Assembly: GCF_029784135.1 (NCBI RefSeq)
Contig: NC_073744.1
Span: 103,771,766-103,835,765 of the forward strand
Direction: 5' to 3'
Origin: Toxorhynchites rutilus septentrionalis
Taxonomy: Eukaryota; Arthropoda; Insecta; Diptera; Culicidae
Length of the DNA stretch: 64,000 nt
Shown: positions 1 through 64,000 of the stretch, piece after piece
Layout of the letters: each line of letters starts with the position of its first letter
Position numbering within the stretch: the first letter of the stretch is position 1
Program-made: the position numbers and the translations under genes
Notes under the pieces: model-generated
Databases searched by the model: none
Told to the model about the DNA's origin: nothing
Seen by the model: only the letters and a program-made list of their open reading frames with translations

Positions 1-2
1 CA

Positions 3-38
3 AACATGGCCCCTCCTTGCAATGATTATCTCTCTTGA
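3..38 (+). CDS. C-terminal end of I-element ORF1 (gag-like), partial
   Basis: Only the last codons are visible, ending NMAPPCNDYLS and a TGA at 36-38. The stop overlaps the ATG of ORF2 at 38-40 (TGATG). This arrangement suggests ORF2 translation by termination-reinitiation. Assignment to ORF1 rests on position and open frame; the peptide is too short to show a domain. Confidence 0.45.
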   Translation, partial: NMAPPCNDYLS

Positions 39-3000
39 TGTCTAATTCAAATAGAGAGGTCGGAGATATCACTGTTTTACAGTGGAATTGTCGTAGTCTT
101 ATCCCTAAATTGGATACATTCAAATTTTTAATTCATAACTTCAACTGTGATGTTTTTGCTCTGTCCGAAACTTGGCTTTCTTCGCGAGATGATATCTCTT
201 TCCACGATTTTAATATTATACGCTTGGACCGTGATGATAGATACGGAGGGGTGCTTTTGGGGATCAATAAGTGCCACTCATTTTTTAGAATTGACCTTCC
301 ACCTATTGGAGGGATCGAAGCTGTTGCTTGTCATGCAAACATCAGAGGCAAAGACCTCTGTATTGTCAGCTTGTATTGGCCTCCGAGAGCTGCGGTTAGC
401 CGCAAACAACTTGATGACATGTGCTCACTCCTTCCTGAGCCACGATTGATTTTGGGAGACTTCAACTCTCACGGAACTGCCTGGGGGGAACAGTACGACG
501 ACAATCGTTCATTGTTGATATATGACCTTTGTAACAGCTTCAATATGACCGTTTTGAACACTGGGGAAACAACACATGTACCTAAACCTCCTGCTAACCC
601 AAGTGCTCTTGACCTCTCGCTTTGCTCGAATTCACTATCGTTAGATTGCAAGTGGAATGTAATCCAGGACCCCAACGGTAGTGATCATTTGCCAATCAAA
701 ATTTCCATCACCATTGGGTCGAATTCTTCTGAATCTATAAACATGGCATATGACCTCACAAGACACATTGACTGGAAAAAATATGCGGACGCGATTGCTC
801 TAGCCATCAATTCCAGAGATGGTTTACCTCCATTGGAGGAGTATAACTTCTTTTCTCGTTTGATCTATGACAGCGCGGTTCGCGCTCAAACGAAACCCAT
901 CCCAGGTTCCAACATTTCCCGAAGGCCTCCCAATCTATGGTGGGATAGCCAATGTTCCAAGCTTTATGTAGAAAAATCGAATGCATTTAAAGCTTTTCGG
1001 AAACGTGGAACCCCTGAAAATTTTCAAACGTATTTAGCCCTTGAAGATCAATTTAAAAACTTAATCAAAGGGAAAAAACGTGCTTATTGGTGAAATTTCG
1101 TGGGAGGTTTGTCACGAGAAACGTCAATGAAAAAATTATGGAAAGTGGCTCGAAACATGAGAAATCGCTCTTCAACGAATGAAAGCGAAGAATATTCACA
1201 TCGATGGATTTTTAATTTTGCACGGAAGGTTTGTCCTGATTCCGCTCCTGTGCAAAAAATTGTTCGAGATATACCACAAGGTAGGTGCGATCTTGATTCC
1301 GAGTTTTCGATGGTAGAATTCTCTCTTGCTCTGCTTTCATGTAACAATTCTGCTCCGGGATCGGATAGAATTAAGTTCAACTTGCTGAAAAATCTCCCTG
1401 ATGTGGCGAAACATCGCTTGTTGAATTTATTCAATCGGTTTCTGGAGAATAATATTGTTCCAGATGATTGGAGACAAGTACGAGTTATAGCTATTCAAAA
1501 ACCCGGAAAACCCGCGTCCGACTTCAATTCGTACCGCCCAATAGCAATGCTGTCTTGTATACGGAAATTGTTGGAGAAAATGATCTTGTTTCGCCTTGAT
1601 CGATGGGTTGAAACGAATGGCATACTCTCAGATACACAATATGGGTTCCGCAGGGGCAAGGGGACGAATGATTGTCTTGCGTTGCTTTCTTCAGAAATTC
1701 AAATGGCTTACGCCGAAAAAAAACAAATGGCTTCAGTATTCTTGGACATAAAGGGGGCCTTTGATTCTGTTTCAATAGAGGTTTTGTCGGACAAATTACA
1801 CTCTCGGGGTCTGCCGCCTCTATTGAATAATATGTTATATAACTTGCTTTGTGAGAAACATTTGAACTTTTCTCACGGAGATTCGGCAGTAAGTCGGGTC
1901 TCTTACATGGGCCTACCCCAGGGCTCATGTTTAAGCCCCCTTTTGTACAACTTCTATGTAAGCGACATCGACAATTGCCTTACACAAAATTGCAGCCTAA
2001 GACAACTTGCAGATGATGGAGTGGTGTCTGTCGTAGGATCAAACGAATCCGACCTGCAAGGACCCTTACAAGATACTTTGAACAATTTTTCAACCTGGGC
2101 CATTGGGCTAGGGATCGAATTCTCCACGGAGAAAACAGAGATGGTGGTTTTTTCTAGGAAGCATAGACCAGCAAAACCAAAGCTTCAACTTTTGGGTAAA
2201 CCGATCACTCATGCTATGTCATTCAAGTATCTTGGGGTCTGGTTCGACTCCAAATGTACTTGGGGGCCCATATTAGGTATCTGAGTAAAAAATGCCAACA
2301 AAGAATAAACTTTCTCCGTACAATTACCGGCACCTGGTGGGGAGCCCATCCCGAAGATCTTATAATGTTGTATCGAACAACTATTCTCTCAGTGATGGAG
2401 TATGGCAGTTTCTGTTTTCAATCAGCTGCCAAAACACACCTCATTAAACTCGAGCGAATTCAGTATCTTTGTCTCCGTATAGCGTTGGGATGTATGCCCT
2501 CAACGCATACCATGAGTCTCGAGGTTTTGGCAGGCCTACTCCCACTAAAAGATCGCTTCAAATTATTATCTCTTCGGTTCTTCATCCGGTGTAAGGTCAT
2601 GAACCCATTGGTGATCGGAAATTTTGAGCAGCTGATCGTGCTAAATTTCCACTCCGGATTCATGAGTTCATATCATGAATTCATCTCCATGCAGGTTGAT
2701 CCTTCTTTGTATATTCCCAACCGTGTTTGTTTCCCTGACTACATCAATTCCTCTGTGCATTTTGATCTGTCCATGAAGCAAGATATCCATGGATATTCAG
2801 ATTACCAACGCTCGAGGATCGCTCCAACGATCTTCGATGAAAAGTATGGGGGTATCAATTGTGATAATATGTACTTTACTGATGGGTCCACTATAAACGA
2901 GTCCACAGGATTTGGAGTGTTCAACGAATTTTTTAGCACCTCACACAGTCTTCAGATTCCTTGCTCAGTGTATATTGCTGAATTGGCAGCAATACATTGG

Positions 3001-3720
3001 GCGCTGGACAGCGTCGCCTCACGACCTGTTGAACACTATTACATTGTAACGGATAGTCTTAGCTCTGTCGAAGCTATCCGTTCAGTGAGGCCGGAAAAGC
3101 ACTCGCCGTACTTCCTTGAGAGAATACGAGAAATTTTGAGTGCTTTATCCAGACGCTGTTATGTCATTACCTTCATCTGGGTCCCTTCACATTGCTCCAT
3201 TCCGGGTACTGAGAGGGCTGACTCATTAGCAAAGGTAGGTGCAATTGAAGGCGATATTTATCAGCGTCAAATCGCCTTCAATGAATTTTATTCTTTAGTC
3301 CGCAAAAATACCATCGCTAACTGGCAACGCAAGTGGAATGAAGATGAATTGGGCCGGTGGTTTCACTCGATTATCCCTAAGGTTAGCCTCAAACCGTGGT
3401 TCAAAAGTCTAGACTTGAGTCGGGACTTTATTCGCACCTTCTCCCGACTCATGTCCAATCACTGTTCGTTAGATGCACTACTCTTTCGTTTCAATCTTGC
3501 CAGCAGCAATCTCTGCGTTTGTGGCCAAGGTTATCACGACATCGAGCACATTGTTTGGTCGTGCGAGGTGTATCTGGTCGCCAGATCGAATTTAGAAAAC
3601 TCCCTTCGGGCCCGAGGAAGACAGCCCAATGTGCCGGAGAGAGATGTGTTGGCTCGGTTAGACCTTGATTACATGTTCCATATATATGTTTTCCTTAAAG
3701 CTATAGATCTTCGTGTGTGA
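38..3720 (+). pseudogene. I-clade ORF2: endonuclease, reverse transcriptase, RNase H (copy 1, two lesions)
   Basis: ORF2 encodes the enzymes for target-primed reverse transcription. An apurinic-like endonuclease comes first (WNCRS, LSETWL, LGDFNSHG, SDHLPI). The reverse transcriptase follows, with PGSDRIK, FLDIKGAFDSV, GLPQGSCLSPLL and the catalytic LADDG. RNase H is next (FTDGST, AELAAIHWAL, TDSLSS, WVPSHCSIPGTERADSLAK). A C-terminal C-x-C...H...C motif (CVCGQGYHDIEHIVWSC) closes the protein. RNase H after the RT is typical of the I clade, including mosquito and Drosophila I elements. There are two lesions: an in-frame TGA at 1091-1093, and a frameshift near 2264-2272 in a G/C run. Otherwise it is nearly intact at about 1,225 codons, so the copy is fairly young. 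Confidence 0.9.
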
Positions 3721-3970
3721 TTGTCCCTACATCCTTATACCCTCCTTTCCTTCCTTTGCGGATAATTCGTCCCCTTGCTATAAATAGTAGAATAAGTTGA
3801 AATGTAAATACACTATAGATATACGAATAGATTTATGAAATGAGTGTTCATCAATATTGTTACAATTTCCTTATATCCCATCCTTCTCCTAAAAATATGT
3901 ACCCTCCTAAACTCGAGTACACCGCGAGTAATCGGTTTTCCACCTTACTAACCATAGATGTAAGAAAATT

Positions 3971-4118
<148 letters not shown>

Positions 4119-4199
4119 TTAAAATTATATTTAAGAATTCGGCTCCTTTAAACTTAAGTAACTGAGCCTGTAAAAATAAACGAATTAATAAAAAAAAAA

Positions 4200-6222
4200 G
4201 AAGCGCATTGCTAGCGAGATTAAAGTCGAAGATGTGAAAAATCCTATTGAATGTAGCAGACATAAACTCCATCGGATCATGCTGGCCATACAAACTATTC
4301 CGGAAATCGAGCCTAAGGCAATCACGATGACGTAGGGTGCGTTCTGGAGCATACATGTTTAGATTAGCTAGCAAGAAAGGGGAGTCAATCTCGTTCCTCA
4401 GCAGCTTCGCAACAAACATTGCTTGTGCTGCAGATCGCCTGTTTTCCAGAGTATCAATTCGCAGCAGATTACAGCGTTCCTCGTAAGGCAATTCCCTTGG
4501 ATTCCGCCATGGAAGATTCCTCAAAGCACGACGTACGAACTTTCTTTGTACAGATTCAATGCGCGCTTTCCAAATGCTGGGGAAAGGGCACCATACAACA
4601 GAAGCAAATTCCAGGATAGAACGAACCAGCGCACAGTATAGAGATTTCAAGCTAAGCGGATCCTTAAATCCATTGGTTACCTTCAGAACAAAACCGAGCT
4701 GCTTGTTTGCCCTGGAGATGATGTCGTTGTAGTGGTAGATGAAAGTGAACTCCTTGTCAAGCATTACACCCAAGTCGCGCACTTGTTGAACCCGCTCGAT
4801 GGCTTTGCCGGATAACATGTAGGATAAATTGATGGGATTCCGCTTTCTGGTGAACGATATAACTTGGCATTTCTCGACGCTTAACGTCATACAATTTCGT
4901 ACACACCACGTCTCAAAAATGTTCAGCAAGCTTTGAAGATGATGACAATCATTTATGTCTTCGACAATAACGTAGACCTTAGAATCATCAGCATAGAAGA
5001 GTCTCGTTCCACGTGGCAGGATGAAGGACACGTCGTTTATAAATAATGCGAAAAGTAAGGGGCCTAAATTGCTCCCCTGAGGCACTCCAGATATGTTTGT
5101 GAACGACTCGGACTCATGTGACCCTATTCTCACACACAAAGCTCGATTCTTCAGGTACGACTCGAACCACTCGACAAAACCAAGGGCTACGCCACATTTC
5201 GCTAGTTTTTCGAGAAGGATTTGATGATCAACCCGGTCAAAAGCTGCCTTCAAGTCCAAGTAGACGGCATCCACTTGGTTACCAGCATCCATGGCGCGAA
5301 TACAACGCGATGAGAACTCAACTAGATTGGTGTTCACGGATCTTTGTGGGTAGAAACCATGCTGATTCGTTGAGATGTACTGCTTGCAACTAGCAAAAAG
5401 CGATTCATTTATAATGATCTCAAACAGCTTCGAGCAGGCGCAAAGAGAAGTAATGCCGCGATAATTTTTAGCATCTCGTTTATCTCCTTTCTTGTAGATG
5501 GGGAATAGGTACGATTTTTTCCAGCTCGAGGGAAACACACGTTGCTGCAGTGATCGATTAAAAAGTTTCGTCGGCGGAGAGGCCAGTGCAGAACTGCATT
5601 TTTTCAACACTGCAGGTGAAATTCCATCCGGGCCTGGGGCATACGAGAATTTAAGCCTTTGAATTGCTTTGACTACATCCTGTTCAGATATTTCGAACAT
5701 TTCAACGCTATATACATCCCGGGGAGCATCCTGGACAGATAATCTCACCTGTTCAGGTTGAGCTGTATAACTGTTGAAGGCGCGTTTGAACTGTCGTGCA
5801 AATAGTTCGCATTTTCCACTGATCGAGTCAACAGAAAGTTCGTCAAGATACATTGATGTCGGGAGACCGTTTTCATTTCGCTTTGAGTTGACGAACGACC
5901 AGAACCGTTTTGGATTCACACGTAGGCTCTCCTCAATACGAATCTTGTATCTGGCATACAAAAATCCATTGTATCTCCTGTACTCATTACTAGTCCGATT
6001 GAACTGCAGCTTCGAGTGTTGAGAACGTTGACTGCAGTAGGAACGTAGAGCAGCAGATCGACGACGTTTCAGCAAGCGTAAACGGTTGTTTGACCATGGC
6101 GGTTTACACGGAGGAGACTTCAAAGGAACGTGTGCTGTAATCGCCTGAAGTACAGCGTTGGAGAAGAATCCAACTGCTCTATCGGTATCTTGAATCGTGT
6201 CCAGAGTATTCCAGTCGACCAC
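4200..6222 (-). pseudogene. Non-LTR reverse transcriptase (CR1/L2/Jockey-group), 5'-truncated
   Basis: The minus strand encodes about 675 residues of a non-LTR reverse transcriptase. Motifs in order are APGPDGI, LDLKAAFDRV, GVPQGSNLGPLLFALFIND and the catalytic FYADDSKVY. A thumb/C-terminal region with VWCPF...RIESVQRKFVRRAL and PERTLRHRDCL follows. No RNase H is present, which distinguishes it from the I elements around it. The endonuclease is missing upstream, so the copy is 5'-truncated. At its 3' end the ORF is cut at 4200 by the A-tail of I copy 1, and no poly(A) tail of its own is seen. A fragment at 10395-10650 is the end of an endonuclease of similar type and may be the same family. 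Clade assignment is tentative. Confidence 0.8.
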
Positions 6223-6594
6223 GAGTAATGCTGCACATCATTCCTCGTCGATTATTTGCAAGAGACGGACACACATTTTCCGTCCTCCGCTACAATATCG
6301 AAGCTGGAAAGTTTTTTTTCCCCTCCGCCAAAGTGATTTTTGGTTGTTGTTTTTTTTTTCTTTCGCCCATTGGTGACAAGTTAAGTGCCAACGCATCCGG
6401 AACAGCGAGGAAGCAGCACCTCTCCAGCGACGCTGGACCGGTGTTCTGTGAATTGGTTCCATTGAGCGTCACATTTGTATCTTCACCAAACATGCTACAG
6501 TGCGTGCGGCAACCCTCGGTTGAGACAACGATACCTCATATCCATATCCCCAACCTGACCCGTCCCACAAAAATGTTGCCCTTTTAACCTCGAG
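6223..6594. other. Unassigned sequence between two retroelement fragments
   Basis: No supported reading frame is present. The stretch contains T-runs and a GC-richer block at about 6400-6470. The right-hand part (about 6520-6590, CCATATCCCCAACCTGACCC) probably belongs to the 3' UTR of the I-family tail that follows. The left part could be 5' UTR or flank of the minus-strand RT element. Confidence 0.4.
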
Positions 6595-6728
6595 TAAACC
6601 GCGAGTATTCGGTCGAATCCTACTAAACATAGAAATTAGTTGAAACTTTGTATAAACAAACCTTGAATTAGCGGCTCCGCAAAGCTTATGCGATTGAGCC
6701 TTACAAATAAATGAACTGGTTAAAAAAA
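6595..6728 (+). mobile_element. 3' tail of a second I-family element (fragment)
   Basis: This repeats the end of I copy 1: CCTCGAGTAAACCGCGAGTATTCGG, then a hairpin segment GGCTCCGCAAAG...GATTGAGCC, an AATAAA-like stretch and a short A-run at 6722-6728. The match is to the UTR at about 3911-4199, with many differences. It is therefore a different subfamily, or an older copy reduced to its tail. E1 begins directly in its A-run. Confidence 0.65.
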
Positions 6729-7343
6729 GTCATAGGAGGGTTGTGTCCGAGACACGACCGCATAGTTGACGTAGGATTCCGTTAGGCTATCTGTTGATTT
6801 TGGATGTTTGAAGAATTACATTACAACTCTTTGATAATGATTTGGTTTGATTGTCTCTGATAGAGAACACATTTCGGTAGGAAAAAAAGCTCTCTCTACT
6901 TTCATGTATTTGCAATGCCGATTTCCCCCAGGCAGCTTGGTTTTGATGTCTCTGTTAGGGAATACATTTCGGTAGGAATAAAAGCTCCCTCTGCTTTCGT
7001 GTATTTGCAGCACCGATTTCCCCCATGCAGCTTGGTTTTGATGTCTCTGTTAGAGACCCGCCGCATGTGTCGTCGATTTCGACCAATCAGAAGTGGGTAC
7101 TTCCGTTAAGATAGAGGTTGATATTTTTCAATTGTTCGATAGTTAGTTTCATGACATATATTATTTTCTTAAATATAAAAAATTGTTATGGAGTGCTGAA
7201 ATCGATTGACGCAAAAATGTCATCAATCCATCATGAAATGACTGAGCAATAAGCGTTTGAAATTGGACAGTTTCCACGATGTGCTCGATTTTCGATTTTC
7301 AATTTGTACCCCAATATGTTCCCGAAAGACGTAATCCTACGTC
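6729..7343 (+). mobile_element. E1 element, short copy (palindrome-ended DNA element)
   Basis: Left end GTCATAGGAGGGTTGTGTCC contains a hairpin (GGTTGTGTC / GACACGACC) followed by GTTGACGTAGGATTCCG. The right end is GACGTAATCCTACGTC at 7328-7343. Both ends abut A-runs. The interior has two or three imperfect copies of a ~100-base block around CAGCTTGGTTTTGATGTCTCTG, then a CCAAT-bearing block (GACCAATCAGAAGTGGG). That block resembles the promoter side of the H2A-bearing E4 elements. A 1,445-bp relative is at 43336-44780. No transposase is present. The superfamily is not recognised. Confidence 0.7.
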
Positions 7344-7527
7344 AAAAAAGAACGGGTGGGTAATGTCGAGGACATAACCGGAGTGACGTAGGACTATACA
7401 AAGGGGACAGCTTTTGCTAAATATATATTTCAAATATATTGTTTTATTTTCTTCTCCTACGTGAATACCTACCTATCTGCCTGAAAAAGGGATTAGTTTA
7501 CTGTTTACTCTTTATGAACATGTTGGG

Positions 7528-7543
7528 GGTTCTGAAAAGAACC
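7528..7543 (-). promoter_or_regulatory. Histone mRNA 3' stem-loop
   Basis: Read on the minus strand this is GGTTCTTTTCAGAACC: a perfect 6-bp stem with a UUUC loop, preceded by CCAAA. It matches the replication-dependent histone 3' end consensus bound by SLBP. Copies are at 41955-41970, 46754-46769 (minus) and 56193-56208 (plus). Confidence 0.85.
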
Positions 7544-8419
7544 TTTGGTTTGTGTTTTTGCGTTTTTTTCCACAAACTTTCTCAATTTTTTCTCACTATC
7601 TTATAGTTGAATCTTGAATTTTTTCTGAAGGCTTTGTACTTATTAAATGTTATCGTACAATCAAAATGATGGCTGTCATAGGGAATGCATAGGTGGTCAT
7701 CAGCTCATTCACTATCATATATTTCACTATTGAGCACATTACCGTACCTTACCCCGTGGTTTCGGAGACGAATGAATTGTAAGATCTTAGGTTTTGGAGA
7801 CGAACTCTGCGATCTGTCGAGAAATAAACGAGCTATAAGCGTTCTGAAAAACCAACAGTAAATACAGGGACAGATGACCTTCGGATTAGAATCCTTTAAA
7901 ATAAGAACAGAGCAGCAGGAAATACATTGCTCCTGTTGCGCCTTAGTTATGTTTCTATACAATGCAGATGTAACGTCAGTCAATTTTCAACATCAGTCAA
8001 CCAAAGAAAGCAGTTCTTGCTACCGAGAAAATTCGTTAATGCCATCCTTCATACAATATGTTATGATTTGAAGCCACTTTTAATTCGAAAACCATGCATG
8101 GGTTTGTGAAAACTGAATGATCAATTTAAAAGACCCCAACCACCAATAAGTTCAAGAACAGGCATAAACAAATTAAATCAGTTTATATTATATGTCATAT
8201 TATGTCACTTTAGAATGCATTGGTATTGCGAAAAAACTTTTAATAACTCTTATTTGAAGGGTTTAATGGCCCTGGAAAGCGCCGTGTATATCGGTGGCTG
8301 GTTTTGCCACCAAAGCAGTCTGTATAAACAAACTTTTTCCTTTTCTACCTGCTGCCGTTTTGCGATTGCGTTTGCCACTCGCTGAAACTAGTTATTGCCA
8401 CCGAACCGAATGTGTTCTG

Positions 8420-8545
8420 TTCTGTAGACGGGTTTTCTTATTGTCGTGAGCAGCTTTGCAAGCCAACTCGAGCACTCCGGTGGCCGATAACCGCTATTAG
8501 GTATACTGGTGCTCCAGCACCAATCCGTTGATGCGATGTGATGTG
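8420..8545 (-). pseudogene. Histone H2A remnant (type B) in E2 copy 1
   Basis: The reverse strand is collinear with the better preserved type B H2A at 55722-55953. It covers the segment around the H2A ELA.KAA..N.KTR region (GAGTTGGCTTGCAAAGCTGC) and the GAGAP region (GGTGCTGGAGCACC). The N-terminal coding part is lost: the sequence jumps from CAACGGATTGGTGC to upstream non-coding sequence. It is heavily decayed, with stops in every frame, and was identified by homology to sibling copies rather than alone. Confidence 0.6.
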
Positions 8546-8784
8546 AAACGATGCCATACAACCACACTGATTTACGGTTTGAAAAAGAATGATATATCTT
8601 TCAGCAGATCGCGCGTTTTGTACTTTAGCGGTACACGCTCACAGGATAGAGACAAATCAGCAGACTCAGCCAAAGGGGCGAGTCCAACGAGATGAACGAA
8701 TGAGCGTTAAAAGGGAGCGATGGCAAAAAAAAATACATTCATAACGATTTGTTCGCTCTTTGGATTCACATGCAGGCCAAAAAG

Positions 8785-8800
8785 GGTTCTTTTCAGGATC
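8785..8800 (+). promoter_or_regulatory. Histone-type 3' stem-loop (decayed)
   Basis: GGTTCTTTTCAGGATC folds to a 6-bp stem (two G-U pairs) with a UUUC loop. An A-rich flank and AATCTAAAGAG follow, resembling a purine-rich downstream element. It corresponds to the better-paired copies at 42672, 45912, 47727 and (minus) 55470. The coding region it once served is not recognisable. Confidence 0.65.
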
Positions 8801-8972
8801 ACAAAATTATCTTTAATCTAAAGAGTTTATTGTTTTGTTATCACTCGGTATCCCCATCTTGTTCGGCTAAACCTTCCTGTTTAGCGATTGCGTTTGCCAC
8901 TCGCCTCAGGATTCACAGTTGGAAAGTTTCTTCCCATCAAGCTTGGGACATGTTGTACTGTAAATTACATTT

Positions 8973-9127
8973 GGGAGGCGATCTGGCGTAGTGGTAACAT
9001 CCATACCTCTCACGCAGAGATCACGAGTTCAATTCCCACTCCCGACATTCTTCCAAAAATGGAAATAAAAGTGACGAACCAGCCGAAATGTGTTGAAAAT
9101 CACTATAATAAAGAAAAAATAAATAAA
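8973..9127 (+). mobile_element. tRNA-derived SINE (Feilai-like) with 12-bp target duplication
   Basis: A ~155-base insertion starts with a tRNA-like head: GGGAG/CTCCC acceptor pairing, A box TGGCGTAGTGG and B box GAGTTCAATTC. A tail ends in AT-rich AAATAAATAAA. It is flanked by perfect TAAATTACATTT at 8961-8972 and 9128-9139. The A/B boxes form an internal RNA polymerase III promoter. The tRNA-like head and mosquito context suggest the Feilai type; that family name is from memory of the class, not a match. It sits inside E2 and is younger than it. Confidence 0.8.
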
Positions 9128-9667
9128 TAAATTACATTTAATGCGATATACCGAAGCACCACTCAGTGTCGCATTGGAGGCGATTTTAACCTGTAATTGA
9201 ACATTTGCGATGACAGTGGTATAGCTTTCACAGTTGGAAAATTTCTTCCCATCCAGCTTGGGACATGTTGGGTCATAATATGGACCCCGAACTCTATGTT
9301 TACAAAAATGTCCAACTAAATATGTCGCATTACAGGTCCGTCCGATTAGCTAAATGTCGAACTAAATGTAAATTACTGTACTTTCAATCTGGAAGCAATT
9401 TAAGAATTGATGAAAATTGAATAATCGAGAAAGTCCCCAACCATCAATAAGCTCAGCACAACTACCAAATTCTCATACTCATCATATCCTGGCAAACGGA
9501 TTATGAAAATATCAATTTGCGTTTTATTATTTTGGATAATATTTTAGAATGCATTGAACTGTATCTCCTAAACTCTTTTTTGAAAGGTTTAATGGCCCTG
9601 GTAAGCGCCGTGTTTTATGGAATGGTTCCAATTTAGAAAACTTAGTACTCGTGGTTTAGAAAAAAAA

Positions 9668-10388
9668 CCATTTCGAACGCCCTCGACCGCCTTGTTCTGG
9701 ATTTGCCACCAGGTGGCTAGGTGGAATGGTGCACTGGTACTAACGCGCTCGGCCTAGCTACCCTTGTGGAGCAATTGGTGGATACACCTACGGGGAACTG
9801 GAGACCAACACTGTTCGAGCGGGATTTTGCCTTTCCCTTCACTTTTCCTCCTTTGCCATGTCCAGACATAGCTGCTTGTGTTGGTTTGTTGATGTTTTGT
9901 GATGCGAAACGATGTGGTGTACGGTTTCGATGAGAATGATCGTTACAGCAGCGGAGCGGGGATTTTTAAGCTGACTGGCTGGCTCGAGAATTACGCATGT
10001 GTGAGACTGCGACCAATGTTTCGATCATATTTTTTCTTTTTCTTTTCCTATCGTGCTTCATTGTATTTCGCTGCTGCTCTGGTTGCCCGTTTTGGTCGGT
10101 ACGATTTGAGGAGCACAAAATGGACCAATCAAAAATGGGCACATAGTGCATTTGGACAATCCTTGATATTTCACAATTATTGAATTATTTATCTCAAGAA
10201 AAATGAAATGTTCTTCATTATGATAGATGCGTAGATATATTTCCTATCAATTGATGCAAAAACCTTTGCGATCTATTGAGAAATGCTCGAGTTCTAAGCG
10301 TTCCAAATCTTGCATTTTTTCCTACTTGTTCAGTGCCTAGATTTTCATTTCACCCCCTATATCTTCCGGTTAGACGTTGTCCTACGTC
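9668..10388 (+). mobile_element. E4 element, copy 1 (short)
   Basis: The left end CCATTTCGAACGCCCTCGA follows the A-run at the end of E2. The right end GACGTTGTCCTACGTC at 10373-10388 is followed by another A-run. Complete copies elsewhere are about 900 bp (48230-49133, 49139-50038, 53899-54802). This copy lacks about 180 bases between GGATTTGCCACC and the GGCTAGGTGG segment. It contains a minus-strand H2A start and its promoter side. Confidence 0.75.
9700..9869 (-). pseudogene. Histone H2A 5' half (type A) in E4 copy 1
   Basis: The minus strand from 9869 begins [19 protein letters not shown] and continues VGLQFPVG, matching the N-terminal tail and first helix of histone H2A (consensus [31 protein letters not shown]). 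After a small frameshift, the DNA for RLLRKGNYAER and the GAP region is recognisable with an in-frame stop. H2A is the core histone that pairs with H2B in the nucleosome. This copy lacks the second half of the fold, so it cannot make a histone. Confidence 0.85.
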
Positions 10389-10394
10389 AAAAAA

Positions 10395-10650
10395 TGCTGC
10401 ACATAAATGCTCAAAATTGGCCCGTTTGAAATCGAAACCAGGATCGTTACGTTCTGTTTCGTATGTTACAGCCGTTGGATATGCAACGATTAGCTCGAGT
10501 GGTTGATGACGAGGATCAATCCTAGAGAGCGATTCAACGGATTCGCTAATCTGGTAACCAGGTAGCACGATGTCGTTTACGAGGACAAGATCAAGAGTCC
10601 TGTTCTCTGCATTCTCCAAGCTGTTAACTTGGGACAAGCCGTGGAAGCAG
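10395..10650 (-). pseudogene. Fragment of a non-LTR endonuclease domain
   Basis: The minus strand reads NRTLDLVLVND...ESVESLSRIDPRHQPLELIV...DFKRANFEHLCAAFF. The pattern (LDLVL followed by a D-x-H-PL motif) is the end of the apurinic-type endonuclease of CR1/L2/Jockey-group retrotransposons. About 80 residues remain, cut on the left by E4 and on the right by the 118-bp tandem repeat. It could be the missing upstream part of the family at 4200-6222. Confidence 0.65.
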
Positions 10651-11372
10651 AAACCATCCAGAAATGAGCAGCTGGCAGCACACGGTCGAGAGCGATCCAG
10701 ATCAATTTGATACCCATATTAAAAGGGTTTTGAGAAAATATGTGATTCGTCATTTTGTGGTGGCGGCCATTTTGGATTTGCATTTCTCATGAATAACTGT
10801 GTTCTACTAGTCAAGCCCTTTCATTTGATACCTATGTTGATGGGATTTTGAGAAAATATGTAGTCCACCATTCTGTGGTGGCGGCCATTTTGAATTTGCA
10901 TTTCTTATGGATAACTGTGTTCTACTAGTCAAGTCCTTTCATTTGATACCCATATTGATAGGGTTTTAAGAAAATATGCGATCCGTCATTTTGTGGTGGC
11001 GGCCGTTTTGGATTTGTATTTCTCATGAATAACTGTGTTCTACTAGTCAAGTCCTTTCATTTGATACCCATATTGATAGGGTTTTAAGAAAATTTGTGAT
11101 CCGTCATTTTGTGGTGGCGGCCATTTTGGATTTGTATTTCTCATGAATAACTGTGTTGTACTAGTTAAGCTCTTTCATTTGATACCCTTGTTGATGGGAT
11201 TTTGAGAAAATATGTAATCCGCCATTCTGTGGTGGCAGCCATTTTGAATTTGCATTCCTCATGCATAACTGTGTTCTACTAGTCAAGCCCTTTGATTTGA
11301 TACCCATGTTGATGGGGTTTTGAGAAAATATGTAATCCGCCATTTTGTAGCAGCCGCCATCTTGGATTTTTT
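10650..11372. repeat. 118-bp tandem repeat, about six units
   Basis: The anchor GTGGTGGCGGCC (or its variant) begins at 10757, 10875, 10993, 11111, 11229 and 11347, exactly 118 bases apart each time. Units share CTGTGTTCTACTAGTCAAG and CATTTGATACCCAT. Divergence between units is roughly 5-10 percent. A downstream tail with ACAAACATACAAACATACAAA at about 11500 resembles a retroelement end, so the array may derive from the end of a larger element. Confidence 0.95.
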
Positions 11373-12350
11373 AAATAATGAAATACCCAGTTTTATAATG
11401 ACTGCAGAGATAAAGGTGTTCCAAATTTCAGACCAATCGGTCAACAGGAAGGGGGTTAAATTTCTTTTAATGTGGTAAAGCGCTACAAACAAACATGTTA
11501 CAAACATACAAACATACAAATTACAGAGCAAGCCAAATAACACCGTTTAATAATTGTTTTCACCATAGCCGAAAAAGATTTTCCCCCTTTCAGTACAAAT
11601 AAATATATGGCACCACTGAAACTGCCTGGCATTTCGATTTCACACAAATGTCTAAAATGACGCACTGTTTGGAAGAAATTGTCATTTATCTATTGGCGCC
11701 AGTATCTAGAAAATTTTCTATTCGCTGGCGTGGCCAATTACTTGGGCGATACTTGCGCAAGTAACTGGAGCCGGGTGTTTACATGGCTCTAATAACTAGA
11801 CTCTAGTGATTGGATTCTTCTACTAGCGCGTTGACTGGCACCGTCTAAATCAGCCTTAAGTCTGCCGTTGTAGGTACCTTGGGATGGAAGTTGAGTAGTT
11901 TGAACCAAGACGGGTCTATGGTACTAGGTGAGGCAATTTCGTCACTAAGTTGGTTAGGGGAGCGGTATATGAAAACAGTACGGAAGAAAGCAGAAGGGGA
12001 ATTACTTGCTTGTAGCGTGAAAGAGACAGACTGATTACGAGCGAGCTTCGGCACTAGCGTATTGTGTTTTGTTTACAAACAAAACACAGTAGACTTCCAA
12101 GATGGCTGAAGAGTGGTTTTAGCAAGTTGGCCCACCTTAGGATATATTTCTAGGCGCCTTGGTTTGAACCTTGTAGTTGTGCGCCCAGGAGTTGGAGAAC
12201 TCACACATTTTTCCAACCCGATAGGACATTCGAATGTTCGATCTCACGACATTTTGATTTGTTCTCGGCATGTCCTGTGCTCGTTGATTCTGTCGTCGAC
12301 TGTCTCCGAGAATTGTAGTGCGCGTCGTTAAAAGATTAAAAATATAACTA
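11373..12350. other. Non-coding stretch without recognised gene
   Basis: No supported coding region is present. There is an imperfect inverted repeat at about 11689-11731 (ATTGGCGCC... against ...GGCCAAT) and a short perfect palindromic stretch, TTGTTTACAAACAA, at about 12069. The left boundary of the gypsy copy 1 LTR probably falls in the right part but was not found. Confidence 0.4.
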
Positions 12351-12399
12351 ATAAGTTTGTGGTTTAATATAAGTCGTCATAATAAAAATATATTTAAAA

Positions 12400-13056
12400 G
12401 AAACCGTTTTAATAAAAGTTTCGAATCAATACAAAGGAACAACGGACATATAGTTCACATAAACCAAACACGTTAAAAAGGTCCGACCAACGGGCCTTTT
12501 GTCTTGGTTCTTTTCTATAGGCCCGCACGAAGAAACTGAGGCAGATCGCACAGGAAGAAGGCCCTGACGAGGAACGATCACATACGGCGCAACTTTCCTC
12601 AAATACCGACCAGCGTTCACTATATGATAATTATCCGCGCTGAGAACCTCCAAACCAACTCCAAAAACAGCAAGTACCGTGTACTCACCAAATAAACCAC
12701 TCACACACTCCCCCACAAATCAAACCCAACGAATAAATACAATTGTTTCAAATATACACAGTTTTAAGAACATTTCCGCAACAAACAGCCCTCAATTATC
12801 TTTCTGTTATTCGTCACTCGGGTTCGACCGGAACCACCAGGCCTCGCTCGCAGACAGTGGCCAAAGTTACAAGCACGGTTGCCTTTGAGCCACCACCAGT
12901 GAGATTCGGATTTTGAAGAATCGTGTGTCGTTGGCGACTAGTGGGCATTTGTTCTTATTTTGTGTTCCTGCTTACCAGAGTTCCCTTGGTCCCTACATAA
13001 GACGAAAGGCTGCACGACTTAAAGAGTCTCCTCTCGCGCATAGCCGGGGAGTTACA
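12400..13056 (+). repeat. Candidate 5' LTR of Ty3/gypsy copy 1 (left edge unknown)
   Basis: The right edge is placed at ...GGGGAGTTACA (13056), just before a primer-binding site. The stretch contains AATAAA-type signals near 12699 and 12735. The left edge is not determined, because the matching 3' LTR of this copy is not in the window: an I element and other insertions occupy the downstream half. Confidence 0.45.
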
Positions 13057-13059
13057 AAT

Positions 13060-13070
13060 TGGCGCCCAAC
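13060..13070 (+). other. Primer-binding site (tRNA-Lys)
   Basis: TGGCGCCCAAC is complementary to the 3' end of insect tRNA-Lys(CTT) (GTTGGGCGCCA) and lies three bases after the LTR edge. This is the usual place for first-strand priming in Ty3/gypsy elements. Confidence 0.8.
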
Positions 13071-13233
13071 AAAAAAAGCATTTTCGTCAAAATTTACTCA
13101 TAAATACTTTTCGCCACCTGAGAAAGGGAGCAATAAAACAGTACGCTGTTTTAGTTTTGTTTGCGTTCTCCAAACGAAAAATTTAAATAGAAAAAATCTT
13201 AGTTTCCTTCAAGCTGTCCTACAATTGATTCGA

Positions 13234-15136
13234 GATGGATGTTGAATTCGATATACAATATAAAAATCTCCTTGTTCATCATCTAGAAAGGGAGGAAATT
13301 GAACATGAACTAACGATCCGGGATTTACCGTTCACTAATACAGAACCCCGACGTTTAAAAGAAAAAAATCAAAAGTGATAAGGAAAGGGGAAACAGAGAT
13401 ATTGATTTCAACCGGCTAGAGAAAACAGTAGAATCCGAAATTCAGGCAATCGATGCGAGTGTACGTGAAATCAAAGATTTCCTCTCCAACCGAAACAAAT
13501 ACGAGGGTATTCGCGAATATCTCAAGACTCGACTTGTGCATTATTTCGCGCGAGTCAAACGAGCCGGTGAAAACAGATAGTGACGATGAGCTAGCCTATA
13601 TTGATGCATTAGAATCATGTATTCGGGGTAGCATCTGTGTGTGGTGGTGCAGCAAATAAAATAGGGAAACGAAACCTCAAATCAGTCGAAATTTCCCCAG
13701 TATTTCCCCAACAACCTATGAATAATTGGTTTCAATATATGTGGCAATCTGGTGCATTTCCATGGATGTTTGGACCCGCTGCGATGCAAGCATGGGCTCC
13801 ACAGAATATGCCGCCGTGTAGTTCAATTGAAAATATAGTATATAGTGTAAAACCACAAGATGATCTCACCAACCCAAAGAAGCATTGTGAAAATCGTAAA
13901 CAACGCGTCGAAAAAGTGTCGCGTAACGGAGAAATCGCGAATGATTTTGATTTACTAGAGGTTACGGTTTCTGATTCAGATTAGTCGTCAGATAAATGTC
14001 GATATATTTGCCGAGAAAAGCAACATAATTGAAAATCGAACAAACCTAGACCAGTAGCCGACTGGAAACTTAGATACGACGGTTCAGATAACGGACAATC
14101 ACTTATGAAGTTTTTAAAAGAAGTAGAACGCGGACTCGGAAAATATGTCGCGTAGAGAATTATTTCGTTCGGCGTTCCACCTGTTCAGTGGACCCGCTAA
14201 AACGTGGTTTATGACCGGGTTTGAAAACGAAGGTTTTACGTCATGGGCAGAGTTGAAGGAAGAATTAAAACGCGAATTTCTCAGTCCTGATCACGATCAT
14301 ACAAGCGAAATTCGTGCTATTTCCCGGAAGCAGGGACCGCGTGAAAAGTTTCAAGATTATTTCTTAGAATTACAAAAGATTTTCAATTCGCTAACAACAC
14401 CAATGACCAAACGCAATAAGTTTGAAATCGTATTCCGTAATATGCGCGCGGATTATAAGGGCCACGCCGTTTTGGCCGAAATTGATAATCTTGCAGATCT
14501 TCGGAAATTTTGCAGTCGATTAGATATTGGTATAAATACCAATCCGCCGCGAGCGAACCCACAGTGAATACACAGAGAAAACAATCTCAAGTAAATGAAC
14601 TGCAAACTGGCGCGAAACCGAAATCGAAGACACTAGCGCAAAATGTACAATACCGTTCGCGTAACTTCAAAACCGCGTAACCGTTCAAAAGCGGGTAAAA
14701 ATGGGCCAGATGATGAAACATAATCGTCTTTAGTATACAACAATGCTTCTTCACGGTTCGTGGATCCGCCTGAAAATCTTCAAGTCTTGGTAGAAAATTA
14801 TCAGCCACCGAAAGAAGGTTATTGTTTTAATTGCCATTTAAAAGGCCACAATGCACGTGAGTGTAATGCGCCGAAACATAGATATTGCTTTCAATGTGGT
14901 TTTCATAATGTTGATACGGCTTTGTGTCCATATTGCGAAAAAAAACTCCCAATAGACTGTCGCCAAGGGCAGACGGATCGATTTTATTAAAGGCCCTTAC
15001 ACAATCCGATGAAATCAATAATTATTTAAACAATCTAGGTTTTTCAAATCCTGCTTCCAATGAAAAAATCCGAACGTATAATGTAGAACTTCACGAATCC
15101 ATTCTCAACATGGAAGACGATGTACGACCATTATAA
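13234..15136 (+). pseudogene. Ty3/gypsy Gag, copy 1 (several frameshifts)
   Basis: The frame opens with MDVEFDIQYKNLLVHHL just after the leader and continues in pieces separated by frameshifts and stops. The capsid-like part at 14145-14567 reads LFSGPAKTWFM...WAELKEELKREF...QDYFLELQKIF, the retrotransposon-gag fold. Zinc knuckles follow at about 14818-14940: CFNCHLKGHNAREC (C-x2-C-x4-H-x4-C), then a second cysteine cluster CFQCGF...CPYC. Gag packages the RNA and forms the particle. The same layout is found in gypsy copy 2 (35490-34700, minus), though the sequences differ clearly, so the two are related families. Confidence 0.8.
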
Positions 15137-15138
15137 AA

Positions 15139-16304
15139 ATATTCGTATTTGATCATTCTCTGCTTGGTTTGCTTGATAGCGGAGCACACCTGAGCGTACT
15201 AGGGAAGGGATGCATGCAATTAATAAAACAGCTTCGATTAAAAATATTTCCATCCAATGTATGTCTCCGAACTGCTAGTGGCGATGAATTAAACGTCCAT
15301 GGATTCGTGTATCTGCCAATCACTTTCATCGGCCTAACGAAGGTCATTGATACCTTGGTTGTTCCATCCCTCAAGCGAAAACTTTTATTAGGGATGAACT
15401 TCTGGAAATCGTTCGACATTCGTCCTACTATCGGGCAAGCATATATCGAAGAAGTAGAGAGTAGGGAACAATTACCTTCGAAATCTGAAAACCCTGATGA
15501 TAGACTATCAGAACAACAGCAAATTGAACTTGAAAATATAAAAAAGGTGTTTAAAATATCTAAAGAGGGGGTGCTAGATTGCATAAACATGATATGCCAC
15601 AGAACTGAAATCACCTCAGAAGCAAAAAAACTGCCTCCAGTTAGGATTAATCCGTTTACTACTTCTCCCATGAAACAGGAAGCTATCAATCGCGAGCTAG
15701 ATAGAGTGCTGAAAGAAGGGGTTTTGGAAAAATCATACAGTGATTGGGCTTTACGACTAGTACCGGTGGATAAATCAGATGGAACTATTCGATTATGCTT
15801 GGACGCCTGCAAAATAAACGAGCGGACGATCCCAGATTGTTATCCATTACCACATGCAGATCGCATCCTGAGTAGATTAGGGGCCGCGAAGTTCATTTCC
15901 ATCATAGACCTTTCAAAGGCATTTTTGCAAGTTCCTTTACATCCTAGATCGCGTAAATATACTGCTTTCTCAGTACTAGGTCGTGGATTATTTCAATTCA
16001 CGAGAATGCTTTTTGGCTTGATAAGTAGTCCGGCCACTCTATCCAGACTTATGGACCGGGCGCTAGGAGGAGGTGAGCTCGAACCAAATGTATTTACATA
16101 TCTTGACGATATAGTTGTCGCGAGTAACTCGTTAAATGAACATATAACTATACTTCATGAAGTAGCACAGAGGCTTAAAGCGGCGGATTTATCTATTAAT
16201 TTACAAAAATCTAGATTTTGTGTTACAGAGCTACCATACTTAGTTTACATTTTGAGTCAAAATGGTCTTAGTCCCAATCCCGATCGGGTGGCTGCTATAG
16301 TGAA
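15139..16304 (+). pseudogene. Ty3/gypsy Pol, copy 1: protease and reverse transcriptase, cut at 16304
   Basis: The aspartic protease appears first (LLDSGAHLSVLG), then a linker, then the reverse transcriptase. RT motifs are LCLDACKINERT, PLPHADRIL, IIDLSKAFLQVPL, FGLISSPATLSRLMDRAL and the catalytic YLDDIVV. The frame is open for almost 390 codons and stops abruptly after NPDRVAAIVN, where the A-tail of I copy 2 begins (T-run 16306-16315 on this strand). The RT C-terminus, RNase H and integrase are not found to the right. The rest of this copy is therefore beyond the nested insertions or deleted. Confidence 0.88.
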
Positions 16305-16305
16305 C

Positions 16306-18024
16306 TTTTTTTTTTATATCCAAAATATATATTTTATTAAGGCTCATATGGCGTCAGCCTAACGGGGCCGGGAGTTGAATATTTCGACAACGTTTGCTTA
16401 CAACTATGTTAGTAATATGTAACCGATTACTCGCGGTTGGCTCGAGGTTAGTATTACAAGTGTTCTCATAATTGGTATGTTGCAGTCTTCGATGCTCTGT
16501 ACGTGTGCCCGACACGGGATACTTCCTATTGGGATGCAGTTGACCATTAATCAGCAACGCCCCCCTAGTCTGTACCCCATATCTAGCGTGGTGCGTCTTT
16601 CTCGACTCGAGGAATCCAGGATAGAATGGTCACTAGCCGGCGCAATCATCAGCTCGTGTAGAGTTGTCATGAGCGGTACAACCTTTGGCTCTTGTTGAAT
16701 GATCAGTGGACTGCACAACCTTCGGCCCGTGCATCTGTAAAGAGTATGTGTATGTATTGCCGCGACTAAGTAAAAGTTTATCGATCGGATAGGAGGGATA
16801 TGAAACGGGGACACAACGAAGGAAACATCATTAAACGTTGACATCGGCGTTTCTGAGGAACAGGTATAGATGAAGCAGAAGATCAGGATCACGGCTACCT
16901 AAGATATCCCGGACGGGGATATCCGATTGTCTAGAGAGCTGAGAGCGAGCAGCATGGAACCGGATACACGACCAGACAATATGCTCGATGTCGTGGTAGC
17001 CATCGCCACAATCACAAAGATTGTTTGCTGCGAGCCCAATGCGATAGAGATGCGCGTTTAGGTTGTAGTGATTGGACATAAGCCGAGATATCACGCGAAT
17101 GAAATCACGACCTACATTCAATCCCTTAAGCCATGCACTCGTCGAGACCTTAGGGATAATCGTGTGTAACCAACGACCGAACTCATCACCACTCCACATG
17201 CGCTGCCAACTTACGAGCGTATACTGACGAGGAATGTGGAAAAATTCATTATAAGCAATTTGCCTTTCAAAAAGTGTGCCTTCTAAAGCGCCCACCTTAG
17301 CTAGCGAGTTCGCTTTCTCATTCCCCGGAATCGAGCAATGAGAGGGAACCCATGCTAAGGTAATCTTGAATAATTTTTCGACCAAAACACTCAATAGTTG
17401 TCTTATTCTTGTTAGGAAATAAGATGAGCGTTTATCAACTTTCATTGAGTGGATTGCCTCTATTGAGCTGAGACTGTCTGAAAAAATAAAACAGTGGTCG
17501 ATGGGCAATGTTTCACTGATCCCTAATGCGTAATATATCGCACTTAGTTCAGCGACATACACAGAACAAGGATCTTTGAGTTTGAAAGAGGCACTGGAAT
17601 TTTCATTGAAGATGCCGAAGCCAGTGGACCCGTTTATGAATGAACCGTCAGTAAAGAACATTTTATCAGATCTAACATTCCCATATTCTGCCGAAAATAT
17701 CGGCGGAATAGAATCGGAGCGTAGGTGATCTGGGATTCCATGGATTTTTTGTCGCATGGACAGATCAAAAGTGACAGAGGAATTGCAGAAGTATGGGAAG
17801 CAAACTTGGTTGGAGATGCCTGGTGAAGGGTGCACGTCGTGGGTAAGGTACTCATGGTATAAAGACATAAAACTTGACTGAGGAGTCAGTTGGAGTAGAT
17901 CTTCGAAGTTATCAATCACCAATGGATTCATGATCTTGCAACGGATGAGAAATCTGTAGGATAATTCTGTGAACCGAAGAGTAAGCGGGGATACTCCTGC
18001 CAAAACTCCGAGACTCATCGTATG
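16306..18024 (-). pseudogene. I-clade element copy 2, 3' half: RNase H, C-terminal cysteine motif, 3' UTR
   Basis: On the minus strand the ORF from about 18022 to 16831 resumes I-element ORF2 at HTMSLGVLAGVSPL. It covers RNase H (FFTDGSF, AELSAIYYAL, SDSLSSIEAI, WVPSHCSIPGNEKANSLAK) and the C-terminal CDCGDGYHDIEHIVWSC. The 3' UTR follows, with the CTCGAG...CCGCGAGTAATCGG motif and the terminal GGCCCCGTTAGG hairpin segment, ending in an A-run (T-run 16306-16315 on the plus strand). The 5' half of the same copy lies at 20645-21775 beyond an inserted R1-clade element. The element has interrupted gypsy copy 1. Confidence 0.88.
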
Positions 18025-18025
18025 T
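18015..18025. repeat. Target-site duplication of the R1-clade insertion, left copy
   Basis: TCATCGTATGT, identical to 20645-20655. The last T is ambiguous with the T-run of the tail. The I-element reading frame (STHTM|SLGVLAG) is restored when one copy and the insertion are removed. Confidence 0.92.
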
Positions 18026-20644
18026 TTTTTTTTTTTTTTTTTGGCAAGGAGGTGGAGATCTTCAATAGACACCCAATCACCATGTTGACTGGGTAGTGTG
18101 AGATTTCTACTCACTAAAACCACCTCCTTGTACTTCATACCAGACCTTCCCCGGAACCACCAATTGGTATTACTTCGGGGAGGAGGCTGTGCTTATGCAC
18201 TCATTGCTCAATGTTTGTTCTGGTTACTCTTTGATCTTCTCTCCATCTTCGTTGAAGTTCTACCATAATTTTACATATTGCGCGGTGCACTGCATTCCAC
18301 GTGTTCTCTTCTTTACACATTGCCTGTATTATATTTTCAGCATTCACATCGGGACCGCTCGCTAAGATCATTTCTTGTCTCTCTGTGAAGAATCGAGGAC
18401 AGTCAAAAACCACATGCTCCGGTGTTTCTTCTATTTGATCGCACAAAGGACAGAACGGTGAACTTGCGTGCCCGAATCTGTGCAAGTACCGTCGGAAACA
18501 TCCGTGGCCTGACAGAAATTGCGTCAGGTGGAAATTCACTTCGCCATGTTTGCGATCAATCCAATTTGCGATGTTCGGTATCAATCGATGGGGTCCATCG
18601 ACCGTTGGATGTGTTGTTCCATTCCTGCTGCCACTTCTGAATCGAGTCTAATTTTGCTCTTTTCCGCGCACTTCTCTGTTTCTTTGCACATTCGTCGTTT
18701 TTTGTTTGTAGCATACACTGTCTTCGACTAGAATGATGTCGATGGGAATCATTCCCGCTATGACGTAAGTGTTCTGTTTAGCAGAGTACGATTTTGTTTC
18801 ACTCCGAGTGCTGCCACCCAGACCGGGAGCTACAACCGTAACGGAGTATCGACGTGGATAAACTGGCAAGAAGGCGCCTCTTACTGCTACATGGTCCTGC
18901 ATTATTCGGCATAATTCTTGCCATCCCTGCCACGACCCTTGCTGCTTTCTCACATGCGTATTTTACATGACTCTTGAATTTAAGTCGGTCATCGATGATA
19001 ACACCCAAATATTTCAGCTCTCGTTTGGACGTAATTTTGTGATCCCCAACAATAATTTCTGCTTGATCCACCACTTTGCAATTGCTGATCAGCACCATTT
19101 CTGTTTTCTGGTGTGCTATGTGTAATTTTGCATTCTTCATCCATTCTTCAACAATTTGAATTGACTCTGTAGCCAACATTTCAACTTCCTCTCTTGTCTC
19201 GCCAATCACTGTCAGCGAAATATCATCTGCGAAGCCAGTTATCTTCACGCCCTGCGGAAGCTTCAGCGTTAACACTTCGTCGTACATCCCGTTCCACAGC
19301 GTTGGACCTAGGATGGATCCTTGTGGGACACCCGCTGTGATATTGTACGTTTTTCGTCCTGTCTCTGTGTCGTAGATAAGAACCCGGTTTTGGAAATAAC
19401 TTTTCATGATCTTGCACACATAGTCGGGAACTAACAATCTATGCAACGCCTCGGCGATGGCTTCCCAGCTGGCACTGTTGAATGCATTCTTTACATCGAT
19501 CGTTATCACTGCACAGTAGCGATCTCCACACCTTTTCTTCATCAGTGCTTTTCTGGCTGTCTCAGTGACTGACAGGATAGCATCCACTGTGGATCTATCT
19601 TTCCGAAACCCGAACTGCATCTTCGAGAGACCGTGCTCACTCTCTGTGCACCTTGTTATTCTATTGAGAATGATCCTCTCCAACAGTTTCCCTAGAGTGT
19701 CCAGAAGGCAAATGGGCCTATAAGAGGATGGCTCACCAGGTGGCTTTCCTGGTTTTGGCAGTAGAACCAATTTCTGCCTCTTCCAGATATCTGGAAAGTT
19801 TCCTTCATTCAGGCATTTTTGCAGCGTTTCCCTAAACATTTCGGGGTATGCTTGCACCGCTGTTTTGAGTGCCACGTTGGGAATTCCATCTGGACCTGGG
19901 GCTTTGTTCACCTTCAGCTTCTTTGCTGCCGTTATCAGCTCGTCTATTGACACCCTCTCTACGTTTTCTTCATCATGATTGTACGGCTTAGGTGGCCAAC
20001 TCACCGAATCGTGTTGCGGAAAGAGCACTTCTATGATACGCTTCAATTTATTTGGGCACTCTTCTCTGGGTATCGATGGACCTTTGAGTTTTGACAACAC
20101 CACTCTATAAGCATTACCCCAGGGGTTCGCTTCTGTGTCCCGGCACAGCTCTTTGAAACAGTTCCGTCTACTGCGACTGATTTCATGCTTAAGTAAGATT
20201 CTTGCCTCTCTGAACGCTACCCTGCACTCTGCTCTGTCAGTTACAGTCTTAGCCCTTTGCATTCTTCTCCTGGCTCGGAGGCAGCTCGTCCGGAGAGAGT
20301 TAATTGTTTCATTCCACCAATAGACCGATCGTCGTTCGTTTTTTGGCGTTATTTTTCGTGGCATTGCGATGTCACATGCTCGGACAACACTCTCTGTCAA
20401 TTCGCTTGCATTTAAATTGGTGACAAGTCGCTCCATTTGGAGTGCTTCCAGAAAGAGATTTTTGTCGAACAATTTTATCTTCCACTTTCGACCGTTTTCT
20501 ATCATCCCTCGTCTTGTTGATGAGTTCTTATTGCAGATTGTGTAGCGAACCGCTTGGTGATCACTGTGAGTATAGCTATCGCAGACTCTCCAGTTCATAT
20601 TTGGTGCCAGTGTCGGGGTGCAAAATGTGACATCTATAATATAT
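18025..20644 (-). pseudogene. R1-clade non-LTR retrotransposon, 5'-truncated, inserted in I copy 2
   Basis: This insertion of about 2.6 kb has a poly(A) tail shown as the T-run 18025-18042. The sequence opens inside the endonuclease (DVTFCTP...YTHSDHQAVRY). It continues with RSVYWWNETI and the RT motifs APGPDGIPN, KPGKPPGEPSSYRP, IDVKNAFNSASW, TAGVPQGSILGPTLWN and the catalytic FADDISL. The C-terminal region shows YVIAGMIPIDI and a zinc-knuckle-like FCPLC...EHVVFDCPRF. Frame breaks occur near 18,940 and 18,620. The YWWNE and AGMIPID features and the lack of RNase H fit the R1 clade. R1 itself is rDNA-specific, but this member sits in a transposon, so it is a non-rDNA relative or a stray insertion. 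Confidence 0.85.
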
Positions 20645-20655
20645 TCATCGTATGT
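20645..20655. repeat. Target-site duplication of the R1-clade insertion, right copy
   Basis: TCATCGTATGT, identical to 18015-18025. It marks the truncated 5' end of the inserted element. Confidence 0.92.
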
Positions 20656-21775
20656 GTCGAATGCAAACACCCCATGGCTATACGCAAGCAACGATATTGT
20701 ATTCTCTCCAGCTTGAGAATATGAATCCTGGCAGCTGATCGGAAGCAAAAACTGCCATATTCTAACACTGATAATATCGTTGTTTTGTACAACTGAATGA
20801 GGTCTCCTGGATGGGCACCCCACCATGTTCCGGTAATTGTTTGGAGAAAATTGATTCTTTGCTGGCATTTCTGTTTCAAATACGCAATGTGTCTCCCCCA
20901 GGTACACTTAGAATCAAAATATACACCCAGGTATTTGAAAAACATAGAGTGTTGGATCGTTTTGCCGAATAGGTGAAGCTGGAATTGGGCGGGTGCGTGC
21001 TTCCTAGAAAAAACGACCATTTCAGTTTTCTCCGTAGAGAATTCGATACCCAGCTTGAGGGCCCACGTGAACAGATTGTTCAGGGTATCTTGCAACGACT
21101 TTTGCAGAACGACGGGATTAGTACCCGTGATGGAAATAACTCCGTCGTCTGCTTCAGCGTGCAGTCTCTAGTTAGACAATCATCCATATCATTGACGTAA
21201 AAACTGTACAAGAGGGAGCTTAGGCAGGAGCCTTGCGGTAGGCCCATAAAACTGTAACGAGAAGATTTTGAGTTTCCATGAGAGAAATTCATGTGCTTTT
21301 CTGACAGTAAATTGTACAGGAAATTATTGAGAATTGGTGAAAGTCCACGATTATGAAGCTTCTCTGAGAGAATTTCCATGGAAACTGAATCAAATGCCCC
21401 TTTGATATCGAGGAAAACGGAAGCCATTTGTTCTTTGCGAGTAAATGCGATTTGGATTTCAGAAGATAGCAGCGCGAGACAATCATTCGTCCCTTTACCT
21501 CGGCGGAAGCCAAACTGCGTATTTGACAGCAAAGTGTTCGTTTCGACCCACTTGTCCAAACGAAGTCGAATCATTTTCTCTAACAATTTGCGAATACAGG
21601 ATAACATTGCAATCGGCCTATACGAGTTGTAATCGCAAGCCGGCTTGTTGGGTTTTCGTATGGCTATCACTCTCACTTGTCTCCAGTCATGCGGGACAAT
21701 ATTCAGCTCCAGAAACTTGTTAAACATGTTCAGCAAACGCTGTTTTGCCAAGTCGGGAAGATTCTTCAACAAGTG
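20645..21775 (-). pseudogene. I-clade element copy 2, 5' part: reverse transcriptase (5'-truncated)
   Basis: On the minus strand the sequence starts in the RT fingers (LLKNLPDLAKQRLLNMF) and reads RPIAMLSCIRKLLEKMI, FGFRRGKGTNDCL, FLDIKGAFDSVSM and GLPQGSCLSSLLYSFYV. Around 21150 a small deletion removes the base context of the catalytic LADDG motif and shifts frame. The second frame resumes at SLQDTLNNLFTWALKLG and continues to STHTM at the insertion point of the R1-clade element. The endonuclease is absent. The 5' edge abuts what looks like the end of an LTR of gypsy copy 2. Confidence 0.86.
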
Positions 21776-23610
21776 TAAGTTTTCGCTAGCTCAGAGGTAG
21801 ACTTAACCTCAGGGTCGGCTTCTCCACCAAGTAAGAAGTGGACTCACGATGCGAAACGGAATTAAAGTAGAACCACTATTAAAGGATTCGTTATATAATA
21901 AGAACAGAAGGTAAGTATGATAATGTATTTCTTTATTTCTTTTCAGGTTAGGGGGTTAGTACCGATGCGGCCGGACAGGAACTGTAGAGCAGGTAAGTCG
22001 GCGAATTGTAGGAGAGAGAGAGGTAAGTTGTGGTTTCGTATTACTCACGCAAGGTGCCCGCTGACGGTCGTCGACCTTATTGGTTCCAGTACGGTTCTCA
22101 CTGTACTGTTACCTCAAAGACTTTGGATCGACTCACCCGAAAGCGTGTGGAGCAACGATGACGTTGGGGGCTCGCTGACCACCGGCACTCGATCTGAGGT
22201 ACCTCCACCGTCGGAACTTCACTGCGAGGAGGGTGGATGTCACTCGGCGCGTACGATTCCCGGGAGTTGCGACCTTCCAGCCCCTATTTTCTCTCGCACT
22301 CTTCAACTTTAAAAAGTAACTTTCACTTTATTTTCCGAATCCCCAAACGATTCCTTCGACGGTCCGTGAGCTAAGAAAGAGTCGAGTCGTCCTCGCCTTC
22401 CTTCACAGCTCAAAATCCTTCTTCCTCCTGTTTCCTTCTCTCTCTCTCTCTCTCTCTATCTATCTCTCTCTCTCCTCCTTTTCCTTTCCGCTATTTGCAT
22501 TTGGGACCGGAAATCTTCCAACCGGTCTCGTTGTAGTTATTGTTTATTTTCACAGTTGATGTCAGGTGTTTTTTGACAGCAGGCGTTGCCTCACAGGTAA
22601 GTATTCTTTGGGAATGGGATGAATATTAGTGGGTTTTTTATCATACTTCTGGATTCCAATCTTAGTAACGAATATATGGTTCTTTCTTGTTTCGTTTTTT
22701 TTTTATCTCATTAAAACCGTAACAATTATCCCTCTCTTGAGAGAAAAAAAAATAACAGAATAGTTATAAACATTTCGTTATTTTTTTTTAATTATATTAA
22801 ATATACGCATCGCTTTTCATAATAACATTTGCTTACAACTTTCCAATTTTCATCAACATCTTAATTCCGAATCAATTCAACACTGTTCATCAGTTCTATA
22901 TTTTCTGGAATTTATCAACTTCGAATAGTTTCATCCTAATTTTTATTCCAACTTCTATGCACGCATTCTTCAAAAAACCTTTGGTCTTAGGGCATTCCTT
23001 CTATTTTCATTCAAGCGTCTCTCATACTTGTTCTACCCAGATCTACCTTATATCATCCATTCTATTATATCCTATTCTAACTATCTAATCCTACAGATCC
23101 AAAACTTTATGTGGATAATTGATCTCTCCACAAAATCAATCGAGACCTTCTGAACTCTCTCGACTGTTTAAAGCCCCTTTCTTCACTTCATCAGTTATTT
23201 CGCGAATCCAAGAGTAAATGCTAATATTCTTCTTCAAAACTTATGCTCTGATCTCAATTCTACTAGAAAATGAACGGAGTTTATGATCCAGCCTAGGACT
23301 TAAACATCTAGGGAGATGCGAGATGGCATTAACCTTCCATCTCTATTGTGACAACCTTGAAGAACAATCGACATTCGATTGACGAAACGTCAATAAATCA
23401 TGCATGCGCACAGGCATGGAAATTTCTTTGGAGATTATTCTGGCAAGCTGGGTGTGAATTTCGTCACATTTCCAGTACACACTGGGAAAATAGAATTATG
23501 ACTATCATTATTCTAAGTGGAGAATGGTAAGGTACTCCAATGACTACTTGGCTACTATCTTACATCTTTTAGCTGCGGTTTAGATTTGGACAATTGTGAA
23601 AGAGAACCCG
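21776..23610 (-). repeat. Candidate 3' LTR and 3' UTR of Ty3/gypsy copy 2 (minus strand)
   Basis: On the minus strand this sequence continues gypsy copy 2 after its pol stop, once the inserted I copy 3 is removed. A plausible LTR start is TGTGACGAAATTC at about 23467 and a plausible end is AAACTTACA at 21776, giving a long LTR near 1.7 kb. There is no polypurine tract I would vouch for, so the LTR start is tentative. It includes a (CT)n run at about 22436-22474. No protein-coding region is supported. Confidence 0.5.
22436..22474. repeat. (CT)n microsatellite
   Basis: CTCTCTCTCT repeated with CTAT interruptions, within the presumed LTR of gypsy copy 2. Confidence 0.9.
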
Positions 23611-24325
23611 TTACTCTTCGGTTCACAGAATTATCCTACAGATTTCTCATCCGTTGCAAGATCATGAATCCATTGGTGATTGATAACTTCGAAAATCTAC
23701 TCCAACTGACTCCTCAGTCAAGTTTTATGTCTTTATACCATGAGTACCTTACCCACGACGTGCACCCTTCACCAGGCATCTCCAACCAAGTTTGATTTCC
23801 ATACTTTTGCAATTCCTCTGTCATTTTTGATCTGTCCATGCGACAAAAAATCCATGGAATACCAGATCACCTACGCTCCAATGTTATCCCGTCGATATTT
23901 TCGGAAAAATATGGGAAAGTTGGATCTGATAAAATGTTCTTTACTGACGGTTCATACATAAACGGGTCCACTGACTTCGGTATCTTCAATGAAAATTCCA
24001 GTGCCTCTTTCAAACTCAAAGATCCTTGTTCCGTGTATGTCCCAGAAATGGGTGCGATATACTATGCTCTAGGGATCATTGAAACACTGCCCATCGACCA
24101 TTATTTTATTTTTTCAGACAGTCTCAGCTCAATAGAGGCAAGCCGCTCAATGAAAGTTGATAAACGCTCATCTTATTTCCTAACAAGAATAAGACATCTA
24201 TTGAGTGTTTTGGTCGAAAAATTATTCAAGATTACCTTAGCATGGGTTCCCTCTCATTGCTCGATTCCGGGGAATGAGAAAGCGGACTCGCTAGCTAAGG
24301 TGAGCGCTTCAGAAGGCACACTTTT
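23611..24325 (+). pseudogene. I-clade element copy 3, left part: start of RNase H region (5'-truncated)
   Basis: The sequence is collinear with I copy 2 from FTELSYRFLIRCKIMNPL onward. It carries the RNase H motifs FFTDGSYINGST, SDSLSSIEA and WVPSHCSIPGNEKADSLAK. One AEL position reads PEMGAI, so the RNase H glutamate region is altered. The copy is 5'-truncated at 23611, where the flank ends GAACCCG. It is broken at 24325 by the E3 element and continues at 31121. AACCCGTT at both outer edges (23605-23612 and 32101-32108) is a likely target duplication. Confidence 0.88.
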
Positions 24326-24567
24326 GACGTAGGACTACGTCTTTCATTTCTATACCGGGGTGTAAAATCAAAGTTTCGAAAACGAAAGCGTTACGCCGGA
24401 GACCGAGATTTTGAACGTTAATAGCTCCTAAACAACTGAACGAAATGGTATGATAAACACTTCATTCGAAAGATAAAATGTCTACGCGTTATATACTTGT
24501 TACTTTTTCATCCAAAAACTTGTTTCAATAGTCTTAAAATTGCTTTCAAAACAGGCTATTGAAATCA

Positions 24568-24611
24568 CCAATCGGTATATAAGCGAGCGGCGCTCGGAAA
24601 TCCACTCAGTT
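24568..24611 (+). promoter_or_regulatory. Pol II core promoter inside E3 (CCAAT, TATA, initiator)
   Basis: CCAAT at 24568-24572, TATATAA at 24576-24582 and TCAGTT at 24606-24611. TATA start to initiator A is 32 bases. The same three boxes at the same spacing occur on the minus strand of E5 (TATA 53554-53548, initiator 53524-53519). The arrangement is that of an insect TATA/Inr promoter, as used by histone genes. The downstream sequence is not a recognisable coding region. Confidence 0.6.
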
Positions 24612-24801
24612 CTAATTGAACAGCGATTGGAGCATGTTGTCGCTGTTGCGGTGAAGCTCTTTATTTATCATGAAAGCGCGGATGAACGGTGTAACCAAGA
24701 GCCTGTTTGTGCACCCTAGGCCAGAAGGGAATCTATCAGGAGGAGAGTGATGCCACAAACGGTTCCCTGGGAAGACATCGCTACACACACATACACGCGC
24801 G

Positions 24802-27800
24802 GCTATTAACAGGTGGTTATCGAGTTGGCATTAACCACTGGTGGGCTTCCAGTATCGAGGAAAATGTGGAAATATCTAATCGTTACTGAAAATAATCTGC
24901 CAGTTCCTCTGGGAATTTTCAAAATATATTCATGTGAAAGAGTTTAATTGAATGTTTTCTATCCATGTTACACTGTGACCAAATATGTTTCAATCAAGTG
25001 CTATTAACAGGTGGTTATCGAGTTGGCATTAACCACTGGTGGGCTTCCAGTATCGAGGAAAATGTGGAAATATCTAATCGTTACTGAAAATAATCTGCCA
25101 GTTCCTCTGGGAATTTTCAAAATATATTCATGTGAAAGAGTTTAATTGAATGTTTTCTATCCATGTTACACTGTGACCAAATATGTTTCAATCAAGTGCT
25201 ATTAACAGGTGGTTATCGAGTTGGCATTAACCACTGGTGGGCTTCCAGTATCGAGGAAAATGTGGAAATATCTAATCGTTACTGAAAATAATCTGCCAGT
25301 TCCTCTGGGAATTTTCAAAATATATTCATGTGAAAGAGTTTAATTGAATGTTTTCTATCCATGTTACACTGTGACCAAATATGTTCCAATCAAGTGCTAT
25401 TAACAGGTGGTTATCGAGTTGGCATTAACCACTGGTGGGCTTCCAGTATCGAGGAAAATGTGGAAATATCTAATCGTTACTGAAAATAATCTGCCAGTTC
25501 CTTTGGGAATTTTCAAAATATATTCATGTGATAGAGTTTAATTGAATGTTTTCTATCCATGTAACACTGTGACCAAATACATTTGGTTTTGTGGTTTTTC
25601 AATCAATCGCAATTAACAGGATAGCTTCAGAAGATTATTCTTCCCCATCAGTAGGATATTTCCGTATCCAATATTGTATGCCCCCGCAATCGATTATTGC
25701 TCAGTCGCCGAAAGTTCCGAGCTCAGAGAGTTCATTCCCCTCTAGTTTGCCTTCCAAATTGCCATCGTAAACCACACCTTCTCTCGATTCAATCACACAC
25801 AAAAAGCATACTTAAGCGATATTCTGGTGGTGAGACACATTCATTTTTCGTGAGGACATCGACAAGACAACATCGTTGCCTAACGTGCTGGAGGAGGTGG
25901 ACGGCGAAGGATCGACACATACACGCGCAGAACTCTTTCCGTTAGGATGCCATTCAGCATCGAGAAAGTTCCGGAAAGATCTAATCATTGCTGGAAAATA
26001 ATCTGCCAGTTCCTTTGGGAATTTTCAAAATATATTCATGTGAAAGAGTTTAATTGAATGTTTTCTATCCATGTAACACTGTGACCAAATATGTTTCAAT
26101 CAAGTGCTATTAACAGGTGGTTATCGAGTTGGCATTAACCACTGGTGGGCTTCCAGTATCGAGGAAAATGTGGAAATAACTAATCGTTACTGAAAATAAT
26201 CTGCCAGTTCCTCTGGGAATTTTCAAAATATATTCATGTGAAAGAGTTTAATTGAATGTTTTCTATCCATGTTACACTGTGACCAAATACATTTGGTTTT
26301 GTGGTTTTTCAATCAATCGCAATTAACAGGATAGCTTCAGAAGATTATTCTTCCTCATCAGTAGGATATTTCCGTATCCAATATTGTATGCGCCCGCAAT
26401 CGATTATTGCTCAGTCGCCGAAAGTTCCGAGCTCAGAGAGTTCATTCCCCTCTAGTTTGCCTTCCAAATTGCCATCGTAAACCACACCTTCTCTCGATTC
26501 AATCACACACAAAAAGCATATTTAAGCGATATTCTGGTGATGAGACACATCTTGGAGGCGAATGAACTGCAAAGTTTAAAGCCTCTTAAAAACAAAGAAA
26601 CGAAATGAGACACATTCATTTTTCGTGAGGACATCGACAAGACAACATCGTTGCCTAACGTGCTGGAGGAGGTGGACGGCGAAGGATCGACACATACACG
26701 CGCAGAACTCTTTCCGTTAGGATGCCATTCAGCATCGAGAAAGTTCCGGAAAGATCTAATCATTGCTGGAAAATAATCTGCCAGTTCCTTTGGGAATTTT
26801 CAAAATATATTCATGTGAAAGAGTTTAATTAAATGTTTTCTATCCATGTAACACTGTGACCAAATATGTTTCAATCAAGTGCTATTAACAGGTGGTTATC
26901 GAGTTGGCATTAACCACTGGTGGGCTTCCAGTATCGAGGAAAATGTGGAAATATCTAATCGTTACTGAAAATAATCTGCCAGTTCCTCTGGGAATTTTCA
27001 AAATATATTCATGTGAAAGAGTTTAATTGAATGTTTTCTATCCATGTAACACTGTGACCAAATATGTTTCAATCAAGTGCTATTAACAGGTGGTTATCGA
27101 GTTGGCATTAACCACTGGTGGGCTTCCAGTATCGAGGAAAATGTGGAAATATCTAATCGTTACTGAAAATAATCTGCCAGTTCCTTTGGGAATTTTCAAA
27201 ATATATTCATGTGAAAGAGTTTAATTGAATGTTTTCTATCCATGTAACACTGTGACCAAATATGTTTCAATCAAGTGCTATTAACAGGTGGTTATCGAGT
27301 TGGCATTAACCACTGGTGGGCTTCCAGTATCGAGGAAAATGTGGAAATATCTAATCGTTACTGAAAATAATCTGCCAGTTCCTTTGGGAATTTTCAAAAT
27401 ATATTCATGTGAATGAATTTAATTGAATGTTTTCTATCCATGTAACACTGTGACCAAATATGTTTCAATCAAGTGCTATTAACAGGTGGTTATCGAGTTG
27501 GCATTAACCACTGGTGGGCTTCCAGTATCGAGGAAAATGTGGAAATAACTAATCGTTACTGAAAATAATCTGCCAGTTCCTCTGGGAATTTTCAAAATAT
27601 ATTCATGTGAAAGAGTTTAATTGAATGTTTTCTATCCATGTAACACTGTGACCAAATACATTTGGTTTTGTGGTTTTTCAATCAATCGCAATTAACAGGA
27701 TAGCTTCAGAAGATTATTCTTCCTCATCAGTAGGATATTTCCGTATCCAATATTGTATGCGCCCGCAATCGATTATTGCTCAGTCGCCGAAAGTTCCGAG

Positions 27801-30800
27801 CTCAGAGAGTTCATTCCCCTCTAGTTTGCCTTCCAAATTGCCATCGTAAACCACACCTTCTCTCGATTCAATCACACACAAAAAGCATACTTAAGCGATA
27901 TTCTGGTGGTGAGACACATTCATTTTTCGTGAGGACATCGACAAGACAACATCGTTGCCTAACGTGCTGGAGGAGGTGGACGGCGAAGGATCGACACATA
28001 CACGCGCAGAACTCTTTCCGTTAGGATGCCATTCAGCATCGAGAAAGTTCCGGAAAGATCTAATCATTGCTGGAAAATAATCTGCCAGTTCCTCTGGGAA
28101 TTTTCAAAATATATTCATGTGAAAGAGTTTAATTGAATGTTTTCTATCCATGTTACACTGTGACCAAATATGTTTCAATCAAGTGCTATTAACAGGTGGT
28201 TATCGAGTTGGCATTAACCACTGGTGGGCTTCCAGTATCGAGGAAAATGTGGAAATAACTAATCGTTACTGAAAATAATCTGCCAGTTCCTCTGGGAAAT
28301 TTCAAAATATATTCATGTGAAAGAGTTTAATTGAATGTTTTCTATCCATGTAACACTGTGACCAAATATGTTTCAATCAAGTGCTATTAACAGGTGGTTA
28401 TCGAGTTGGCATTAACCACTGGTGGGCTTCCAGTATCGAGGGAAATGTGGAAATATCTAATCGTTACTGAAAATAATCTGCCAGTTCCTCTGGGAAATTT
28501 CAAAATATATTCATGTGAAAGAGTTTAATTGAATGTTTTCTATCCATGTAACACTGTGACCAAATATGTTTCAATCAAGTGCTATTAACAGGTGGTTATC
28601 GAGTTGGCATTAACCACTGGTGGGCTTCCAGTATCGAGGAAAATGTGGAAATATCTAATCGTTACTGAAAATAATCTGCCAGTTCCTTTGGGAATTTTCA
28701 AAATATATTCATGTGAAAGAGTTTAATTGAATGTTTTCTATCCATGTAACACTGTGACCAAATATGTTTCAATCAAGTGCTATTAACAGGTGGTTATCGA
28801 GTTGGCATTAACCACTGGTGGGCTTCCAGTATCGAGGAAAATGTGGAAATATCTAATCGTTACTGAAAATAATCTGCCAGTTCCTTTGGGAATTTTCAAA
28901 ATATATTCATGTGAAAGAGTTTAATTGAATGTTTTCTATCCATGTTACACTGTGACCAAATATGTTTCAATCAAGTGCTATTAACAGGTGGTTATCGAGT
29001 TGGCATTAACCACTGGTGGGCTTCCAGTATCGAGGAAAATGTGGAAATAACTAATCGTTACTGAAAATAATCTGCCAGTTCCTCTGGGAATTTTCAAAAT
29101 ATATTCATGTGAAAGAGTTTAATTGAATGTTTTCTATCCATGTAACACTGTGACCAAATATGTTTCAATCAAGTGCTATTAACAGGTGGTTATCGAGTTG
29201 GCATTAACCACTGGTGGGCTTCCAGTATCGAGGAAAATGTGGAAATATCTAATCGTTACTGAAAATAATCTGCCAGTTCCTTTGGGAATTTTCAAAATAT
29301 ATTCATGTGAATGAATTTAATTGAATGTTTTCTATCCATGTAACACTGTGACCAAATATGTTTCAATCAAGTGCTATTAACAGGTGGTTATCGAGTTGGC
29401 ATTAACCACTGGTGGGCTTCCAGTATCGAGGAAAATGTGGAAATAACTAATCGTTACTAAATTAATCTGCCAGTTCCTCTGGGAATTTTCAAAATATATT
29501 CATGTGAAAGAGTTTAATTGAATGTTTTCTATCCATGTAACACTGTGACCAAATACATTTGGTTTTGTGGTTTTTCAATCAATCGCAATTAACAGGATAG
29601 CTTCAGAAGATTATTCTTCCTCATCAGTAGGATATTTCCGTATCCAATATTGTATGCGCCCGCAATCGATTATTGCTCAGTCGCCGAAAGTTCCGAGCTC
29701 AGAGAGTTCATTCCCCTCTAGTTTGCCTTCCAAATTGCCATCGTAAACCACACCTTCTCTCGATTCAATCACACACAAAAAGCATACTTAAGCGATATTC
29801 TGGTGGTGAGACACATTCATTTTTCGTGAGGACATCGACAAGACAACATCGTTGCCTAACGTGCTGGAGGAGGTGGACGGCGAAGGATCGACACATACAC
29901 GCGCAGAACTCTTTTCGTTAGGATGCCATTCAGCATCGAGAAAGTTCCGGAAAGATCTAATCATTGCTGGAAAATAATCTGCCAGTTCCTTTGGGAATTT
30001 TCAAAATATATTCATGTGAAAGAGTTTAATTGAATGTTTTCTATCCATGTAACACTGTGACCAAATATGTTTCATTCAAGTGCTATTAACAGGTGGTTAT
30101 CGAGTTGGTATTAACCACTGGTGGGCTTCCAGTATCGAGGAAAATGTGGAAATAACTAATCGTTACTGAAAATAATCTGCCAGTTCCTCTGGGAAATTTC
30201 AAAATATATTCATGTGAAAGAGTTTAATTGAATGTTTTCTATCCATGTAACACTGTGACCAAATATGTTTCAATCAAGTGCTATTAACAGGTGGTTATCG
30301 AGTTGGCATTAACCACTGGTGGGCTTCCAGTATCGAGGGAAATGTGGAAATATCTAATCGTTACTGAAAATAATCTGCCAGTTCCTTTGGGAATTTTCAA
30401 AATATATTCATGTGAATGAATTTAATTGAATGTTTTCTATCCATGTAACACTGTGACCAAATATGTTTCAATCAAGTGCTATTAACAGGTGGTTATCGAG
30501 TTGGCATTAACCACTGGTGGGCTTCCAGTATCGAGGAAAATGTGGAAATAACTAATCGTTACTGAAAATAATCTGCCAGTTCCTCTGGGAATTTTCAAAA
30601 TATATTCATGTGAAAGAGTTTAATTGAATGTTTTCTATCCATGTAACACTGTGACCAAATATGTTTCAATCAAGTGCTATTAACAGGTGATTATCGAGTT
30701 GGCATTAACCACTGGTGGGCTTCCAGTATCGAGGAAAATGTGGAAATATCTAATCGTTACTGAAAATAATCTGCCAGTTCCTTTGGGAATTTTCAAAATA

Positions 30801-30856
30801 TATTCATGTGAAAGAGTTTAATTGAATGTTTTCTATCCATGTAACACTGTGACCAA
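24802..30856. repeat. 198-bp satellite array with interspersed ~512-bp inserts
   Basis: The monomer starts at GTGCTATTAACAGGTGG. Starts fall at 24998, 25196, 25394, 26104, 26879, 27077, 27275, 27473, 28183, 28381, 28579, 28777, 28975, 29173, 29371, 30080, 30278, 30476 and 30674, after a first partial one at 24802. Most steps are exactly 198. The steps of about 710 (775 once) contain a longer unit beginning ACATTTGGTTTTG at about 25579, 26289, 27658 and 29555. Identity between monomers is very high, with only a few variants such as CTCTGGG/CTTTGGG and ATATC/ATAAC. The long unit holds a repeated 82-codon frame (25697, 27776, 29673) that I regard as non-coding. Confidence 0.97.
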
Positions 30857-31120
30857 ATACATTTGGTTTTGTGGTTTTTCAATCAATCGCAATCAACAGG
30901 ATAGCTTCTGAAGATTATTCTTCCCCATCAGTAGGATATTTCCTTATCCAATATTGGATGCATAAAACCTTGTGCCTCCAACGTAACGCTCTCGTTTTCG
31001 AAGTTCTCCAAATATTCATTCATTCAGAATGAATTCAGATTCAACTTCATACAAATGATCTCTAAATCAACGATAGTCCTACGTCACCCTTGCGGTTATA
31101 TAGATATAACCCACTTCCTG

Positions 31121-32102
31121 TTTTTGAAAGGCAAATTGCCTATAATGAATATTTTCACATTCCTCGTCAGGACACACTCGTTAGTTGGCAGCGCATGTGG
31201 AGTGAAGATGAGTTCGGTCGTTGGTTACACACGATTATCCCTAAGGTTGGTTTAAGTGCTTGGTTTAAGGGATTGAATGTAGGTCGTGATTTCATTCGCA
31301 TGATATCTCGGCTCATGTCCAATCACTACAACCTAAACGCGCATCTCTATCGCATTGGGCTCGCAGCAAACAAACTTTGTGATTGTGGCGATGGCTACCA
31401 CGACATCGAGCATATTGTCTGGTCGTGTATCCGGTTCCATGCTGCTCGCTCTCAGCTCTCTAGAGCACTGAGAGCACAAGGCAGACAATCGGATATCCCC
31501 GTCCGGGATATCTTAGGTAGCCGTGATCCTGATCTTCTGCTTCATCTATACCTGTTCCTCAGAAACGCCGATGTCAACGTTTAATGATGTTTCCTTCGTT
31601 GTGTCCCCGTTTTATATCCCTCCTATCCGATCGATAAACTTTTACTTAGTCGCGGCAATACATACACATACTCTTTAAAGATGCACGGGCCGAAGGTTGT
31701 GCAGTCCACTGATGATTCAACAAGAGCCAAAGGTTGTACCGCTCATGACAACTCTACACGAGCTGATGATTGCGCCGGTTAGTGACCATTCTTTCCTGGA
31801 TTCCTCGAGTCGAGAAGACGCACCACGCTAGATATGGGGTACATACTAGGGGGGCGTTGCTGATTAATGGTCAGCTGCATCCAAATAGGAAGTATCCCGT
31901 GTCGGTCACACGTACAGAGCATTGGAGACAGCAACATCCCAATTACGAGAACACTTGTAATACTAACATCGAGCCGACCGCGAGTAATCGGTTACATATT
32001 ACTAACATAGATAATAAGAAAAACTGTTAAAATATTGAACTCCGGCCCCGTCAGGCTAACGCCATAGGAGCTTTGATAAAAATATATATTTTGGAAAAAA
32101 AA
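31121..32102 (+). pseudogene. I-clade element copy 3, right part: end of ORF2 and 3' UTR
   Basis: After the E3 insertion the frame resumes FERQIAYNEYFHIPRQDTLVSWQRMW and runs to the C-terminal CDCGDGYHDIEHIVWSC and a TAA near 31582. A ~500-base 3' UTR follows, with the conserved CGAGCCGACCGCGAGTAATCGG motif and the terminal GGCCCCGTCAGG...GGAGCTTT segment. It ends in an A-run (32095-32102). The right flank is the pol end of gypsy copy 2. It is very close in sequence to I copy 2. Confidence 0.9.
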
Positions 32103-32125
32103 CCCGTTCATACAACCTTTGGTTG

Positions 32126-33146
32126 TTATCCTGGCTTCAGTAAGGCAGCAGGCCATATTCCCAATTTTTTTCCATTGAGGTCCACAAGCTCATATGACGA
32201 GGCACCCTTCTTGTGCACAATTCGTGCTGGAAGAAATTGTGGATCATATTTAGCATTGTATTGGTCCGCGGCGCTAGATAAGGCCATGTTGCGGCGATAC
32301 ACGAGCTGTCCTACATCGAAACTTTTACTGAAGTTCCGATGCCGTAGGGCGTATCGTTTTCTCCCTTCTTCGTGAGCAATTTTGAGGTTCTTCTGAACCA
32401 CCTCACGAATTTTCCCGAACATCTGTTCTTGATGGGACAATCGATCTTCAGAGGCAAGTTCATTATCTCCCAGCCAGCTATGATCTCTACCGGTAGCAAA
32501 TAGCTCATAACCGTGAGTAACAAAATAAGGAGTCAACTTTGTCGCATAATGAATTGAAGTATTCAAAACCGTTTCAATTTCAGACAGGCGAACGTCCCAA
32601 AGTCTCTGGTCCTCCTTGACGTAAGTACGGATGGCTGTATTGACTGTCCTATTCACCCGCTCGACAGGATTTGCCTGCGAGTGGTATTTGGAGTTAAGCC
32701 AATGTCGGATCTGGTACTTGTCAAGTAGAGCTTTGAATTCTTTGGATAAGAAGCACGAAGCGTTATCGGTAATCATAACCTCGGGTTGAATTGCGGAAAA
32801 ACCACTGATCTCGGAGCGTAGCTGAAAGTGACACACTATCGATTCGCCGGAAAGGACATAACATAACCCACTTGCTAAACAAGTCTACGACCGAAAGGAT
32901 ATATTGGTTTTGCTTCTTGCTCCGCGGCAGGGGGCCTATGAAGTCTAGAGCTATAATTTGCCATGGATGATCCGTCATTCGCTGTTCACCTAAGGGAGGA
33001 GCCATAGCTATATTTGGCGCTTTAGTTTCCTTGCAGATGGTGCATTTTTGAATATATTCACGTATATCCGCAACCAGATGATGCCAGAAGTATCGTTGAC
33101 GAATTCTCGATAAGGTTTTGTCGATGCTTGTGCGAGAAATAGGCAA
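32126..33146 (-). pseudogene. Ty3/gypsy copy 2 integrase (one frameshift)
   Basis: The integrase inserts the element's cDNA. The zinc-binding H-H-C-C domain ends with FWHHL...IQKCTIC. The catalytic core shows D in IALDFIGPLP, D in MITDNASCF and E in ANPVERVNRTV, the D,D-35-E triad. The tail ends WPAALLKPG and a stop at about 32128. One frameshift near 32830 separates the two core pieces. The right-hand edge of the protein continues to the pol reading frame at 33239, but with most of RNase H deleted. I copy 3 has inserted just downstream of the stop. Confidence 0.88.
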
Positions 33147-34816
33147 TGATCCTCTCCTGGTTCTCTTGCATCTGGGTAAGGATTCCAGCTACCGCTACAT
33201 CGCTTGCATCGGTCTGTATGGAGAACTCTTTAGTGAAATCAGGACTCAGGACTTTCTTTTATATTAATGAAGACTTTTTCGGCTAACTGATTCCATTTTA
33301 AAACCTTAGATTTTGTTTTTAACAATTCTGTCAATGGAGATGTGATACCACTGAAGTCGCATATGAATCGGCGATAATAGTTCGCCATGCCTAAAAATCG
33401 GCGCAACTTGGTAATCGTCGTTGGCCGCTCGTATTCGACAATTGCACGAATCTTCTCCGGGTTTGCTCGGAGCCCTTTTGTGGATAGTAGGTAACCTAAG
33501 AAGGAAAGCTCTTTCACGCAGAATTTGGATTTATCCAGGTTGATGGAGAGGTTGGCCTTACAAAGACGCCTAGCCACCTCCTTGAGTAAATTTATGTGTT
33601 GATCAAATGTTTCGGAAACAACCACCATGTCGTCTAAATACACGAAAACATGGGGTTCTAGTTCACCGTGTCCAAGAACCCTGTCCATCAAACGAGAGAG
33701 GATTGCCGGACTGTTGACTAGTCCAAACGGAAGGCGTGTAAAATGGAACATTCCACGTCCTTGGACGCTGAATACCGTATAGCGCCTGGAGTTTTTCTCT
33801 AACGGGATTTGAAGGAAAGCCTCGCTCAAATCTATAGTGCTGAGATAGTTCGCTTTAGAAAGTTGTCCCAATATGCGACCCAGATGCGGTAATGGATACG
33901 CATCGCGAGCCGTTCGTTCATTAATTTTCCGTGCATCTAGGCAAAGGCGAACCTTTCCTGAGGGTTTTATCACGGGAACCACGTTGGAAGACCAATCGGA
34001 GTGGGCTCTCTCAATTATTCCCCCTTTCAATAATCTATCTAATTCTGTCCCTACTTTTTGTTGTATTTTCGGAGACAAAGTATACGGGTATTGTTTAACG
34101 GATGGTTTTCCTTTCCATTCATCGGCAATTTCGATACGGTGTTCTAACAAGAGAGTAGTTGATAAATTATTTTTGTCAGCAACCTTAAACAACTGCTTGA
34201 TGTGTTCTAAATTTTCTATTTCTTTACAGGACAATTTTATTTCATTTTCACTGGAGTTTTTCGATTCGGATTCAACCGTTGAACAACTTTGCACGGTAGG
34301 CTTGATATTATATTTCTGCCAAAAATCCATGCCTAAGATACAGTTGACCGACAAATGTTCGACTACCAGAGTGCGCACAATTTTGACGCGTCCATTAAAA
34401 CTGAATGGGATGTCTAATTGACCGAGAATATCCAATTTCGTTCCATTAGCTGAACGAAGTAGAATCGGACGACTTAAAGATTTTAGTTTAGGTGAGCGGA
34501 GTTTTTGAAATATATTTTCGCTAATCAGTGTAAGTTGGCTTCCGGAATCTAACAATCCCTTCGTCTCGAGCCCGTAGATCATAATATCGGCGTAGGGGCG
34601 ATTATCATTTACTTCAGAAATTGAAATTTTCAAAATATCAGGAGAAACAAAATGGTACATATCATTCGTCACTGGTTCCCAGAAACGAACATCGGTTGTG
34701 TTTGCAAGGATCGATTTTACGCCATTCAGTTGGACGATCGGCGATTTTCGATCGCCTGTAATGCGTTTTTTTTTGGCAATAAGGACAATTTTGCGTATCA
34801 AATCCTTTAAAACCAC
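33130..34816 (-). pseudogene. Ty3/gypsy copy 2 protease and reverse transcriptase, RNase H mostly deleted
   Basis: The protease motif GLLDSGSQLTLIS comes first, with NCILGMDFW after it. The RT motifs are LCLDARKINERT, YPLPHLGRILGQL, TIDLSEAFLQIPL, FGLVNSPAILSRLMDR and the catalytic YLDDMVV. The connection LRRFLGMANYYRRFICDFSGI follows. Past a frameshift near 33239 the start of RNase H is visible (IQTDASDVAVAGILTQ...ERIIAYFS). The sequence then jumps at about 33130 straight into integrase (SIDKTLSRIRQRYFWHHL). Most of RNase H, including its later catalytic residues, is missing. A copy with this deletion could not replicate on its own. Confidence 0.9.
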
Positions 34817-35500
34817 AAACCATGCATAGAAGGCCTCTATAGTTGCGGCACTGTTCTAGGGCGTGATTCGTTTCTCGGCAGTAACTCATAGCTTCGCGGA
34901 GGACAGTGAGAATCAATCAACATTGCTAGCGTTCGAGTTGGTTTCGATGGACCCTCTCTAGGGTTTTCCATTCTGAGATTATTATCGAATGAATTAAACT
35001 TTGTACCTTTTTTCTGGGTTTCATTATTCGTGAAGCGGCTTTCTTTTGATTTCGTGTTATTTGTTCTCGCTATCGGAACTTTTTGGGGAACTTTTGTAAA
35101 AGGATTTGGATGTTCGTGATTCGTCGGGGTAATTTCATCTACTGCGTTTGTTGTTTTTTCTGCACCAAATAACTTCGAGTATAGTGAAAAGTTGGATGCA
35201 TCGATAATATGGCCAGCATCCAAAAGTTCTGGAAGACTATGTATGGGCTTCCAAAGAAGCGCTTTCTTATAGTCTATTCCTATATTTCTCTTGAGGACGT
35301 CAAGCTTTTCGGCATCACTCATAGAAACTATCATCGAACGGAACATGCTTTCCACGTCGTAATAAACTTCCTGGAATGATTCATTCCGTTGTTGTCTTCG
35401 TTGATATATGCGGGTTCGTACTAGTGAAACTAATTCGGGATGGGCAAAATTTACCAGTACCAGGAATTCATTCAGTTTAAGACAGTGTCTTAGAATATCA
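34700..35500 (-). pseudogene. Ty3/gypsy copy 2 Gag, C-terminal part
   Basis: On the minus strand a frame reads VNFAHPELVSLVRTRIYQRR, then ESMFRSMIVSMSDAEKLDVLKRNIG, a capsid C-terminal-type region. A charged linker follows, then cysteine clusters SYCRETNHALEQC and CMVCGFKGFDTQNCPYC (about 34900-34770). A frame change separates the zinc knuckles from the upstream part. The N-terminal half of Gag, the leader and the 5' LTR are absent: the sequence breaks at about 35550 at an E4 element. Confidence 0.75.
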
Positions 35501-35555
35501 ACAAATATTCACGAGTAACGAATATGATTTTATTTCAGTGTAAATGACTTTTTTT

Positions 35556-36004
35556 GACGTAGGACTACGTCTAACCGGAAGATATAGGGGGTGAAATGGA
35601 AATCTAGGCACTGAACAAGTAGGAAAAAATGCAAGATTTGGAACGCTTATAACTCGAGCATTTCTCAATAGATCGCAAAGGTTTTTGCATCAATTGATAG
35701 GAAATATATCTACGCATCTATCATAACGAATAACATTTCATTTTTCTTGAGATAAATAATTGAATAATTGTGAAATATCAAGCATTGTCAAAATGCACTA
35801 TGTGCCCATTTTTGATTGGTCCATTTTGTGCTCCTGAAATCGTACCGACCAAAACGGGCAACCAGAGCAGCAGCGAAACAGAATGAAGCACGATTGGAAA
35901 GGAAAAAGAAAAAAATGAACGAAACATTGGTCGCAGTCTCACACATGCGTAATTCTCGAGCCAGCCAGTCAGCTTAAAAATCCCCGCTCCGCTGCCGTAA
36001 CGAT
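35556..36004 (-). mobile_element. E4 element fragment (promoter side only)
   Basis: It starts with GACGTAGGACTACGTC and follows the same sequence as E4 at 53899-54347, including CCATTTTTGATTGGTCC (a CCAAT box in reverse). It stops just before the H2A 5' UTR at GCCGTAACGATC. The H2A coding part is missing. The right flank to about 36160 is unassigned. Confidence 0.8.
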
Positions 36005-36663
36005 CCACGGTGCTTCTGACATTCAACCGAGATGGTCATGTTTTTAGCGCCCCTTTGAAAAGAGTAGCAAAAAATAGAAGTTTTCTCCTCACACAACTGG
36101 TTCTATGCTAAAGGAAATTCCTTGAGGCTCTAATCAGTCCTAAATAAAGTTTTTCTCGCAGGTGTACAAGACGAGGACAAGGAGGAGGCCACCGAATAGC
36201 CTAGACGGTTGGTGGCTTTCGATACCGGCAGTTTTCACTGCCCCTAGCGTCGGTCCCTGTTTTTGGCGCGTTTTTTGCAGCTCACTTATATATATCCCAC
36301 ATTATTATTACTGGTTACTTATCTCTGGTGGTGGTTTTTATTTTCAGCTGGTGTTTGATCCTGGACTGCAGAGTGGTGGTGTACCCACACTACCGTTTCT
36401 CCGGTGCGGGGGCGCACCCCCCCAGCAGCAGTACATAGTGTTAGTGATATTTATAACAGTTTTTCTTTAAACCTCATAGACATTATAGTAGTGTTTCATT
36501 GTATTGAAAGTAGTGTTTCTAGTGAAATTTAAAAACTTTTTTGAAACAAGCTCCGAAACTGTTGAGCCTTTTCTTTTTTTTATTCTGCATTAGTGCCATT
36601 TCTAGTGTGTATCTCTACATCAACCTTCCTGGCTGTACCTCCCGGGAATAGCCAGCCTTTACC

Positions 36664-38058
36664 ATGGCTTCCAGCAGTGCCGGTAAGTCAACAAATCTTT
36701 ATAATGGCGTGCCCACCACACGCACCTCTCCTCTCTGGGCTGACCCCCTATGCGGGGAGCTTCAAATTTTACTCCTCAAAGCATCAAATGATAACCCCCC
36801 AACCATCAAATCCGTTTGTAGTATCAAAAACCATCCAAGCTGTTACGGATCGCGATTTCAAGGACGCGAGACCACAGCGTGATGAAAACAATAAGTTGCA
36901 ACACGTGATCCATATTCGTAACAAGGAATATGTAGATGCACTCCTGGGTCATTAATTGACAAAACCCCTGTGGAGATAACTTATCACCCTACCTTGAACC
37001 AACGCAAATGCGTGGTATCCTGTAGGGATGTGATTGATATGGCAGAAGCTGTACTTTTAAAAGAGGTTGCTGACCAAAGAGTTATTGCGATCAAACGAAT
37101 TTCCCGTATGGACCCAACCAAGAAGGAATTAATTCCAACTCCAACCCTGATTTTGACCATCAGAGGTACTGTAATTCCGGAATATATTAACTTTGGCTTC
37201 ATCCGCGCCCCCACGCGCAATTTTTATCCGAATCCGATGCAGTGCTTCGGCTGCTACAAATTCGGACATACTTCAAAAAAATGTAGAACCAAGATCCAAT
37301 TATGCCGTAACTGTGGACAAGCACACCCAGAACTAGGCAATGAAGAAACAGCCAAGAACTTCATTTGCAACGCTCCTGCCTTCTGTGTAAATTGCAGTGG
37401 CAACCACCCTTCTACGTATAGAAAATGCCCTGCATGGGTCATGGAAAATAACATCACCAAAGTGAGAGTTGACCAAGGCATATCCTACAAGGAAGCCAAA
37501 CTAAGCTTCCAGGCCAAGGTAAATGGATCCTCTTACGCAAGCAAAGTCCAAGAGAGACTTAATGTAGCCCAAAGTACAGGATGCAATCGCTGCAAGTGCA
37601 ACTGCACGCAGCCCAACCCTACCCCAATCATCCAAACGGTTTCCACACCGATAGTTAACCAGCCAGACATTGAATATACCATCTCCACTTCCGATTCCCA
37701 AACTGATTCAGAAATTCCCATGGAAACTGAATCAGCAAAATTAAATAAACGTAAGATCAAAAATTCAAAAACTTCAACTTCAGATGATTTGAAATCATCT
37801 GAAGATGAAAATTTCCGCGTTAATGATAAAACAAGGAAAAGATATAAAAACCAACAACCAGAAATCTCTCAACCGGCCGCCCCACAACAGGCCGACCCTC
37901 AACCATCCACTTCATACAAAACAGTACCCAATACGAATCGAACAATACCAAATTATTTAAAATTTGACCATAGACTGAAGACCAAGACTTCCAAAGGTAA
38001 CAAACAGTTCAATGGAATTTGCGTGGGCTTAGTAGGTCAATGGATGAAATTAAATTAA
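36664..38058 (+). pseudogene. ORF1 (Gag-like RNA-binding protein) of the second I-clade element
   Basis: The start at 36664 (MASSSAGKST) is preferred because it follows the leader. The frame then shifts twice, near 36780 and near 36950. The middle reads PFVVSKTIQAVTDRDFKD and the main piece from 36970 reads VEITYHPTLNQRKCVV. Three cysteine knuckles lie at 37240-37435: CFGCYKFGHTSKKC, CRNCGQAHP...C and CVNCSGNHPSTYRKC. A serine/threonine/proline-rich, charged tail follows. Such proteins coat the element RNA. The last ~40 bases overlap the start of ORF2 in another frame. Confidence 0.8.
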
Positions 38059-41000
38059 TGTTAGCTGAGGAGAAACATCTCCCACTAACACTTGCATTCC
38101 AAGAAGCCAGAGTGACTAAGATTACACCCGATTTTAAACTTTCACTACAAGATAAATACAAGTGGTACTTCCGTGAGGGACTTACCTCACGCCAGGGTGG
38201 AGTATGCCTCGCTGTTTTGAGCCATCTCCCACATACCCTCATCCAAATTTCATCACAGTTACAGATATGCGCAATCCAACTCACGGGACCGTTACGGTTA
38301 ACCCTCGCTTCTATATACATTTCCCCAACGCATAGTAACAGTAATTTGGAAGCAGAAATGAACAATGCCATTCAACAATTACCACACCCTTTCATAATCA
38401 TGGGTGATTTTAACGCCACCATACTGTATGGGGTGGCCAAAGATGCAATTTAAGAGGTAAAATTATTTTAAAAATCCTTGAACAACTCAACCTCATCATC
38501 CTGAACGACTTCCAACATACTCGTATGGATGAACACTCTGGCTCTACTTCTTCAATTGATTTAACGATTACCTCATGGGACCTTGCGCCCAGAGTCAGAT
38601 GGTGTGTCGATGATGATCTAAGAGGAAGTGATCATTTTCCCATTCACATCCGAACACTGACCAGTAATCCAAAAATCCTCCTGCGAAGGAGATGGTTGTA
38701 CCAATTTGCCGACTGGGATGGTTTCGAATCAACCATTTCGCATCTGTTACCTGCACAGGGTAACTATTCAGTAGAGGAGTTTTCCCAAGCCGTTTTCGCA
38801 GCTGCGAAAGCTAATATACCCCGCACTAGTGGTATCTCCGGCCGGAAGGCAGTCCCATGGTGGAATAATGATGTCAAACAGGCCATTAAATCCAGAAGAA
38901 AAGCGCTAAGGAAGCTTAGAAGACAACTGGACGGTAGTGAGACAAACGTACTTGCCCTAGCTGATTTTCAATCTGCTAGAGCTAGAGCAAGGAAAATTAT
39001 AGCGGAAGCTAAACAAAATAGCTGGCCTAAATTTCTTGATAGCTTTTGCCCTCAGACAACTTCTAGTGAACTGTGGAGCAAGGTTAATGCAATCAGTGGC
39101 AAAAGAAGATCGCGAGGCTATTCCATTACGATCAATGGTACCACTACCGATGATCCCGGAACCATTGCTGAACATTTAGCTGACCATTTTGCTAGTACTT
39201 CTGCCACCTCCAACTACAAAAGCGACTTCAAAGCTCGTAAAACTGTCGCGGAGACTACAGAGTTTCCCTCGGACTCAGGGGAACCTCATATTTACAATAT
39301 CAGGTTCTCTATGAAAGAAATGTTGTGGTCCATTAGTAAGTCCAAAGGCAAATCAGCCGGACCAGACGAAATAGAATATAGCATGTTAAAACATTTACCT
39401 TTCCACGTCAAAACGTCGCTGCTCCAAATTTATAATAACCTTTGGGCTAGCAAATGTTTCCCCGACTCATGGAAGAAAGGCCATTCCCATCCTTAAACCG
39501 ATGGAGAAAAAACCACTAGCCACTAGTTTTCGTCCCATCACCCTTCTCAATTGCCTAGGTAAGGTCTTCGAGAGAATGATCAAACGGAGATTGATGACGA
39601 ACCTTGAAGAACGTCATCTCCTGGATCCTCGACAACATGCTTTTCGTCAAGGCAATGGTACCAATACGTACTTCAGCCAACTTGATCAACACCTTCACGT
39701 GATCACGCGAGACCACCTCCACGGGAAACTCGCTCTGTTGGACATATCCAAAGCCTACGATACAACCTGGAGATATAATATCTTGGACCAACTCCATCAA
39801 TGGGGTATCGAAGGTAATTTGTTCGAGATAATTCGCAGTTTTCTACAAAATCGTAGTTTCAAAGTTCTTCTCGGAGGAGCCACTTCCACCAGTAAACTGC
39901 AAGAAAATGGAGTGCCACAGAGTTCTGTGCTATTGGTTGCTCTTTTCCTGATAGCGATGCAATCATTATTTGATGCCATACCCCAAAATATTGACGCTTT
40001 GCTATACGCAGATGATATTCTGCTAATTTCAAAAAACTCATTCCCAGAACTAGCAAGAAGAAGACTTCAGGAAGGAATCTCGTCTGTTAATAACTGGGCG
40101 AATTCCGTGGGATTTAGGATCTCAGCTGAAAAATCTCAAGTTCTTCATTGCTGCAACAATAAGCGTCACAGGAAAAAACTACGTTCTTATCTTCTGAACG
40201 GTAGTTCCATTAAACGAGTCAATTCTGCACGAATTCTCGGTGTAATGGTGGACAAAAAACTCACGTTCAATAAACATATTAAGAGTACAATATCGGACAT
40301 TAAAAACCGCCTTAATTTAGTTAGCGTTATAAGCGGTCGAAGCCGAACAGGATCCCGCAAAACTATCTTCAACATTGGAAGAAGCTTAGTCTATTCCAAA
40401 CTTACTTACGGTATTGAACTCTTCAGCCGTACCACTTGGAAAACGCTTGAAGAACTGAGGCCTAGCTATCAAAAGATAATAAGACTAGCATCAGGGGCCT
40501 TTAGAACTAGCCCAAGTAAAGCGTTACTCGCTGAGTCAGGCAATTTACCCTTCAAATTGTTCCTCACGAGATTCTACAGCACGCGCGCGATACGAACGCT
40601 TGAGAAACATCCAACAGTTGAATCCTCTCTTGTGAGAGTGAATAACTGGTTGCAGGATACATGCCGAACCACTCTTCCAACGATTGTACAAATTCCCATT
40701 ATTAACCTTCGACCGTGGTATAAAAGGGAACCTCAGATTGATTGGTCAATTAAAAACTCTGTGCGAGCTGGTGAAAACAGCAGCATAGTTTTGGTCTTTT
40801 TCAACGACCACATCCACAATAAATACTTTATTCACCACAAGATCTTTACAGATGGATCCTTTGATGGTTTACAAGTAGGTATAGGCATTTTTGCTAATAA
40901 CCTGCAAGTTAAGTTCCAACTCCCAAGTATCTGTTCGGTATTTTCAGCTGAATTAGCGGCACTTCTTATCGCTATATCAAAGTGCGAACACAACAGAAAG

Positions 41001-41606
41001 ACGGTTATTTTCACCGATTCTGCTAGCGCGCTTCTTGCTCTTGAGAGCGGAAGTAGCAAACATCCATGGGTACTCGCAATTGAAGAGAAAACTGCCCAAA
41101 ATGATATCACCTTCTGCTGGATCCCAGGTCACTGTGGAATCGAAGAGGCTGATCGCCTAGCCAAAGAAGGGAGAACATCCGAACCATGGAGCACAAGCGT
41201 CCCATCTGATGATATAATCAGATGGGTAAACTCATCTATGATGACGTGCTGGGAGAACGAATGGAACATCTGCAGAGATACTTTTTTGAGAAAAATTAAA
41301 AACACTACCCATCCTTGGATGGATAGAAACCAAAGATCTTTTCAAGTATGTCTAACACGTCTTCGTATTGGGCATACCAAATTAACGCACAGGTTCTTGT
41401 TTGAAAAAACCGAACCACCCATTTGTAGTACCTGTAACGTCAGGCTGACCGTAGAACATTTTCTACTTGTCTGCCCACGTTACAACCTTATGAGAACTAA
41501 GTTTCAGATAGCTGACAACCCAAGGACAGCCCTAGCAAGAGATAACTTGGAGGAGGACAAATTACTGCATTTCCTGAAGGAGACGGATCTTTTGGAGCTT
41601 ATTTAA
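38019..41606 (+). pseudogene. ORF2 of the second I-clade element: endonuclease, RT, RNase H (two frameshifts)
   Basis: The endonuclease has LAFQEAR, IIMGDFNAT, SIDLTITSW and GSDHFPI. The RT has SAGPDEIEYSMLKHLP, LLDISKAYDTTW, ENGVPQSSVL and the catalytic LLYADDILLIS. RNase H has FTDGSFDG, SAELAALL, FTDSASALLALES and WIPGHCGIEEADRLAKEG. A C-terminal CSTCNVRLTVEHFLLVCP ends the protein at TAA 41606. One frameshift lies in the endonuclease near 38435 and one near 39480, in an A/G run just before AIPILKP. The usual GVPQGS motif reads GVPQSS here, which may weaken activity. The remainder is open for 701 codons. Confidence 0.88.
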
Positions 41607-41954
41607 CCACTATACGATTATTTGCTATATGTTACCGACTTAATCACATCATACATACTAACACCTAATGCTTGTGAGCTAATATATGTGTTACCAACGT
41701 ATTACATATGTTAGGTCACACACATTTTATTTATCAAAAAAAAAAAATAAATAAATATATAAAATACAAAAACAAAAGACGGGTGGGTAATGTCGGGGAC
41801 ATAACCGGAGTGACGTAGGACTATACAAAGGGGACAGCTTTTGTTAAATATATATTTTAAATATATTGTTTTATTTTCTTCTCCTACGTGAATACCTACC
41901 TATCTACCTTAAAAATGGATTAGTTTACTGTTTACTCTTCATGAATATGTTGAT

Positions 41955-41970
41955 GGTTCTGAAAAGAACC
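41955..41970 (-). promoter_or_regulatory. Histone mRNA 3' stem-loop
   Basis: Minus strand GGTTCTTTTCAGAACC, perfect 6-bp stem and UUUC loop, preceded by ACACCAAA. It lies downstream of the minus-strand H2A of the same element, in the position expected for its mRNA end. Confidence 0.85.
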
Positions 41971-42209
41971 TTTGGTGTTGTGTTTTTGTTATCACTCGAT
42001 ATTCCCATCTTGTTCGGTTAAACCTTCCTGTTTAGCTATTGCGTTTGCCACTCGCCACAGCTTTCACAGTTGGAAAATTTCTTCCCATCCAGCTTGTGAC
42101 ATGTTGTTCAGTAAATTACATTTGATGCGACGTGCCGGAGAAACACTTTGCCACTCACTGAAACTAATTGTTGCCTTGATGAGCGCCGAACCGAAGCTGC
42201 TCTGTTCTT

Positions 42210-42441
42210 GATGCGGGTTTTCTGATTGTCGTGAGCAGCTTTGCAAGCCAACTCGAGCACTCCGACGGCCGAAACTCTATAATAGCTGTTAGGTATACTG
42301 GTGCTCCGGCACCAATCCGTTCGGCCTAGTTACCCTTGCCGAGCAATCAGTGAATGCGACCAACAGGGAACTGGAGACTTGCACGGTTCGAGTGAGACTT
42401 TGCCTTTCCCTTAACTTGTCCTCCTTTGTTACGTCCACGAT
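42210..42441 (-). pseudogene. Histone H2A 5' half (type B) in E2 copy 2
   Basis: Read on the minus strand it is collinear with 55722-55953. It holds the DNA for [11 protein letters not shown], the LLR/GN region, AERIGAGAP and, after a frameshift, ELACKAAHDN-KTRI. It begins just downstream of a reversed TATAAAA box (42511-42517). There is no intact start and there are several stops. The C-terminal third of H2A (after KKTRI) is absent, as in all copies here. Confidence 0.75.
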
Positions 42442-42671
42442 GCCGATGCCGTACAACCACACGGGTTTACGGTTTGAAAGAAAATAAGATATTTTTTTGG
42501 GGTTCGTGTGTTTTATACTTTAGCGGTACACAGGATAGAGACAAATCGGCAGACTCAGCCAGAGGGGCGAGTCCAACGAGACGAACGAATGAGCGTTAAA
42601 AGGGAGCGATGGCAAAAAAATACATTCATTACGATTTGTTCGCTCGTTGGATTCACATGCAGGCTAAAAAG

Positions 42672-42687
42672 GGTCCTTTTCAGGATC
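42672..42687 (+). promoter_or_regulatory. Histone-type 3' stem-loop
   Basis: GGTCCTTTTCAGGATC: all six stem positions pair (one G-U), loop UUUC. It faces away from the H2A of the same element, so it belonged to another histone gene whose coding part is lost. Confidence 0.75.
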
Positions 42688-43464
42688 ACAAAATTATCTT
42701 CAATCTAAAGAGTTTATTGTTTTGTTATCACTCGATATCCCCATCTTGTTCGGCTAAACCTTGCTGTTTAGCGATTGCATTTGCCACTCGCCACAGCTTT
42801 CACAGTTGGAAAATTTCTTCCCATCCAGCTTGTGACATATTTTACAGTAAATTACATTCAATGGCACGTCGCATTACCACCACTCAGTATCGGATTGGAG
42901 GTAATTTTAACCTGTAATTGAACATTTGCGATGACAGTGGTACAGTGTCGACCTTCAATGTGGGGTCATAATTTGGACCCCGAACTCTATGTTTACAAAA
43001 ATGTCCAACTAAATATGTCGCATTACTGGTCCGACCAATTAGCTAAATGTCGAGATAAGTGTAAATTACTGTACTTTCAATCTAGAAGCAATTTAAGAAT
43101 TGGTGAAAATCAATAAGCTCAGAACAACTGCCAAATTCACATACTCATCATATCCTGGCAAACAAATTATAAAAAAATCAATTTGTGTTTTATTATTATT
43201 TTGGATATTGTTTTAGAAAGCATTGAACTGTATTTCCTAAACTCTTTTTTGGAAGGTTTAATGGCCCTGAAAAGCGCCTTGTTTTATGGAATGGTTCAAA
43301 TTTAGAAAACTTAGTACTCGTGGTTTTGAAAAAAAGTCACAGGAGGGTTGTGTCCAAGACACGACCGCGTAGTTGACGTAGGATTCCGTTAGGCTGATTT
43401 TGGATATGTTTGAAGAATTACATTGTTAAACACTTCGAAAATGATTTGGGTCCGTTTTGACTGG

Positions 43465-43680
43465 TTGTTAGGTATTGTTTGTTCACTCCACCAGTGTCCA
43501 TAACCGAGTGATAATGATAGAAGAATGGTGATTAGTCATTAGATGGTGCGTATCACGTACCAAAGCCGCCCTCTGTGGTCCTGGACGAGATGGCTCTTGT
43601 GTTATGTATGGATGAAATAAAGAAAAAAGCTGATCAATGTAATATAACATAATTATCATCATCGAACACAAGTTTTCTCA
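43465..43680 (+). mobile_element. Possible solo LTR (copia-type)
   Basis: It starts TGTTAGGTATTG, contains GAAATAAAG as a polyadenylation-like signal and has a right part ending ATCATCGAACACA. TG...CA ends, size near 210-220 bases and a late AATAAA fit a small LTR. No convincing target duplication was found, so this is a weak call. Confidence 0.3.
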
Positions 43681-43689
43681 CCAGAAAAA

Positions 43690-44240
43690 AAGTGTTACTT
43701 TAGTATAGAGAAAATATATTTGAAATGGAAAACGTAATTTCATCTATAATTTTTTTATTTTCTGAGTGTTTATTCAACCCATTTCCTTTTCGCTTTAAAC
43801 CCAACGGAAAACGATGCTACATCCCTCAAGGTGATTGGGCTAATCGCCTTGAGGTTCAATTGGGGCTAACAGCACCCAATACGATATGTAGAGCATATGC
43901 GAAATCACTTTTTCGAATATTCCTTCATTTTTCCAATTTTGCTCGTCGTATGAACTTTTTTTGGGGGAAAAAAAATCGTTTCACATTTCAAGTCATTTTA
44001 ACACAATAGCTACCATATACAATTTTACGCTTACAGTTGTGCTAAAAGTTTTAGAATACATGATCGGTCATTGATATGAAACTTCACGAAGCAACCAACA
44101 TAAAAGTTTCAAATTTAAATTTTATTTATATTCTATCAAGCATAAGTTCTTTTCAGTTCATTGAAACATCATTCTTCAATCAACCCATCGATAGATTCTT
44201 ATTGGATCGAAAATAACAAAGAAAACACTCGTTCATCACT
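43690..44240. other. Unassigned AT-rich interior of the longer E1 copy
   Basis: No supported coding region was found. There is a local inverted repeat around CAAGGTGATTGGGCTAATCGCCTTG at about 43828-43852. Confidence 0.4.
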
Positions 44241-44784
44241 CCCAACTTATTCGCCAGCACGTATGCAATCAGCAATGCCCACGCTAGTTACAATGAGCAC
44301 TATCCATTTGTGCGCGTAATTAGTTAAACTATCGACCACGAGGGTATTTACATGCTGATTTCTCCCAGACACCTTGGATTTGAAATCTCTGTTAGGGAAT
44401 ACATGTCGGTGGGAAAAAAAGCTCCCCCTACTTTCATGTGTTTGCAATGTCGATTTCACCCAGGCAGCTTGGTTTTGATGTCTCTGTTAGGGAACCGCCA
44501 CATGTGTCGTCAATTTCGACCAATCAGAAGTGGGTATTTCCATTAGGATAGGGGTTGAGATTTTACAACTGTTTATTAGTTAGTTTCATGACATATATTA
44601 TTTTATTCAATGTAAAAAATTGTTATGGAGTGCCGAAATTGATTGACGCAAAAATTTCATCAATCCATCATGCAATGACTGAGCAATAAGCATTTGAAAT
44701 TGGACAATTTTCACGGTGCGCTCGATTTTCAATTTTCAATTTGTACCCCAATATGTTCCCGAAAGACGTAATCCTACGTCAAAA

Positions 44785-45562
44785 CCATTTCGAACGCCCT
44801 CGATGCCGCCTTGTTCTGGATTTGCCACCAAAGCAGTGTGTATAAAGAACAAACTTTTTTCTTCTGCTACCTGATGCCGTTTTGCGATTGCGTTTGCCAC
44901 TCGCCACTCGCTGCAACTGCCTGTTGTCTTGATGTCCACAGAACCGAATGTGTTCTGTTCCGAATGCGGGTTTTCTTATCGTCGCGAGCAGCTTTATCAC
45001 CTAACTCGATCACTTCGGCGGCCGAAACTATATAACGCCGGCTAGGTGGACTGGTGCACTGGTACTAACGCGCTCGGCCTAGCTACCCTTGCGGGGAACT
45101 CCAGATCAACACGGTTCGAGCCGGATTTTGCCTTTCCGTTCACTTTTCCTCCTTTACCATGTCCTGACATGGCTGCTTGGGTTGGTTTGTTGATGTGTTG
45201 TGATGCGAACCGATGTGGTGTACGGTTTGAATGAGAATGATCGTTACGGCAGCGGAGCGGGGATTTTTAAGCTGACTGGCTGGCTCGAGAATTACGCATG
45301 TGTGAGACTGCGACCAATGTTTCGTTCATTTTTTTCTTTTTCCTTTCCAATCGTGGTTCATTCTATTTCGCTGCTGCTCTGGTTGCCCGTTTTGGTCGGT
45401 TCGATTTGAGGAACACAAAATGGACCAATCAAAAATGGGCACATAGTGCGTTTTGACAATGCTTGATATTTCACAATTATTCAATTATTTATCTCAAGAA
45501 AAATGAAATGCTATTCGTTATGATAGATGCGTAGATATATTTCCTATCAATTGATGCAAAAA
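44785..45562 (+). mobile_element. E4 element, copy cut on the right, with H2A pseudogene
   Basis: It begins CCATTTCGAACGCC after the AAAA that ends E1 and is collinear with 48230-49040. It stops at CAATTGATGCAAAAA, where an E2 interior (H2A type B) begins. The right palindromic end is lost, so the junction is a recombination or deletion point. Confidence 0.75.
44961..45170 (-). pseudogene. Histone H2A 5' half (type A)
   Basis: The minus strand starts at 45170 with ATGTCAGGACATGG (M S G H G) and continues [11 protein letters not shown] before a deletion that removes the DNA for GRIHRLLR. The DNA for AERV.T.APVHLAGVI and, in a shifted frame, AAEVIELAGKAARDDKKTRIR follows. The LAGKAARDDKKTRI segment matches H2A LAGNAARDNKKTRI closely. 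It then diverges completely from H2A, so the captured piece ends there. Confidence 0.85.
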
Positions 45563-46572
45563 GCTACCCTTGCTGCGCAATTGGCGGATACACCTACGGC
45601 GAACTGCACACTTGCACGGTTCGAGTGGGACTTTGCCTGTCCCTTAACTTGTCCTCCTTTGTTACGTCCGCGATGCCGATGCCATACAACCACACGGGTT
45701 TACGGTTTGAAAGAAAATAAGATATTTTTTTGGGATCCGCGTGTTTTATACTCTAGCGGTACACACTCACAGGATAGAGACAAATCGGCAGACTCAGCCA
45801 GAGGGGCGAGTCCAACGAGACGAACGAATGAGCGTTAAAAGGGAGCGATGGCAAAAATATACATTCATTACGATTTGTTCGCCCTTTGGATTCACATGCA
45901 GGCTAAAAAAGGGTCCTTTTCAGGATCACAAAATTATCTTCAATCTAAAGAGTTTATTGTTTTGTTATCACTCGATATCCCCATCTTGTTCGGCTAAACC
46001 TTTCTGTTTAGCGATTGCATTTGCCACTCGCCACAGCTTTCACAGTTGGAAAATTTCTTCCCATCCAGCTTTGTGACATGTTGTACAGTAAATTACATTC
46101 AATGCGACGTGCCGAAGCACCACTCAGTGTCGCATTGGAGGCGATTTTAACCTGTAATTGAACATTTGCGATGGCAGTGGTACAGTGTCGACATTCAATG
46201 TGGGGTCATAATTTGGATCTCTATGTTTACAAAAATGTCCAACTAAATAAGTCGCATTACATGTCCGTCCAATTAGCTAAATGTCGAACTAATTGTAAAT
46301 TACTGTACTTTCAATCTGGAAACAATTTAAGAATTGGTGAAAATTGAATAATCTGGAAAGTCCCCAACTCAGACTGCCAAATTCACATACTCATCAGATC
46401 CTGGCAAACAAATTATGAAAAAATCAATTTTTGTTTTATTATTGTTTCGGATAATGTTTTAGAAAGCATTGAACTGTATTTCCTAAACTCTGTTTTGGAA
46501 TGTTTAATGGCCCTGAAAAGCGCCGTGTTTTATGGAATGGTTCCAATTTAGAAAACTTTTACTCGTGGTTTT
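45562..46572 (+). mobile_element. E2 element fragment (right two-thirds)
   Basis: It starts inside the H2A type B coding region (minus strand, about 45562-45675) and is collinear with 42340-43328. It has a reversed TATA box at 45744-45750, a plus-strand histone-type stem-loop at 45912-45927, the ~150-base block and the E2 right end at about 46572. The left end is missing. Confidence 0.75.
45912..45927 (+). promoter_or_regulatory. Histone-type 3' stem-loop
   Basis: GGTCCTTTTCAGGATC, same as at 42672, followed by ACAAAATTATCTTCAATCTAAAGAG in both. Confidence 0.75.
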
Positions 46573-47282
46573 GAAAAAAAAGACGGGTGGGTAATGTCGC
46601 TGACATAACCGGAGTGACGTAGGACAAAGGGGACAGCTTTTGCTAAATATATATTTTAAATATATTGTTTTATTTTCTTCTCCTACGTGAATTCCTACCT
46701 ATCTATCTGAAAAATGGATTAGTTTACTGTTTACTCTTTATGAACATGTTGGGGGTTCTGAAAAGAACCTTTGGTGTTGTGTTTTTGCGTTTTTTTACAA
46801 ACTTGATTCTTGATTTTTTTCTGAAGGCTTTGTACTTATTAAATGTTCAACGTCGGGCATCTTTCGGCGTATACACATATCGTACAATCAAAATGATGGC
46901 TGTGATAGGGAATGCATAGATGGTCATCAGCTCGTTCACTATCATATATTTCACTATTGAGCACATTACCGTACCTTAAACTGTGGTTTCGGAGACGAAT
47001 GAATTGTAAGATTTGTAGTCTCCGCAAACAAAGTAAATAAAAATGAAAAAGAACTGAGATTTTGGAGACGAACTCTACGATCTGTCGAGAAATAAACGAG
47101 CTATAAGCGTTCTGAAAAACCAACAGTAAATACAGGGACGGATGACCTTCGGATTAAAGTCCTTTAAAATAAGAACAGAGCAGCAGGAAATACATAGCTC
47201 ATCGTGTTGCTCCTTAGTTATTTCTCTATGCAATGCAGATATAACGTCAGTCAATTTTCAACATCAGTTATCATCAGTTATC

Positions 47283-47433
47283 TCTATAATCGCTGTTAGG
47301 TATACTGGCACCAATCCGTTCGACTTAGTTACCCTTGCGGAGCAATCAGTGAATGCGACCAACAGGAAACTGGAGACCTGCACGGTTCGAGTGAGACTTT
47401 GCCTTTCCCTTAACATGTCCTCCTTTGTTACGT
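47283..47433 (-). pseudogene. Histone H2A 5' part (type B), partial
   Basis: The minus strand covers the N-terminal KGKA region to the GAP/YL region (GTGCCAGTATACC) and stops there. The ELAG..KKTRI part present in other type B copies is lost. It has stops and frameshifts and is identified mainly through its siblings. Confidence 0.65.
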
Positions 47434-47726
47434 CCACACGTCCACGTTGCTGCTTGTTTTCTTTTTATGATGTGATGCGATGCGATGTTAAACGATGCCG
47501 TACAACCACACTGGTTTACGGTTTGAAAGAAAATGAGATATTTTTTTGGGATCCGCGCGTTTTATACTCTAGCGGTACACGCTCACAGGATAGAGACAAA
47601 TCGGCAGACTCAGCCAGAGGGGCGAGTCCAACGAGACGAACGAATGAGCGTTAAAAGGCAGCGATGGCAAAAAAATACATTCATTACGATTTGTTCGCTC
47701 GTTGGATTCACATGCAGGCTAAAAAG

Positions 47727-47742
47727 GGTCCTTTTCAGGATC
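47727..47742 (+). promoter_or_regulatory. Histone-type 3' stem-loop
   Basis: GGTCCTTTTCAGGATC with a UUUC loop, same context as 42672 and 45912. Confidence 0.75.
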
Positions 47743-48229
47743 AGAAAATTATCTTCAATCTAAAGAGTTTATTTTTTTTGTTATCACTCGATATCCCCTT
47801 CTTGTTCGGCTAAACCTTTCTGTTTAGCGTTCTGTTTAGCGACTTTCAATGTGGGGTCATAATTTGGACCCCGAACTCTATGTTTACAAAAATGTCCAAC
47901 TAAATATGTCGCATCACAGGTCCGTCCAATTAGCTAAATGTCGAGATAAGTGTAAATTGCTGTACTTTCAATCTAGAAGCGATTTAAGAATTGGTGAAAA
48001 TCAATAACCTCAGAACAACTGCCAAATTCACATACTCATCAGATCCTGGCAAACAAATTATGAAAAAATCAATTTGTGTTTTATTATTATTTTGGATATT
48101 ATTTTAGAAAGCATTGAACTGTATTTCGTAAACTCTTTTTTGAAAGGTTTAATGGCCCTGATAAGCGCCTTGTTTTATGGAATGGTTCCAATTTAGAAAA
48201 CTTTGTACACGGGGTTTTGGAAAAAAAAA

Positions 48230-49133
48230 CCATTTCGAACGCCCTCGATGCCGCCTTGTTCTGGATTTGCCACCAAAGCAGATTGTATAAAGAACAAACT
48301 TTTTTCTTCTGCTACCTGATGCCGTTTTGCGATTGCGTTTGCCACTCGCCACTCGCTGCAACTGCCTGTTGTTGTCTTGATGTTCACCGAACCGAATGTG
48401 TTCTGTTCCGAATGCGGGTTTTCTTATCGTCGCGAGCAGCTTTGCCAGCTAACTCGATCACTTCGGCGGCCGAAACTATATAACGCCGGCTAGGTGGACT
48501 GGTGCACTGGTACTAATGCGCTCGGCCTAGCTACCCTTGCGGGGAATTCCAGATCAACACGGTTCGAGCGGGATTTTGCCTTTCCCTTCACTTTTCCTCC
48601 TTTACCATGTCCAGACATGGCTGCTTGGGTTGGTTTGTTGATGTGTTGTGATGCGAACCGATGTGGTGTACGGTTTGAATGAGAATGATCGTTACGGCAG
48701 TGGGGATTTTTAAGCTGACTGGCTGGCTCGAGAATTACGCATGTGTGAGACTGCGGCCAATGTTTCGTTCATTTTTTTTTCTTTTTCCTTCCCAATCGTG
48801 CTTCATTCTATTTCGCTGCTGCTCTGGTTGCCCATTTTGGTCGGTACGATTTGAGGAGCACAAAATGGACCAATCAAAAATGGGCACATAGTGCATTTGG
48901 ACAATGCTTGATATTTCACAATTATTTAATTCTTTATCTCAAGAAAAATGAAATGTTATTCGTTATGATAGATGCGTAGATATATTTCCTATCAATTGAT
49001 GCAAAAACCTTTGCGATCTATTGAGAAATGCTCGAGTTATAAGCGTTCCAAATCTTGCATTTTTTCCTACTTGTTCAGTGCCTAGATTTCCATTTCACCC
49101 CCTATATCTTCCGGTTAGACGTAGTCCTACGTC
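48230..49133 (+). mobile_element. E4 element, full-length copy (904 bp)
   Basis: It runs from CCATTTCGAACGCC after an A-run to GACGTAGTCCTACGTC at 49118-49133 before AAAAA. It contains minus-strand H2A type A. Beyond the H2A promoter is a ~250-base tail (CACAATTATTTAATTC...CAATTGATGCAAAAACC...) shared by all E4 copies and more distantly by E1. It is almost identical in length to the inverted copy at 53899-54802. Confidence 0.8.
48401..48618 (-). pseudogene. Histone H2A 5' half (type A) in full-length E4
   Basis: The minus strand from 48618 reads [20 protein letters not shown], then a deletion of the RIHRLLR segment, then the AERV.T.APVHLAGVI DNA and, in another frame, SAAEVIELAGKAARDDKKTRI. 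A CCAAT box (GGACCAATC on the plus strand at about 48867) lies upstream of the start, consistent with a retained histone promoter. The second half of H2A is absent. The N-terminal codons are intact in all E4 copies except 49302-49520. Confidence 0.87.
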
Positions 49134-49138
49134 AAAAA

Positions 49139-50038
49139 CCATTTCGAACGCCCTCGATGCCGCCTTGTTCTGGATTTGCCACCAAAGCAGTTTGTATAAA
49201 GAACAAACTTTTTTCTTCTGCTACCTGATGCCGTTTTGCGATTGCGTTTGCCACTCGCTGCAACTGCCTGTTGTCTTGATGTCCACCGAACCGAATGTGT
49301 TCTGTTCCGAATGCGGGTTTTTTTTATCGTCGCGAGCAGCTTTACCAGCTAACTCGATCACTTCGGCGGCCGAAACTATATAACGCCGGCTAGGTGGACT
49401 GGTGCACTGGTACTAACGCGCTCGGCCTAGCTACCCTTGCGGGGAACTCCAGATCAACACGGTTCGAGCGGGATTTCGCCTTTCCCTTCACTTTTCCTCC
49501 AATCAAAAATGTCCAGACATGGCTGCTTGGGTTGGTTTGTTGATGTGTTGTGATGCGAACCGATGTGGTGTACGGTTTGAATGAGAATGATCGTTACGGC
49601 AGCGGAGCGAGGATTTTTAAGCTGACTGGCTGGCTCGAGAATTACGCATGTGTGGGACTGCGACCAATGTTTCGTTAATTTTTTTCTTTTTCCTTTCCAA
49701 TCGTGCTTCATTCTATTTCGCTGCTGCTCTGGTTGCCCGTTTTGGTCGGTATGATTTGAGGAGCACAAAATGGACCAATCAAAAATGGGCACATAGTGCA
49801 TTTTGACAATGCTTGATATTTGACAATTATTCAATTATTTATCTCAAGAAAAATTAAATGTTATTCGTTATGATAGATGCGTAGATATATTTACTATCAA
49901 TTGGTGCAAAAACCTTTGCGATCTATTGAGAAATGCTCGAGTTATAAGCATTCCAAATCTTGCATTTTTTCCTACTTGTTCAGTGCCTAGATTTCCATTT
50001 CACCCCCTATATCTTCCGGTTAGACGTAGTCCTACGTC
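49139..50038 (+). mobile_element. E4 element, second full-length copy in tandem
   Basis: It starts five A residues after the previous E4 and ends with GACGTAGTCCTACGTC (50023-50038). Same content as the preceding E4. It is followed by an A-run and the E5 left end. Confidence 0.8.
49302..49520 (-). pseudogene. Histone H2A 5' half (type A), altered tail
   Basis: The minus strand opens ATGTCTGGACAT, then the codons for GKGGKVK are replaced by a sequence reading TTTTTGATTGG. That sequence also occurs at the CCAAT region of this family (AATCAAAAATG), which suggests a local template switch or gene conversion. The rest matches the other type A copies, including LAGKAARDDKKTRI in a shifted frame. 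Confidence 0.8.
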
Positions 50039-50710
50039 AAAAAAACAGGAAGTGGGTTAATTCTATGGTATAACCGCATGGGTGACGTAGGACTATCGTT
50101 GATTTAGAGATCATTTGTTTGAAGTTGAATCTAAATCTATCCTGAATGAATGAATAAATAAATATTTGGGTGGCTTCAAAAACGAGAGCATTACGTTCGA
50201 GGCTCAAGGTTATATGCATCCAATATTGGATACAAAAAACCTTGTTCTGAAGAATAATCTTCAGAAGCTTTCCTGTTAACTGCACTTGATTGACAAACCA
50301 CAAAACCAAATGTATGTGGTCGCAGTATTATATGGATAGAAAAAATTAAAATAAACTCGCTTGAATGTAATTTTCAATTCCATGGGGAACTGGCAGATTA
50401 TTTTTCAGCAACGATCATTTCTTTCCAGGTTTCTTCTCGATAACCAGCAAACGAAAAGAGTTGCGCGCGTGTATGTGTGTGTTTGTGTGGCGGCTGCTTC
50501 AATGTCTTCCCGAGGAACCGTATTTCAATGCTGATTTCGATGCTCTCTTGGTCACCTTTTCTTCTCCTTCTGATCGATCGGCTTTTCTGCGCTCCCTCAC
50601 AGTTAAAACAAACTGATTGCATTTCAGGTCAGGTCAGGCCAGGTAATGAATCCCTCGATCCCTCGCCGTTCAGCTCGTTCTGTAACGATGTTGTCTTGTC
50701 GATGTCCTCA

Positions 50711-50868
50711 GGCGTCGTGCACAAATTACGTAACGCTAAAAATCCGGATCTTGAACCCCCTTTCCCCCCCCCCTTACGTAACGGAATTTCCTATCTCTAA
50801 TAAACAGAAAGTAACGCAACATCTACCCCCTCCCCCCTTATCGCGTTACGTAATTTGTGCACGACGCC
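50711..50868. mobile_element. 158-bp MITE with perfect 26-bp terminal inverted repeats
   Basis: Ends GGCGTCGTGCACAAATTACG at 50711 and its reverse complement to 50868, 26 bases identical. The target duplication TCA is at 50708-50710 and 50869-50871. The interior is C-rich (CCCCCTTTCCCC and CCCCCTCCCCCC). The 3-bp TNA duplication fits a Harbinger-type mover, but the family is not identified. It interrupts a segment of E5 that is continuous elsewhere (GACATCGACAAGACAACATCG in the satellite long unit). Confidence 0.9.
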
Positions 50869-51394
50869 TCACGAAAAATGAATGGGTTTCACCACCAGAA
50901 TATCATTTAAGTATGCTTTTCGTGCGTGAATGAATCGAGAGAAGGTGTGGTTTACGATGGCAATTTGGAAGGCAAACTAGAGGAGAATGAACTCTCTGAG
51001 TATGAAAATTTCGGCGACTGAGCAATAATCGATTGAAAATTATATAATTTTCGCGATACGAAACATTTTCCGTTGCGCGCACATACAATATTGAATACGA
51101 AAATATCCTACTGATGGGAAAGAATAATCTTCCGAAGCTTTCCAGCTAATTACACTTGATTGAAAAATTACGAAATCAAATGTATTTGGTCGCTGTGTTA
51201 TATGGTTAGAAAACATTAAAATAAACTCTTTCGCATGAATGTATTTTTCAATTCCTAGGGAACTGGCAGATTGTTTTTCAGCAACGATTAGATCTTTCCG
51301 GAATTTTCTCGATGCTGTATGGCATCCAAACGAAAATTCTCGTTTCAGTTTGGCCTGCAAAAAACTTTTCTGAACTCTAATCCATCAAATTTGG

Positions 51395-51410
51395 AGCCCT
51401 GAAAAGGGCC
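51395..51410 (-). promoter_or_regulatory. Histone mRNA 3' stem-loop of the left H3 pseudogene
   Basis: Minus strand GGCCCTTTTCAGGGCT: six pairs (one G-U) and a UUUC loop, followed by CCAAA. It lies about 25 bases after the H3 C-terminal codons, the normal spacing for histone mRNA ends. Confidence 0.9.
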
Positions 51411-51435
51411 GTTGATTATATGCTAAGCTAATATA

Positions 51436-51785
51436 GCACCCTCTCCTTGGATTCGACGGGCCAGCTGAATGTCCTTGGGCATGATGTGACGCGTTTTGCG
51501 TGGATAGCACACAAATTTGTATCTTCGAATAAGCCTCCTGCAGCGTCATAACTGCGGAACTTTGGGAGCGCAAGTCGGTTTTGAAGTCCTGAGCAATTTC
51601 ACGAACCAAATGCTGCAAAGGTAGCTTGCGGATCAGCAATTCGGTCGACTTCCGATAGCGATGAATTTCACGCAAAGTTCCCGGTCGATAGCGATGTGGC
51701 TTCCTCACCTATCCTGCGGCTGGTGCGCTTATCCGAGCTGCTTTCGTGTGCCTTAACACCGAAAGACTAACGAGCTGTCTGCTTG
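51436..51785 (-). pseudogene. Histone H3 pseudogene, left arm
   Basis: The minus strand reads TKQTAR, a gap, then [40 protein letters not shown] and LQEA. These are hallmark segments of histone H3 from the N-terminal tail to the histone fold. A ~20-base deletion removes SEAYLVGL. The following DNA still encodes [14 protein letters not shown] and the [15 protein letters not shown] region in another frame. VA after RPGT is also missing. A stem-loop lies just after the C-terminus. H3 is the core histone carrying the K4/K9/K27 marks. This copy cannot make a functional protein. Confidence 0.92.
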
Positions 51786-52049
51786 GTCCCAAACAAACGA
51801 GTCGTCACGGTGCAAGAGTAGAGTAAGAAATGAACGAAAGCAAGGGAAGTGTCATTTTATAAAACATAAAAGTATCGAATGTAAACCCCACCCTCTTTAT
51901 TATATAAGCTTACTGTATACTTACGAATATAATAAGGGTGGGGTTTAGATTCTATACTTTTATGGTTTATAAAATGACGCTTCCTTTGCTTTCGTTCATT
52001 TCTTACTCTACTCTCGCACCGTGAGGACTCGAGCTCGTTAGTCTTTCGC

Positions 52050-52402
52050 AGACAGCTCGTTAGTCTTTCGGTGGTAAGGCACATGAAAGCAGCTCGGATA
52101 AGCACACCAGCAGCAGGATAGGTGAAGAAGCCACATCGCTATCGACCGGGAACTTTGCGTGAAATTCGTCGCTATCAGAAGTCGACTGAATTGGTGATCT
52201 GCAGCTACCTTTGCAGCATTTGGATCGTGGAATTGCTCAGGACTTCAAAACCGACTTGCGCTTCCAAAGTTCCGCAGTTATGACGCTGCAGGAGGCTTAT
52301 TCGAAGATACCAATTTGTGTGTTATCCATGCAAAACGCGTCACATCATGCCCAAGGACATCCAGCTGGCCCATCGTATCCGAGGAGAGCGTGCTATATTA
52401 GC
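52050..52402 (+). pseudogene. Histone H3 pseudogene, right arm
   Basis: The plus strand holds QTAR (with a stop at K9), then KPHRYRPGT (same VA deletion), [23 protein letters not shown] and LQEA. It has the same ~20-base deletion as the left arm, then DNA for [11 protein letters not shown] and MPKDIQLA...RGERA. The two arms share both deletions, so the inverted duplication happened after H3 was already damaged. A stem-loop follows at 52419-52434. A few sites differ from the left arm (LRF here, LRS there). Confidence 0.9.
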
Positions 52403-52418
52403 TTAGCATATAATCAAC

Positions 52419-52434
52419 GGCCCTTTTCAGGGCT
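52419..52434 (+). promoter_or_regulatory. Histone mRNA 3' stem-loop of the right H3 pseudogene
   Basis: GGCCCTTTTCAGGGCT, identical to the left-arm stem-loop, 17 bases after the H3 end. Confidence 0.9.
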
Positions 52435-52485
52435 CCCAATTTGACGGATTAGAGTTCAGAAAAGTTTTTTACAGGCCGAACTGAA

Positions 52486-53100
52486 AGGAGCATTTAGCGA
52501 AAATCGTGGTGTCGATGATAATTCGATACCGATAGGTGCCATGGATATGGATTTCATAATGAAGAATATGAAATATATGACATGATGTAGTGAATATATC
52601 CGAAGAAATCACTTTGGTGAAACTGCATTATAAAATTATTTGTGTACGAATGCCGCAATCGATAGTCGACTCTAATTTGCGCTGGGTAATTTCCTCGGAG
52701 GACTCAATTCCTCCTTTGAGCATTAAGAAACTCTTTCTGGTAAAACGAAGTGGTATGAATCACATTATTTGAATGATAGAATGAAGAAGTTTTCTGCCAA
52801 TTTCCTTCAACCTCCAAACATATCTTTCTCCCGTTTGTCGTTTTCGTGTTCGCTAATCTTTTCTCACAACACCCATTTCTCGTTTGAGAAATTGTTGAGT
52901 AAACATTGTTTGCCAGTGCGCGTAGAGCGGGAATTCCTAAAGATTTATTGCACCTCTAATAAATTGCCGAAAGACGTGGTCTTAGGTTGATCGCACTTGA
53001 TTGAAAAAATCCAAAACGAAATGTATTTGGTCGCAGCATTATATGAGTAGAAAGCAAATAATCGCTCGAAAATGACTTGATTTTAGCGATGATGTTTCAC
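52486..53100. other. Unassigned part of E5
   Basis: No coding region or repeat supported beyond short AT-rich tracts. Confidence 0.4.
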
Positions 53101-53518
53101 GTTTTTCATGTTACGCATCCAATATTGGATACGAAAGTTTTCCACTGATGGGAAAAAAATATTCAGAAGCTTTCCTATTAATTGCGATTGATTGAAAAAT
53201 CACAAAACCAAATGTATTTGGTTGCAGTGTTATATGGATAGAAAACATTAAAATAAACTCTTTCGCATGAATGTATTTTTCAATTCCCAGGGGAACTGGC
53301 AGATTATTTTTCAGCAACGAGAATTCCGCGCGTGTATATGTGTGTGTGGCGGCCGATGTTTCAAGCGGAACCGTGGCATCACTCTCCTCCTGATGGATTC
53401 CCTTTTGGCCTTAGGTGCACATACAGGCTCTTGGTGACACCGTTCTTTAGCGCTTTCATGATAAACGAAAATAGCTTCACAACACAGCGACAACATGCTC
53501 CAATCGCTGTTCAATCAT

Positions 53519-53577
53519 AACTGAGGGGGTTTACGAGCAGCGCTCGCTTATATACCGATTGGTGATTTCAATAGCCT
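53519..53577 (-). promoter_or_regulatory. Pol II core promoter inside E5
   Basis: On the minus strand: CCAAT just upstream, TATATAA at 53554-53548 and initiator TCAGTT at 53524-53519. Spacing is 32 bases, as in E3 at 24576-24611. The downstream region is similar in both but is not a recognised gene. Confidence 0.6.
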
Positions 53578-53898
53578 GTTTTGAAAGCAATTTTAAGATT
53601 ATTGAAACAAGTTTTTGGATGAAAAAGTAACAAGTATATGACGCGTAGACCTTTTATCTTTCGAATGAAGTGTTTATCATACCATTTCGTTCAGTTATTT
53701 AATAGCTATTTACGCTCAAAATCTCGGTCTCCGGCTTTCATTTTCGAAACTTTGGTTTTACACCCCGGTATAAAAATGAAAGACGTAGTCCTACGTCAAA
53801 AAATTTGTTAGATATGTAGTTGGATATCACAAATCAAACACACCCACACACACACACTTAGACACCCACTCACAACAAAATACACAGATTTTGATTTT

Positions 53899-54802
53899 GA
53901 CGTAGGACTACGTCTAACCGGAAGATATAGGGGGTGAAATGGAAATCTAGGCACTGAACAAGTAGGAAAAAATGCAAGATTTGGAACGCTTATAACTCGA
54001 GCATTTCTCAATAGATCGCAAAGGTTTTTGCATCAATTGATAGGAAATATATCTACGCATCTATCATAATGAATAACATTTCATTTTTCTTGAGATAAAT
54101 AATTGAATAATTGTGAAATATCAAGCATTGTCAAAATGCACTATGTGCCCATTTTTGATTGGTCCATTTTGTGCTCCTGAAATCGTACCGACCAAAACGG
54201 GCAACCAGAGCAGCAGCGAAATAGAATGAAGCACGATTGGAAAGGAAAAAGAAAAAAATGAACGAAACATTGGTCGCAGTTTCACACATGCGTAATTCTC
54301 GAGCCAGCCAGTCAGCTTAAAAATCCCCGCTCCGCTGCCGTAACGATCATTCTCATTCAAACCGTACACCACATCGGTTCGCATCACAACACATCAACAA
54401 ACCAACCCAAGCAGCCATGTCTGGACATGGTAAAGGAGGAAAAGTGAAGGGAAAGGCAAAATCTCGCTCGAACCGTGTTGATCTGGAGTTCCCCGCAAGG
54501 GTAGCTAGGACGAGCGCGTTAGTACCAGTGCACCAGTCCACCTAGCCGGCGTTATATAGTTTCGGCCGCCGAAGTGATCGAGTTAGCTGGCAAAGCTGCT
54601 CGCGACGATAAGAAAACCCGCATTCGGAACAGAACACATTCGGTTCGGTGGACATCAAGATAACAGGCAGTTGCAGCGAGTGGCGAGTGGCAAACGCAAT
54701 CGCAAAATGGCATCAGGTAGCAGAAGAAAAAAGTTTGTTCTTTATACAAACTGCTTTGGTGGCAAATCCAGAACAAGGCAGCATCGAGGGCGTTCGAAAT
54801 GG
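53899..54802 (-). mobile_element. E4 element, full-length inverted copy (904 bp)
   Basis: It starts GACGTAGGACTACGTC and ends GGCGTTCGAAATGG before a T-run, the exact inverse of 48230-49133. H2A is therefore on the plus strand here. The element separates a short CA-rich spacer (53800-53898) from an inverted E2. Confidence 0.82.
54417..54635 (+). pseudogene. Histone H2A 5' half (type A), plus-strand copy
   Basis: ATG at 54417 opens [20 protein letters not shown], matching the H2A N-terminal tail except H for R at position 4. The frame then reads VDLEFPARVAR, because a ~20-base deletion removes GRIHRLLR. Downstream DNA still encodes APVHLAGVI and, in another frame, SAAEVIELAGKAARDDKKTRIR. Upstream lies a 5' UTR-like stretch and CCAAT boxes (TGATTGG, in reverse, at about 54157). 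The C-terminal third is absent. If transcribed, it could yield only the tail and a short novel peptide. Confidence 0.9.
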
Positions 54803-55469
54803 TTTTTTTCAAAACCACGAGTACTAAGTTTTCTAAATTGGAATCATTCCATAAAACAAGGCGCTTTTCAGGGCCATTAAACCTTCCAAAAAAGAATTTA
54901 GGAAATACAGTTCAATGCTTTCTAAAACATTATCCAAAATAATAATAAAACACAAATTGATTTTTTCATAATTTGTTTGCCATGATCTGATGAGTATGTG
55001 AATATGGCAGTTGGTCTGAGCTTATTGATAGTTGGGGACTTTCCTGATTATTCAATTTTCACCAATTCTTAAATTGTTTCCAGATTGAAAGTACAGTAAT
55101 TTACAATTAGTTCGACATTTAGCTAATTGGACGGACATGTAATGCGATTTATTTAGTTGGACATTTTTGTAAACATAGAGATCCAAATTATGACCCCATA
55201 TTGAAAGTCGACACTGTACCACTGTCATCGCAAATGTTCAATTACAGGTTAAAATCGCCTCCAATGCAACACTGAGTGGCACTTCGGCACGTCACATTGA
55301 ATGTAATTTACTGTACAACATGTCACAAAGCTGGATGGGAAGAAATTTTCCAACTGTGAAAGCTGTGGCGAGAGGCAACAAATCGCTAAACAGGAAGGTT
55401 TAGCCGAACAAAATGGGGATATCGAGTGATAACAAAACAATAAACTCTTTAGATTGAAGATAATTTTGT

Positions 55470-55485
55470 GATCCTGAAAAGGACC
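55470..55485 (-). promoter_or_regulatory. Histone-type 3' stem-loop
   Basis: Minus strand GGTCCTTTTCAGGATC with a UUUC loop; counterpart of 42672. Confidence 0.75.
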
Positions 55486-55646
55486 CTTTTTTAGCCTGCA
55501 TGTGAATAAAACGAGCGAACAAATCGTAATGAATGTATTTTTTTGCCATCGCTCCCTTTTAACGCTCATTCGTTCGTCTCGTTGGACTCGCCCCTCTGGC
55601 TGAGTCTGCCGATTTGTCTCTATCCTGTGAGTGTGTACCGCTAGAG

Positions 55647-55653
55647 TATAAAA
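55647..55653 (+). promoter_or_regulatory. TATA box upstream of H2A type B
   Basis: TATAAAA about 75 bases before the degenerate H2A start. It is conserved in position in the inverted siblings (42511-42517, 45744-45750, 47560-47566). Confidence 0.6.
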
Positions 55654-55721
55654 CACGCGGACCCCAAAAAATATCTTATTTTCTTTCAAACCGTAAACCC
55701 GTGTGGTTGTACGGCATCGGC

Positions 55722-55953
55722 ATCGTGGACGTAACAAAGGAGAACAAGTTAAGGGAAAGGCAAAGTCTCACTCAAACCGTGCAAGTCTCCAGTTCCCTGT
55801 TGGCCGCATTCACTGATTGCTCCGCAAGGGTAACTAGGCCGAACGGATTGGTGCCGGAGCACCAGCATACCTAACAGCGATTATAGAGTTTCGGCCGTCG
55901 GAGTGCTCGAGTTGGCTTGCAAAGCTGCTCACGACAATTAGAAAACCCGCATC
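55722..55953 (+). pseudogene. Histone H2A 5' two-thirds (type B), best preserved copy
   Basis: After a decayed start, the plus-strand DNA encodes [22 protein letters not shown], a stop in place of R, LLRKGN, a stop in place of Y, AERIGAGAPAYL and TAIIEF. After a one-base shift it reads VLELACKAAHDN, a stop, and KTRI. Compared with H2A ([46 protein letters not shown]) it is collinear over about 90 residues. This copy retains the RIHRLLR segment that type A has lost, so types A and B are separate derivatives of an H2A gene. Confidence 0.9.
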
Positions 55954-56192
55954 AAGAACAGAGCAGCTTCGGTTCGGCGCTCATCAAGGCAACAATTAGT
56001 TTCAGTGAGTGGCAAAGTGTTTCTCCGGCACGTCGCATTAAATGTAATTTACTGAACAACATGTCACAAGCTGGATGGGAAGAAATTTTCCAACTGTGAA
56101 AGCTGTGGCGAGTGGCAAACGCAATAGCTAAACAGGAAGGTTTAACCGAACAAGATGGGAATATCGAGTGATAACAAAAACACAACACCAAA

Positions 56193-56208
56193 GGTTCTTT
56201 TCAGAACC
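56193..56208 (+). promoter_or_regulatory. Histone mRNA 3' stem-loop
   Basis: GGTTCTTTTCAGAACC preceded by ACACCAAA and followed by ATCAACA. It is close to the full consensus and lies downstream of the H2A type B in the same orientation. Confidence 0.88.
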
Positions 56209-56312
56209 ATCAACATATTCATAAAGAGTAAACAGTAAACTGATCCATTTTTCAGGTAGATAGGTAGGTATTCACGTAGGAGAAGAAAATAAAACAATAT
56301 ATTTAAAATATA

Positions 56313-56721
56313 CTCGATACTGGAAGCCCACCAGTGGTTTATGCTAACTCGATAACCATCTGTTAATAGCACTTGATTGAAACATATTTGGTCACAGTGT
56401 TACATAGATAGAAAACATTCAAATAAACTCTTTCACATGAATGTATTTTTAAATTCCTAGAGGAACTGGCAGATTATTTTCCGGATCTTTCTCGATGCTG
56501 AATGGCATCCAAACGGAAAGAATTCCGTGCGTGTATGTGTGTGTGTAGCGGCTGCTTCGATGGTCACCTTCTCTTCTCCTGAAGGATCGGCTTCTCTGTG
56601 CTCCCTCACAGGTTCAAACAAACTGCCTGCGTTTCAGGGCAGATCTCGATCCTTCGCCGTCCAGCACCCTCAGCAACGAAGTTGTCTTGTCGATGTCCTC
56701 ACGAAAAATGAATGCGTCTCA
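56313..56721 (-). mobile_element. E3/E5-family fragment with one satellite-like monomer
   Basis: It starts CTCGATACTGGAAGCCCACCAGTGG, the reverse complement of the 198-bp monomer, and continues through the region matching the long satellite unit (GTTGTCTTGTCGATGTCCTCACG). It is cut on the right by the T-run of a Jockey element. It shows a single-monomer state outside the array. Confidence 0.8.
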
Positions 56722-56722
56722 C

Positions 56723-58399
56723 TTTTTTTTTTTTTTTTTACTTAAATTCTTTTTATTTCTTAATTTGGTTTACATTTTAATATAATACTACATTTCAAGT
56801 GATCAACCTAGGGTTCTACATCTTTAAGTTGCAATGTCAAGTTCTGTAATGATTTTCATCATACACATTATCCGATTGTTTCATATTCCTATTGTAAAAT
56901 CATGCCTAAACTATTCTAGTTTTTTTGTTACCTCTTTTTTTATACCTAAATCTAACTTATAAGATACCCTCCCCAAATTATTTACATTGTCCCAACTTAA
57001 ACTACTTATCTAACTGGAAATAAATATATCTACCCTAATCCAAAGCCGTTACCTTGAAAGGTAACGACTAGAAAGTCAGGTAGCCTAATCATACAGATTT
57101 TGTATTATTCCGTGTATTGAGAGAGCGCAACTCTGTTCAAATTTCATGCAATTATTATTGATAATTTCATCCAAGGTTTTAATCCCGGCCAGTTGATGTA
57201 TCTCCGAATTTCGCGTTCTGGGAGAAGAGTTTAGAATCATACGAAGAATTTTGTTTTGTATGCGTTGAAGTTTTAATTTGTGTGTTGGAGCACAGCACTC
57301 CCAAACGGGCATCGCATATGCGATAACTGGAAATATTATTTGTTTATATACTGCAAGTTTATTCGTTAGAGATAATCGAGAGTATCTATTGATCAGGGGA
57401 TACAATGACCTGATTAAAATGTTGCATCTTGTGTCTGTTTTGTCAATGTGTGCTCTGAAGGTAAGCTTTCGATCGAAAGTTAGACCCAGATAGACTATTT
57501 CTGAAGACCATTCAATACTATTGCCATTAAGACTGACTGTCATATTTTGAGGAGGAACAAGCTTTGGAGTGTTCTTGTGGGGAAACAATATGACTTGTGT
57601 CTTTGCTGCATTTATGCATATTTTCCAATTATTGAAATATCCAGACAAAGCGTCTAATCCTCTTTGAAGTTTAAATCTTAGTTCTGTAATACTTCTGCCC
57701 TTGTAAATGATGGCAGTGTCATCTGCAAATAATGACAGTTTCCCATCAGATGGGAGAGCGGGAATATCTGAAGTGTAGATATTGAAAAGAATTGGTCCCA
57801 AGATAGATCCTTGAGGAACACCTGCATTCACGATGAATTTCTCTGACGAAATATTGTTTATAGAAACATTGAATGCTCTATCAGAAAGATAATTTTTGAT
57901 AATTTTTATCAAGTATGTAGGAAAACCAATGTTCTGAAGCTTGTAAATGAGACCATTATGCCAAAAATTATCAAATGCTTTTTCAACATCAAGAAGTGCC
58001 ATGGCAGATAATTATGAAACTGACTTGTTTCGTCTGATTATATTGTATACTCTACGAAGCTGGTGAATGGTAGAGTGGCCTTTTCGGAATCCAAACTGCT
58101 CATCCAAAAATATATTGTGCTCGTCTGCAAAAGCAAGAATGCGCGTTAATATAAGTTTTTCGAATACTTTCGAAAATGCTGAGAGAAGGCTAATTGGTCG
58201 ATAGCTCTTTGAAGAAGAAGGATCTTTTCCGGGTTTTAGTATCGGGATCACTTTTGCCAACTTCCAACTCGAGGGGAAGTAACTAAGTGATAGACATCTG
58301 TTGAAGACAGAAGTCATAATATCATATAAGTTGTTACTAAGATGTTTCAACTCAATGTTAAATATACTATCGAAGCCGGGGGCCTTCATATTCTTCAAC
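56723..58399 (-). pseudogene. Jockey-clade (Juan-like) ORF2, 3' part and 3' UTR
   Basis: The minus-strand RT reads MKAPGFDSIFNIELKHL, KPGKDPSSSKSYRPISLLS, FGFRKGHSTIHQL, ALLDVEKAFDNFWH, NAGVPQGSILGPILFNIYTSDIP and the catalytic LFADDTAIIY. The C-terminus has VYLGLTFDRKLTF and LKLQRIQNKILRMI. There is no RNase H. The motifs and lack of RNase H fit the Jockey clade and resemble the mosquito Juan elements. An in-frame TAA at about 58012 breaks it. The 3' tail is the T-run 56723-56740. The upstream part continues at 63642 beyond a BEL/Pao insertion. Confidence 0.88.
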
Positions 58400-58404
58400 G
58401 AGCG
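58400..58404. repeat. 5-bp target duplication of the BEL/Pao insertion, left
   Basis: GAGCG, matching 63637-63641. The Jockey frame (VISVIRS|LKNMKAPGFD) is restored on removal. Confidence 0.92.
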
Positions 58405-58533
58405 TGTTAGATATGAAGTAGAATTTTCCAGAAATGTAGAAATCTAGTAACCTAGCAGCTTAACAATCTAGCCATCTAGTAATCTTGCGATTTGTGCACC
58501 CTAGCAACCCAATGTTTTTCGCTCCTATAGCAA
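58405..58533. repeat. Inverted LTR-start segment at the 3' end of the BEL/Pao element
   Basis: 129 bases identical, in inverted orientation, to 63508-63636. The inner boundary is at CTATAGCAA|TTTAAACAG, directly abutting the integrase zinc-finger codons. Confidence 0.95.
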
Positions 58534-61500
58534 TTTAAACAGGTTCGAAGGACACTTCTTACAGCTCTCCGGCCATGCAATGGCCAGAATTCATCCCTGA
58601 GAACTGCGAGGGTTACGTTATTGCCACCATGGGCAAGCTTCTTATGGTGGTGCATAATTAGCAGTTTTGTGAACGGGTGAAAACCTGGGATGACCATTTG
58701 ATGTTGAATGTTGTAGGGTTCAGAAGATAGCTGTAGCCGGCCACCAACTCGAATCACACCTTCAGGATCCAGAAACGGACTGAGGAGCCGAAGTTTGGAA
58801 TGTTTCGAAACTGGAAGTCCTTTGCGCAGAGCCTTTAACTCATCGGGGAATGATTCTGATTGCACTAGTTTCGTCAGATACAACTTAGTAACGTGTAGTT
58901 CCTTGACGAGAAGCACTCGGTCCGGGATTCGAATATTCTTTGAGCGTGTATTTTGGATGAATCGGAATGCCCATCCCACCACATTCAGCAACATATTGTA
59001 TGATGAGAATCGCAGGAACAATTCGTGGGGAGCAGAAGTTTGGAGAGTCAGCACAGCTGCAGTACGTTGTTCCAATTCTTCCACTGGGAGCTCGGTGCGC
59101 GGGAGATTTTGAGTGGGCCACACTTCCTTGGGTCCGTGTAGCCAGCTTGGTCCGTGAAGCCATTTGTCACAGGTGACTAGTTCGTCAGCAGGGAAACCGC
59201 GGGACAACAAATCAGCGGGATTTTCGATCCCTGCAACGTGCAGCCAAGGGAATCCATGGGTTGTCGCTTGTATTTCAGAAAAAACGGTTGGCAACAGAAG
59301 TTTTCCAGGTCCGCGGTGGCGCCTTCATCCACTGCAGGACCACTGTTGAGTCTGACCAGAAGTACTTCCTAGAGGAAATCTGATCAAGAGCAGCAACTAC
59401 TTTTTCAAACAAACGGGTAGCGAGGAGAGCTGCGCACAACTCGAGCCGGGGAATGCTGATTGGTTTCAATGGGGCTACCTTCGATTTGGAAGCCAGCAAA
59501 CTCACTTTGACGTTGCCATGGGCGTCTTCGGATCGGATGTAAATACATGCTCCATATGCAGCTTTTGATGCGTCTGCAAATGTGTGGTATTCGGCGACTT
59601 GATAATTCCGAATGAATGCATTTCGATCAATCCGAAATTTTGAAAGAGTGGGAAGTTGTTGGCAGAATATTTACCACTTACGGTGAAGATCTGGAGTAAT
59701 TTCATCATCCCATTCTAAGGACAGAAGCCAGAGTTGTTGCATTAGGATCTTTGCTTGAACGATGACGGGGGACACGAGCCCAAGTGGATCGTACAGCTGG
59801 GCAATCGTTGACAACACTTCCCGTTTAGTTGGTACCGGATTTATTACGTTGACGGCAATATTAAAACGCAGTTTGTCGGTCTCTGGTTCCCAGCAGATGC
59901 CGAGAGTTTTAACTGTTTCCTCGGGATCGAACTTCATGGGAGATCGGGTGCCTTGGAGTTCTTCAGGAATTTCTGATAACACTTCGAGGGAATTGCTAAC
60001 CCATTTTCGCAAACGAAATCCACCTCGCTTCAGTAGTTTCATCAAATCATTTTGCAGTTGAATAGCTCGTTCCACAGTGCTTTCGCCGGAAATTAAATCG
60101 TCCACGTACACGTCTTTTCTCACTACTCGGCTGGCCTCGGGAAAATGTGCACCTTCATCTTCTGCCAATTGCTGCAGAGTTCGGGTCGCCAAGAACGACG
60201 ACGGAGCAAGACCGTACGTAACGGTGGAGAGTTCGTAAGCTTTGATGGGTTCAGTGCTGTCGAATCTCCAGAATATTCTCTGGAGTGGGCGATCGGTTGG
60301 ATGTAGCAAAACCTGGCGGTACATTTTTTCAATGTCCCCCACTAGCGCAATTGGAAACTGTCGGAAACGCAGAACAATAGTGAGCAATTCGTCTTGAACG
60401 ACTGGTCCGACAAGGAGGGCTTCGTTGAGAGAATGTCCGGAACTCATTTTCGTTGAGCCGTCAAATACGACACGAACTTTTGTCGTCGAACTGTCCTCTT
60501 TTACGACTGGATGGTGGGGAAGATAGCAAGCATCTGGGCGATCTACATCTTCATTAGGTACTTCCTTCATGTGCTTAAGAGCTATATATTCCTTGATGAA
60601 ATCATGATACTGCGGTTTGAGATCTGGCTTTTTCTCTAGCATTCGTTCTAACCAACGGAATCGTTGAAGAGCTGTCAATTTTGAGCTTCCAAACATTTGT
60701 TTGAATTGAGGATGTCTGGGCATTCGTACGATGTATCTACCAGACTTTTCCCGAGAAACGGTTTCACGATAAAAATTCTCACAATTCTGCTCATCTACAG
60801 AATAGTTCGTTCCGCTTACCTCTTCAAGTTTCCAAAAACGTTCTAACAGATCTTCGATCGACGGGATTTGAGCCACATGACAAGTTACTGTTTCTCTTGA
60901 ATCGCCGTGCTCCATTTGACCAGTTACGATCCAGCCAAAGACGGTTTCTACCAGCATGGGAAGATTATGGGTCAAATGGATTCGTCCATCACGCAAAAGA
61001 GTGTAAAAATGACCTGCGCCAATTATGAGGTCGATTCTTCGGGAAATATTAAATTCAGGATCGGCTAACAAAATTGATTTCGGGATTTTCCAATGGACAG
61101 CAGAATATGAAACTGCTGGGGTATGGCTGGTGACTTTTCGTAGGACGAGAAAATCCATTTGCTGCTTGAAATCGTTCACTCTGGATCGAAGCTCAGTAGT
61201 CACCTGGTGCTTAGCGCTCGTGAGGGTGCCATCTACACCCGAGATGGGGACGTTGACTGTTGTGCGTGTAAGATGCAACTGCTGACACAACCGTTCACTG
61301 ATGGCATTTGGCTGCGAACCTGTGTCCAACAAAGCTCGAGCCAAGTGTTCTTGTCCATATGTATCTACGATTATTAGAACCACGGTAGAAAGAAGTACAC
61401 TTATTTTGTTCCCTTCTACAGCTGCGTTGGATGTTACTATTTGAGTATTATTGTCGGCAGCCAGAGTCTCGGTGGTGGCAATGGCAGTTACTATGCGGGA

Positions 61501-62814
61501 GGGACCAGGCATGGGCTTGTTTCCCAACAAGATTGTCTCTGACTTAGGTTCCGGATGGGATTGAGTTTCGATATAGCCGGGGTGTATCATCGAGTGGTGC
61601 CGCTTAGTACAATGTTTGCACACAAACTTTGAGCGACAAGCACGAGCAAAATGGTCGCTACGAAAACAATTACCACATAACTTTTTGTCGTTTACGACCC
61701 TTAGACGATCTTGAACATTCATTTCGTTGAATATGGGACATTTCATTAGCAAATGCCTCTGCTTCTCACAGGCAGGGCACATCGGATAGACTTTGCTGTC
61801 AGTTTCACTCATAGCATTGGAACTGACACGGGTAACATTTTTCTTTTTGATTCCAGAATTCGGATTCTCGGTTTTTGATTGAGATGGATTGGGGCGGTTG
61901 ATCATAATCGTCTCCAGTACTCGAGTCCTTTTCTGCAGGAACTCAACCATTTTTTCGTAGGCCGGATTTTCATCTGATGCGATTGATTCCTCCCATGCGC
62001 TGTGGGAGGCGTCATCTAATTTGTCTACCAGCAGCTCTATCAGAATGGAACTAAATTGTTCGACAGGTTCTCCTAATTGCTGCAGTACCTTGGTGTGCCG
62101 TTGAAAATCATCAAGAATGCGGTGGAGCGCCTCCACTGAATTATTCGAGATTTTTGGGTATTTCAGGAGCGCTCGTATGTGCTTCTTCCGTAATAGACGC
62201 TTATTGGAATAACGCTTGACAAGCGTGTCCCAAGCAACAGAGTAGTTCGCAGCCGTGATGGTGATTGATTGAATGAGATTCGCTGCTTCTCCCTTTAGAG
62301 CAGCGCGGAGATAGTGAAACTTCTGCACACTTGATATCTCCGTGGACGAGTGTATCATGGAAAGGAAAGTGTCATGGAAGGTGAGCCAACCATTAAAATC
62401 ACCATCGAACTCAGGCAGCGTGATCGTCGGCAGTTTAACGTTCAACAGCGGGGTGGGAAATGGTAATCGAGGGGGCATAGCTTGAGTAGAGGTTGATGCC
62501 ACAGACGATTCATGAGTGGGGCGCTTCGCCAACAAACCAGCTTTCACTTGAAAATATTTTTCCTCGATATTGGCTCGCATTTCGACATTTTCTAGTGCAA
62601 AGTTTTCATCATCGTCCAGCTCTTCGTACTGTGATTGTACTGTTTCGAAAGACTCCATCAACTTATCGATACGCTCCAAACGTAGTGGAACTTCGTGGCC
62701 ATGTTCATCAGGATCAAAATTCCGTAAAAATGTCTCCAAACGGGTAATCGAGTCAATAATGTTCTTCCGCTTCAGCTCGACATCTTGACGGTAGCTCCGA
62801 ATACAAATGGACAG
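58534..62814 (-). pseudogene. BEL/Pao Gag-Pol polyprotein (integrase truncated)
   Basis: The minus-strand frame starts just after TTTTAG at 62815 (no ATG seen). The Gag part has LPEFDGDFNGWLTFHDTF and LLRKKHIRALL, the DUF1759-type domain. Zinc knuckles CPACEKQRHLLMKC and CGNCFRSDHFARAC follow. The protease has ARALLDTGSQPNAIS. The RT has RVVFDGSTK, VGDIEKMYRQVLL, TYGLAPSSFLATR and the catalytic YVDDLIS, followed by ILCATRF-type RNase H sequence (RLELCAALLATRLF). The integrase zinc domain is HHHKKLAHGG...LRTCLNCYR and ends there. The main frame is open for about 1,020 codons, then has two frame changes near 59690 and 59500-59280. Without the integrase core this copy cannot supply integration. 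Confidence 0.85.
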
Positions 62815-63178
62815 CTAAAACGGTCGAAAAAGACCCAGCAGTACCGAAAAATTGAGTAAATCTTATTGGAACGGTACTCACCTTGTACCTCTTCCAAAGA
62901 GGCCTTGTATGATTAATTCTATCAGCAACTAACGGGAAATAACAGGTTGAGATAACTGGACAATGGGCAGATATACACGGGTAATGTGGGTGGCAGCATT
63001 AACGAATTTTTCCAATTTCGTTAGAAGTTCGGGCAACGGGGTTTATCTCTGTTAATCTTCTTGATATCGTGCGGATACCGGATGCTCTGGGTAGTGTCGG
63101 TTTTCAGGTTATGTGACCGTACGTCTTCTTGTTTGCGGGGCGAATTGTGTGACCTGTATCCTGGTCACGGCACCAAAA

Positions 63179-63636
63179 TGATGGGGTTGAACACTAATGG
63201 GGCGGGATTTCTACAACGGGTTAATCACTGGGATTTCTTCGTGCAAATGGGGGACTCCAATCTCGATCGCTAGATGGACCGCAGATGGTTTCGACGGGGA
63301 ACACTCGGGGAACACTCGGGGGACACTCGGGGGACACTCGGGGAACACCTCTATTACAGCAGTAGCGTTGAACAACGAACGACTCGTTGAACTATTTCGG
63401 GATATTCATAAAAAAACTCACGGAGTTTTTAACAAAACTTCAGTCCCTTTAATACGTCTTCCATTCTTGAAGGTTCGATACAAAGTAACAAACTGGGTGA
63501 AAAAACGTTGCTATAGGAGCGAAAAACATTGGGTTGCTAGGGTGCACAAATCGCAAGATTACTAGATGGCTAGATTGTTAAGCTGCTAGGTTACTAGATT
63601 TCTACATTTCTGGAAAATTCTACTTCATATCTAACA
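63179..63636 (-). repeat. 5' LTR of the BEL/Pao element (458 bp)
   Basis: Starts TGTTAGATATGAAG at 63636 and ends CCCCATCA at 63179, just before the primer-site region. It contains a short internal tandem of GGGGAACACTCG-type 12-base units at about 63292-63350. Confidence 0.8.
63508..63636. repeat. LTR-start segment paired with 58405-58533
   Basis: First 129 bases of the 5' LTR; perfect inverted match to the element's other end. Confidence 0.95.
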
Positions 63637-63641
63637 GAGCG
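63637..63641. repeat. 5-bp target duplication of the BEL/Pao insertion, right
   Basis: GAGCG, identical to 58400-58404. Confidence 0.92.
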
Positions 63642-64000
63642 TATAACCGAGATAACCTCTTCAGTGGAGATGATTTCATTCTCTTGAGGTGCAGAATGGA
63701 TATTGCCAATATCCCTTACAGTATCATTCACCGAAGCTTCAAATGGACTTGTAATGTCCTGGCCAAGATTGTGTGAACTAGCGAAATGGTTGCCAATTGC
63801 ATTAGCCTTTTCGGCAGGTGTTATCAATCGTTCTGAATTATCAGGTTGAAGAAGAGGAGGAATAGGATTAGACTTGGTCTTGAGGATTTTAGCGAGCCTC
63901 CAAAATGGCTTGGAGTTGTTCGGAAGTTTACTAATATCTTTTGCGAATTTTTTGTTACGGAGACCAATCATTCTGGCCTGGATAACCTTGGTTAACTGAT
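63642..64000 (-). pseudogene. Jockey-clade ORF2, upstream part (continues outside window)
   Basis: The minus strand reads IGLRNKKFAKDISKLP, SKPFWRLAKILK, LITPAEKANAIGNHFASSH and STEEVISVIRS: the linker between endonuclease and RT that precedes the KAPGFD motif. It joins in frame to SLKNMKAPGFD at 58399 when the BEL/Pao element and one GAGCG are removed. The endonuclease lies beyond the window. Confidence 0.88.

Follow-up and report, generated by a model that had tools for sequence, protein, structure and literature searches.

The window analysed here, a 64,000-nt stretch of the C1 sequence of the Toxorhynchites rutilus (elephant mosquito) genome, holds a series of transposable elements, some of which carry pieces of histone genes (Table 1). 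A preliminary description reported H2A pieces of two types (A and B) at nine or more places, and tblastn indeed returns matches at all 10 places listed, with best E-values of 9e-25 to 6e-5; all 10 pieces are damaged. The 16-residue H2A N-terminus, described as legible in most type A pieces, is exact in three of five (starts 9869, 48618 and 54417), carries one change at 45170 and is broken after MSGH at 49520. All pieces were further said to stop after KKTRI, which holds for seven of the 10, whereas those at 9700, 45562 and 47283 stop earlier; the KKTRI junction is exact at 42201, 44954, 48402, 49301, 54617 and 55946, and diverged at about 8425. The copies were also held to lie always within the same element boundaries. 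The two units in question, E4 and E2, do carry H2A, but they are halves of one element, E4 continuing into E2 in 16 fetched copies (chosen because both ends were found).

Two further histone components had been overlooked. The Rfam Histone3 model (RF00032) scores above its gathering cut-off at four places in the window, and the stem-loop motif CTTTTCAGRRYC, with one mismatch allowed, occurs 18 times against 3.1 expected; the stem-loop denoted SL2 has its homologue at the 3′ end of H2B in the chromosome 3 (C3) histone unit. H3 pseudogenes are found by tblastn at 51435-51787 (minus strand) and 52086-52394 (plus strand), and H3 pieces are dispersed: each of the 40 scored places, the window's own among them, matches at 96-100%. 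No histone match was obtained by tblastn in the C2 element or in S1. The latter bears its tandem repeats as a 198-bp satellite array and interrupts a LINE, the insertion point being a T5 run, with a paralogous empty site at about 17270. Copy I of the H2A element contains what is probably a later SINE (about 8975-9128), and has itself inserted into the poly(A) tail of what is probably a retrocopy; a 12-bp duplication flanks this retrocopy.

Table 1. Elements and histone-derived features of the window, and blocks of copy L018 aligned to the C3 histone unit
Feature	Position	Strand	Remarks
C1 element, second and shorter than C2 element	6730-7343
H2A element, copy I	7350..10388	-	5′ palindrome 10373-10388; 3′ hairpin end about 7350-7400
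H2A type B piece, copy I	8416..8530	-	tblastn
H2A type A piece, copy I	9715..9869	-	ends before KKTRI; tblastn
S1, satellite-bearing Helentron-type element inside LINE	24326..31120	+
H2A element, 5′ part to H2A(A) promoter	35556..36005	+	truncated before H2A codons
E2 (3′ half)	41778..43334	-	H2A(B) 42201-42441; 3′ hairpin end at 41778
SL3, histone mRNA 3′ stem-loop	41931..41975	-	RF00032 above gathering score
SL3 equivalents	7504-7548, 46730-46774, 56188-56232	-, -, +	RF00032 above gathering score
SL2, H2B 3′-end remains	42667..42713	+	reversed relative to H2A(B); below gathering score
SL2 equivalents	45907, 55444	+, -	below gathering score
C2 element, related Helentron-type	43342..44780	-	subterminal repeat GACGTAGGATTACGTC
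Fused fragment	44785..46573	-	E2 5′ part and distal E4, join at 45562; H2A(B) 45562-45675 from E2, H2A(A) 44954-45170 from E4
Copy II, complete 2.55-kb element	46582..49133	-	H2A(A) 48402-48618, H2A(B) 47283-47441
E4 (5′ half) alone	49139..50038	-	H2A(A) 49301-49520
S2, second Helentron-type element	50046..53797	-	carries H3 inverted pair
Inverted H3 pseudogene pair, upstream region and 3′ stem-loop	51334..52495	.	arms 573 bp, 91%
Copy III, without 3′ end	53899..56312	+	H2A(A) 54417-54624, H2A(B) 55727-55962
H2B 3′ UTR	L018 1485-1588		C3 unit 7495-7596
H2B 5′ side	L018 1598-1688		C3 unit 8039-8143
H2A	L018 1712-2090		C3 unit 14552-14909

The H2A element measures ∼2.35-2.8 kb and is characterized by a palindromic 5′ end, a 3′ end composed of a matching subterminal repeat and a hairpin, and insertion into T-runs. 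Sought on both strands with up to three mismatches, the motif of the palindromic end occurs 20 times in the window, at 11 places, against 0.62 expected. Both subterminal repeats are palindromic (5′ GACGTAGGACTACGTC, 3′ TAGTCCTACGTCA) and have up to 12 bp in common, one end carrying one mismatch in copies I and II; the termini read 5′ GACG... and 3′ ...CACCCGTC or ...CTTCCTG. At least four Ts precede the palindromic 5′ end in 9/9 cases in the window, and all seven 3′ ends there show the subterminal repeat, a predicted hairpin (weak in S2) and a T-run. Among 20 fetched copies (L027 and L028 overlap, and the L024 stretch stops short of the 5′ end), all 19 stretches that reach far enough show the 5′ end, preceded by at least four Ts in 18 and by two in L014. 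The 3′ end with hairpin sequence is present in 16 of the 20, T-rich in each of these 16, whereas the stretches read of the remaining four contain none. Flanks of 200 bp (19 at the 5′ side and 14 at the 3′ side) are unrelated except in the pair L012/L013. The H2A-carrying copy L028 interrupts a second element copy at a T-run, and the window shows the uninterrupted form of this target at ∼48135. Elements also occur in head-to-tail strings joined at T-runs.

Exact 5′ ends number 7,882 genome-wide, and copies of the H2A/element junction, of which an element may hold up to two, number 11,900; the reversed controls gave 0 in both cases. A search with 48230-49133, in which 40 of 1,963 first-look candidates were scored, gave 42 matches, of which 39, the window copy included, cover nearly the whole 904-base query with 94-100% identity; these fall on C1, C2, C3 and C214, on both strands. 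Confinement of the copies to the histone cluster and its surroundings, which would have spoken against a dispersed family, is not what is found, since the window lies on C1 whereas the H2A genes of 100% identity, among the matches listed, lie on C2, C3 and unplaced contigs. Copies of 98-100% identity carry unrelated flanks, and copy II is 99.9% identical to L010 elsewhere on C1. The expectation that copies with the same ends would each hold H2A is borne out in part: for the first 100 exact 5′ ends listed, the junction follows downstream on the same strand in 57 (three controls gave 3, 1 and 1), and 43 have none by pattern, which in part counts against it. The distance from the 5′ end to the type A junction is 711-717 bp in 21 of 39. 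Viral contigs gave no match to the 23-base end pattern and a single match to the bare 16-base palindrome, which we take as chance, and phage records gave no match.

Alignment to the host histone genes yielded the capture breakpoints, and by this comparison the donor is shown to be a tandem histone unit of the C3 type. The element carries, in this order, the 3′ end of H2B, sequence from its 5′ side and the H2A promoter with codons 1-78, the codons of H2B being absent. Three blocks of the copy L018 match this unit in order at 77-86% identity (Table 1), although the two H2B blocks are short: the 3′ UTR block is also 76-81% identical to H4 and H1 3′ regions, and a motif recurring elsewhere in the unit makes up the second half of the 5′ block. 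The type B promoter region is 72-85% identical to C3 H2A, as against 35-44% to two C2 H2A genes. Among the histone units compared, there was no convincing match either to the sequence past the KKTRI junction or to a large share of the element's 3′ part. Both chromosome 3 histone units read contain, next to H2B, the 5′ end of an old Helentron. This resident end faces away from H2B/H2A, and the block that was captured has the opposite orientation to it, so that a simple end-bypass from the resident copy fails to explain the capture.

Types A and B share the Y39 nonsense codon, a 1-nt deletion and the junction, features that indicate a single H2A capture, probably followed by internal duplication. 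That they would be independent captures by two elements, joined later, is very unlikely. The two types do differ by about 18-30% in aligned stretches, the region upstream of A is less like the C3 H2A promoter (61-63% versus 72-85%), and the decayed copy A_10389 has only four derived sites in common with B and three in conflict; however, both types have the nonsense codon, the deletion and a 3′ junction with identical foreign sequence, and A_49133 and A_53899 share seven derived sites with two B copies, none conflicting.

The preliminary description spoke of palindrome-ended DNA elements, and a dispersed family with a palindromic end is what we observe; its class, however, is Helentron-type. 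A reading of the elements as MITEs, TIR-type DNA transposons that a cut-and-paste transposase mobilizes and whose terminal inverted repeats would be the palindromic ends, is highly improbable. The presence of a palindrome at one end, repeated in shorter inverted form at the opposite end, would suit such elements, but the ends are unlike, the 3′ repeat being subterminal and followed by a hairpin, the two empty sites (the S1 LINE site and the L028 site) show no target-site duplication beyond Ts, where MITEs have one of fixed length, and head-to-tail strings joined at T-runs stand equally against it; on the asymmetric ends and the empty sites we reject this class. Canonical Helitrons have 5′ TC and 3′ CTRR motifs and are not known to have palindromic subterminal repeats. 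They insert between A and T (PMC4067079). The 5′ GACG..., the T-run sites and the 3′ ends of the present elements are unlike these, and the elements are not canonical Helitrons. As for the H2A pieces being orphons, i.e. parts of the histone cluster spread by ordinary duplication with Helentrons nearby by chance, the C3 histone unit, with its Helentron 5′ end, demonstrates that elements and histone genes do meet, and 43 of the 100 5′ ends lack a junction by pattern. Against this stand an identical internal junction found 11,900 times, the often fixed distance to it and near-identical copies in unrelated flanks; the junction counts and the spacing lead us to reject orphons, an extremely improbable origin. 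The window very probably holds a nest of non-autonomous Helentron-type (HINE, DINE-1-like) rolling-circle transposons of T. rutilus, and not of MITEs.

The ends, the T-run insertion, the dispersal, the donor type, the shared junction and the pseudogene state of the window pieces are the observed parts of an explanation in which one HINE family would have acquired part of the divergently arranged H2B/H2A genes of a chromosome 3-type histone repeat unit, a capture that elements landing in the histone array may have made possible. The H2B 3′ end, H2B 5′-side sequence and the H2A promoter with codons 1-78 would have been retained, the H2B coding sequence lost and the H2A part duplicated into types A and B, after which the element would have been amplified in T-runs to thousands of copies, single or in head-to-tail strings. 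A second Helentron-type family would have acquired H3 as an inverted pair. Replication would presumably be by rolling circle, via a Helentron Rep/helicase acting in trans; Helitron_like_N loci are present in the host genome (132 matches among 150 scored, four with open frames of 1,564-1,674 codons), none of them tied to the H2A element ends as autonomous partner. The four with long open frames lie at C2:6603193, C2:26079453, C2:320571306 and C3:178037638. The preliminary claim that H2A was captured by the element and then amplified is supported by the dispersed near-identical copies, the shared junction and the donor breakpoints.

No clear sign of selection on coding was found in the eight of 16 full-length copies compared. 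In these eight, the diversity of H2A-A (1.3%) is slightly below that of its neighbours (1.7% and 3.2%), and that of H2A-B is 6.3% (neighbours 3.1% and 8.8%); the first 80 nt of A have 2, 2 and 4 variable sites at codon positions 1, 2 and 3. Selection on the stem-loops or promoter is likewise unsupported in these copies, which are too young for the test: SL3 diversity (5.1%) falls between its neighbours (8.8% and 3.6%), that of the B promoter is 3.1%, and the low value of the H2B 5′ block (0.9%) rests on few comparisons. That the selected cargo is the histone control parts, rather than the histone protein, is a speculative and rather unlikely proposal. The H2B/H2A promoter with its TATA-like box, followed 0.56-0.8 kb downstream by SL3, might then yield an unspliced, replication-timed and stem-loop-ended element transcript in germ cells that are dividing, the time at which rolling-circle replication would pay. 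If true, histone capture in Culex and in Toxorhynchites, and of H2A and H3 here, would be convergent.

The preliminary description knew of no mosquito element of this kind, but histone capture by a Culex Helentron had been published. Helentrons and HINEs are characterized by palindromic subterminal repeats at both ends with at least 11 bp common within a family (for Helentron-Cq-32A, at least 11 bp identical), a stem-loop near the 3′ end, T-rich or TT target sites with a variable number of Ts and no target-site duplication, tandem repeats in some copies, and an autonomous partner that has identical ends and encodes a Rep/helicase-endonuclease. Thomas, Vadnagara and Pritham 2014 (PMC4067079) describe Helentron-Cq-32A and HINE-Cq-32A.1 of Culex quinquefasciatus. 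Helentron-Cq-32A has eight copies there and two decayed histone fragments, designated H4 superfamily (model smart00428) and H15, which show 83-84% identity to their putative parental genes; that paper reports such a histone capture from a single species. By that description, Cq-32A and the Toxorhynchites elements have in common the palindromic subterminal repeats, 3′ stem-loop, T-run insertion, tandem repeats in the non-autonomous form and decayed histone fragments. Unlike Cq-32A as described there, the Toxorhynchites elements carry the H2A 5′ half twice with H2B/H2A flanks and stem-loops, and a separate H3 inverted pair, and show 11,900 junctions as against eight copies, one identified donor unit type and near-identical recent copies. 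DINE-1/INE-1 of Drosophila and HINE-Mo of the mite Metaseiulus are likewise non-autonomous, with subterminal repeats, a 3′ stem-loop and a TT or T-rich target; DINE-1 also reaches high copy number, although its repeats are non-palindromic, and no protein-gene fragments were found in the Metaseiulus families (PMC4067079). Gene-capturing Helitrons of maize and bats are similar in their rolling-circle mode and in captured host gene fragments amplified to thousands (PMC4067079). Within the part of the open-licence PMC literature covered, no report of histone-carrying elements in Toxorhynchites was found. Histone capture by a mosquito Helentron is already known; the Toxorhynchites case is a much larger variant, in which the histone pieces differ and the donor has been traced.

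H2A- and H3-carrying repeats of this type could be misannotated as histone genes. The present case is one traceable gene capture that a rolling-circle element has amplified, within a single insect genome, to 11,900 junctions, and because the donor unit, the breakpoints and the element remnant in the donor array are all readable, the steps of gene capture by Helentrons become testable. The addition of a second mosquito and of other histone pieces raises the question of whether histone control regions are favoured cargo.

The preliminary description treated E4 and E2 as separate elements, a division that is not borne out: E4 continues into E2 in the 16 copies chosen for having both ends (13 fetched stretches, L047, L048 and copy II in the window at 46582-49133), and E4 and E2 are thus the 5′ and 3′ halves of a single element. 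Twenty stretches had been fetched at places matching E4 (L027 overlaps L028, and L024 was set too low and lacks the 5′ end). Every one of the 19 stretches that extend to the 5′ terminus shows it, and 16 of the 20 show a 3′ end. The two-ended copies measure 2,349-2,788 bp, and in each of them the type A junction (the H2A/element breakpoint) and the histone-type stem-loops SL2 and SL3 are detected by pattern, with SL1 so detected in 2 of 16. Flanks of 200 bp (19 at the 5′ and 14 at the 3′ side) do not match one another, except for L012 and L013, which have the same flanks. The H2A-carrying copy L028 is inserted in a T-run of another element copy, the uninterrupted form of which lies in the window at ∼48135, and the occupied and empty sites differ by Ts only.

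In the window, at least four Ts precede the palindromic 5′ end in 9 of 9 cases, and the end palindrome has 20 matches at 11 places versus 0.62 expected. Three features recur at all seven 3′ ends found in the window: a T-run, a predicted hairpin (weak in S2, the H3-bearing element at 50046-53797) and the subterminal repeat CCTACGTCA (TAGTCCTACGTCA or a variant close to it). Element S1 (24326-31120), the middle of which is occupied by a 198-bp satellite, splits a LINE, a relative of which is uninterrupted at ∼17270; S1 sits in five consecutive Ts, and apart from Ts nothing is duplicated at the site. Palindromic subterminal repeats, a 3′ stem-loop, a T-rich site without target-site change and, in some copies, tandem repeats are described for Helentrons/HINEs in PMC4067079, and the ends, T-run sites and S1 satellite of the window elements agree with these features. 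From 50038 down to 41778 the window consists of whole and partial elements, head-to-tail with T-run joints; the same paper discusses neighbouring insertions of rolling-circle elements. The S1 satellite forms several blocks at 24802-30961, and S2 and the region near 56313-56540 contain stretches related to it.

Across the 902.6-Mb assembly (514 contigs), in which the window occupies C1:103771766-103835765, the exact 25-base 5′ end occurs 7,882 times (3,904 + 3,978 by strand; reversed control 0) and the junction, with at most one mismatch, 11,900 times (5,801 + 6,099 by strand; control 0), with up to two junctions (A and B) per element; the first 100 listed comprise 53 A and 47 B. Among the first 100 5′ ends in the list, 57 have a same-strand junction no more than 3.5 kb downstream (three controls: 3, 1 and 1 of 100); this is not a genome-wide figure, because all 100 lie in the first 18.6 Mb of chromosome C1, at one chromosome end. 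Distances from 5′ end to junction cluster at 711-717 bp (21) and 902-955 bp (8) for type A (n = 39), and at 1,990-2,100 bp (20) for type B (n = 34). Conversely, 73 of the 94 junctions listed in that region have an exact 5′ end upstream. The remaining 43 sampled 5′ ends may belong to elements that lack H2A, are shortened or have an altered junction. Members of a 2.55-kb subfamily (L010-L015 and window 46582-49133) are 99.8-100% identical and, among the copies compared, are confined to C1 (90-161 Mb) and the unplaced contig C214, which has the same flanks as L012; the C2 and C3 copies compared are at ∼98%, and the older L047 and L048 at 90%. A recent burst could account for this, as could sex linkage or low recombination of the region.

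H2A was confirmed by tblastn at all 10 window places where it had been reported. The common boundary proposed for all pieces holds for 7 of 10, which reach codon 78 (KKTRI) and exit H2A at an identical point; the other three stop earlier. Since all ten are damaged, histone protein from the window pieces is non-functional. Types A and B appear to derive from one capture. Compared with three host H2A genes, both have a stop at the Tyr-39 codon, a 1-nt deletion and further derived sites, and both continue past codon 78 into the same foreign sequence. The type A copies A_49133 and A_53899 have 7 derived sites in common with two B copies and none in conflict, whereas the decayed A_10389 has 4 in common and 3 conflicting.

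For the donor, the best 150 of 20,768 loose first-look candidates from an H2A protein search were scored. Of these, 59 are 100% identical across 124 residues and lie on C2 (∼101.6-102.7 Mb), on unplaced contigs and on C3 (∼233.55-233.68 Mb); besides these, five full-length, stop-free frames (see table) are perhaps variant H2A genes. The other 86, mostly located on C1-C3, are partial or damaged, the majority having in-frame stops; the surroundings of three were read, revealing the element at L047 and L048 and none around the L049 match. Of the host loci examined, the best match is with the C3 unit and extends past the codons. Alignment of the L018 element with 39.6 kb of the C3 array gives collinear blocks: H2B 3′ UTR and stem-loop (86%), H2B 5′ side (83%), and H2A promoter with 5′ codons (77%), H2B codons being absent between the first two. 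The 3′ UTR block has weaker matches in the H4 and H1 3′ regions as well, and a motif recurring in the C3 unit makes up half of the H2B 5′ block; both H2B assignments therefore depend chiefly on collinearity and on which match scores highest. H2B and H2A are adjacent in the element, whereas 6.7 kb separates them in the present C3 unit and 258 bp in L040, a C2 unit, so that the element may retain an older compact arrangement or have lost the spacer. The C3 units are ∼24.2 kb long (L042, L043, L050, L051).

An old 5′ end of the family adjoins H2B in both C3 units read (76-80% over 271-301 bp; preceding T-run read in one), which shows that elements of the family insert into the donor array. Relative to this resident end, the captured block is upstream and inverted, so the remnant alone is insufficient to explain capture, which would need composite transposition or recombination. 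S2 carries a head-to-head pair of H3 pseudogenes, with stem-loops, in 573-bp arms of 91% identity; they are 76-77% identical to H3 of the C3 unit. A genome search with one arm gave 2,935 first-look candidates; the best 40, among them the window's own copy, all match over nearly the whole length with 96-100% identity and lie on C1-C3, with an inverted second arm listed nearby in at least 5.

A LINE contains an apparent retrocopy, in whose poly(A) tail copy I (7350-10388) and an adjoining small element seem to sit. ARAGORN finds no tRNA in the putative SINE of copy I. The LINE at 36006-41777 directly abuts a truncated element at 36005, with no matching flank duplication by eye at the joint; its frame 39501-41603 shares 95% identity with a protein of Toxorhynchites rutilus septentrionalis.

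Neighbouring features in the window and H2A frames elsewhere in the genome
Feature	Position	Strand	Evidence
Probable retrocopy	6239-6728		AATAAA and poly(A); 12-bp flanking duplication AATGCTGCACAT (6227-6238, 10393-10404)
Probable tRNA-derived SINE in copy I	8975-9128		Repeated AAATTACATTT at flanks, by eye
R2_retro_el match	18042-18218	minus	Rfam, 42.5 bits; adjoins LINE fragments
LINE long open frames	36970-38058, 39501-41606		Within 36006-41777
129-bp exact inverted repeat	58405-58533, 63508-63636		Encloses 1,022-codon open frame 59671-62739, which looks BEL-like (family judged by eye)
H2A frames at 92-98%	C2:140524913, C1:97613140, C3:100789994, C3:186153582, C1:130833722		Protein search

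The promoter and stem-loop look intact in young copies. A diversity scan along the element showed no special conservation of either, so a role for the captured control parts is only a possibility. A literature search of titles and abstract openings found no report of a histone-carrying element in Toxorhynchites. A precedent exists in Culex quinquefasciatus, where Helentron-Cq-32A (8 copies) contains degraded pieces of histone genes (PMC4067079). The kind of element is thus already known; what is new, as far as these searches go, is its scale, the particular histone pieces, the tracing of the donor and the occurrence in a second species.
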